A stretch of DNA of 35,328 nt, taken from an uncultured Tropicimonas sp. Lineage in GTDB: Bacteria > Pseudomonadota > Alphaproteobacteria > Rhodobacterales > Rhodobacteraceae. The stretch is from NCBI GenBank assembly GCA_947495685.1, contig CANLZY010000043.1:1-35328 (forward strand), in the 5' to 3' direction. Shown here in pieces: positions 1-35,328 of this stretch (position 1 is the first letter of the stretch; each line of letters opens with the position of its first letter). The position numbers were made by a program, and so were the translations under genes. Below the pieces are notes generated by a model. It did not search any database. It had not been told where the DNA came from and worked only from the letters and a program-made list of their open reading frames with translations.

Positions 1-37
1 GCCCAACTGCTCATACCGCCCAGCTATCAAACTGGAT

Positions 38-811
38 TCATGAGGTGAATCCTGCACGCGATTTGTGCAACAAAGCCCTGGAAATGCATCCGGGGGCGTC
101 GTCTGCCAGCGAGGCACGGGTGGTCTGCGCCAAGTGCCAAGCCAAGACTTGATTGCTGCTCAGGACCGGAATGCCCAATTCCGACTCCAGGGACCCGATG
201 ATGTCGAGGGTGCGCAGGTTGGTGCAGGACAGAAAAACCGCCTGAACCCCCGGCGCCACGGCCCGCGCGGCGGCCCTGACGGATGTCGGGTCGATCCGCG
301 CCACCCGCGCCTCGACCTCTTCGCCGAAAGAGACGCAGTCGCCCACGATGATCCCCGCTGCCTCGAAGGCATCCCGCACCGGCCCCGCGACGGAAGCGAC
401 ATAGGGCGTCACGAGGCCGATGCGCGTCACATCCAGAGCCCGAAAGGCCGCCAAAGCCGCTGTCAGCGGGTCGGTAATGGTCCGAGCGGCTACGCCCTGC
501 CTCACCATTGCAGCCACCGCATCTGCTCCGATCAGTGTTGTCCCTGACGTGCAGCCGTAGCCCACCGCATCGAACTGGGCGGCGCGTGGGAATAGCTTTG
601 CGGCCCGCGGCAGGTCTGCCTTCATCGCGGCAATCGTGTCGATCGTCAGCGCGTCCCCCGAGGGGATGCGGCTCACGTGAATGGCGGTGGTGCGTTCGGT
701 GAACAGGCGGCGCATGTCTTGCTCCAGCGTCTCGTCCGCTTGCAGCACGATCAGCCCAAGGGTGGCGTTGGTGCCGATGGGGCCGGTCAGACCATAGGTC
801 ATCTGTCTCAT
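38..811 (-). CDS. Asp/Glu racemase-family (maleate isomerase/EutA-like) protein
   Basis: This 257-residue protein belongs to the Asp/Glu/hydantoin racemase superfamily (maleate cis-trans isomerase, arylmalonate decarboxylase and EutA-like branch). Two cysteine motifs are visible where the family places its catalytic pair: Cys87 in GYGCTSGT and Cys196 in FLSCTNLRT. There is no signal peptide, so it should be cytoplasmic. The ATG at 811 overlaps the stop of the upstream M24 hydrolase by four bases (ATGA), which indicates translational coupling and decides the start; an in-frame ATG at 802 is a less likely alternative. It is the last gene of a three-gene operon with the M24 hydrolase and the PLP lyase. 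EutA-type proteins of ectoine-utilisation clusters have this general look, but the substrate here is unknown and the ectoine link is inference from context. Confidence 0.8.
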   Translation of the reverse strand: MRQMTYGLTGPIGTNATLGLIVLQADETLEQDMRRLFTERTTAIHVSRIPSGDALTIDTIAAMKADLPRAAKLFPRAAQFDAVGYGCTSGTTLIGADAVAAMVRQGVAARTITDPLTAALAAFRALDVTRIGLVTPYVASVAGPVRDAFEAAGIIVGDCVSFGEEVEARVARIDPTSVRAAARAVAPGVQAVFLSCTNLRTLDIIGSLESELGIPVLSSNQVLAWHLAQTTRASLADDAPGCISRALLHKSRAGFTS

Positions 812-1974
812 GTGCCGATCACCGGCAACTGGGCGGGCGCGCGACGCGACAGCAATTCCGGGCCTTCAGCGCGCAGGACGATGTTCTCCTCATGCACCAT
901 GATGCGCCCCGCCGCGATCTCGACCCCCGGTTCCAGCGTCAGCACCATTCCGGCCCGCAGTGTGGTGGTGTCCAACGGCGTCAAGGAGGGCCATTCAGTC
1001 AGGGTCAGCCCCAGACCGTGCCCAAGCCGCCCGCGACCTACGACCGAACCCGCCCGTGTGATGGCTTCTGCCATGATCCGGTGACCATCACGGGCCTGCA
1101 TGCCAGGGCGCAGTGTGGACAGGGCGGCGTCGGTGGCGGCATGAAGCGCGTCATGGGCGCAGCGCACGTCGTCAGGTGGCGGACCGATGGCAAAGTTGCG
1201 GTCGAAGTCACAGAAATAACCATCCTTGACCGCGCCCGTATCCAGCATCAACACGTCGCCCGCCTGCAATGCCCTGTCATCCGACGGAGAGATCACGTCG
1301 CCATACCCACCCGGTCCGGCGGCGCCAGCGACATAGCTGACCCAATCGGCACCCGCTGCCAGCAGCGCGATCTGGAAATCCCGGAACACCTGCGACAGAG
1401 GAACGCCGCAACGGGCAAAATCCGTCACTTGCTCATAGGCGGCATCGGCGACCCCACAGGTGGTGCGGATCTTTGCGATCTCAGCCTCTGACTTGATTTC
1501 CCTGACCCGCAAGACGGCGGAGGTGCCATCGACGAATACGCGCGGCGCGATGCGGTCCTGCACGCGCATGAAGTCTGCCAGCGGCATCCGCAGGTGGGTT
1601 TCCGGCCCCATAGGCACGCCGATCCGGCCTTGCGGTGGCACAAGATCCGCCAACGCGCCTGCCAGCAGGCTGACACCGTCATTGGATGGGTCCGGGGCCT
1701 GCCAGGTACGAATATCGGCGATCCAGCACCGGCCCATCAGGTCCGCGCCGATCGTCGGAATGACGGCGAGCGGATCGCCGGACGCCGGCACGACCACGAA
1801 CCATGGCCGTGCCGGGCTTTCCCAGAACCGGGTGAGGAAACCGGTGGTATAAAAGACGTCGGCGGGCGACATCAGCAACAACGCATCAAGTCCGCCCGTT
1901 GCCATTTCCGCTTGCAGGGCCCGCGTCCGGCGGCGGAACTCCTCGGCCGGGAAAACCTGGGACCGGTCAGGCAT
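808..1974 (-). CDS. M24-family metallohydrolase (Xaa-Pro peptidase/ectoine hydrolase-like)
   Basis: The 388-residue protein has the two-domain layout of creatinase/prolidase-type M24 enzymes: an N-terminal domain to about residue 155, then the pita-bread fold. The five metal ligands can be placed: Asp245 (LDTGAV), Asp256 (CDFDRN), His319 (RLGHGLGL), Glu348 (LTLEPGVE) and a Glu at 362-363 (VHEENI). It should therefore bind a dinuclear metal centre and hydrolyse a C-N bond. Members of this family include Xaa-Pro dipeptidases, creatinase and the ectoine hydrolase DoeA/EutD. The gene overlaps the upstream PLP lyase by eight bases and the downstream racemase-family gene by four. Partnership with an EutA-like racemase points to degradation of a small cyclic or amidated amino-acid derivative, but the true substrate cannot be read from the sequence. 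Confidence 0.85.
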   Translation of the reverse strand: MPDRSQVFPAEEFRRRTRALQAEMATGGLDALLLMSPADVFYTTGFLTRFWESPARPWFVVVPASGDPLAVIPTIGADLMGRCWIADIRTWQAPDPSNDGVSLLAGALADLVPPQGRIGVPMGPETHLRMPLADFMRVQDRIAPRVFVDGTSAVLRVREIKSEAEIAKIRTTCGVADAAYEQVTDFARCGVPLSQVFRDFQIALLAAGADWVSYVAGAAGPGGYGDVISPSDDRALQAGDVLMLDTGAVKDGYFCDFDRNFAIGPPPDDVRCAHDALHAATDAALSTLRPGMQARDGHRIMAEAITRAGSVVGRGRLGHGLGLTLTEWPSLTPLDTTTLRAGMVLTLEPGVEIAAGRIMVHEENIVLRAEGPELLSRRAPAQLPVIGT

Positions 1975-3010
1975 CCTCAGGCCCCTCGCTCAGGATGCAC
2001 AGGACGTGACTGTCGGCATCTGTATCAGCCAACCCGGCCAGCAGCGCCGCCACGCCTGCGGCTCCCGACGGCGTCGACGGCCACCCGGCGCTTTCCACGG
2101 CGGCGGCCCCTGTCGCGGCCTCGGCCTCGGTCAAGGTCACGAAGCGGTCGGCGTCGCGCGCCAGATCTGCCAGCGCCAGCATGGACGGCGTCTTGCAATC
2201 CAACCGCCCCATGGCCGAGACCGGCCCCGTCGTTTCTACCACGTGCCCCGCCCGTATACTCTCGATCAGGGCCGGGGCGGCTTCTGGTTCCACCACGATC
2301 ACCTGCGGCGCGTCACCCCAGGCCAGGCGCAGTTCCGCGGCGACGGCGGCGGCCAAGCCGCCGACACCCGCCTGCAACAGGATATGCGTCGGGCGATCCG
2401 TCATCTGATCCGCGATCTCGGTCGCGATCTGACGGTAGCCTTCCATCACCCGGAACGGCAGATCGACATAACCGGGCCATGACCCATCTGACAGCAGGGT
2501 CCAGCCCTGCGCCTTTGCCGCGTCACCTGCTGCCACCATGCTCGCCTCGTAATCCGCGCCAGCCCGCACGACCTGCGCCCCCATGCCTCGCAAGCGCGCA
2601 GCAAAACCTTCAGGCACGGTCTGTGCCAGATAGATGACGGCGGTGGCACCGAACAGCCGCGCACCCGCCGCCACGGACAGGCCATGATTGCCGGCGCTCG
2701 CCGTGACATATGTGCGATCCGAGAGCGCCGTCGGCAAAACGCCGCCTGCCTGCGCTGCGGCGCGGGCAATGGCGTAAGCGGCCCCCAGCGCCTTGAAGCT
2801 GCCAAGCCCCATGCGCCCGCGTTCGTCCTTGATCGTCACCCGCGCAACACCTGCCCTTGCAGCGAGACCTGAGGCGTCACGCAGCGGCGTCCGTTGATGC
2901 CGGGGGCATTGAGCCAGCAGCGCCGCCACGGCACCCGCGTCCGCGCCGGGGCGCGGTTGCAGATCGGGCAGGCCAGCCCCGCGATAGGGATTTCCAAAAG
3001 TTCTGGTCAT
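1967..3010 (-). CDS. PLP-dependent ammonia-lyase, diaminopropionate ammonia-lyase-like
   Basis: A 347-residue fold type II PLP enzyme. The Schiff-base lysine is Lys73 in GLGSFKALGAA, the substrate-loop motif is SAGNHG around residues 105-110, and a glycine-rich phosphate loop reads AGVGGLAAAV. The GSFKALG plus SAGNHG combination is closest to diaminopropionate ammonia-lyases and threonine dehydratases. It is somewhat shorter than the roughly 400 residues of the E. coli diaminopropionate enzyme. It likely eliminates ammonia from a 2,3-diamino acid or beta-hydroxy amino acid. The ATG at 3010 has a purine-rich GAGGG upstream. It is the first gene of the operon with the M24 hydrolase and racemase-family enzyme, so the three probably act in sequence on one nitrogenous compound. 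EutB of ectoine utilisation is an alternative assignment. Confidence 0.8.
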   Translation of the reverse strand: MTRTFGNPYRGAGLPDLQPRPGADAGAVAALLAQCPRHQRTPLRDASGLAARAGVARVTIKDERGRMGLGSFKALGAAYAIARAAAQAGGVLPTALSDRTYVTASAGNHGLSVAAGARLFGATAVIYLAQTVPEGFAARLRGMGAQVVRAGADYEASMVAAGDAAKAQGWTLLSDGSWPGYVDLPFRVMEGYRQIATEIADQMTDRPTHILLQAGVGGLAAAVAAELRLAWGDAPQVIVVEPEAAPALIESIRAGHVVETTGPVSAMGRLDCKTPSMLALADLARDADRFVTLTEAEAATGAAAVESAGWPSTPSGAAGVAALLAGLADTDADSHVLCILSEGPEDA

Positions 3011-3203
3011 TGGGCAGCCCTCTTCATTTCATCCCATGGTCTTCGGGAAAGGTATCCAAGGTTTGGATTCGATGCATGCCGTAAACGAAAAAACGCATGG
3101 CGTTCCCGACCTTTCTCTCCGGTGGAATGCGTGAGTAGCATTCCTGATCGAACGCGGCCTCCTCGAAAGTGTCCGGGCTCACCACTCTACCGCTCGAAGG
3201 GAT

Positions 3204-3245
3204 CGCTCCATAGCGTCGCCTTTCGATGGCGGACGCTATGGAGCG
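3204..3245. repeat. Perfect 14-bp inverted repeat, 14-nt loop
   Basis: Arms CGCTCCATAGCGTC (3204-3217) and GACGCTATGGAGCG (3232-3245) are exact reverse complements separated by 14 bases. No T-run follows on either strand, so it is not a standard terminator. It lies between the divergent PLP-lyase operon leader and the IS66 tnpA relic. It may be a palindromic operator, a leftover IS end, or a mobile palindrome. Confidence 0.75.
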
Positions 3246-3281
3246 CCTGATGGTGCGTCGGACGAAGAGAAGCGGTCGACC

Positions 3282-3536
3282 GACTTTCAGACGACGGCAC
3301 CGGGTGTTTCCGTGGCTCAAGTTGCGCGTCGGCATGCGATGAATTCCAATATGGTTTTCAAATGGCTGCATGATCCGCGCGATGCTCCTGACACGAAGCC
3401 GGTGTTGGAGGAAGGTACGAGGTTTGTGGCCTGCTTCCTGCCGATCGAGATTGCCGATGGGGCTCGGATCGGCGATACATCTGAATCCATTGATCCTGAG
3501 GCTCTGGCCGGGCTGATCCGAGGTCTGACCCCATGA
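3282..3536 (+). pseudogene. IS66 TnpA fragment
   Basis: The reading frame gives APGVSVAQVARRH followed by NMVFKWL and CFLPIEI, the typical IS66 TnpA helix-turn-helix region and its C-terminal tail. The normal N-terminal start region is degraded. The stop overlaps the ATG of tnpB by four bases, as in intact IS66 elements. Confidence 0.75.
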
Positions 3537-3770
3537 TCCCGGTTTCGGCGAATACGCGGGTGTGGCTTGCGGCCGGCGTGTCCGACATGCGACGGGGTTG
3601 TACGGCCAAGGCGCTTGTCTGTTTTCAAGCGGCTGAAGAAGGGGCGGTTGGTCTGGCCATCGGCCAACGAGGGCAAGATCGCACTGCCCCCCAGTTGACG
3701 ACGCTGCTGGAAGGGAGTGACTGACGTCTTCCGCAACGTAGCTGGAAGCCGCTCAAAGCAGGCCAGATGG
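3533..3770 (+). pseudogene. IS66 TnpB fragment with internal deletion
   Basis: The first residues read [20 protein letters not shown], the IS66 TnpB N-terminus. The following middle segment (about 50 residues in intact TnpB) is missing, and the sequence resumes in other frames with [11 protein letters not shown] and LLEGSD, the TnpB C-terminal region. Deletion plus frameshift make it non-functional. Confidence 0.75.
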
Positions 3771-3785
3771 GTCAGGAATGACCCA

Positions 3786-4650
3786 TCCGGGATTCCTTGG
3801 ATCATACGGATCGGATATCATCCGATCATGCTGGACATGGCTCAATCCTGCCCGAATATCTCGATAAACCGCGAAAGTTCAGGGCGCTTCTGCTGGCCAA
3901 AGTGAAGTTGCAGGCCGCGCAAATCGAAAGCCAGCGAGATCTCGGTCGCCGAGATGACCGAAAAGCTGGAATACTTCCCGCATGATGCATCGTGAACCGC
4001 ATCGTGCGGCTGCGATAAGGTAGCTCAAGCCGTTTCGCCGTCGCGTCCGATCGAGCGAGGCCGGCAAGGTCGCGGCCTGCTGGCAACAAATACGCCGATC
4101 ATCTGCCGCGATGTCGCCAAGGTCAGATCTACGAGCGCAATGGGATCCACCTCGGGTGTTCTACGCTGGCGGATTGGGTCGGCAAGCCCACGGCGGCGCT
4201 GGCGCCACCGGCAGATGCGATTGGCCTGTATGTGTCAACCGGACAGGCCGTTTTCGCGGACGGAACTCCTTTGAAGATGCTGGCGCCCGGCACCGGCAAG
4301 ACCGCGAAGACACGGCTGTGGGCCCATGGCCGGGACGAACGGCTGTGGGGCGGCAATACACCACCCGGCATCTTTGTATCGGTACTCGCCCAACCGAATG
4401 GCCCGCATCCGAAGGTTGATCCCACAGATTTCCGTGGCTGGATGCACGCGGACGGAATTTCGGATTCGAGGATATCGACCGATCTGGCAGCATCCGCGAG
4501 TGCGCCCGCAGGGCGGATGTTTGGCGCAAGGCCGCCGACGTCCATAAAGCCCGGGGCTCGGCCATTCCGGCAAGACCATCGGGCGCATCCCGCAGTTCCG
4601 CTCGGTAGAGGCGTAGGCGCGGGGATTGCCGCGAGGCAGACGCGTGACCA
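3786..4650 (+). pseudogene. IS66 TnpC transposase, multiply frameshifted
   Basis: Scattered frames rebuild the IS66 TnpC order: an N-terminal coiled segment (about 3860-3960), CxxC-region remnants, STLADWVGK around 4160-4185, the FADGTPLKMLAPGTGKT block near 4255-4305, RLWAHGRDERLWGG around 4315-4350 and GWMHADG around 4437-4455. These include the first catalytic Asp region of the DDE domain. At least three frame changes prevent a continuous protein. Confidence 0.8.
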
Positions 4651-4774
4651 CGCCCATGAGGAACCACCTGAAGACCCGGTTGCAAACTGCGCGCGCGGTC
4701 CCAGGACCAACGCGCATCACGCCACGACAAGCCGTTGCGCTTGACATGGCGTGATCCTGCTATGCCCCTGCCGA

Positions 4775-4866
4775 ATATCGCCTCTTGGCCTTCTGCCAGG
4801 GTTCGGAACCTGCGGCCGATGGCGCTCCATCTGCGCCTCGCTCACCCAGAAACGCCCGCTCAACAT
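4775..4866 (-). pseudogene. IS5-family transposase N-terminal fragment
   Basis: The minus-strand frame reads MLSGRFWVSEAQMERHRPQV followed by PNPGRRPRGD. This matches the conserved N-terminus of IS5-family transposases (FWL-DEQ ... P..GRPRVDDR) and resembles the second IS5 relic near 12250. The rest of the gene is absent. From 4867 to 5012 nothing recognisable was seen. Confidence 0.6.
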
Positions 4867-5012
4867 GTGCCCAATGTCTGGGAGTGTGAACCGTGCGGAC
4901 CGACCAAGCAAAAACGGAATGACGGGTCCCGACACCAGGACAGCCTTTCGCCAATGCACGCTCCGTCGCGCAATCCTGTTTCATGCAGGAGTCTCAGCCG
5001 ATGACGTAGGCT

Positions 5013-5445
5013 TCAGGTTGGTCGCGGCGGGGCGACATGGACGCTGTCGCACCGTTCGTCACCAACCCGGATCGTTCGGGTCGCGCCTCCCGTTGGGCGG
5101 AAACCGAGCCGGGCATACAGCTGGAGAAAGACGGTGTTTCGCGGGTCGATATCCGCCTCCAACCGGAGGATCGGCAAGCTCGCGACGACATGCGGCATGA
5201 TCGCGATCAGGGCCGGATGCGCAGGTTCATGGCCCCAATGATCCGGATGAAGGATGAAACGGATTTCGTCCTTGAGCAGGCGGACCGGCCATTGATGCCA
5301 GAAGCCGTGCGGTTTGCGCGCTATCCTTGTGCGGCAGGCTGTCCCAATCACGCATGGCCAAAGGATGCGAAAAGACCCGGTGCAGATCCTCCAGATCCTG
5401 CAAATGCGCGCGTCGCAGCAGGAACCACCCTGTCGTGATAATGCC
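5013..5445 (-). pseudogene. GNAT-family N-acetyltransferase, frameshifted
   Basis: Two minus-strand frames together give a RimJ/RimL-like GNAT protein. The N-terminal part is GWFLLRRAHLQDLEDLHRVF followed by HPLAMRDWDSLPH; the C-terminal part, in another frame, is IRFILHPDHWGHE, LRLEADIDPRNTVFLQLYARLGF and DERCDSVHVA. The frame changes near 5260-5300, and the acetyl-CoA-binding loop region appears shortened. A functional GNAT of this kind acetylates a protein N-terminus or small molecule; this copy is broken. From 5446 to 5661 no gene was recognised. Confidence 0.75.
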
Positions 5446-5661
5446 GTTTCCCGATCGGCCGGGGCCGGGGTTCGGTTCATCAGGCACCTTCGTTGCGTTG
5501 CCATCTGTCGAGCCCGACCTGAAGCAACCCTTTGACCGACCGCCTCTGGCTTTTGGCGGCGCAACAGTCTGCGCGACCTGAAAGGCCGCACTTCTTCGCC
5601 AAACGGCATGGACTCGCAGGCACATATCCCGAAAGCCAATTCACCAACCGCCAGACACCCG

Positions 5662-6234
5662 TCAGGTCTGGATGAACCCGACCGGATCGATGGTGCCCAC
5701 CGCGCCATAAGACGGCGAATACTCGAAGCTGTTGCCAACCGCGCTATCCGCTCCAAGGTATTCGATTCCCGCATCGGGATCGAGAATGACAAAGAGGGAG
5801 GGGTCGGCCTTGGTCGCCCCAACGCAGACAACGAAATGTCCACCGCCACCATCCCAGTTGAACCCCAGCAGGGCGGGATGATTGCGGGAGGCGCCGCGCA
5901 ACTGTTCTATCCCATGCACGAATTTCGCATTCGGAATGCCGAGCGGTTTGGACCGCACCGCTGGCAGAACATCGTTTTCCAATGATCCATAGATGTCCCA
6001 GGACGTTGCGGTTGCCACATCCGCGCCCTGATAGCTCATACCGGTATTGGCCATACCGAGCTGGTTCATGCCCACCATGCCGCGTGTGACCGATTCGCCG
6101 ATTGGCTTGTTGTGATAGAGGGATTTCACGATCCTCACCGAAGTTGGTCCGCAAGACATATCCCTGTTCTGTTGAGGAAATTCCCACCAGCGATTGTCCA
6201 AATCCTTGGCTCTGAATATTCTGGTTCCTGACAT
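5662..6234 (-). CDS. Papain-like (C39/C70-type) cysteine protease
   Basis: A 190-residue protein with the signature of a compact papain-fold cysteine peptidase: Gln21-22 followed by Cys28 in the MSCGPTS motif, His133 in GGGGHFVVCVG, and Asp152/Asp154 in ILDPDAG. These would form the oxyanion Gln and the Cys-His-Asp triad. No signal peptide or membrane segment is visible. The start at 6234 was chosen because AAGGGG sits just upstream of its ATG and because the open frame upstream of it shows no family similarity. Similar small domains occur in bacteriocin-processing peptidases and in secreted effectors, but no bacteriocin precursor or dedicated exporter is seen here. It appears intact although its neighbours are all pseudogenes. 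The substrate is unknown. Confidence 0.75.
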   Translation of the reverse strand: MSGTRIFRAKDLDNRWWEFPQQNRDMSCGPTSVRIVKSLYHNKPIGESVTRGMVGMNQLGMANTGMSYQGADVATATSWDIYGSLENDVLPAVRSKPLGIPNAKFVHGIEQLRGASRNHPALLGFNWDGGGGHFVVCVGATKADPSLFVILDPDAGIEYLGADSAVGNSFEYSPSYGAVGTIDPVGFIQT

Positions 6235-6458
6235 TGGTCGCCCCTTTGCAACAGCGTTCGAAATACTGAACGCCCATGGTCCATCGTGCCGAGTCGCGGT
6301 CTTTCGATCAAGCATAGACGGGCGATGCGCGTCGGCATGGGCGCGGTATGCCTCGCGTAACGGACCCCACGGGCCAGCGAAAAGGAGTTCCTCCGACCTT
6401 CCTTGAAGCGACTTCGTCAAGGTCAACCAGGCGGAAATCCGGGACGTCGTGATCGAGC

Positions 6459-6800
6459 ATGAACGAGATCTTTCTGGGCATGATCGAGGTGGGCCGTCTG
6501 GTCGTGACTCTGGATGCCGACCGGATCGAAATCTCCCTGTTTTCGCTTCAGGTGACGCTGGGCGCGGTGGTGATTGCCGCCGTGCTTTGCATTCCTCTGG
6601 TCGCATGTCTGGCGATGCAGGAGATTGAGGCGATGCCGGTGGAGACCGACACGGCAGGCACACGGATCGTGATGTCGACGCATGATCTGGGTCAGGCGCG
6701 ACATCTGGCCAGCGAGGTGCTCTTCGTGCAGCGAGGTAATATTTGGGAAACGGCACCGGCGACGAGGTTCTTCGATGCGGCTCGGACGGAGGAGCCGTTC
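6459..6800 (+). pseudogene. Fused remnant of tungstate transporter tupB (permease) and tupC (ATPase)
   Basis: One open frame begins MNEIFLGMIEVGRLVVTLDA and continues SLQVTLGAVVIAAVLCIPL, the N-terminus of a TupB-type tungstate ABC permease. After about 54 residues it switches without a stop to GTRIVMSTHDLGQARHLASE, LFVQRGNIWE and FFDAARTEE, the C-terminal H-loop region of the TupC ATPase. Most of TupB and the ATP-binding core of TupC are gone, so one large in-frame deletion is inferred. The frame runs on into sequence antisense to the MBL gene, where it is not meaningful. No TupA-like binding protein was found upstream. Confidence 0.75.
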
Positions 6801-6938
6801 GCTGCGGATGCTGCACTCGCCGCCGTGCTCACCCGGCACTCGGCACCATGGGGCGGGATCGGGCGCTCGAAGTGGCCTTCACCAAGATTCGCCCAGCGAC
6901 ACTCCCGTCGTTCTGGTGACTATCACGAGGCTTGGTTG

Positions 6939-8228
6939 CTAATTGGGTTCATACCACGGCTTTTCCGTCCGCCAATCGACATCCGCGAGATCGTTCTCCT
7001 TGGAGAACGCATCCAGCATGTCGTTCTGCGCATTCAACCCCGGGCCCCATTCTCCAGCCCGAATGAACTCGCTGGTCGGATCCGGAATGCTCGGATCCGG
7101 CGGCGGCTGCCGGGTCGGTCCGAGAACGGCGCTGGCGCGATCCGTAGACACCGCCATGCGTTCGGTGACACCGTCCTTGGTGATGTTCCAGGTCATCATG
7201 TCCATCGCGATCGACAGCGGGCCATCATAGGTCGTGCGAATGTCCAGAAGCAGTTGCGGGTGCGCCTCTTCCATCGTGTAATAGGCCACCGCGTGACCAG
7301 GGGCGATCTCGCTCATGACCTTGCCAAAGGCGGGACCGGAGCTGTGGAACTCACAGCAGGCACGCCAGGCCAGTTGCGCGGGTTGCCCGTAATCCTGCTT
7401 GAAGTATTCCGGGCTGGCAAACGCTTCGTGGATCACGAAATCCGCGTCCCTGGTGTGCTCAACGAACCACTTGTTGGGGGAGGTGTCGCCGCCAAAGACC
7501 AGCTTCAGGCCGGCATATTCAATGATGTAGCTGACGGGCCCATCGCCGGCATGGATCGCCGGAATTGAGCGAACGACGATCTCGCCATCGTCATAGACCA
7601 CTGTGTTTTCGCCGCGATAGTCGAACTCATTGACCGTGATCTGGCCCGGAATCGGCGTGATCTTGAATGCGCGGGTCTGATAGTCCCAGTTGAAGGCACG
7701 CAGGAAGCCGTCGACCGCGTACGCCGTTCCCATGTCCTCGGTCTGGCCGCTTGGCCCCCAGATTTCCAGCGGGACCGGCCGCCCCGCCGTCCATCCGCCG
7801 GCCCACAGCGCATCAAGATCGCCCCAGTGGTCGGTGTGCAGGTGGCTGATGAACACCTTGGTCAGGTACTCCGACGGGATCATCAATGCATTCAGGTTGC
7901 GCATCGACCCGGTGCCGATGTCGAAAATGAACTTCTCACCGTTGCCGAACTCGAACAGGAAGCAGGCCGAGGCCTGTCCGCGCCGCTGATCCGGCATGCC
8001 GGTGCCACAGGCAACCACGCGGACGTCTCCGTCGGCGAGCGCCTCGGTGCCCGGGTAGTAGACATAGCGATCTGGCGCTGTGCCGGTGCGGTCCGTCACA
8101 ACACCACCCGCGGCATAGGCTGCGCCTGTGTCGCTGTTCCCGATAAACAAAGCCGCGGCAATGCCGGTCGCGGCGAGCGCCGTGCCGGCAATCCCTGTTG
8201 CGAGCCAACCTGATGACAGTACCGCCAT
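6939..8228 (-). CDS. Exported MBL-fold metallohydrolase (arylsulfatase AtsA/GntH-like)
   Basis: The 429-residue protein starts with a hydrophobic segment (residues about 5-30) that should act as a signal peptide or membrane anchor. The metallo-beta-lactamase core follows, with the HxHxDH zinc motif HLHTDHWGD (His129, His131, Asp133, His134) and later FGGDTSPN and IPAIHAGDGP segments that supply further ligands. The long form with these motifs resembles the branch holding MBL-fold arylsulfatases and proteins annotated as GntH. The ATG at 8228 is preferred over an upstream TTG at 8240 because GGGGG lies 6-7 bases before it. A TetR-type operator lies 48 bases upstream, shared in sequence with the sulfatase operon. 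Function as a periplasmic ester or lactone hydrolase is inferred; the substrate is unknown. Confidence 0.8.
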   Translation of the reverse strand: MAVLSSGWLATGIAGTALAATGIAAALFIGNSDTGAAYAAGGVVTDRTGTAPDRYVYYPGTEALADGDVRVVACGTGMPDQRRGQASACFLFEFGNGEKFIFDIGTGSMRNLNALMIPSEYLTKVFISHLHTDHWGDLDALWAGGWTAGRPVPLEIWGPSGQTEDMGTAYAVDGFLRAFNWDYQTRAFKITPIPGQITVNEFDYRGENTVVYDDGEIVVRSIPAIHAGDGPVSYIIEYAGLKLVFGGDTSPNKWFVEHTRDADFVIHEAFASPEYFKQDYGQPAQLAWRACCEFHSSGPAFGKVMSEIAPGHAVAYYTMEEAHPQLLLDIRTTYDGPLSIAMDMMTWNITKDGVTERMAVSTDRASAVLGPTRQPPPDPSIPDPTSEFIRAGEWGPGLNAQNDMLDAFSKENDLADVDWRTEKPWYEPN

Positions 8229-8275
8229 AGCATCCCCCAAATCGAATTCACTCCAGGGAACACGTCAGTCCTTTT

Positions 8276-8291
8276 TAGACGAAAGCGTCTA
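8276..8291. promoter_or_regulatory. TetR operator 1
   Basis: TAGACGAAAGCGTCTA: perfect 6-bp arms around a 4-base spacer, between tetR's 3' end and the MBL hydrolase start. The arms and spacing are identical to operator 2 at 8961-8976. The site lies where the MBL gene promoter is expected, so binding should repress that gene. Confidence 0.75.
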
Positions 8292-8344
8292 GTTTCTTGT
8301 TAATTTTCTTGGCAAAACGCGCGCCCGGACCAATCGCGAACCAC

Positions 8345-8923
8345 TCAGTCCGGCCGCACCAGCATCTTGATCCGCAGGTCCCAAAGGCGCTTGCGCTCTC
8401 TTGGTTTCAGGTCCGGAAAAAGCTGCTGTTCCGTTGTCGTGTAGGCGACAAATGTCATGGCTCGCATTGACAGAGCATCCCCCTCGAAGCCCAGCATCGC
8501 AAAGATTCTGGTGATATGATTGAGCCGACCCCGCATTTCGGCGCGATAAACGCGTGCAACTTCGGGATCGTTTTGCGCCCACTGGCGAATGGCGAAATCA
8601 AGCTGTCGAAGCTCTAATTTATCAACCATTTCAACTGTGTGTCGCAGAAGCCTCTCCGGGTCCGCATCGGCCATGTCACGCTGCAAGGCGACCGGACGAC
8701 CGTCAAAGTTCCTCCAGTGCTCGATGAGAGCGCTGTGGAGTTCCTGCCGGTCCTGAAAGTGATAGTAGAAGCCGCTCTTTGACACGGTCAGTTGGGCGGC
8801 CAGACGCTCCACGCGAACAGCCTCGATGCCATGATTTCTCAACACATCCAGGGCCGCGTTGAGCCAGTCAGATTTTTTTACACGCGCTGATCGTCGGGGC
8901 TCGTTGGGATTGGTCTGGGTCAT
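8345..8923 (-). CDS. TetR/AcrR-family transcriptional repressor
   Basis: A 192-residue TetR protein. The N-terminal DNA-binding domain reads VKKSDWLNAALDVLRNHGIE, VERLAAQLTVSKSGFYYHF and DRQELHSALIEHW, with the classic helix-turn-helix and the FYYHF end of the recognition region. The C-terminal ligand domain is typical in length. The ATG at 8923 was chosen; an in-frame TTG at 8959 would add 12 residues. Identical-arm palindromes lie on both sides of the gene, one before the divergent outer-membrane/sulfatase operon and one before the MBL hydrolase, so it probably controls both and itself. The inducer is unknown; a substrate or product of the hydrolases is a natural candidate. Confidence 0.9.
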   Translation of the reverse strand: MTQTNPNEPRRSARVKKSDWLNAALDVLRNHGIEAVRVERLAAQLTVSKSGFYYHFQDRQELHSALIEHWRNFDGRPVALQRDMADADPERLLRHTVEMVDKLELRQLDFAIRQWAQNDPEVARVYRAEMRGRLNHITRIFAMLGFEGDALSMRAMTFVAYTTTEQQLFPDLKPRERKRLWDLRIKMLVRPD

Positions 8924-8960
8924 GGGGGCAACGTTATGTGAGTGCGAGAGCCGAAACAAC

Positions 8961-8976
8961 TAGACGGATGCGTCTA
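8961..8976. promoter_or_regulatory. TetR operator 2 with overlapping promoter
   Basis: TAGACGGATGCGTCTA has the same 6-bp arms and 4-base spacing as operator 1. Its right end overlaps TATAAA (8975-8980), a plausible -10 element for the rightward outer-membrane/sulfatase operon, so repressor binding would block RNA polymerase. It also sits just upstream of tetR on the other strand, allowing autoregulation. Confidence 0.75.
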
Positions 8977-9025
8977 TAAATTATCTATTTGGGTAAATTG
9001 GGGTTGCTTCGGCTGGGAGGAGAAA

Positions 9026-9829
9026 ATGACTTTCACGCGCCGCTTGCTCGCCATCGGCTGTTCTTGGTTCCTTGCTGTGCCGGCTGCCGCCGAGCCGCTT
9101 TCATTCTCTGGTCTGAACGAGGCGGATTGGCGACATGAAGTGACGCTCTACGGCTTCCTGCCGGCCGGAACGAGTGGAACGTCCACGATTGCAGGCGGTG
9201 ATGTTGCCCTGGATCTCACCTTCAAGGATGCAACCCAGCTTCTGGAAGGCGCAATTTCGGGACGCTATGAGGGCTGGAAGGGAGACTGGGGCATCCTTCT
9301 GGATGCCAACCACGTCGATCTGGGAGCCGGCGGATCGGCTCCCGGCCCGGCGGGTGCGGAACTCGACGCCGACATCCAACAATCCTGGGTCAGCCTTCTC
9401 GCAGCCTACCGCGTGGCCAACACCACCTATGGCGCAGAGAACCGCCGGATGGCGTTCGATATTCAAGGCGGTGTTCGATACAACGAAATCACCCAGAAAA
9501 TCTCGGCGGACAAGTCCGTGCCGGGCTTCCCGCTGGGCGGCACGGAAAGCTGGTGGGAACCGGTGATCGGCGCCCGCGGCATGTGGGAGCTTCACGATGA
9601 CTGGGCCGTGATCCTTCAGGGCGATCTCGGCGGTTTCGGCGTTGGCGGTGACAACCTGCAATACGGCGCCAATCTCCTGTTCGACTGGAAGCCGTGGCAG
9701 AACACTTCGATCAAGTTTGGATATCGGTTCTACGGAATCGACTTCGAAACCGACCGGTCTGACGGGACGTTTGCCTACCAGGTCGATCAGCACGGGCCGG
9801 TAATCGGGGTGACGTTCCGCTGGCAATGA
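9026..9829 (+). CDS. Outer-membrane beta-barrel protein
   Basis: A 267-residue protein with a signal peptide (TRRLLAIGCSWFLAVPAAAEP, cleavage near residue 24). The mature part has alternating aromatic/polar strands, such as EVTLYGFLPAGTSG, WGILLDANHVDLG, NTSIKFGYRFYGID and VIGVTFRWQ, typical of a small OmpA/OmpW-like barrel. The terminal FRWQ strand fits BAM-dependent insertion. The start at 9026 was chosen because GGGAGGAGAA lies immediately before the ATG and the signal peptide begins there. It is 24 bases upstream of the sulfatase gene and behind the TetR operator, so it is likely co-transcribed. It could be a channel for the sulfatase's substrate or product, but this is inference. Confidence 0.75.
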   Translation: MTFTRRLLAIGCSWFLAVPAAAEPLSFSGLNEADWRHEVTLYGFLPAGTSGTSTIAGGDVALDLTFKDATQLLEGAISGRYEGWKGDWGILLDANHVDLGAGGSAPGPAGAELDADIQQSWVSLLAAYRVANTTYGAENRRMAFDIQGGVRYNEITQKISADKSVPGFPLGGTESWWEPVIGARGMWELHDDWAVILQGDLGGFGVGGDNLQYGANLLFDWKPWQNTSIKFGYRFYGIDFETDRSDGTFAYQVDQHGPVIGVTFRWQ

Positions 9830-9853
9830 CGGGTCCAGACATGGAGTGAACCG

Positions 9854-11545
9854 ATGAAGGCAGTGTTCCGGGTTGCACACGCTCTACGGAGATTCGCCGG
9901 CGCGGTGATGATTGCCGGCGTCAGCGCGGTTTCCGCCCTCGCCGATGATCGCCCGAACGTCCTTCTGATTGTCGCGGATGATCTTGCGCTGTCCGATCTC
10001 GGCGTCTATGGCGGCGAGATCGAAACGCCCGTGCTGGACGCGCTCGCAGCGGAGGGGCTTCAGTTCACGAACTTCCATGTTCTGCCGACATGTTCTCCGA
10101 CCCGGGCCGCCCTGATGTCGGGAAACACCAACCATGTTGCGGGCATGGGGGTGATGGCCGAGTTCATCTATCCGGCCATCGAGGGGCGTCCTGGATACGA
10201 GGGCTACTTGTCCGACCAGATCGCGTCGCTTCCCGAAGTGCTGCGGGACGCCGGGTATCACACCTACATGGCCGGCAAGTGGCATCTGGGATCGACCGAT
10301 GACCGCGCGCCCTTCCGGCGTGGGTTCGAGCGCACCTTTTCAATGATGAATGGTGGTGGCAGCCATTGGGCCGACATGCGGCCGCTCACGCCGCTCGAGC
10401 CGATGATCTATCGCCGCGATGGAGCGCGCATTGATGCGCTGCCGGCGGATTTCTACTCGACCCGAACCTATACGGATGAACTGATCGGCTTTATCGAAGC
10501 GGATCAGGGGGACGGGCAACCCTTCTTCGCCTACCTCTCCTACACCGCGCCGCACGACCCGCTCCATGCTCCGGCGGATCTCATTGCCAAATACGCCGAC
10601 CACTACGTCGCGGGCTGGGACGCCTTGTTGGCAGCGCGCGTGGAAGCGTTGCAACACCGCGGCGTGATCCCGACATCGCTCGAGATCCCGGAGAACTTTC
10701 TCGCGTTGGCGTGGTCGGACGTGCCAGCGGAGCAACAAGCCCTCTATGCGCGTGACATGGCCACATATGCAGCAATGATCGACTATATGGACATGTCAAT
10801 CGGACGGGTTTTCGATTTTCTGCGGGACATTGGCGAATATGACGACACTGTCGTGATCTTCATGTCGGACAATGGTCCCAACGGCGCACATGCGACCGCC
10901 TATCCAGGCAATGCTGACGGAACATATCTCGACACATTCGACAACACGCTCGAAAACCGCGGACATCCCGGATCATTCACAGAGATGGGCCCCGGCTGGG
11001 CAAGAGCCACGGCCGCGCCATTTCGGATGTTCAAGAGCTTCACGTCGAATGGCGGGATCCGGGCTCCCCTGATAGTACGGTATCCAGCCGTGGAGGGAAG
11101 CGCCGGCGGCACGAGCCCGGCACTGATCCATGTGGCGGACCTGATGCCCACGATCCTGGAAATCGCCAACGCCCCCTACCCCAGCACGTATGGTGACCGC
11201 CCCGTGGTTCCCCCAATCGGGGTTTCTGTCGTCCCGGTCCTGAAGGGAACCGCGTTGGATGTACGGCAGGGTATTGGCGTTGGATACGAGCTGTTCGAGA
11301 TGAAGGCCTACATTGAAGGCGGGTGGAAGCTTTCGCGGATGCCCGCGCCATTCGGCTCCGGCGAATGGGAACTCTACGATCTCCTCACCGATCCGGGAGA
11401 GACCATCGATCGCGCCGCCGAACACCCCGAACACGTCCGCGAGTTGAAAACCCATTGGACCGATTTTGCACGGGATAACAGCGTCTTCGATCACGGCGGC
11501 CATTTCGACACGATTTACCGAAAGGTGTACGACGCACCGGAGTAG
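9854..11545 (+). CDS. Secreted type I sulfatase (arylsulfatase family)
   Basis: This 563-residue protein has a signal peptide (cleavage near Ala30, SALA-DD) and the full sulfatase fold. It shows the N-terminal metal ligands VADDL (Asp42/Asp43), the formylglycine motif CSPTR (Cys80-Arg84), the AGKWHLG block near residue 140, and the second metal motif SDNGPNGAH near residue 340. Cys80 should be converted to formylglycine by a separate maturase, which is not encoded in this window. It hydrolyses organic sulfate esters, probably in the periplasm or outside the cell, releasing sulfate. It follows the barrel protein by 24 bases with GGAG before its ATG. The substrate class (aryl, sterol or polysaccharide sulfate) cannot be told by eye. 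Confidence 0.92.
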   Translation: MKAVFRVAHALRRFAGAVMIAGVSAVSALADDRPNVLLIVADDLALSDLGVYGGEIETPVLDALAAEGLQFTNFHVLPTCSPTRAALMSGNTNHVAGMGVMAEFIYPAIEGRPGYEGYLSDQIASLPEVLRDAGYHTYMAGKWHLGSTDDRAPFRRGFERTFSMMNGGGSHWADMRPLTPLEPMIYRRDGARIDALPADFYSTRTYTDELIGFIEADQGDGQPFFAYLSYTAPHDPLHAPADLIAKYADHYVAGWDALLAARVEALQHRGVIPTSLEIPENFLALAWSDVPAEQQALYARDMATYAAMIDYMDMSIGRVFDFLRDIGEYDDTVVIFMSDNGPNGAHATAYPGNADGTYLDTFDNTLENRGHPGSFTEMGPGWARATAAPFRMFKSFTSNGGIRAPLIVRYPAVEGSAGGTSPALIHVADLMPTILEIANAPYPSTYGDRPVVPPIGVSVVPVLKGTALDVRQGIGVGYELFEMKAYIEGGWKLSRMPAPFGSGEWELYDLLTDPGETIDRAAEHPEHVRELKTHWTDFARDNSVFDHGGHFDTIYRKVYDAPE

Positions 11546-11559
11546 ATCTCCTGGGGGCA

Positions 11560-12255
11560 GGACTCATGGCCAGAAAATGATGTTGGCCACTTGTCGCCAG
11601 TCCTTGGGGCGACCGACCATGCACTCGATACGATAGCGGTGCTTGTATTGTCGCTTGTCGTACTTGCTCTTTGTCCAGCGGGACTTCCTGGGCGGGATGA
11701 TCGGACGAATCCCTCTCTCTGCCAAGCTTTTCGAAGCCAATCCGCATCCTAGCCCGTGTCGGCGAGCAGCCACTCGGCATCCGGCAGGGAGCCCAGCATG
11801 GCCGCAGTGCCCCTGTAGTCGCTGACCTGCCCGATTGTGACGAAGAAACGGATCGGACGCCCATCGTGGTCGGTTACAGCAGGAGCTTCGCGTTCATCCC
11901 ACCTTTGATGTGCCCGATCAGGCGTTCACGCCCCGTCTTTGACGACCAGGCTTGCTGCCGAGCGGTGTACCATCAGGTAGGTCGCATCAATCATGATGGT
12001 CCCGACATCGTGAGCGTCTTCTGCCAGGCCCGCCATGATCCGGGAAAGGACGCCCATTCGGCTCCAGCGGTTATACCCCGTCTTGTGAGGGCCGTATCCG
12101 GCTGGAGCATCGCACCGCCTCAACTCATTGCGATTGATGAAGGTAATCCCACCTGAAACCCACCGGCCATCGACACGAGGGCGCCCGTGAGACATCGGAA
12201 CAACCGGGCGCAGCCACTCCATCTGTTCATCGTTCAACCAGAAAAGATCACTCCC
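11560..12255 (-). pseudogene. IS5-family transposase relic A
   Basis: Read on the minus strand, the N-terminus FWLNDEQMEWLRPVVP is followed by CDAPAGYGPHKTGYNRWSRMG and DATYLMVHRSA. In other frames come GGMNAKLL, RPIRFFVTIGQVSDYRGTAAML and KYDKRQYKHRYRIECMVGR. This is the IS5 DDE transposase order, including the DATY/HRSA catalytic region and the C-terminal Y-R-E block as a remnant. Frameshifts near 11925 and 11750 and an in-frame stop break the gene. Confidence 0.8.
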
Positions 12256-12332
12256 CCCAAGAAAGTGCCGTGAAACATGCCCCAAGACCGAAATCGATGG
12301 GCCCCGAGCCTCGGCCTTGGACCCATTGACTT

Positions 12333-12770
12333 TCAGCCAGAACCAGACAGGCGCGGCGATGGCGGAGAGGAAGACCGTTGGGGTGGGGGGGCGCGCGAGC
12401 GGCGACGCGAGCCAGTCTTTCAAACGCCCCAGCATGATCTCGATCCATTGCCTCGTTTGTAGCAGCGCCTGTCGTCGCTGACAGGCTTGACGCGTGACTG
12501 GCGTCCGGGGCTTCTGAGCCATGTGCGCCGTTCCATCAATGCTTCGCGGAACCAGTCTGCTTCATATCCCTGATCCACTGCCCGGCAGTCGAAACGACGC
12601 TTTGATGAGAGGGCCCCAATGGCCAGTCGGCTGATAGAAGGCTGTCTGTCAGAACCCTGGCTCCGATGTGGTCACTGACTTGGCCGGTGGTCATGAAGGA
12701 ACGGATCGGGCGTTGAAAGCGGTCGGCAACCCCGCGAAGCTTCGTGTTCAGGCCACGCGGCGTTCGACCT
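12333..12770 (-). pseudogene. IS5-family transposase relic B, lying directly upstream of relic A
   Basis: The minus strand around 12765-12660 reads GLNTKLRGVADRFQRPIRSF followed by TTGQVSDHIGA, a central IS5 segment. Around 12475-12333 it reads RQWIEIMLGRLKDWLAS and VFLSAIAAPVWFWL, the IS5 C-terminus. The two parts are in different frames. Its C-terminus is joined in one open frame to the N-terminus of relic A, creating an artificial 198-codon ORF. Confidence 0.75.
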
Positions 12771-12774
12771 ACCT

Positions 12775-13135
12775 ACCTGCGGCATCCGAAGCTGGCCCCG
12801 CCATTCAATGTCCCGCACGGCCACCGGCAGGTCTTCAAGCCGGTAGTGCGGCTTGCGGTTGATCCGCGGCTGCATGTGGTAGTTCCACGCCCCGTCGATC
12901 AGCGCCCGCCGCGCGAGGCCGTTGCCGACATTGGTGATCCCGCCGCGACGTATCTTCGAGCCGTTGGGATGCTCGGAGGGAGTGAGCCTGATTCAGGCCA
13001 TCAGCTGGCGCGGATTGTCGAAGCGGTGGAAGTCACCAACCTCGGCGACGATGAACGTGCGATGCCGCATATGGTCTCTACCCCATCCCTGAGCCTCGTC
13101 ACCGACCCGTCGGCGCAACCCGCGAACTGAGACTG
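12775..13135 (-). pseudogene. IS110-family transposase C-terminal relic
   Basis: The minus strand reads IVAEVGDFHRFDNPRQLMA, then an in-frame TGA at about 12989, then LTPSEHPNG, RRGGITNVGNGLARRALIDG and AWNYHMQPR. This is the transposase_20 domain of IS110/IS116 elements (typically EIGD..RF.NPR.L..Y.GL.PSE.SSG ... R.GGITK.GN...R). The stop replaces the usual aromatic/Gly-Leu segment, so it is inactive. From 13136 to 13330 there is no recognisable gene; this stretch should hold the promoter of the next gene. Confidence 0.75.
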
Positions 13136-13353
13136 CTTCGCGAGAGGCCACCGGCCCAATGAGCACACACCGCGACCATCGGGCCTGAGGCGACCTTCGG
13201 TCACGCGTTGTGTCGGTGTAGTCAGAAGATTTGGTGTGAATTTTCCGCATTTTGGGCAGCGTTCAGGGCAGCTTCAGGAGATGCTCAATTCCACCTTAAG
13301 ATTGTTAGCCCAAACACCATTCCAAGGTGTCTATGAACATACGGGATGAGATA

Positions 13354-14118
13354 ATGACTCGGATATCAACTCTTGCGAAGGTAGCGATGGCCGCTCTCTT
13401 GGTTGGCGGGGGAACTGCGCAAGCCGACACAATTGAACTCAGGGCAGACCAATGGTGTCCCTTCAATTGTGAACCTGGCAGCGAACGTCCTGGTTTCATG
13501 GTTGAAATCGCGCGCGAGGCATTAGCGATTCATGGTCATACCGTGAACTACGACATCATGAACTGGGCCCGCAGCCTTGAATACGTCCAATCCGGACGGA
13601 TCAATGGAGTAATCGGCACCGACGAGGTCGAATCCCCTGACCTGGTATTTGGCCCCCCGATCGGAACATACCAAGAAGCCGTGGCCTTCCGAGCGGGCGA
13701 GGCGAGGCAGATCGGTACATCCGAGGCGATTGAAGGCCTGCGTATCGGTGCGATCAAAGGCTATGAGTATATCGACATGGTTGCTGACTACATGGAGCAG
13801 AATTCAGGCAGTAGTTCCTTGGTTCAGGTCCTTTCCGGTGACAACGCGCTTGAGCAGAACCTACGCAAACTCCTGGCAGGGCGGGTGGATCTGGTGCCGG
13901 AGGAGCACGCGGTACTTGCCTACACTTTGTCAAGTATGTCGATCAGCTCTGACGTTGAAGTTGCCCTGGACCCAGAAACTTCTGATCTGTTCATCGCCTT
14001 CTCTCCGGCCCTTGAGAAGTCAGAGACTTACGCATCTCAATTGACAAGCGGGCTCGAGCAATTGCGGGCTTCGGGCCGTGTTGCCGAGATTAAGTCTCTG
14101 TATGGTCTGTCGGAATGA
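13354..14118 (+). CDS. Periplasmic solute-binding protein, family 3 (amino-acid type)
   Basis: A 254-residue SBP_bac_3-type protein. The signal peptide TRISTLAKVAMAALLVGGGT ends at AQA-DT, and the mature part shows the family pattern WCPFNC, GFMVEIAREAL, YDIMNWARSLEYVQSG, LRIGAIKGYEY and LRKLLAGRVDLVPEE. The start at 13354 gives the cleanest signal peptide; ATG at 13333 and GTG at 13327 are in-frame alternatives with AAGG upstream. No permease or ATPase follows. Instead the next gene is a chemoreceptor, so this protein may present a ligand to it rather than feed a transporter. The frame stays open for 40 codons after the TGA (see separate entry). Confidence 0.8.
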   Translation: MTRISTLAKVAMAALLVGGGTAQADTIELRADQWCPFNCEPGSERPGFMVEIAREALAIHGHTVNYDIMNWARSLEYVQSGRINGVIGTDEVESPDLVFGPPIGTYQEAVAFRAGEARQIGTSEAIEGLRIGAIKGYEYIDMVADYMEQNSGSSSLVQVLSGDNALEQNLRKLLAGRVDLVPEEHAVLAYTLSSMSISSDVEVALDPETSDLFIAFSPALEKSETYASQLTSGLEQLRASGRVAEIKSLYGLSE

Positions 14119-14238
14119 CGGCCCAAGGCCTCTGACTTCGGGGGTTACACGGTAGCAGATCCATGGCTGACCGAAATGATGACGGTGGTCGCGAAAGCCC
14201 AAGCTCTTGAAGAGATCGTCCCAAGTCTAAAGAAGTGA
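14119..14238 (+). other. In-frame open extension after the binding-protein stop
   Basis: Continuing past the TGA at 14116-14118 in the same frame gives about 39 sense codons, ending PWLTEMMTVVAKAQALEEIV, then PSLKK and TGA at 14236-14238. The composition is protein-like and helical. It may be a lost C-terminal tail, a readthrough product or chance. Confidence 0.3.
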
Positions 14239-14254
14239 AGTGACCCACAACCAA

Positions 14255-14299
14255 GGCACGCTCTCTCGCCCCCAGTTCCACCATGGCGCAGAGCGTGCC
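14255..14299. repeat. Stem-loop between binding protein and chemoreceptor
   Basis: Arms GGCACGCTCT (14255-14264) and AGAGCGTGCC (14290-14299) are exact reverse complements with a 25-base loop. It ends 26 bases before the chemoreceptor ATG and has no T-run. It could moderate read-through or translation of the chemoreceptor gene. Confidence 0.6.
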
Positions 14300-14325
14300 G
14301 TGTTCCCATGTTCTGAGAGAAAACA

Positions 14326-16263
14326 ATGAAAATGTTCCGCCTGGACCTGTCGGTGAAGTCCCGCATTCTGGTCTTGATTCTCAGCGCCTTGATGCTGTTC
14401 ATCGTGGGCTATTCGCTGTTTTGGTCCGCCCGCTACACGACGCAACTGGAATCGGCCTTCCAGAACGAGATGCGGCTTGCACCTCAATTCCTGACCACGC
14501 CAGTGGCCACTGCGGTCTGGGACTTCCGGCCGGACGCGGCGGAGGCAGCCCTGGCCGAACTTGCGATGCTTGATTCCGCCAGTTTTGCGCGTGTTCTCGA
14601 AGGTGGTGAAGCGACCGCTCAATATGTGCGCGAGGGCGATTGGCAGCCACACTGGGAAGAGCTGCTAAAGGAATTGAACGCCGCTTCAACCGAGGAGCAG
14701 AAGATTGCTGCCGGCGAGGATGTCGTGCTGATCAGGCCTTTGATCGCGGAGGATGGCTCGCTGCTGGGACAACTGGTTTTCGGTTTCTCGCGGGCCAGCA
14801 TCGACGCCAAAATCCGGGATGCGAATATCTGGTCCACAACGCTAGGGGTCGTTGCATTCGCCGTCTTTGTCGTGATTGCTCTGTTCATCGCGGCGTCGGT
14901 CACCCGCCCACTCAACAGGCTGATCGACTTGATTGATCGCATGCGCGGCGGCGACACGGACTTTGTGTCGAAAGATTCCACACGTCGGGACGAGTTCGGC
15001 AATCTGGGCCGCGCAGTGGAAGAATTCAGGGACAATCTGATCGAAACGCAGAAGCTTCAACGCGAAGAAACTGAATCACGTCAGGAACAGGAAGCGCTAA
15101 AAGCCAAACTGGCGGATGAGGAGACAGCTCGCGCCGAAGAAGTCGAGCGTTCGCGAATCGATCGCGAGCAGGCGCGGGACCGGGAGGCTGCAGAAAAGAC
15201 TCGTGCAGATGAGCAGCAGCAAGCCGAGCGTGAGGCGCGTGCGGCGGAGCAATCGCAGGTCGTCGAAGCGTTGTCGAATGCTCTCGGAGCGATGTCCAAG
15301 GGGGATCTCAGCGCTCGCCTTGATGAGGCGTTTCCCTCGGATTACGAAGCGCTTCGGCACAATTTCAACGAAGCCGTCGATCGAATCTCTCGCTTGGTTG
15401 GGGCAATCGTTCAAGGTGCTCAGGGCATCCGAAACGAAATTGGCACGCTCAACAACGCGGCCACGGAAATGGGCCAACGAACCGAATCCCAAGCGGCATC
15501 CCTGGAAGAAACCGCTGCGGCGATCACAGAGCTTTCGGCCTCGGTGGACAACTCCAACAAGGGCGCTCAAGAGTCGACCGATACCGTGATCAGAACCCGG
15601 AAGAAGACGGAAACCGGGCGCGGGATCGTGCAAAAGACCATTGGGGCGATGTCGGAGATTTCCCAGAGTTCCGGAAAGATCTCGAAGATCACCAATGTCA
15701 TCGACGACATTGCCTTCCAGACCAACCTGTTGGCGTTGAATGCCGGTGTTGAAGCGGCACGGGCCGGTGAGGCTGGACGCGGTTTCTCTGTCGTGGCTTC
15801 TGAAGTCCGAGCACTGGCGCAACGCTCGTCTGAAGCTGCAAAGGAAATCGCCGAACTGATCTCGACGTCCGGCGAGCAGGTTGAAGCCGGCGTGGGCTTG
15901 GTCGAACATTCGGGTGAGGCCCTGACTGAAATCGACACCATGGTGGCGACGCTCAACACGCTGGTCGAGGCGAGTGCCGAGGCCTCGACGCAACAATCAG
16001 CAACGCTTGCGGAAATCACGACGGCGGTGAATCGCCTTGATCAAGTGACTCAGCAAAACGCGGCCATGTTTGAAGAAACCACTGTTGCGGTTGGAACGCT
16101 ACAAGCCCAGGCGGAAAGCCTTGAAAAGAACGCCGCGGCGTTCCGCCTCGGTGTTGGCGCACAGGCCATACCCCTCGCGTCCCGGAATGCGATAACGGCT
16201 TATCCCGCCGCGACATCTTCAATCCCTCCTGTTTCACGTGCCGTGGGTCATGGCAGCGGTTGA
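14326..16263 (+). CDS. Methyl-accepting chemotaxis protein
   Basis: A 645-residue transmembrane chemoreceptor. TM1 spans about residues 14-33, a periplasmic sensor about 34-168, and TM2 about 171-192. A HAMP domain starts at [17 protein letters not shown], with a second HAMP-like segment near residues 315-365 ([21 protein letters not shown]). A charged coiled coil lies between them (about 240-310). The signalling hairpin tip is at about 458-490 ([20 protein letters not shown] then GEAGRGF), the highly conserved CheA/CheW contact. No C-terminal CheR-tethering pentapeptide is visible. Sequence style matches rhodobacterial receptors. The preceding binding protein may supply its ligand. No other che genes are in the window. 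Confidence 0.93.
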
Positions 16264-16379
16264 ACACGCTACCTGGCAACATAGAATGATGAGCAAGGCA
16301 GAGGTGAATTCTGGTTTCACGGACTGTACGGATCAGCATCGCAATCATGTCTCTGGATAGCGCACTCTAGGCTCTGCCC

Positions 16380-16490
16380 CCATTGATTTGGATGCGGTTT
16401 CCACACCAGACTGGTTCCGCGAAGCCATGATAGAAAGGGGTATAGAGTCATCTATCCCCGGACGTAGCACACGCGCCAAGCCTGTCAGCG
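16380..16490 (+). pseudogene. IS5-family transposase fragment C
   Basis: The plus strand reads PDWFREAMIERGIESSIPGR followed by STRAKPV. This matches the IS5 segment (DADWFREAL..KGI.PCIPGRK.R..P) near the third catalytic region. Only this short piece is present. The stretch from 16264 to 16379 shows nothing recognisable. Confidence 0.65.
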
Positions 16491-16608
16491 GGATTGCAAT
16501 CATCAACCTGTGTCTCCCGGCGACAGGATGCCCACGGAAAGGGTCTGATGATCTGAGCGTCGCGGAGTGGAAATCCGCAGTCTGACACCTGAAGCGGATG
16601 AGCGGAGG

Positions 16609-17560
16609 GTGGGGCGATATTCAACCGTGTCCGTCGAGCGTGCCATGTTGATGGTATGAGCAAGAGTGCCGCTGGTCGTCTTTTTGGGGTCGACCGCAAA
16701 TCGGTGGCAAAGATCCTGCTGCATTCCGTGCTCCCAGGGTAGCGTCGGAGTGCCTTGCCTGTCCGCCCGAAGCTTGATCCGTGCATTCCGATTGTCGATC
16801 AGATCCTCGAAGACGACTAACGGGGTGTCAAAAGGCAACGGCACACCGCCAAACGCATCCATGCCCGGCTTCGGGATGAACACGGCGTCTTCGGCGGGAG
16901 GACTATTGTCACCGACTGCGTGCAGGAGACGCAGCGCCGGACCCGCGAGGTCCTTGTGCCGTTGTCGCCTGCGCCGGGGCATGCCCGGGCAGATTTTGGA
17001 GAGACGCTCGGGGGGATCGGCGGTGTTGACTGCAGGCGGCACCATTTTGCGATGGCGCTGCCGCATTCGGACGCGATCTTCATCAAGACCGGTCCTGCCG
17101 AGACGACCGAGGCGTTCTGCGATGGGCCGTTCGCCATGGTGCCGCCATCGGTACGAGGCCCATGGCGGACGCCGCCTTGGCATTCTTCGGCGGCGTGCCG
17201 GTGTCTGTCCTGTATGACAACACTTCGATCGCTGTCGCCAGGATTTGCGGCCCCTGTCATGGTTTGCAGGGCAAACCACTGCCGGGCAATGCACGGGAAG
17301 CGGGAGCGAACCAGGATCTTTTCCGAGTTGCCGTCGGATTATCTGCCCGCCGAGTTCGCCACCCTGCACCGGTTGCTGGAAGCGCGGATGGGACAGAGGG
17401 CCAAGCGGGAGTACGCCCAGATCCTGCGCCTGCTGGCGACCTTCGAGATGCATCATGTCCATGGCGCCATCAAACAGGCGCTCGATCCCGGTGCCCTCGG
17501 CTCCGATGCAGTCAGGCATCTGGTCCTGTGCCGGATCGGGACGCGGCCACCGCGCCCTCG
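16609..17560 (+). pseudogene. IS21-family IstA transposase relic
   Basis: Several frames rebuild IstA: STVSVERAMLMV then MSKSAAGRLFGVDRKSVAKI (HTH region, 16612-16715), HTAKRIHARLRDEHGVF (about 16840-16890), APGHARADFGETLGGIGGV (about 16971-17028), MALPHSDAIFIK, PAETTEAFCDG, LAFFGGVPVSVLYDNTSIAV (about 17178-17240). It then jumps to YLPAEFATLHRLLEARMGQR, KREYAQILRLLATFE and AVRHLVLCRI, the C-terminus. The middle of the catalytic domain and the downstream istB are missing. From 17561 to 17811 nothing recognisable was seen. Confidence 0.8.
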
Positions 17561-17811
17561 CACGCGGCAGCTACAAGGCAAGCACGCGCGCCAAGGCGCC
17601 GCCCAATCCGAAATCTGGTCAATATCTCTCCGGGAAACTGAACAGTCCTACGCAGGGAACGACAAACGCTGGCGGATAGCCGGCGAATTCAGGGAGGTGC
17701 AGGTGTCGATTTGCTCAATATGAACGTCCATTTTCAGATATTTACAGTGTGATCCTTCTCCCGTCAGCGTCTTGAATATAAGATCACTGCCGTACCGGAA
17801 ATTGTTCGCTC

Positions 17812-17835
17812 CGAAAGCGCATGGCTTTCGCTTTT
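17812..17835. terminator. Hairpin at the end of the TRAP-larA operon
   Basis: CGAAAGC (17812-17818) and GCTTTCG (17824-17830) pair around a 5-base loop and are followed on the plus strand by CTTTT. The hairpin begins three bases past the larA-homologue stop on the minus strand. It could end transcription entering from the IS relic side, and perhaps the minus-strand operon too. Confidence 0.4.
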
Positions 17836-19120
17836 ACTCCGACGAGAGGCGTCCAGCAGCATCGAAAACCATCCCTGAAGCAAGACCGGCGATGGAAAGA
17901 GTTTCACTTGCTTGGACATGGTCCAGAAGCGCAGGCGAAACCCAGATCCGATGGATCTCCAGGGTATTCTTGATCCTGACAATTCTTGCCGTTTGAGGTG
18001 TCACCAAGTTGCAGGTCTTCAAGGCCACGACGATGGCGTCGTGATCGGTCTCAAGCACCATGGGCAGTTTCGCCGGTGCGAGGATCGTTGCCGTGATCGC
18101 GTTCGTGTACATCGCGCCGAGGTCAATCTTTTCGACGCAGGCGCGCGTCGAGATATCGGCGCTGCCGATTCCGACACCATTGCCATGCGACTGTGGCGTG
18201 ACATCCAACGCGACGATCTTCTGGATGGTGGGGGCATCGAATCCCGGCAGGCCGGAGCCGGGGCGTCCGGTCACGTTCGGGTCCAATCCCTCGCCGCTGA
18301 TGTTCTTGCCGATCTCGTCCACGATCAGCACGTCGATTTCCGGAAATTGCAGCCGCCCGATAGAGGCCTTGGCGGTTTCGAGGAGCGCCTTTTCACGCTC
18401 CATGATCCGGTCGGCCGGGATGATCTCGAGATCCATCAGATCGTCGAAGGCGTTTTCGAGGATCGCCAGACCGAACAGCACCGGCAGGTGTTTCAGCAGG
18501 GATTCCGCTGCTTGTGGAAGGACGTCCCTGAACCGGGCAAACCCATGACTGTGCAAGGCGACCGCGCCCTTGTGCTTTGCCAACCCGATGCTCAGCATCT
18601 TCACCAGCCCGCTTTCATACCGGGCCTTGAAGTCGGCGTGGGGTTTCACCTTGTTCATCACGACGATGGCGTCTGCCTCGAAGGCGTGGCGATCGGTGTA
18701 GAGCGGCGTACCATCGGGAAGGCAGGCAACCTCCACAACCTCCATGGAGGACCGGATCTCGGCCCCCGTCGAGACTTCAGTGATGCCATATCCGGCAAGC
18801 ACCTGTCGCTGCCCTTCGGCGGTTGCACCACCATGGCTGCCCATTGCCGGCACGATGAAGGGATGCGCCCCTTTGGATCTTAGTCCCGCAACGAGCGCGG
18901 CAACGATCTCCACCAGGCCCGCGATGCCCCGGCTTCCCACCGTGATCGCAATGCTCTTGCCGTAAAGATCCGCGTTCGCGACCTTTGCGAGCTCGGACCG
19001 GACCCGGCCCTTGATGTCAGTCAGGCGTGGACGGTCAAAATGTTGATCGACCGGGATGAGGGGTGGGAAGGGATAGTGCATCCCCCCCTCGATGTTCACT
19101 TTGATCGGTCCGAGATCCAT
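17834..19120 (-). CDS. larA: LarA-family nickel-pincer 2-hydroxyacid racemase/epimerase homologue
   Basis: A 428-residue protein of the LarA (DUF2088) family. The residues that in lactate racemase do catalysis and hold the nickel-pincer cofactor can be placed in order: Arg64 (GSRGI), His96 (MGSHGGAT), His161 (NKVKPHADF), Lys174 (SGLVKMLS, expected to anchor the cofactor) and His183 (LAKHKGA, expected Ni ligand). Family members racemise lactate, malate or other 2-hydroxy acids, or epimerise aldonates. The ATG at 19120 begins two bases after the dctM stop codon, so it is translated with the TRAP operon; an upstream ATG at 19165 would overlap dctM. Divergent larCEB genes supply the cofactor. The substrate should be the TRAP cargo; lactate itself is only one option. 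Confidence 0.85.
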   Translation of the reverse strand: MDLGPIKVNIEGGMHYPFPPLIPVDQHFDRPRLTDIKGRVRSELAKVANADLYGKSIAITVGSRGIAGLVEIVAALVAGLRSKGAHPFIVPAMGSHGGATAEGQRQVLAGYGITEVSTGAEIRSSMEVVEVACLPDGTPLYTDRHAFEADAIVVMNKVKPHADFKARYESGLVKMLSIGLAKHKGAVALHSHGFARFRDVLPQAAESLLKHLPVLFGLAILENAFDDLMDLEIIPADRIMEREKALLETAKASIGRLQFPEIDVLIVDEIGKNISGEGLDPNVTGRPGSGLPGFDAPTIQKIVALDVTPQSHGNGVGIGSADISTRACVEKIDLGAMYTNAITATILAPAKLPMVLETDHDAIVVALKTCNLVTPQTARIVRIKNTLEIHRIWVSPALLDHVQASETLSIAGLASGMVFDAAGRLSSE

Positions 19121-19124
19121 GGCG

Positions 19125-20408
19125 TCAATACAGCGACGGAAGCGCCAGCGAAATCGCCGGGACATAAGTGATGAGCATCAGCAGCGCGACCATACCCACG
19201 AAGAAGGGAAGGATTGCCTTGCTGAGTTTCTCGATGGTAACGCCCGAAATACTGCTCGCCACGAAGAGGTTTACGCCAAGCGGCGGCGTACAGAAACCGA
19301 TCGCGAGATTGACCGTCATGATGACGCCGAAGGCAATCGGATCGACGCCAAGCGCGACGGTCACCGGCAAAAGGATCGGGGTCATGATGATGATGGACGA
19401 GATGGTTTCCATGAACATGCCGATGACCAGCAGCATGAGGTTGATCAGCAAGAGGATGATGATCGGGTTGTCGGAAAGAGATGTGAACCACATGGCGAGA
19501 TCCGAAGGAATTCGGGCAAGAGTGATAACGCGACCGAACGCGGTTGCCATGATGACCAGGATCAGGATCGTACCGCTGGTCGTTGCGCTGCTGGCCAGAA
19601 GGTCGGGCAGATCCTTGAAGCGGATATTTCGGTAGACAAACAAGCCGACGAAGGCGGCATACAGGACGGCGACCGCCCCAGCCTCGGTGGGCGTGAAGAT
19701 GCCGCTGTAGATGCCCCCCAAGATGATCACCGGGACAAGGAGCGCCCAGACGGATTCGCGAAAGCTCACCGCCACGTGTTTCGGAGAGAAATCTTTTGTC
19801 GACTCTGCGATGGTCTCGTTGCCTCGCAACAGGAAACGGGCGACGAGCATGAACATGATGGCGAACAGGACGCCAGGAATGACCCCGGCCAGGAACAGCT
19901 TGCCGATGGAGACCTCGGCCGTCACCCCGTAGATGATGAAGGGGATGCTGGGCGGGATCATCACGCCGATCATGCCCGAAGCGGCCGTGAGAGAGGCGCT
20001 GAATCGGCGCTCGTAGCCGACCTTTTCCATCTCGGGGATGAGGTTGGAGCCGATCGCGGCAACCGTGGCTGGAGACGAGCCGGAAATCGCTGCGAAGAAC
20101 ACTGACGCAAGGACGTTCACATAGGCAAGGCCGGCGCGGATGTGGCCGATCAGGGAGTTGGCAAAGCCGACCAACCTGCGCGACATGCCACCCTTCTGCA
20201 TCACGTCTCCGGCGAGGATGAACAGCGGAACGGCGATCAGGGGGAAGGAATCCGCCCCGGTTACGACCGAGCGCGCAAGAAGCGCCATGGGCGGCGCGCC
20301 ATCAACGAACAGCATCACCGACATGGTCGCGATCCCGAGGCAGATGCCGATGGGGACGCTGAACAGAAGGGACACGAAGAGGACGGAGAAAAGGACGAGG
20401 GCAATCAT
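19125..20408 (-). CDS. dctM: TRAP transporter large permease DctM
   Basis: A 427-residue, about 12-helix membrane protein of the TRAP DctM family. It has the family's FPLIAVPLFILAGDVMQKGG and SGSSPATVAAIGSNLIPEM segments, MIPPSIPFIIYG, and the mirrored second half with GMFMETISSIIIMTP and GFCTPPLGVNLF. It forms the sodium-driven import channel with DctQ. The ATG at 20408 was chosen: it begins one base after the dctQ stop, with GGAGG about 11 bases upstream; the open frame extends further upstream into dctQ but shows no family features there. It is followed at once by the larA homologue. Confidence 0.95.
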   Translation of the reverse strand: MIALVLFSVLFVSLLFSVPIGICLGIATMSVMLFVDGAPPMALLARSVVTGADSFPLIAVPLFILAGDVMQKGGMSRRLVGFANSLIGHIRAGLAYVNVLASVFFAAISGSSPATVAAIGSNLIPEMEKVGYERRFSASLTAASGMIGVMIPPSIPFIIYGVTAEVSIGKLFLAGVIPGVLFAIMFMLVARFLLRGNETIAESTKDFSPKHVAVSFRESVWALLVPVIILGGIYSGIFTPTEAGAVAVLYAAFVGLFVYRNIRFKDLPDLLASSATTSGTILILVIMATAFGRVITLARIPSDLAMWFTSLSDNPIIILLLINLMLLVIGMFMETISSIIIMTPILLPVTVALGVDPIAFGVIMTVNLAIGFCTPPLGVNLFVASSISGVTIEKLSKAILPFFVGMVALLMLITYVPAISLALPSLY

Positions 20409-20409
20409 C

Positions 20410-20904
20410 TCAGTCGAGGCCTCCGCTTTCAGGAAGTGGATCACGGATCAGGGGGATCAGGTGCTGGATCACGCGAATGGAAGACAGGAGCGCACCAATC
20501 AGGGCCGAGGCGTAGAGGATCGGGATTGGCAACCCGAGCACCACCGATTTCTGGCTGGCGACAAACGGCTTCAGGATGAGATCCAGGCATTGGAAGAACA
20601 GAATGCCAAAGAACGTGAGGATCAACAGGCTGACCAGGATCGCCACCGCGCGTTGCCCCCTCGGGCTCAACATGTCGACCAGAACCGTGATCCGGATATG
20701 TTCGCCGCGCTTGAAGGCAAGGCTGACGGAGATCCAGACGAACCAGACGAACAACCAGAGCGTCAGTTCCTCGCCCCAGGAGAGCGACGCGTTCAGGACG
20801 TATCGCATGAAGACATTGCCGGCGATCAGGGCAACGATTGACGCAAGCAGCAAGGCGCTCAGCACACGCTCGGCATTGGCGTCGAGCCATTTCAGAAATG
20901 CCAC
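20410..20904 (-). CDS. dctQ: TRAP transporter small permease DctQ
   Basis: A 164-residue, four-helix protein of the DctQ family. It shows the N-terminal helix VLSALLLASIVALIAGNVFM, then RYVLNASLSWGEELTLWLFV, WISVSLAFKRGEHIRI, and a C-terminal helix pair. These are the conserved WxEE and FKxGxHI patterns of small TRAP subunits. The start is GTG at 20904, supported by a strong GGGAGGGG eight bases upstream. It lies between dctP and dctM and should form the membrane complex with DctM. Confidence 0.92.
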   Translation of the reverse strand: MAFLKWLDANAERVLSALLLASIVALIAGNVFMRYVLNASLSWGEELTLWLFVWFVWISVSLAFKRGEHIRITVLVDMLSPRGQRAVAILVSLLILTFFGILFFQCLDLILKPFVASQKSVVLGLPIPILYASALIGALLSSIRVIQHLIPLIRDPLPESGGLD

Positions 20905-20929
20905 GGGTCCCCTCCCATTTTGTGGCGGA

Positions 20930-20945
20930 CGCCCCTCTCGGGGCG
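20930..20945. repeat. Intercistronic stem-loop between dctP and dctQ
   Basis: CGCCCC-TCTC-GGGGCG is a tight GC hairpin in the 60-base dctP-dctQ gap. There is no proper T-run, so partial termination or protection of the dctP message is more likely than full termination. This would keep binding protein in excess over the permease. Confidence 0.6.
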
Positions 20946-20964
20946 CCCGGTTGGATTTGAGAGG

Positions 20965-21963
20965 TCAGCTTCCGCTTTCGGCGGCCACTGCGGCCACCCA
21001 TGCGTCATAGGCCTCGGCACCAACTGTATCGCGGTACTCGGCGCGGACACTTTCGGTCTTTTCGGCGAAAACGGCACGCTCTGCGGGGCTCAGGTCGACA
21101 ACATTGACGCCGGCATCCCGGATCTTTTGAAGCTGGCCGGCTTCTTCACCATTCACCAGTTCCTGCTGATAGGCCGAGGCCGCCGTCATCGACTCCTGCA
21201 CAAGCGCCTGGTGCTCTTCCGACAGGCTGGCGAAGAACTCCTGGCTGATCACCGGGATATAGACGGTGAAGACATGCCCGGTCAGGGATACATGCTTCTG
21301 AACCTCGTAGAAACGCTGCGAGTCGATCAGCGCAATCGGGTTTTCCTGGCCGTCGATGACGCCCTGCTGGAGCGCCGAATAGACCTCGCCGAAGTTCATC
21401 GGGGTCGGGTTTGCGCCCAGGGTGGTGAAAGTGTCCACATGTGCCGGAACTTTCATCGTGCGCAACTTCACCCCGTCCAGATCTTCGGGGGTCTTGATCG
21501 GACGGACATTGTTCGTGACGTGCCGTAGGCCGTTTTCCAGCCACCCAAGGCCGACCAGGCCCTGGTTCTGCAAGCGCTGAAGCATCGCGTCACCGGTCTC
21601 GCTTTCGAAAGTCGCAAGCGCGATGTCCTTGCTGGAATACATGTAGGGCAGCTCGATCACGGCAAAGGCAGGATCCCAGCCAGCGAAGAAGGACGAGGGC
21701 GGCACGGCCATTTCCAGCACGCCGGTCTGAACGCCTTCGATCATTTCGCGATCCGGCCCCATCTGCGAGGAGGGAAAGATCTGAACATCGATCTCGCCGC
21801 CGGAGCCGGCTTCGACGAGCTCCTCGAATTTCAGCAGCGCGCGATGCATGTGATATTGCTCATTCGCGCCATGGCCCACCTTGATAACGGTTTCGGCATA
21901 AGCGGCAGCGGACAGGCTGAGCGAGACGATTGCGCCAAGCGCAAGTGTGGATTTTCCGAACAA
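20965..21963 (-). CDS. dctP: TRAP transporter substrate-binding protein DctP
   Basis: A 332-residue DctP-family protein. The signal peptide FGKSTLALGAIVSLSLSAAA ends at AYA-ETV. The mature protein has the carboxylate-binding Arg168 in LDGVKLRTM, Asn190 in PTPMNFGEVYSALQQG and DGQENPI, all standard for TRAP receptors of organic acids. The start is a TTG at 21963, chosen because GGGAGGATC lies directly upstream and the signal peptide begins there. It is the first gene of a minus-strand operon dctP-dctQ-dctM-larA, divergent from the GntR regulator. Arg168 implies a carboxylate ligand, which fits a 2-hydroxy acid for the LarA homologue. Confidence 0.93.
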   Translation of the reverse strand: MFGKSTLALGAIVSLSLSAAAYAETVIKVGHGANEQYHMHRALLKFEELVEAGSGGEIDVQIFPSSQMGPDREMIEGVQTGVLEMAVPPSSFFAGWDPAFAVIELPYMYSSKDIALATFESETGDAMLQRLQNQGLVGLGWLENGLRHVTNNVRPIKTPEDLDGVKLRTMKVPAHVDTFTTLGANPTPMNFGEVYSALQQGVIDGQENPIALIDSQRFYEVQKHVSLTGHVFTVYIPVISQEFFASLSEEHQALVQESMTAASAYQQELVNGEEAGQLQKIRDAGVNVVDLSPAERAVFAEKTESVRAEYRDTVGAEAYDAWVAAVAAESGS

Positions 21964-22006
21964 TTGATCCTCCCTGGGTTCGAGCCGAAGCGGTCAGGCT
22001 TGCCGG

Positions 22007-22031
22007 CTGGTGTGTGGTATATCAGATATAG
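22007..22031. promoter_or_regulatory. GntR (FCD) operator between dctP and gntR-larCEB
   Basis: Contains TGGTATATCA (22015-22024), one mismatch from the TGGTATACCA palindrome known for FCD-type GntR proteins, and an overlapping perfect palindrome TATATC-A-GATATA (22018-22030). The 10 bases before it (CTGGTGTGTG) also recur at the second GntR operator near 27431. It lies in the only divergent promoter gap of the locus. Confidence 0.65.
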
Positions 22032-22103
22032 TATAGAAATCAACGTCGATCTTTGCTAGACTGCCTGTGTCACTTCGAACCGGTCGAAAAAAGGAATGCG
22101 CCC

Positions 22104-22793
22104 ATGCAGATCAAGCGTCCCGTTTCCTTGGGGAAAATGGCCGAGGACCGGATCCGGACCGGAATCGTTCGTGGCGAGTTTCAACTTGGCGAGTCCCTGC
22201 AGGAAAACCGGCTCTCTGCGAGTTTCGGCATCAGCAAGACTCCGATTCGGGAGGCGCTCGCGGCGCTCGGGCGGCAAGGCCTGGTGGAGTTCTTTCCGAA
22301 CCGGGGCGCGTTTGTCTTCACCCTGGACCAGGAAGAGGCCCGCCAGTTGTGCCGGTATCGGTTGATGCTGGAAAACAGGGCGCTTGAGTTGTCCAACACG
22401 CTTGACCATGACGGGCTGGTGGACGCGCTCGAAACAGTTTGCGAGGAAATGTCGGCGGCCCTGAACGGCGACGCGTTCGACCGCTACCTTGACCTCGACA
22501 CCGAGTTTCACGACGCCTTCTTCGATTTCTGTGGCAACAAGTACCTTCGCGCCGGCTATCGCCAGATCAGCGATGTCGTTGCCACGATGCGCACCCATTT
22601 GTCCAAACGTCCTGACCGGACCGATATGTCCTATCGCGAACACCGGGCGGTGCTTGAGCACGTTCGAGAGGGCGATCTTTCGGCGGCCCGGTCCGTCCTT
22701 GAACGGCATGTGACGCGCGGCGAGCGCTCCTATATCGACCTTGTCGGCGAGCGACAGGGTGCCGACGGAACCACCGGATCGGGCCGCGCCTGA
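22104..22793 (+). CDS. GntR-family (FadR/FCD) regulator of the lar/TRAP locus
   Basis: A 229-residue regulator. The winged HTH is at residues about 5-70, with recognition segment SFGISKTPIREALAALGRQG. The all-helical FCD ligand domain follows, with metal/ligand residues Asp132 and His136 (LDLDTEFHD), His180 (YREHRAVLEH) and His202 (ERHVTRG). FCD proteins sense carboxylic acids, often through a bound metal. The ATG at 22104 has AAGGAA upstream; the frame is open further back to a TTG at 22053 but with no family similarity. Its stop overlaps larC (TGATG), so regulator and cofactor genes are one operon. It probably represses both directions until the imported acid is present. It is clearly paralogous to the GntR at 26664-27350. 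Confidence 0.9.
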   Translation: MQIKRPVSLGKMAEDRIRTGIVRGEFQLGESLQENRLSASFGISKTPIREALAALGRQGLVEFFPNRGAFVFTLDQEEARQLCRYRLMLENRALELSNTLDHDGLVDALETVCEEMSAALNGDAFDRYLDLDTEFHDAFFDFCGNKYLRAGYRQISDVVATMRTHLSKRPDRTDMSYREHRAVLEHVREGDLSAARSVLERHVTRGERSYIDLVGERQGADGTTGSGRA

Positions 22794-23977
22794 TGCATAT
22801 TCATCTTGACCTCCTGGGCGGCCTCGCAGGCGACATGTTCATTGCGGCGATGCTGGATTTGCGGCCCGATCTCACGGAGCGCGCGCTGTCTGTCGTGGAG
22901 GAGCTGGGCCTGAGCGACAGGGTGCGTGTCGCGTGCATTCCGCACAAGGCCAGTGGGTTCACCGGCAGACAGGTCTCGGTCACCTTCTGCGGGAGCAATG
23001 GCGCCGAACACCACCACAGGAATTTTCGAGATATTCGCACCATGATCGAGGCATCCCGGCTTGCGACCAACGAAAAGACCCGTTCGCTGGACATCTTTGG
23101 CCATCTGGCGCGCGCCGAGGCCAGGGTGCACGGGGTCCCTCCTGACGCGGTGCATTTCCACGAGGTTGGCGCGCTGGACTCTATCATCGATATCGTCACA
23201 GCGGCCCGCATCCTCGAGCAAATCGGGCCTTGCCGCTGGTCGGCAAGCCCGATCCCGACCGGATCGGGGCGTGTACGGTGCCAGCACGGGATCATTCCGG
23301 TTCCGGCCCCGGCGACGATATTGCTGCTCGAGGGCATGCAGCTTGTGGATGACGGCATTCCCGGCGAGCGTGTGACCCCCACCGGGGCCGCCTTGCTGAA
23401 ACATCTTCAACCGGGTGTCACCGGTCCCTCACAGCCCATGAAGCTTCAGGGCTCCGGAACCGGATTTGGGCACGCCACGCTCCCGGGAATTCCGAACATG
23501 GTCCGTGCGATTCAATACACTGACACCCACGGGGCGCGCGCAGACCGGGTGGCGACCATCGCCTTTGAAGTCGACGACCAGACGCCGGAGGACCTGGCGA
23601 CGGGGCTCGAGATATTGCGGGACCGCGCGGATGTGCTGGATGTCTTCGTGGCGCCCGTGCTGGGCAAGAAGAACCGGCAGGCGCAGCACGTCACCATCCT
23701 GGCGCGCTCCGACGCGGAGGATGCCGTGATCGAGGCCGCGTTCGAACAGACGACGACGCTCGGCCTGCGTGTCCATCATACGCTCCGGCGAACCCTGGAG
23801 CGGCGAATGCATCAGGTCGGGGAAACACGGGTCAAGGTCGCGGACAGGCCGGGAGGCGCGACAGCCAAGGCCGAGGCCGATGACCTTGCGGATGTCACAT
23901 CAACAGCGCTGTCCCGCGTCAGGCGCGCCCATGCAGCGACGGACGCGGCCTTGCGCCTTGACGGAGGGACGCAATGA
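22793..23977 (+). CDS. larC: Nickel-pincer cofactor nickel-insertion protein LarC
   Basis: A 394-residue LarC homologue (nickel insertion step of NPN cofactor synthesis, a CTP-dependent cyclometallase). Characteristic parts are LGGLAGDMFIAAML at the N-terminus, a histidine cluster AEHHHRNF (residues 71-78), the motif AVHFHEVGALDSIIDIV (119-135), PVPAPATILLLEG, and the C-terminal LarC2-type domain from about residue 260. In Lactiplantibacillus plantarum this protein is split into LarC1 and LarC2 joined by frameshifting; here it is one continuous frame. It starts inside the gntR stop and overlaps larE by four bases, so it is tightly coupled in gntR-larC-larE-larB. Confidence 0.93.
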   Translation: MHIHLDLLGGLAGDMFIAAMLDLRPDLTERALSVVEELGLSDRVRVACIPHKASGFTGRQVSVTFCGSNGAEHHHRNFRDIRTMIEASRLATNEKTRSLDIFGHLARAEARVHGVPPDAVHFHEVGALDSIIDIVTAARILEQIGPCRWSASPIPTGSGRVRCQHGIIPVPAPATILLLEGMQLVDDGIPGERVTPTGAALLKHLQPGVTGPSQPMKLQGSGTGFGHATLPGIPNMVRAIQYTDTHGARADRVATIAFEVDDQTPEDLATGLEILRDRADVLDVFVAPVLGKKNRQAQHVTILARSDAEDAVIEAAFEQTTTLGLRVHHTLRRTLERRMHQVGETRVKVADRPGGATAKAEADDLADVTSTALSRVRRAHAATDAALRLDGGTQ

Positions 23978-24762
23978 GCATCTCGGCCCTGCAATCGGTT
24001 CTTGACGACATCGGCCCTGCAACGATCGCGGTCAGCGGCGGGGTCGACAGCATGACCCTTGCCGCCGTCGCCTGCGAGCGGCACGCGGCGAGTATTGTCT
24101 GTCACGCTGTATCGCCGGCAGTCCCGGAGCGGGCCACGCGGCGGGTCAAGGAATTCGCGCAAAGCCGGGGATGGAACCTCGCGATCCTTGATGCGGGCGA
24201 ATTTGCGGATTCCGACTACCGGTCCAATCCGGTCAATCGCTGTTTCTTCTGCAAGACCCGGCTCTATGGATCTATCGCGGGCCGGTCCGATCTGCCGGTT
24301 CTCTCGGGAACGAATCTCGATGATCTGCAGGATTTTCGCCCCGGGCTCGAGGCCGCACGTATGCACGCGGTGCGCCATCCCTTCGTGGACGCGGATATGC
24401 GCAAGAGTGACGTCCGCGCGGTTGCCCGCCAGTTAAGATTGGCGGAGATTTCCGATCTTCCCGCGTCCCCCTGCCTGTCCAGCCGGGTCACCACCGGTCT
24501 CCCGATCGAGGCTGACGACCTGAAGGTGATCGAACGAATCGAAGACGCGGCCCGGGCTGTTCTGGGAGAGGTGACGCTCCGATGCCGGCTCACGCCGAAC
24601 GGGCTCCAGCTTGCCGTCGATGAAGCCGTTCTGGCGTCGCTGAGCACCGCGACTGCCGAAGAACTGTCCGACCGGGTGTCACGCTTGCTTCGCCCGCAGG
24701 ATCAATATGTCGGATTGTGGCGATACCAAAAGGGCAGCGCCTTTGTGGGGGCGCCGGCATGA
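23974..24762 (+). CDS. larE: ATP-dependent sulfur transferase LarE
   Basis: A 262-residue PP-loop protein. The ATP-pyrophosphatase loop is SGGVDS (residues 21-26). LarE adenylates the pyridinium dicarboxylate made by LarB and inserts sulfur to give the bis-thiocarboxylate. Cys167 in LPASPCLSSRV is at the position of the sulfur-donating cysteine of L. plantarum LarE. Two more cysteines form NRCFFCK (Cys90, Cys93); three such cysteines are the hallmark of the iron-sulfur-cluster LarE subgroup, so this enzyme may be catalytic rather than sacrificial. Four-base ATGA overlaps join it to larC and larB. ExsB/NadE-like enzymes share the fold, but the neighbours settle the assignment. Confidence 0.92.
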   Translation: MSISALQSVLDDIGPATIAVSGGVDSMTLAAVACERHAASIVCHAVSPAVPERATRRVKEFAQSRGWNLAILDAGEFADSDYRSNPVNRCFFCKTRLYGSIAGRSDLPVLSGTNLDDLQDFRPGLEAARMHAVRHPFVDADMRKSDVRAVARQLRLAEISDLPASPCLSSRVTTGLPIEADDLKVIERIEDAARAVLGEVTLRCRLTPNGLQLAVDEAVLASLSTATAEELSDRVSRLLRPQDQYVGLWRYQKGSAFVGAPA

Positions 24763-25433
24763 GCGGGCATCCGGAGATCATCCTGGACGAAGACCGTCCG
24801 GCGCGCGTCGGTGTGGAGGAGGCGATCTTCTGCGCCCAGAAAACAGCCGCACAGGTCTCGAAGATCGTTGAAATGAGCGCTTCGCCCAATCGCCGGCGGC
24901 TGTTCACGCGTTTGTCGCGCGAAACCTTCAATGCACTGATCCCCGACATTCAGAGTCAATTGCGCTTCGATGCGATATCTCGGACGGCGGTGCTTGGCGA
25001 AGAACGGGCCCTGACCGGGCCGCCACGGGCCGCCATCGTCTCGGCCGGGTCATCAGACGCGCCGGTTGTGGCCGAAGCTGCCCAGACGCTTCGCTACCAC
25101 GGACAGGAGTGCACCATCCTGTCCGATGTTGGCGTGGCAGGGCTCTGGCGGCTTCTGGACCGTGTGGAGGAGATCGGGAAACACCCGGTCGTCATTGCGG
25201 TCGCCGGGATGGACGCAGCCTTGCCGACGGTTCTGGGCGGGCTGGTGCCGTCCTGCATCATCGGCGTTCCGACCTCGACCGGGTACGGCGCAGCGCGGAG
25301 CGGCGAGACAGCCCTGGCGGCCATGCTTTCGAGCTGTGCGCCGGGGTTGACCGTGACCAACATCGACAATGGCTACGGCGCGGCGATTGCCGCACTCAGG
25401 ATTTTGCGGGCACTGGACGCCGCCCAAGCGTGA
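24759..25433 (+). CDS. larB: Pyridinium-3,5-biscarboxylic acid mononucleotide synthase LarB
   Basis: A 224-residue LarB homologue, which carboxylates and hydrolyses nicotinic acid adenine dinucleotide in the first step of NPN synthesis. The C-terminal half is PurE/AIR-carboxylase-like: AAIVSAGSSDAPVVAEA, ILSDVGVAGLWRLL, VVIAVAGMDAALPTVLGGLV, then GVPTSTGYGAARSGETAL. Cys193 in LSSCAPGLTV lies where LarB carries its substrate-binding cysteine. The ATG at 24759 overlaps the larE stop (ATGA), which decides the start over the longer open frame. It is the last gene of the cofactor operon and is convergent with the MFS gene 77 bases on. Confidence 0.92.
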   Translation: MSGHPEIILDEDRPARVGVEEAIFCAQKTAAQVSKIVEMSASPNRRRLFTRLSRETFNALIPDIQSQLRFDAISRTAVLGEERALTGPPRAAIVSAGSSDAPVVAEAAQTLRYHGQECTILSDVGVAGLWRLLDRVEEIGKHPVVIAVAGMDAALPTVLGGLVPSCIIGVPTSTGYGAARSGETALAAMLSSCAPGLTVTNIDNGYGAAIAALRILRALDAAQA

Positions 25434-25510
25434 AGCCCCCTGCCCTGCTGGCCGGTGCATTGGGACACCACGCTTTCCCTGCAAATACGCCGGACAGGCC
25501 AGGCGGCGCG

Positions 25511-26653
25511 TCAGTCATTCCACCGCTTGGAATAGGTAAAGTCCAGCGCGAGCACGATCAGAATGCAGCTTGCCGCCGCCAGCGCCGTGCCGGTGAACCC
25601 CCAGGCCGTGTAGACCTGCCGGAAGGTGGCCGTGCCCACGAACATCGCCGCATATGTGACGCCGCTATAGAGCCCAAGGATCGCAGCGCGATTGCGCGGT
25701 GAAATCGAGGTGAGCCTGCCCACAAGGATCGTCATCCCGAGATGCACGCAGATCCCCCAGCAGAACGCGACGATCAGAAGCGACAGATAGGCGTGCCCGG
25801 CAATGGAGAGCACCACATAGGTCGTGATCAGCGCCCCGAACACGATCGGCCCCGCCCGCTGCCGTCCATAGCGGTCGATATACGGGTCAAACAGGGTGGC
25901 AGCACCGTATCCCAGCCCGTAGCTGAGCGAGATCAGCCCGGCCAATGTCGTCGACCTGCCGAGATCCTCGTGCACATGCGAACCGACAAAAGCGTAGAGC
26001 CCGTAAAACGCGATCATGAAGGCAGAGACGGAGAAGAGGACCGGCGCGATATTGGGGACCTTCAGCGCATCGAATGGCGACGGGGCGGCAACGGGGTCGG
26101 TCTCCGCACTCGGCGCCGGGATCATGCCGGACAGCACATATGTGATCAGGAACCCAGCCGCCGAGAGGATCGTGAAGACGATGCGCCAATGCACCAGGTC
26201 GGCGAGAAAGGCCGAGACGCTTACCCCGACCACGAGGCTGACCGTCCAGCCGGTGAGAACCTTGCCGACCGTCTCGTTCTCGCGGCCCGGCGGCGCGACA
26301 TCGGCGGCGAAACCATAGATGCAGGGCAGGCAAACACCCGCGGCGATCCCGGCAAGCGCCTGGAACAGGACAAGGCTCGACAGAGTCGGGGCGAAAGATG
26401 TGGCGGCGAGTGCAAGTGACAGGGTCGTCATCGCGACAAGCAGCGCCCTGCGCGCGCCCACCTTGCCGACATTGGGTGCAAGGAGCACCGCACTTGCGGC
26501 GGTTGCGGCGCCGTAGAACGCGGACGCAACAAGCACGTCAGGGGCTGTCTTGCCCGCAAAGGATTGCGCGACCGAACCGGCGAGCGGGCTGAGCGCAAGC
26601 GAATTGGACCCCACCACGCCGATGGCGAGTGAGAGAACGAGGACTGGATTCAT
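25511..26653 (-). CDS. MFS transporter
   Basis: A 380-residue 12-helix major facilitator protein. The N-terminal half shows APNVGKVGARRALLVAMTTL (the loop 2-3 motif) and ADLVHWRIVFTILSAAG, typical of drug-type or sugar/aromatic exporters and importers. The start at 26653 was chosen because it opens a membrane-type N-terminus (NPVLVLSLAIGVVGSNSLAL) and lies just after the GntR stop (10 bases); the longer frame overlaps gntR and is not membrane-like. It is co-transcribed with the GntR regulator, so it probably moves a substrate or by-product of the divergent sugar-acid operon. Direction of transport is unknown. Confidence 0.88.
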   Translation of the reverse strand: MNPVLVLSLAIGVVGSNSLALSPLAGSVAQSFAGKTAPDVLVASAFYGAATAASAVLLAPNVGKVGARRALLVAMTTLSLALAATSFAPTLSSLVLFQALAGIAAGVCLPCIYGFAADVAPPGRENETVGKVLTGWTVSLVVGVSVSAFLADLVHWRIVFTILSAAGFLITYVLSGMIPAPSAETDPVAAPSPFDALKVPNIAPVLFSVSAFMIAFYGLYAFVGSHVHEDLGRSTTLAGLISLSYGLGYGAATLFDPYIDRYGRQRAGPIVFGALITTYVVLSIAGHAYLSLLIVAFCWGICVHLGMTILVGRLTSISPRNRAAILGLYSGVTYAAMFVGTATFRQVYTAWGFTGTALAAASCILIVLALDFTYSKRWND

Positions 26654-26663
26654 TGGATTTCTG

Positions 26664-27350
26664 CTACTTCGAGGCGGTTGAGGCATCCGCGACGGCGATA
26701 TCGTCGACGGTTTCCTCATAGCTGTTCTTGGTGCGTCCGATATGCCGGAGCAGGGTTTGGTGAACCTCGTCGATATCCCGGCTGCGGAACGCCGCGAGCA
26801 ACTCGACATGTTCGTCAAAAGACAGGTCGGTGTGCCGGGGCTTCGAGGCAAGATGCGTTCTCAGAGCGGCGATCTTGCCCGAATAGCGCCCGAAACTGTC
26901 GCGAAGGTATCCGTTCTCGCAATGGCGGAACGCCGCTGCGTGGAAATCCGTGTCCAGCGCCAGGTAGGACGGGATGTCATCCTCCGAAATCGTCCGCTTC
27001 ATCTCCGCCACGATCTGTTCGATATCGGCAATGAACGCGTCCGGGTTCCGTTCGAGCGCAAGCCCAAGGGCCGCGGTCTCGATCGCCATTCGGAAGTCGC
27101 AGATCTCGATAACCTCGCGGGCGCTCAGCGAGAAAACATAGGCGCCCTTCCGGGGCTCCACATCCACCAGGCCTTCGTTGCGCAACTGTGCGAGCGCTTC
27201 CCGGACCGGCGTCTTCGACACGTTCAGTTCCGCGGCCAGCTGGCGCTCGGAAATCGCGGCGCCGAGTTCGAGTTTCCCCGTCACGATCTCGCTCCGAAGA
27301 TGCTCCAGGACGCTCTCGGTCAGGGATTTCGGCTTTTCGAAGCGCTCCAT
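26664..27350 (-). CDS. GntR-family (FadR/FCD) regulator of the sugar-acid locus
   Basis: A 228-residue FCD-type GntR protein. The HTH recognition segment is ELNVSKTPVREALAQLRNEG, and ligand/metal residues are Asp133 and His137 (LALDTDFHA), His181 (FDEHVELL) and His203 (LLRHIGR). It aligns along its length with the GntR of the lar locus (shared SKTPxREALA, LDTxFH and RTHL..KPxxTD blocks), so the two are paralogues. The ATG at 27350 has GAGGAG upstream. It is divergent from the lactonase/ABC operon and precedes the MFS gene. The shared gap carries an operator containing the same 10-mer as the lar locus. Confidence 0.9.
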   Translation of the reverse strand: MERFEKPKSLTESVLEHLRSEIVTGKLELGAAISERQLAAELNVSKTPVREALAQLRNEGLVDVEPRKGAYVFSLSAREVIEICDFRMAIETAALGLALERNPDAFIADIEQIVAEMKRTISEDDIPSYLALDTDFHAAAFRHCENGYLRDSFGRYSGKIAALRTHLASKPRHTDLSFDEHVELLAAFRSRDIDEVHQTLLRHIGRTKNSYEETVDDIAVADASTASK

Positions 27351-27430
27351 TGCAAACGTCTCCTCGTCGTTTGAGCCACCATTACCCCACCAGCGGTCGG
27401 GTTGCCACTGGGCTCCGTCACCGGTGTTGA

Positions 27431-27456
27431 CTGGTGTGTGATACCTGATATACCAG
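27431..27456. promoter_or_regulatory. GntR (FCD) operator upstream of lactonase/ABC operon
   Basis: An imperfect palindrome running CTGGT...ACCAG. It contains TGATATACCA (27446-27455), the reverse complement of the TGGTATATCA in the lar operator, preceded by the same CTGGTGTGTG flank. It lies 58 bases before the lactonase start and 81 bases from the gntR start, placing it in the divergent promoter region. Confidence 0.65.
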
Positions 27457-27513
27457 CCAACAGCAACTGTAGAATCGGACCAATTTCCGATGCTGCGCAG
27501 GGAGGAACCGAAC

Positions 27514-28383
27514 GTGCTGGCTGAACTGGTACTGGATTGCGGGAACCACCATGGCGAAGGCCTCTACTACAACGCCCTTGATGGGTTGATGTGGTGGACG
27601 GATATCGAGGGACGCGCGCTTTGGTCGCTCGATCCGGTCTCCGGTGCTTCCCGCAAGATCGACATGCCGGACCGTGTCTGCTGCTTTGCACATCGGCGTG
27701 ACGGCGGCATGATCCTGGCCTTTGCCGACCGGATCGCCTTCTTCGACCTCGCCGACGGAGCGTTCGAAACCCTGTCCGAATTCGAATCGGAGAACCCGGA
27801 GACGCGGGCGAACGACGGGCGGACCGACCGGCAGGGCCGGTTCATCGTTGGCGGCATGAACGAGATCACCGGCAAGCCCGACAGCAGCGTCATCCGGATC
27901 GATGCCGATGGCAGTATCACGACGATCATCGACGGCGTGTCCTGCGCGAATTCGACCTGCTTTTCGCCCGACGGTCGCACCATGTATTTCACCGACACGC
28001 CTGAACAAACGATCCGGGCATACGAATACGATCCCGACACGGGCGAGATCGGCGCGGTTCGGATTCTCGCGGATTTCGCTGACGAGCCGGGCATCCCCGA
28101 TGGCTCCTGCGTGGATGCCGAAGGCGGCGTCTGGAACGCAGAATGGGAAGGGCGCCGCGTGGTGCGCATCGCGCCGGACGGATCCATCGACCGGGTGATC
28201 GAGGTGCCGGCATGGAAGCCAACCTGCTGCGCCTTCGGCGGTCCGGACATGGACATTCTCTACATCACGACATCCCGGCTGATGAGCAGCCTGGAACAGA
28301 TCGCGGCCGACCCCCAGGCGGGTGGCCTGTTTGCTGTCAGACCCGGCGTGCGCGGCATCGTCGACACGCCATTTGCGGGCTGA
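27514..28383 (+). CDS. SMP-30/gluconolactonase family lactonase
   Basis: A 289-residue six-bladed beta-propeller of the SMP-30/regucalcin/gluconolactonase family. The expected metal and substrate residues are present: Glu15 (NHHGEGLYY), Asn100 (TRANDGRTD), Asn146 (SCANSTCF) and Asp201 (PDGSCVDAEGG). It opens sugar lactones such as aldono-1,4- or 1,5-lactones to the free acids, usually in the cytoplasm; no signal peptide is seen. The start was set at GTG 27514 because AGGGAGGAACC lies just before it, inside the longer frame that begins at ATG 27490; the same ribosome-binding sequence precedes the next gene. It is the first gene of the sugar-acid operon. Confidence 0.9.
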   Translation: MLAELVLDCGNHHGEGLYYNALDGLMWWTDIEGRALWSLDPVSGASRKIDMPDRVCCFAHRRDGGMILAFADRIAFFDLADGAFETLSEFESENPETRANDGRTDRQGRFIVGGMNEITGKPDSSVIRIDADGSITTIIDGVSCANSTCFSPDGRTMYFTDTPEQTIRAYEYDPDTGEIGAVRILADFADEPGIPDGSCVDAEGGVWNAEWEGRRVVRIAPDGSIDRVIEVPAWKPTCCAFGGPDMDILYITTSRLMSSLEQIAADPQAGGLFAVRPGVRGIVDTPFAG

Positions 28384-28412
28384 CGTCAGAAAATCGTCTC
28401 AGGGAGGAACCA

Positions 28413-29447
28413 ATGACGACATTCACACTCCGATCCATGGCCAGCGCGGCCGCCTTGCTTGCAAGCACCGCCATTGCCGGTGCCGTCGACTACACCGCGC
28501 CCCAGCCCATGGTCGATGGCGCACAGGCCGACATGTCGGCGCTCTCGAATGATGGCGATCTGCGCATCGCCTACATGCCGCCGGCGACCGAGTTCAACTA
28601 TTACATCGCCATTGGCGAGGGCGTGAAAGCCCTGGCAGGGGAGGCCGGCGTCGAGGTATTCATGCTGGCGCCGCAATCGGGCTCTGACATCAACGGCCAG
28701 ATGGGCATGATCCAGGATGCGATCACCCAGGACGTCGATGCCATCATCCTGTCCACACATGACGAAGCCGCCGCCGCGCCGCTGGTGAAGCGTGCTGTCG
28801 AAGCGGGCATCGCCGTTGTCATCGTGAACTCCGATATCGGCAACTTCCCGACGCCGGTACACGCCGTCGTTGGCTATTCCCAGCGCAACGGCACCCACAA
28901 GATCGGCGAGTATCTGGTCGAACGGGCCGCCGGCTCCGAGCTGCAGATCGGCGTGATCGAAGGGCTTCCCGGCTATCACTCGACCGAACGCGTCGGAGGT
29001 TTCCTCGATGGCATCGAGGGATCGGGGAACCTCGAGGTCGTGGCCTCCATCGCGGGCGGCTGGAATGTCGAGGGCGGCAATACCGCCGGAATGGACCTGC
29101 TGCAGGCCAACCCCGATATCGACGTGCTCTTCGCCGCCAATGATTACATGATCATGGGGGCAGCCCTGGCCGCCAAGGCGCTCGGCAAGCGCGAAATGAT
29201 GCTGCTGGGCAATGACGGCGACACCGCCGCGCTGGAAGAGATCGCCGGTGGCGCCGTCACCGCAACCGTCAACACCACGCCCTTCGTCATGGGCCAGATC
29301 GCCTTGCAAGTTACGCTCGACTCGCTCGACGGCAAATTCGGCGGCGGCTTCGTGGAAACGCCGACCGTCGTTGTCGATACCGAGAGCGTGGTGCCGGCCT
29401 TGCAGGACCCTGACAGCCTCTATCCGAAGCCCTCCAAGAGCTACTGA
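28413..29447 (+). CDS. Sugar ABC transporter substrate-binding protein (RbsB-type)
   Basis: A 344-residue type I periplasmic binding protein (Peripla_BP_4, ribose/autoinducer-2 class). The signal peptide TLRSMASAAALLASTAIAGA is followed by the family landmarks RIAYMPPATEFNYYIAIGEG, MIQDAITQDVDAIILS, VEAGIAVVIVNSD, VLFAANDYMIMGA and LGNDGD. AGGGAGGAACC precedes the ATG. It supplies the ATPase and permease that follow. A GC stem-loop after its stop probably keeps its message more abundant than the downstream genes. The likely ligand is a sugar, sugar lactone or polyol. Confidence 0.93.
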   Translation: MTTFTLRSMASAAALLASTAIAGAVDYTAPQPMVDGAQADMSALSNDGDLRIAYMPPATEFNYYIAIGEGVKALAGEAGVEVFMLAPQSGSDINGQMGMIQDAITQDVDAIILSTHDEAAAAPLVKRAVEAGIAVVIVNSDIGNFPTPVHAVVGYSQRNGTHKIGEYLVERAAGSELQIGVIEGLPGYHSTERVGGFLDGIEGSGNLEVVASIAGGWNVEGGNTAGMDLLQANPDIDVLFAANDYMIMGAALAAKALGKREMMLLGNDGDTAALEEIAGGAVTATVNTTPFVMGQIALQVTLDSLDGKFGGGFVETPTVVVDTESVVPALQDPDSLYPKPSKSY

Positions 29448-29456
29448 CGGTTTCCC

Positions 29457-29489
29457 GAGGGCAGCCCCTCCTCCACCAGGGCTGCCCTC
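29457..29489 (+). terminator. Intercistronic stem-loop after the sugar-binding protein
   Basis: An 11-bp perfect stem, GAGGGCAGCCC (29457-29467) with GGGCTGCCCTC (29479-29489), and an 11-base loop. It is followed by CCCCTTTC, a weak T-tract. It fits partial termination or 3'-end stabilisation between the binding protein and the ATPase. Confidence 0.65.
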
Positions 29490-29529
29490 CCCTTTCAAAA
29501 CTGATCCTGAACCGACTGGGGCACGTCTC

Positions 29530-31041
29530 ATGCCAGACCAGACCAATAAAGCTGTCCCTGCGTGGGAGGTGCGGAACCTGACCAAGAGGTTCGCCGGAAT
29601 CGTCGCCAACGATTCCGTCAGCCTGTCGCTGGAACGCGGCCAGATCCACGGGTTGCTCGGTGAAAACGGCTGCGGAAAATCGACCCTGATCAAGATGATG
29701 ATGGGGGTCCACCAGCCCAGCGCCGGAGAGATCCTGCGCGACGGCCAGCCGGTCACCATCGCCGGCCCCACGGCTGCGCGCGCCGCGGGCCTCGCCGCCG
29801 TGTTCCAGGAATTCTCGCTGGTGCCGACCCTGACCGTGGCCGAGAATATCTGGCTCGGCAACCTGCCCGGGCATCGCGCCAAGGTGGACTGGCAGACGAT
29901 GCGGGACAGCGCGACCGAGGTCATGGCCCGCCTGTCCGTCGCCATCGACCCCGAGGCCACCGTGGCGGACCTGTCGGTGGCCGATCAGCAGCTGGTCGAG
30001 ATTGCCAAGGCCATCGCCACCGATGCTTCCATGCTGATCCTCGACGAGCCGACCACGGCGCTCGGCCTCGAAGAAATCAAGGACCTGCACCGGATCCTGC
30101 GCAAGCTGGCAGCCCAGGACAAGGCCATCCTCTATATCTCCCACCGGCTGGACGAGGTGGAGGAACTGGTCGATTGCGTGACCGTCCTGAAGGATGGCCG
30201 CGTTGTCTCGACCGCGGCGGAAACAGAGGTGTCTGTCGATGCCTTTGTCGCAGCGATGATCGGCGAGATCTCCAACCACTACCCGAAAGTCGACAACGTC
30301 CGGGACAAGATCCTGCTGGAGGCAAGGGGCCTGCGAACCGCCAACCGCGTGCAGGATGTGAGCTTCAACGTCCATGCCGGCGAGGTCTTCGGACTGGGCG
30401 GCGTGCTCGGCTCGGGTCGCACCGAGATCGCCCGCGCGCTTTTCGGCGTCGATCGCCTGCTTGCGGGCGAGGTCAAGGTCGACGGCAAAACGCTGCGCCT
30501 ACGCTCCCCCGCCGATGCGGTCGCCGCTGGCATCGCGCTGGTGCCGGAGAACCGCAAGGTCGACGGGCTGTTCTTCAACTTCCAGGGGCAGCCGAACATG
30601 TCGATCTCCAAGCTGGCCCGGCTCGGCTCGCCCGCCGCGATGAGCCTGCGGACCGAGGAACGGCTGACCCATGAGCTCTATGACCGGCTCGAGGTATCCG
30701 CCAGTGCCAAGGACCGGCTCGTCGGCCTGCTCTCGGGCGGCAACCAGCAGAAGATCGTCATCGGACGATGGCTCTTCGCCGGCGCGCGGGTCTTCGTGCT
30801 GGACGAGCCGACGCAGGGCATCGATGTCGGCGCCCGCGCCGCTGTCTACACCCTCATCAACGAGCTGACAGCGGCCGGACATGCCGTGGTCCTCATCTCC
30901 TCCGACGACAACGAACTCCTGGCGATGTCCGACCGCATCGGAATCGTCAATCACGGCCGGCTGGTCGATATCCGGGCCGCCTCCGATGTCCGCAAATCGG
31001 ACCTCGTCCGCGCCTCTTCAGAACAGGAGACCGCCGCATGA
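29530..31041 (+). CDS. Sugar ABC transporter ATP-binding protein (RbsA/MglA-type)
   Basis: A 503-residue double-ATPase protein. The first domain has an intact Walker A (GENGCGKST, residues 44-52), Q-loop FQEFSL, LSVADQQLVEIAK signature and MLILDEPTTAL Walker B. The second has the degenerate loop GVLGSGRTE without the lysine, then LSGGNQQK and VFVLDEPTQGID. This asymmetry is normal for carbohydrate importers of the CUT2 group. The ATG at 29530 was chosen by homology of the N-terminus (WEVRNLTKRFAGIVA); the open frame runs back into the previous gene. It overlaps the permease gene by four bases. Confidence 0.93.
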   Translation: MPDQTNKAVPAWEVRNLTKRFAGIVANDSVSLSLERGQIHGLLGENGCGKSTLIKMMMGVHQPSAGEILRDGQPVTIAGPTAARAAGLAAVFQEFSLVPTLTVAENIWLGNLPGHRAKVDWQTMRDSATEVMARLSVAIDPEATVADLSVADQQLVEIAKAIATDASMLILDEPTTALGLEEIKDLHRILRKLAAQDKAILYISHRLDEVEELVDCVTVLKDGRVVSTAAETEVSVDAFVAAMIGEISNHYPKVDNVRDKILLEARGLRTANRVQDVSFNVHAGEVFGLGGVLGSGRTEIARALFGVDRLLAGEVKVDGKTLRLRSPADAVAAGIALVPENRKVDGLFFNFQGQPNMSISKLARLGSPAAMSLRTEERLTHELYDRLEVSASAKDRLVGLLSGGNQQKIVIGRWLFAGARVFVLDEPTQGIDVGARAAVYTLINELTAAGHAVVLISSDDNELLAMSDRIGIVNHGRLVDIRAASDVRKSDLVRASSEQETAA

Positions 31042-32012
31042 ACGCGCTTCTTCGCTCCCCCATCATCGCCCCGCTGGCCGCGCTCCTGATCGTGACCGCC
31101 ATCGCGGCACTCACCACGCCGCGCTTTCTCGACACCGGCAACCTGTCGAACCTCGCGCTTCAGGTCTCGATCGTGGCCATCGTCGCCATCGGCTCGACCT
31201 TCGTGATCCTGATCGCCGGGATCGACCTCTCGCCCGGCTCGGCCATCGCGCTGCTGACCATGATCTTCGCCATGTCGGTGAAATTCCAGGGCATACCCCT
31301 GCCAATCGCCATCCTGTTGACCATCGCGCTCGGCGCGGGGCTCGGGGCGTTCAACGGCTTCCTGACCGCCTATCTGAGGATCCCGGCTTTCATCACCACA
31401 CTCGCGGCCCTCTCCGCCTTCCGTGGCATGGCCTTCCTGTTCAACAACGGCTCGCCGGTCTTCTCCGTCCATGACGCGCTTGAAGGCATCTTCTACGGCA
31501 CCTTCCTCGGCCTGCCGCTGCCGCTCTACTACCTGATCATCCTCTATGCGGCGGCCTGGTACGTGCTGCGCTACACCGCCTTTGGCCGCGCCGTCTATGC
31601 GGTCGGCGGCAACCCGAACGCGGCCGAGCTCTCCGGGCTCAAGGTCCGGCGCATCCAGTTCTTCGCCTTCATGATCGCCGGGGCAATGGCCGGGATCGGC
31701 GCGGTGCTCATGGCCGCGCGGCTCAATTCCGGCTCGCCGAATTACGGCGTGGGCCTCGAGCTTTCCGCCATCGCCGCTGCCGTCATCGGCGGGGCCAGCC
31801 TGGCGGGCGGACGCGGCAACATCATCAACACGCTCATCGGCGCGCTGACCATCGTCATCGTCCAGAACGCGCTCAACCTGAACGCCGTCCCGACCTCGGT
31901 CCAGACCATCGTTCTTGGTGCCATCATCGTCACCGCCGTCGGCCTCGACATGTGGCGCAACGAAATCGGGAACGTCCTGCATGGGCTGGCCGCGACCCGA
32001 CGCAAATCCTGA
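31038..32012 (+). CDS. Sugar ABC transporter permease (RbsC-type)
   Basis: A 324-residue membrane protein of the CUT2 permease family. It shows VAIGSTFVILIAGIDLSPGS, the conserved GAFNGFLTAYLRIPAFITTL loop, and the EAA-like GRAVYAVGGNPNAAELSGL followed by KVRRIQFF, then LAGGRGNIINTLIGALTIVI. About eight to ten helices are predicted. The ATG at 31038 overlaps the ATPase stop (ATGA) and is chosen over the upstream extension for that reason. It completes the ABC importer with the binding protein and ATPase. Confidence 0.93.
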   Translation: MNALLRSPIIAPLAALLIVTAIAALTTPRFLDTGNLSNLALQVSIVAIVAIGSTFVILIAGIDLSPGSAIALLTMIFAMSVKFQGIPLPIAILLTIALGAGLGAFNGFLTAYLRIPAFITTLAALSAFRGMAFLFNNGSPVFSVHDALEGIFYGTFLGLPLPLYYLIILYAAAWYVLRYTAFGRAVYAVGGNPNAAELSGLKVRRIQFFAFMIAGAMAGIGAVLMAARLNSGSPNYGVGLELSAIAAAVIGGASLAGGRGNIINTLIGALTIVIVQNALNLNAVPTSVQTIVLGAIIVTAVGLDMWRNEIGNVLHGLAATRRKS

Positions 32013-32031
32013 ACCCCAAGGAGCACACACA

Positions 32032-32529
32032 ATGACCGCCAACACCTTCTCCCATATCGGGATCACAGTGCCGGACCTCGAAAAGGCCGTCGAATTCTAC
32101 ACCAAGGCCTTCGGCTTCTACCTGATCATGGAACCGACCGAGATCCAGCAGGATGACAGCGCCATCGGCGAGATGTGCGACGACGTCTTCGGACCCGGTT
32201 GGGGCTCGTTCCGCATCGCCCACCTGTCGACTGGCGACGGCATCGGCATCGAGCTGTTCGAATTCCCCAAGACCGAACAGGAAGACCGCCCCTTCGAATA
32301 CTGGCGCCCGGGCCTGTTCCACTTCTGCATCCAGGACGAGAACCTGGAGGAACGCGTGAAGGTCATCGAGTCCCTCGGCGGCAAGCAACGAATGCAGAAG
32401 GTCCGCAAATACTACCCCGGCGAGAAGCCCTACCGGATGGTCTATTGCGAAGACCCCTTCGGAAACATCTTCGAGCTCTACTCCCATTCCTACGAACTCA
32501 CCTATTCCGCCGGCGCCTATCAGGACTGA
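32032..32529 (+). CDS. VOC-family (glyoxalase-like) protein
   Basis: A 165-residue vicinal-oxygen-chelate protein with two beta-alpha-beta-beta-beta halves. The expected metal-ligand positions are visible: His8 (FSHIGITV), Glu in GIGIELFEF, His in GLFHFCIQ and Glu in GNIFELYSH. Members act as glyoxalases, epimerases, dioxygenases or isomerases. AAGGAG precedes the ATG. Its place between an ABC importer and a 2-hydroxyacid dehydrogenase suggests it isomerises or epimerises a pathway intermediate, but this cannot be settled from sequence. Confidence 0.85.
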   Translation: MTANTFSHIGITVPDLEKAVEFYTKAFGFYLIMEPTEIQQDDSAIGEMCDDVFGPGWGSFRIAHLSTGDGIGIELFEFPKTEQEDRPFEYWRPGLFHFCIQDENLEERVKVIESLGGKQRMQKVRKYYPGEKPYRMVYCEDPFGNIFELYSHSYELTYSAGAYQD

Positions 32530-32556
32530 TCGCGAGGGAACGGAAAGGAGCATGCC

Positions 32557-33549
32557 ATGACCGACAGACCCAAGGTTGTCATCACCGACTTCGATTACGG
32601 TGACAACGATATCGAAAAAGCCATCATCGAAGCTGCCGGCGGCCAGGTCGTCGGTCTCCAGGCGAAATGCGAGGAAGACCTCTTCGAGCACGCCGAGGAC
32701 TGTTTCGCCATGATCAACCAATATGCGCGCGTCGGCGCCAAGACGATCGCGCATATGAAACAGTGCAAGGTCATCGCCCGCTATGGCGTCGGCGTCGACA
32801 TTGTCGACGTCAAGACCGCCACCGAGCGCGGCATCATGGTGACCAATGTGCAGGATTACTGCACAGACGAGGTCGCCGACCACGCCGTTTCGCTCTGGCT
32901 GACGCTGGCGCGGAAACTGCCGCAGTTCAACGCCTCCACCCATGCCGGCAACTGGTCCTGGCGCTCCGAGCGGCCGGTCTACCGGCTGCGCGGGCGGACA
33001 CTGGGAATCGTCTCGCTGGGCAAGATCGGCCAGGCGATTGCCGAACGTGCCAGACCTTTCGGTGTTCGGATCATCGCCTATGATCCCTATCTCGACCAGG
33101 CCGTGGCCCGCGAGATGGGCGTCGAGCTGGTCGACAAGGCGACCCTGGTGGCCGAGTCCAACTACATCCTCATGCAGGCGCCGATGACGCCCGAAACCCG
33201 GCACTTCCTGTCGGACGCGGAGTTCGCGGCCATGAAGCCCGGCGGCATCCTTGTCCTGACCGGGCGCGGCCCGACCGTGGACAACAAGGCGCTCTACCGC
33301 GCGCTCACCGAAGGCACGCTTGCTGGCGCCGGGCTCGACGATCCCGAGGAAGAACCCGCCAAGCGGGCGCAGTGGGATCCGGCGGACAACCCAATTTTCA
33401 CGCTGCCGAATGTCATCGTGACGCCCCACACCGCCTATTACTCCGAGGAATCCATCCAGCAGGCGCGCGAGACCGCGGCCTCGGAGGTCGCCCGCGCGCT
33501 GCGCGGCGAGCGCCCGAAGAACCTGCTGAACCCGGAAATCCTCGCCTGA
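32557..33549 (+). CDS. D-isomer-specific 2-hydroxyacid dehydrogenase family protein
   Basis: A 330-residue NAD-dependent dehydrogenase, close to the C-terminal-binding-protein/phosphoglycerate dehydrogenase branch. Catalytic residues are Arg237 (LTGRGPTVD), Glu264 or a neighbouring acid (DDPEEEP) and His291 (TPHTAYYSEES). The nucleotide loop reads SLGKIG (153-158) where most members have GLGxIG; the first glycine is replaced by serine. It should interconvert a 2-hydroxy acid and a 2-oxo acid. AAAGGAG precedes the ATG. In this operon it may oxidise the acid released by the lactonase, or reduce the aldolase product. Confidence 0.9.
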   Translation: MTDRPKVVITDFDYGDNDIEKAIIEAAGGQVVGLQAKCEEDLFEHAEDCFAMINQYARVGAKTIAHMKQCKVIARYGVGVDIVDVKTATERGIMVTNVQDYCTDEVADHAVSLWLTLARKLPQFNASTHAGNWSWRSERPVYRLRGRTLGIVSLGKIGQAIAERARPFGVRIIAYDPYLDQAVAREMGVELVDKATLVAESNYILMQAPMTPETRHFLSDAEFAAMKPGGILVLTGRGPTVDNKALYRALTEGTLAGAGLDDPEEEPAKRAQWDPADNPIFTLPNVIVTPHTAYYSEESIQQARETAASEVARALRGERPKNLLNPEILA

Positions 33550-33574
33550 CACATCGCGACAAAGGACACGCAAA

Positions 33575-34246
33575 ATGCTGAAAGTATACAACGACTTCGA
33601 ACGCAACCCGGAGCTTCTGGCCAAGTTCGACGAAGTCATCAAATGCCTCTCCGCCACCGCCGTCTTCGCCGACAGCCAATACCGAACCGGCGTCATGGAC
33701 AGCGGCATCAAGCCCGCCTTCCGCGCCAAGGTCTGTGGCCAGGCGCTGACCGTCCAGCTCTCCAAGGGCGACCTCGTGGACCCGCTCAAGGCGCTTGAGA
33801 TGGGCCAGGCCGGCGACATCATCGTCGTCGATGCCGGTGGCGACCTGAACACCTCCGTCTGCGGCGGCTTGATGGGCGGTCTGGCCCAGAATGTCGGAAT
33901 CCGGGCGATGATCGTGGACGGGGCCGGCCGTGACACGGACGAACTCGAAGACATCGGCTGGCCGATCTGGACCCGCGCCATCACCCCGCGTGGAACCCAC
34001 ACCATGTTCTCCGAACGCAAGGAAGAGCTGTCTATCAACGTGCCGATCGCCTGTGGGGGCGTGTCGGTCAATCCCGGCGATTTCATCGTTGCCGACTTGA
34101 TGGGCGTCGCGGTGATCGCGCAGGACAAGGCCGAGGAGATCGTGGAACTGGCCCGCGAACAGGCCGAGCGCGAGCAGAAGACCCGCGAATGGGTCGCCCA
34201 GGGCAAAACGGTTCAGGATCTGCTCAAAGAATTCGGCCGGATCTGA
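33575..34246 (+). CDS. RraA-like aldolase (HMG/CHA-aldolase family)
   Basis: A 223-residue member of the RraA/HMG aldolase family (DUF/methyltransferase-like fold). Landmarks are QALTVQLSKGDLV, the GGLMGGLAQNVGIR loop, and Arg119-Asp120 in VDGAGRDTDE, which correspond to the substrate-binding and metal/acid residues in 4-hydroxy-4-methyl-2-oxoglutarate aldolases. Such enzymes cleave 4-hydroxy-2-oxo acids to pyruvate, or decarboxylate oxaloacetate; true RraA proteins regulate RNase E but lack the catalytic pair. The metabolic context here favours an aldolase. It is followed without a gap by the remains of dgoK. Confidence 0.88.
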   Translation: MLKVYNDFERNPELLAKFDEVIKCLSATAVFADSQYRTGVMDSGIKPAFRAKVCGQALTVQLSKGDLVDPLKALEMGQAGDIIVVDAGGDLNTSVCGGLMGGLAQNVGIRAMIVDGAGRDTDELEDIGWPIWTRAITPRGTHTMFSERKEELSINVPIACGGVSVNPGDFIVADLMGVAVIAQDKAEEIVELAREQAEREQKTREWVAQGKTVQDLLKEFGRI

Positions 34247-34253
34247 TCCGCGC

Positions 34254-34842
34254 CTGATCGGCATTGATTGGGGGACAACCTCCTTTCGCGCCTATCTGCT
34301 CGGCGCCGGCGGAGAGATTCTCCGCCGGCCCAAGGCAAGGCGCGGCATCCTGCATGTGGAGGGAGGCGATTTCGAGGATTTCTTCCGCGAGCAGGTCGGA
34401 CCCTGGCTGGCCGCGTGGAATCTTCCCGTCATCGCCTCTGGCATGATCCGAAACGCCTTATCTGGACCTCCCGGTCGGGCCGTCGGAGCTTGCGGCACAT
34501 CTCACGGTTCACCGTCTGTCCGATGGGCAAGAGATACGCTTCATCACCGGCGCGACAGCGCTTGATGCTACGGGCGCGCCGGACGTGATGCGCGGCGAAG
34601 AGACCGAGATTGTCGGGCTTCTGGACCTCGGGCTCGAGGACGAGCTGATCGTGATGCCGGGCACGCATTCGAAATGGGTGCGCGTCGAAGGCGGGCGCAT
34701 CGCCTCCTTCGAAACCGTCATGACAGGTGACGTGTTCTCGGCCCTGCGCGAGGCGACCATTCTCGGCCAGCTGATGCAGGGCACCGACCCCGCGCCGCAG
34801 GCCTTCGAACGGGGCGGCCGCGCTGGGCAGCTTCCGCAATGA
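34254..34842 (+). pseudogene. dgoK: 2-dehydro-3-deoxygalactonokinase (dgoK), deleted, frameshifted and truncated by an IS
   Basis: The first frame reads LIGIDWGTTSFRAYLL (sugar-kinase phosphate loop) and continues to VIASGMIRNA at about 34456. A second frame then gives YLDLPVGPSELAAHLTV, TGATAL, DVMRGEETEIVGLLDLGLED, VMPGTHSKWVRVEGG and FETVMTGDVFSALREATILG, all DgoK hallmarks. A short segment (normally the GSRxGW region) is lost at the frame change. No ATG/GTG/TTG start is in frame near the 5' end. The C-terminal roughly one-third is missing because an IS3-type element begins at about 34838. An intact enzyme would phosphorylate 2-dehydro-3-deoxygalactonate. Confidence 0.85.
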
Positions 34843-34913
34843 ACTCAGGGGGGACCTGTGACGGAATTGTGCCGCTCCTTTGAGCACGTATCGTGTCCCA
34901 AAGGAGAACAGAC

Positions 34914-35188
34914 ATGGCATCACGACCGAGCCCTGAGTTCCGCGCAGAAGCGGTTCGGGTCGCATTGACGAGCGGGCTTTTTCGCAAGCAGGTTGCTGCG
35001 GACTTCGGTGTTGGCTTTTCAACCCTGAGCCGATGGATCCAGCAGGAATGCAAGAACCCCGAGAAGCCGACGGCGCAATCCGACCTTGAACGTGAGGTTG
35101 CAGAGCTGCGCAGAGAGAACCGACAACTCCGGGAGGAGAGGGATGTGGTAAAGAGGCCACGGTGTTCTTCGCGGTACGAAGCAAATGA
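34914..35188 (+). pseudogene. IS3-family OrfA (frameshifted)
   Basis: The frame starts ASRPSPEFRAEAVRVALTSG and continues KQVAADFGVGFSTLSRWIQQ, a transposase_8 helix-turn-helix, then a leucine-zipper-like segment (EREVAELRRENRQLREERD). AAGGAG precedes the ATG. After VVK near 35153 the frame changes: the expected ATVFFAVRSK end and its TGA (35186-35188) lie one base out of frame. A single lost base is most likely; a frameshift signal is the alternative. Confidence 0.7.
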
Positions 35189-35328
35189 GGTTTGCCTTCG
35201 ACCACTGCCCGGCAGTGCATGTTTTCATGCACGAGAGGGGAAGAGCATCGTGACGAAATCCCGCTGGAACGGCTCTGCGAGATCATGGATGTCAGCCCTC
35301 GTGGGTATCGAGCCTGGCGTCGCCGTCC
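35185..35328 (+). pseudogene. IS3-family OrfB fragment, cut by window end
   Basis: The ATG at 35185 overlaps the expected orfA stop and gives MRFAF, the usual IS3 OrfB start, but that frame stops at 35253. A second frame then reads EIPLERLCEIMDVSPRGYRA followed by WRRR, the expected continuation (CRxLxVSxxGYYAWxxRP). It is therefore probably frameshifted; the DDE catalytic core lies outside the window. Confidence 0.6.

What the first reader, a model, noticed from the sequence alone, without database searches (positions are those of the whole stretch)
17834..25433. Self-contained nickel-pincer (NPN) hydroxyacid locus: TRAP importer, LarA homologue, GntR sensor and full larC-larE-larB
Sequence shows dctP-dctQ-dctM-larA on one strand and gntR-larC-larE-larB on the other, with stop/start overlaps along the second operon and one shared promoter gap. 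The LarA homologue keeps the cofactor lysine and the three key histidines. Known: LarB, LarE and LarC are sufficient for NPN synthesis, and LarA homologues have diverse 2-hydroxyacid substrates. Inference: this is a dedicated uptake-and-epimerisation module for a carboxylate that is not necessarily lactate. An Arg-type TRAP receptor defines the cargo as a carboxylate.
Basis: partly seen in the sequence, partly recalled or inferred. Interest (0 to 1): 0.8.

Follow-up and report, generated by a model that had tools for sequence, protein, structure and literature searches.

The report
Nickel-cofactor sugar-acid epimerase locus
A bacterium of the marine Roseobacter family carries one gene cluster that appears to import a sugar acid, flip one of its carbon centres with a rare nickel cofactor made on site, and hand it on for breakdown, which gives an uncharacterised enzyme group a testable substrate class.

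Summary
The genes are there as described: dctP-dctQ-dctM-larA on one strand, gntR-larC-larE-larB on the other. The LarA homologue scores as NCBIfam 'nickel pincer cofactor-dependent isomerase, group 22' (519 bits, cut-off 400); I found no assigned substrate for this group. Two catalytic-type histidines, the nickel-ligand-type histidine and the cofactor lysine are invariant in 21 of 21 aligned relatives.

The module is half of a larger unit. Seven distinct genomes, one gammaproteobacterial, share dctPQM-larA. In all 6 of 7 that can be assessed, a 2-hydroxyacid dehydrogenase, an RraA-type aldolase and a 2-keto-3-deoxygalactonate kinase lie within 16 kb. An operator-like site (TCTGATAYAYCAGA) sits 65-73 bp before dctP in 7 of 7 and again at the catabolic promoter in 7 of 7. 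In the window's 5.64-Mb genome its 11-base core occurs three times: at these two promoters and once inside a coding frame.

Best reading: a TRAP-fed C2-epimerase for an aldonate. The exact substrate is unknown. Here the kinase gene is broken and a transposase fragment follows it.

The parts
17834..19120 (-). larA homologue, group 22 (428 aa)
   Evidence: NF052515 519 bits over cut-off 400; Lar_N 31 bits; AF2 model, all 18 Foldseek hits at E<=0.001 are LarA-family structures
19125..20408 (-). dctM, TRAP large permease (open frame from 20444)
   Evidence: PF06808 420 bits; start from dctQ stop and relatives' 427 aa
20410..20904 (-). dctQ, TRAP small permease
   Evidence: PF04290 107 bits
20965..21963 (-). 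dctP, TRAP solute receptor; Arg168 invariant in 7 of 7
   Evidence: PF03480 302 bits; PDB relatives incl. 7bbr; alignment
22010..22029 (-). predicted operator 1 in the divergent gap
   Evidence: conserved 65-73 bp before dctP in 7 of 7; leave-one-out 0 of 100 shuffles as high
22053..22793 (+). gntR1, GntR/FCD regulator (start may be an inner ATG)
   Evidence: PF00392, PF07729
22793..23977 (+). larC, nickel insertase, one frame holding LarC1 and LarC2
   Evidence: TIGR00299 196 bits, NF052512 95 bits; only LarC1 match in the genome
23974..24762 (+). larE, sulfur transferase with SGGVDS and C90-x-x-C93 plus C167
   Evidence: TIGR00268 217 bits; motifs
24759..25433 (+). larB (open frame from 24717)
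   Evidence: NF033503 247 bits; ATGA overlap with larE
25511..26653 (-). MFS transporter (open frame to 26851; inner start inferred)
   Evidence: PF07690 127 bits
26664..27350 (-). gntR2, second GntR/FCD regulator
   Evidence: PF00392, PF07729
27441..27460 (+). predicted operator 2, between gntR2 and the lactonase gene
   Evidence: second-best site of the window; leave-one-out 2 of 100 shuffles as high; one of three exact core matches in the genome
27490..28383 (+). SMP-30/gluconolactonase-like lactonase
   Evidence: PF08450 272 bits
28143..32012 (+). sugar ABC importer, ribose/arabinose type: receptor (frame 28143-29447), ATPase (29212-31041), permease (30768-32012); true starts lie inside these frames
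   Evidence: PF13407, PF00005, PF02653; NCBIfam
31915..32529 (+). glyoxalase-superfamily protein (true start inside)
   Evidence: TIGR03645 280 bits over cut-off; PF00903
32557..33549 (+). NAD-dependent 2-hydroxyacid dehydrogenase
   Evidence: PF02826, PF00389; linked orthologues
33575..34246 (+). RraA-type aldolase family protein with DGAGRD motif
   Evidence: PF03737 129 bits; sequence
34230..34827 (+). broken 2-keto-3-deoxygalactonate kinase (two frames, one TGA inside)
   Evidence: PF05035 in two pieces; tblastn pieces
34914..35328 (+). transposase fragment at the contig end
   Evidence: PF01527 36 bits, start

Best explanation
A dedicated sugar-acid (aldonate) utilisation locus. The TRAP importer brings in an aldonate. 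LarB, LarE and LarC make the nickel-pincer nucleotide on the spot. The group-22 LarA homologue, with two histidines flanking the cofactor, inverts carbon 2 of the acid by hydride abstraction and return, so that the epimer accepted by the stereospecific next enzymes is formed. The co-regulated second operon (lactonase, sugar ABC importer, 2-hydroxyacid dehydrogenase, RraA-type aldolase, and in relatives 2-keto-3-deoxygalactonate kinase and phospho-aldolase) supplies more of the same acid from a sugar or lactone and breaks it down. GntR/FCD regulators act at one operator in the divergent gap and one at the catabolic promoter. Shown: genes, families, invariant residues, fold match, linkage, repeated site. 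Inferred: substrate class, C2 inversion, direction of flow, which GntR binds which site.
For: Family and residues; fold. Synteny of gntR-dctPQM-larA in 7 distinct genomes (window, L004, L005, L006, L007, L009, L010). Dehydrogenase, RraA and kinase linked in 6 of 6 assessable (L004 is cut by its contig end); phospho-aldolase in 5 of 5 assessable. Shared site at both promoters in 7 of 7; in the own genome 2 of 3 exact core matches are these promoters, in the Tropicimonas relative 2 of 2, in Nioella 4 of 5. Other group-22 loci: 12 of 14 hold a recognised sugar-acid dehydratase gene, one more holds glucuronate isomerase. A plasmid of Pantoea At-9b has dehydrogenase-RraA-kinase-aldolase with an MFS carrier and a mandelate-racemase-family enzyme where these loci have TRAP and LarA. 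DctP relatives in the PDB include 7bbr, titled sugar acid binding protein.
Against: No substrate or activity was tested. No recognised dehydratase lies in the stretches held for the 7 TRAP loci, though several open frames there stayed unnamed and the genome has 14 mandelate-racemase-family matches elsewhere. The group-22 profile finds no LarA chain in the PDB at E<=1 and global superposition is modest (TM 0.43-0.51). The position of the LarA aspartate D72 is not conserved by my reading (V, A, I or L). The loop after the second histidine reads A-D, not the E-V/S of known gluconate epimerases. The sites were first picked by eye around a fixed core, so their conservation before dctP is partly circular; L004 and window second sites are reached by 4 and 2 of 100 shuffles. 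In L005, L006, L009 and L010 genomes most or many core matches lie elsewhere (2 of 6, 2 of 3, 1 of 20, 3 of 9 in the locus). The kinase of this window is broken.
Confidence: 0.62

Rival explanations
1. [quoted passage not shown]
For: The tested LarA homologues act mostly on such acids (PMC7583248, PMC11770544); TRAP systems import many small carboxylates (PMC5812351 passages).
Against: Linkage in 6 of 6 and shared sites in 7 of 7; group 22 elsewhere sits with sugar-acid dehydratases in 12 of 14 loci; the loop after the second histidine is A-D, not the bulky F-F of lactate racemase.
Confidence: 0.15
2. The enzyme acts on an aldarate, uronate-derived or branched acid (for example a galactarate/talarate-like or pentonate-like compound) rather than on a hexonate.
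For: UxaA-type and L-arabinonate-type dehydratases beside other group-22 genes; RraA-family aldolases include those for dicarboxylic 4-hydroxy-2-oxo acids (names).
Against: Kinase and phospho-aldolase of the 2-keto-3-deoxygalactonate route fit a six-carbon monoacid better.
Confidence: 0.17
3. Not an epimerase: a group-22 enzyme uses NPN hydride chemistry for another reaction.
For: No member of the group is characterised in what I read; the C-terminal domain does not align with LarA and D72 looks lost.
Against: Both acid/base histidines are invariant in 21 of 21 rows, unlike the one-histidine homologues of PMC12611868.
Confidence: 0.06

Closest known systems
NCBIfam NF052515 NPN_iso_grp_22
   Same: Window LarA 519 bits, cut-off 400
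   Different: The model names no substrate; nothing here is characterised
GntE, D-gluconate 2-epimerases (LarAH19, LarAH20; PMC7583248, PMC11770544)
   Same: Works like: NPN enzyme inverting C2 of a hexonate (inferred for the window)
   Different: Other LarA groups (18-20); their loop after the second histidine is E-V/S, here A-D; no TRAP genes mentioned in the passages I read
Lactate racemase LarA and larABCDE of Lactiplantibacillus plantarum
   Same: Cofactor genes beside the enzyme, His/His/His/Lys set
   Different: Substrate pocket, transporter type, very low sequence similarity; LarE here has the CxxC-C motif of the Thermotoga [4Fe-4S] type
De Ley-Doudoroff galactonate route (recalled name)
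   Same: 2-keto-3-deoxygalactonate kinase and phospho-aldolase in the linked operon of relatives
   Different: No linked dehydratase; extra 2-hydroxyacid dehydrogenase, RraA and LarA; kinase broken in the window. A separate kinase-aldolase-SDR-lactonase set lies on contig C14
TRAP sugar-acid receptor DctPAm of Advenella (7bbr)
   Same: DctP related at E 1.5e-50; title says sugar acid binding protein
   Different: Not the closest hit (4p47, 1.8e-61); ligand of the window's DctP unknown

Membership tests
LarA superfamily (NPN-dependent racemases/epimerases) | Lar_N domain or a LarA-group model over cut-off | tested here: met
   PF09861 31.1 bits (23.3), NF052515 518.8 (400). PF04015 DUF362 also matches, 29.4 (24)
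LarA superfamily (NPN-dependent racemases/epimerases) | Two acid/base histidines (H108, H174), nickel histidine (H200), cofactor lysine (K184) | tested here: met
   H96, H161, H190, K174 by profile alignment, invariant in 21 of 21
LarA superfamily (NPN-dependent racemases/epimerases) | D72, R75 and K298 equivalents | tested here: inconclusive
   R64 and K272 are invariant candidates; the D72 place reads V/A/I/L; the alignment is gapped there and fails in the C-terminal domain
LarA superfamily (NPN-dependent racemases/epimerases) | LarA fold | tested here: met
   All 18 Foldseek matches at E<=0.001 are LarA-family entries, best 9.9e-11; TM only 0.43-0.51
LarA superfamily (NPN-dependent racemases/epimerases) | NPN-dependent inversion of a 2-hydroxyacid | not testable with these tools
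   needs enzyme and cofactor
D-gluconate 2-epimerase (GntE) groups 18-20 | E-V/S loop after the second catalytic histidine | tested here: not met
   A-D in the window and its 6 close relatives; so it may work like GntE but is not filed as one
NPN biosynthesis LarB/LarC/LarE | All three proteins over their curated cut-offs | tested here: met
[4Fe-4S]-type LarE | SGGxDS plus CxxC-C cysteines | tested here: met
   SGGVDS, C90, C93, C167; definition from passages of PMC9283937; cluster not shown
DctP-type TRAP receptor | DctP domain and the conserved carboxylate-binding arginine | tested here: met
   PF03480; Arg168 invariant in 7 of 7, equated with SiaP Arg147 by the offset
De Ley-Doudoroff-type pathway | Linked dehydratase, kinase and phospho-aldolase | tested here: not met
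   kinase and aldolase linked in relatives, no recognised dehydratase in 7 TRAP loci

The most novel reading that the evidence does not exclude
A dehydratase-free route for an aldonate: the LarA homologue sets C2, the D-specific 2-hydroxyacid dehydrogenase oxidises it to a 2-keto-aldonate, and phosphorylation plus aldol cleavage (kinase and phospho-aldolase, or RraA alone) gives hydroxypyruvate and a triose, with the same or a related dehydrogenase able to reduce hydroxypyruvate. This would make the nickel-pincer enzyme the gate of a redox-balanced sugar-acid pathway that I do not know from the literature.
Probability: 0.15. Interest if true: 0.72.

Novelty: new variant of a known kind. Interest (0 to 1): 0.5.

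Why it matters
Nickel-pincer enzymes are known mostly from a few tested groups, and the substrates of many LarA groups are open. The conserved neighbourhood and the two-promoter operator narrow group 22 to sugar acids, and name a receptor, an enzyme and two promoters that can be tested directly. If right, it links a rare nickel cofactor to uptake of sugar acids in Roseobacter-family bacteria, most of which lack it (group-22 larA in 10 of 394 genomes of the family, own genome included).

Tried and rejected
Direct sequence search of the LarA homologue against the PDB: 0 matches; group-22 profile: 3 matches at E<=1, all methionine aminopeptidase, chance. An AF2 model of DctP was poor (pLDDT 48.0, 7 rows), so the Foldseek ranking is not used as evidence; only entry titles are. 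A single-origin claim for the TRAP-linked larA genes: the 7 rows fall on one side of a branch, but with support 42/0 and in 44% of bootstrap trees, and the outgroup branch is very long, so it is not claimed. Third core match of the genome (C31:19036): inside a 545-aa open frame, not a promoter of sugar-acid genes (frame not family-searched). RNA families and tandem repeats in the window: none. Hunt for the missing dehydratase: an altronate-dehydratase-like gene on C45 and 14 mandelate-racemase-family matches, none linked. Lactate as cargo: considered and set lower. Literature: terms for TRAP ligands, RraA with dehydrogenases, and 2-keto-3-deoxygalactonate gave nothing to the point; 'lactate racemase' with 'TRAP transporter' gave 1 paper, on rumen metagenomes, seen as a listing only. 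Supplementary tables of PMC7583248 (contexts of the 25 groups) were not readable, so group 22's context may be listed there. Papers seen: PMC11770544 outline, passages, section 3 part 1, section 6; PMC12611868 outline, section 4 parts 1-2, section 10; PMC7583248 passages and section 8; PMC9283937, PMC5812351 and PMC11796402 passages.
Full report
What is there. The junctions are tight: gntR/larC, larC/larE and larE/larB overlap by stop/start, and larA starts just after dctM. LarC is one frame with both parts. LarE has SGGVDS and cysteines 90, 93 and 167, the CxxC-C pattern that in Thermotoga maritima holds a [4Fe-4S] cluster (passages of PMC9283937). The genome has one Lar_N gene and one LarC1 match, so the cofactor genes most likely serve this enzyme.

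The enzyme. The protein scores 518.8 bits against NF052515, 'nickel pincer cofactor-dependent isomerase, group 22' (cut-off 400), and 29.6 bits against the malate racemase model (cut-off 500). It is far from solved LarA proteins: no PDB match by sequence or by group profile. An AF2 model from 15 sequences (mean pLDDT 83.9) finds only LarA-family structures at E<=0.001, 18 of 18, best 9.9e-11, next hit 7.2e-3, with TM 0.43-0.51. Profile alignment with three canonical LarA proteins from unnamed proteobacteria places H96, H161, K174 and H190 on H108, H174, K184 and H200 of LarA (E 6.7e-5, probability 63.7). These are invariant in 21 of 21 group-22 rows, as are R64 and K272. The D72 position is not conserved and the C-terminal domain could not be matched, so the full catalytic set is not proven. 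After the second histidine the window and six relatives read A-D; the other 14 rows read S-A, T-A, T-S or T-T. In known enzymes this loop is F-F (lactate) or E-V/S (gluconate) (PMC7583248, passages and section 8). Groups missing H174 are known (PMC12611868); this group is not one of them.

Where it occurs. Counting the own genome, group-22 larA is found in 2 of 60 relatives, 10 of 394 genomes of the family and 3 of 398 of the phylum: patchy. A plasmid search found 114 records with a match, among them Marinovum algicola plasmid pMaD2 (80% identity).

The pairing. gntR <- -> dctPQM-larA occurs in seven distinct genomes: the window, Tropicimonas (L004), Marinovum (L005; L021 is another record of the same species), a Rhodobacteraceae MAG (L006), Nioella (L007; L008 is a near copy), Granulosicoccus (L009, gammaproteobacterium) and strain Alg231_04 (L010). 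larC-larE-larB stands beside it in 5 of 7; L009's genome has LarC on another contig and none was found for L006. In 14 other group-22 loci, 4 have a tripartite tricarboxylate transporter (L022, L025, L028, L029) and 3 a distant TRAP system in the stretch held (L031, L033, L034). Of the 14, 12 hold a recognised sugar-acid dehydratase (all but L023 and L031); L023 holds glucuronate isomerase. 2-Hydroxyacid dehydrogenases recur in L026, L027 and L035 and Ldh-type oxidoreductases in L025, L028 and L029.

The second half. In 6 of 6 assessable TRAP loci a 2-hydroxyacid dehydrogenase, an RraA-type protein (82-94% to L021's outside its own species) and a 2-keto-3-deoxygalactonate kinase lie within 16 kb of larA; the phospho-aldolase is present in 5 of 5 assessable. 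L004 is cut by its contig end. Lactonase and sugar ABC receptor genes join the unit in the window, L004, L007/L051 and L010/L066. In Pantoea sp. At-9b the dehydrogenase-RraA-kinase-aldolase set stands with an MFS carrier and a mandelate-racemase-family enzyme, as if TRAP plus LarA were one of several front ends. RraA relatives in Bradyrhizobium and Caballeronia also sit beside such a dehydrogenase and sugar ABC genes; in Neorhizobium no dehydrogenase of that name is next to it. No recognised dehydratase is in the held stretches of the seven TRAP loci; unnamed frames remain.

The operator. Each of the seven divergent gaps holds a site with core CTGATA-YAYCA or, in L009, CTGATACATTA, starting 65-73 bp before dctP. 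Built from the others, the matrix finds it again in each: 0 of 100 dinucleotide shuffles reach it, except 1 of 100 for L007. A second site lies before the catabolic operon: in the window between gntR2 and the lactonase gene (27441; 2 of 100 shuffles), L004 (4 of 100), before the dehydrogenase gene in L005, L006 and L009 (0 of 100 each), and between lactonase and gntR2 in L051 (Nioella; 0 of 100 with the full matrix) and L066 (Alg231_04; exact core, twice). A looser pattern search with three mismatches in the window alone was not beyond chance (6 matches against 3.35 expected, 15 of 100 shuffles). Exact core CTGATAYAYCA in whole genomes, in-locus of all: own 2 of 3, Tropicimonas 2 of 2, Nioella 4 of 5, L006 2 of 3, L005 2 of 6, Alg231_04 3 of 9, Granulosicoccus 1 of 20; the reversed control pattern gives 0, 0, 2, 1, 4, 4 and 5. 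The link is therefore strong in three genomes and modest in the rest. Which GntR binds is unknown.

Cargo. DctP is close to many solved TRAP receptors (101 distinct sequences at E<=0.001); 7bbr is titled a sugar acid binding protein. TRAP receptors for six-carbon aldonic acids, erythronate and pantoate are reported (review PMC5812351, passages). Arg168 is invariant in 7 of 7.

State of this copy. The kinase gene after RraA is in two frames with a TGA, and a transposase fragment follows before the contig ends. A different kinase-aldolase-SDR-lactonase set on contig C14 (37% and 49% to L021's kinase and aldolase) could take its place. An assembly error cannot be excluded.

Verdict. The parts are of known families; their combination, and a predicted sugar-acid role for group 22, I did not find in print in the searches, with the supplementary tables of the 2020 survey unread.

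Noticed in passing
window 34230-34827 (+): Broken 2-keto-3-deoxygalactonate kinase gene, two frames, then a transposase fragment (from 34914) at the contig end.
   Followed up: partly
window 38-3010 (-): Three genes resembling ectoine-utilisation types below their cut-offs: EutA-like (133 of 318 bits), peptidase/DoeA-like, diaminopropionate ammonia-lyase-like (251 of 276 bits).
   Followed up: no
window 6939-8240 (-): Metallo-hydrolase over the cut-off of the NCBIfam model GntH of guanitoxin biosynthesis (401 bits, cut-off 333); one gene, no other genes of that pathway were looked for, probably a wider family.
   Followed up: no
window 13327-16263 (+): Family-3 solute-binding protein followed by a chemotaxis receptor (MCP with HAMP) next to the larA operon.
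   Followed up: no
window 9854-11545 (+): Sulfatase-family protein.
   Followed up: no
L007 11649: A further strong operator-like site between larA and a second sugar ABC cluster in Nioella (0 of 100 shuffles), hinting at a third regulon member there.
   Followed up: no
L044 6255: Pantoea At-9b: palindrome CTGGTATACCAG before its dehydrogenase-RraA-kinase-aldolase operon (15.8 bits, 3 of 100 shuffles).
   Followed up: no
L023 7545-14089: Paenibacillus cellulositrophicus: group-22-like larA between glucuronate isomerase and an SDR, with larE, larB and a split larC; suggests a mannonate/gluconate step there.
   Followed up: no
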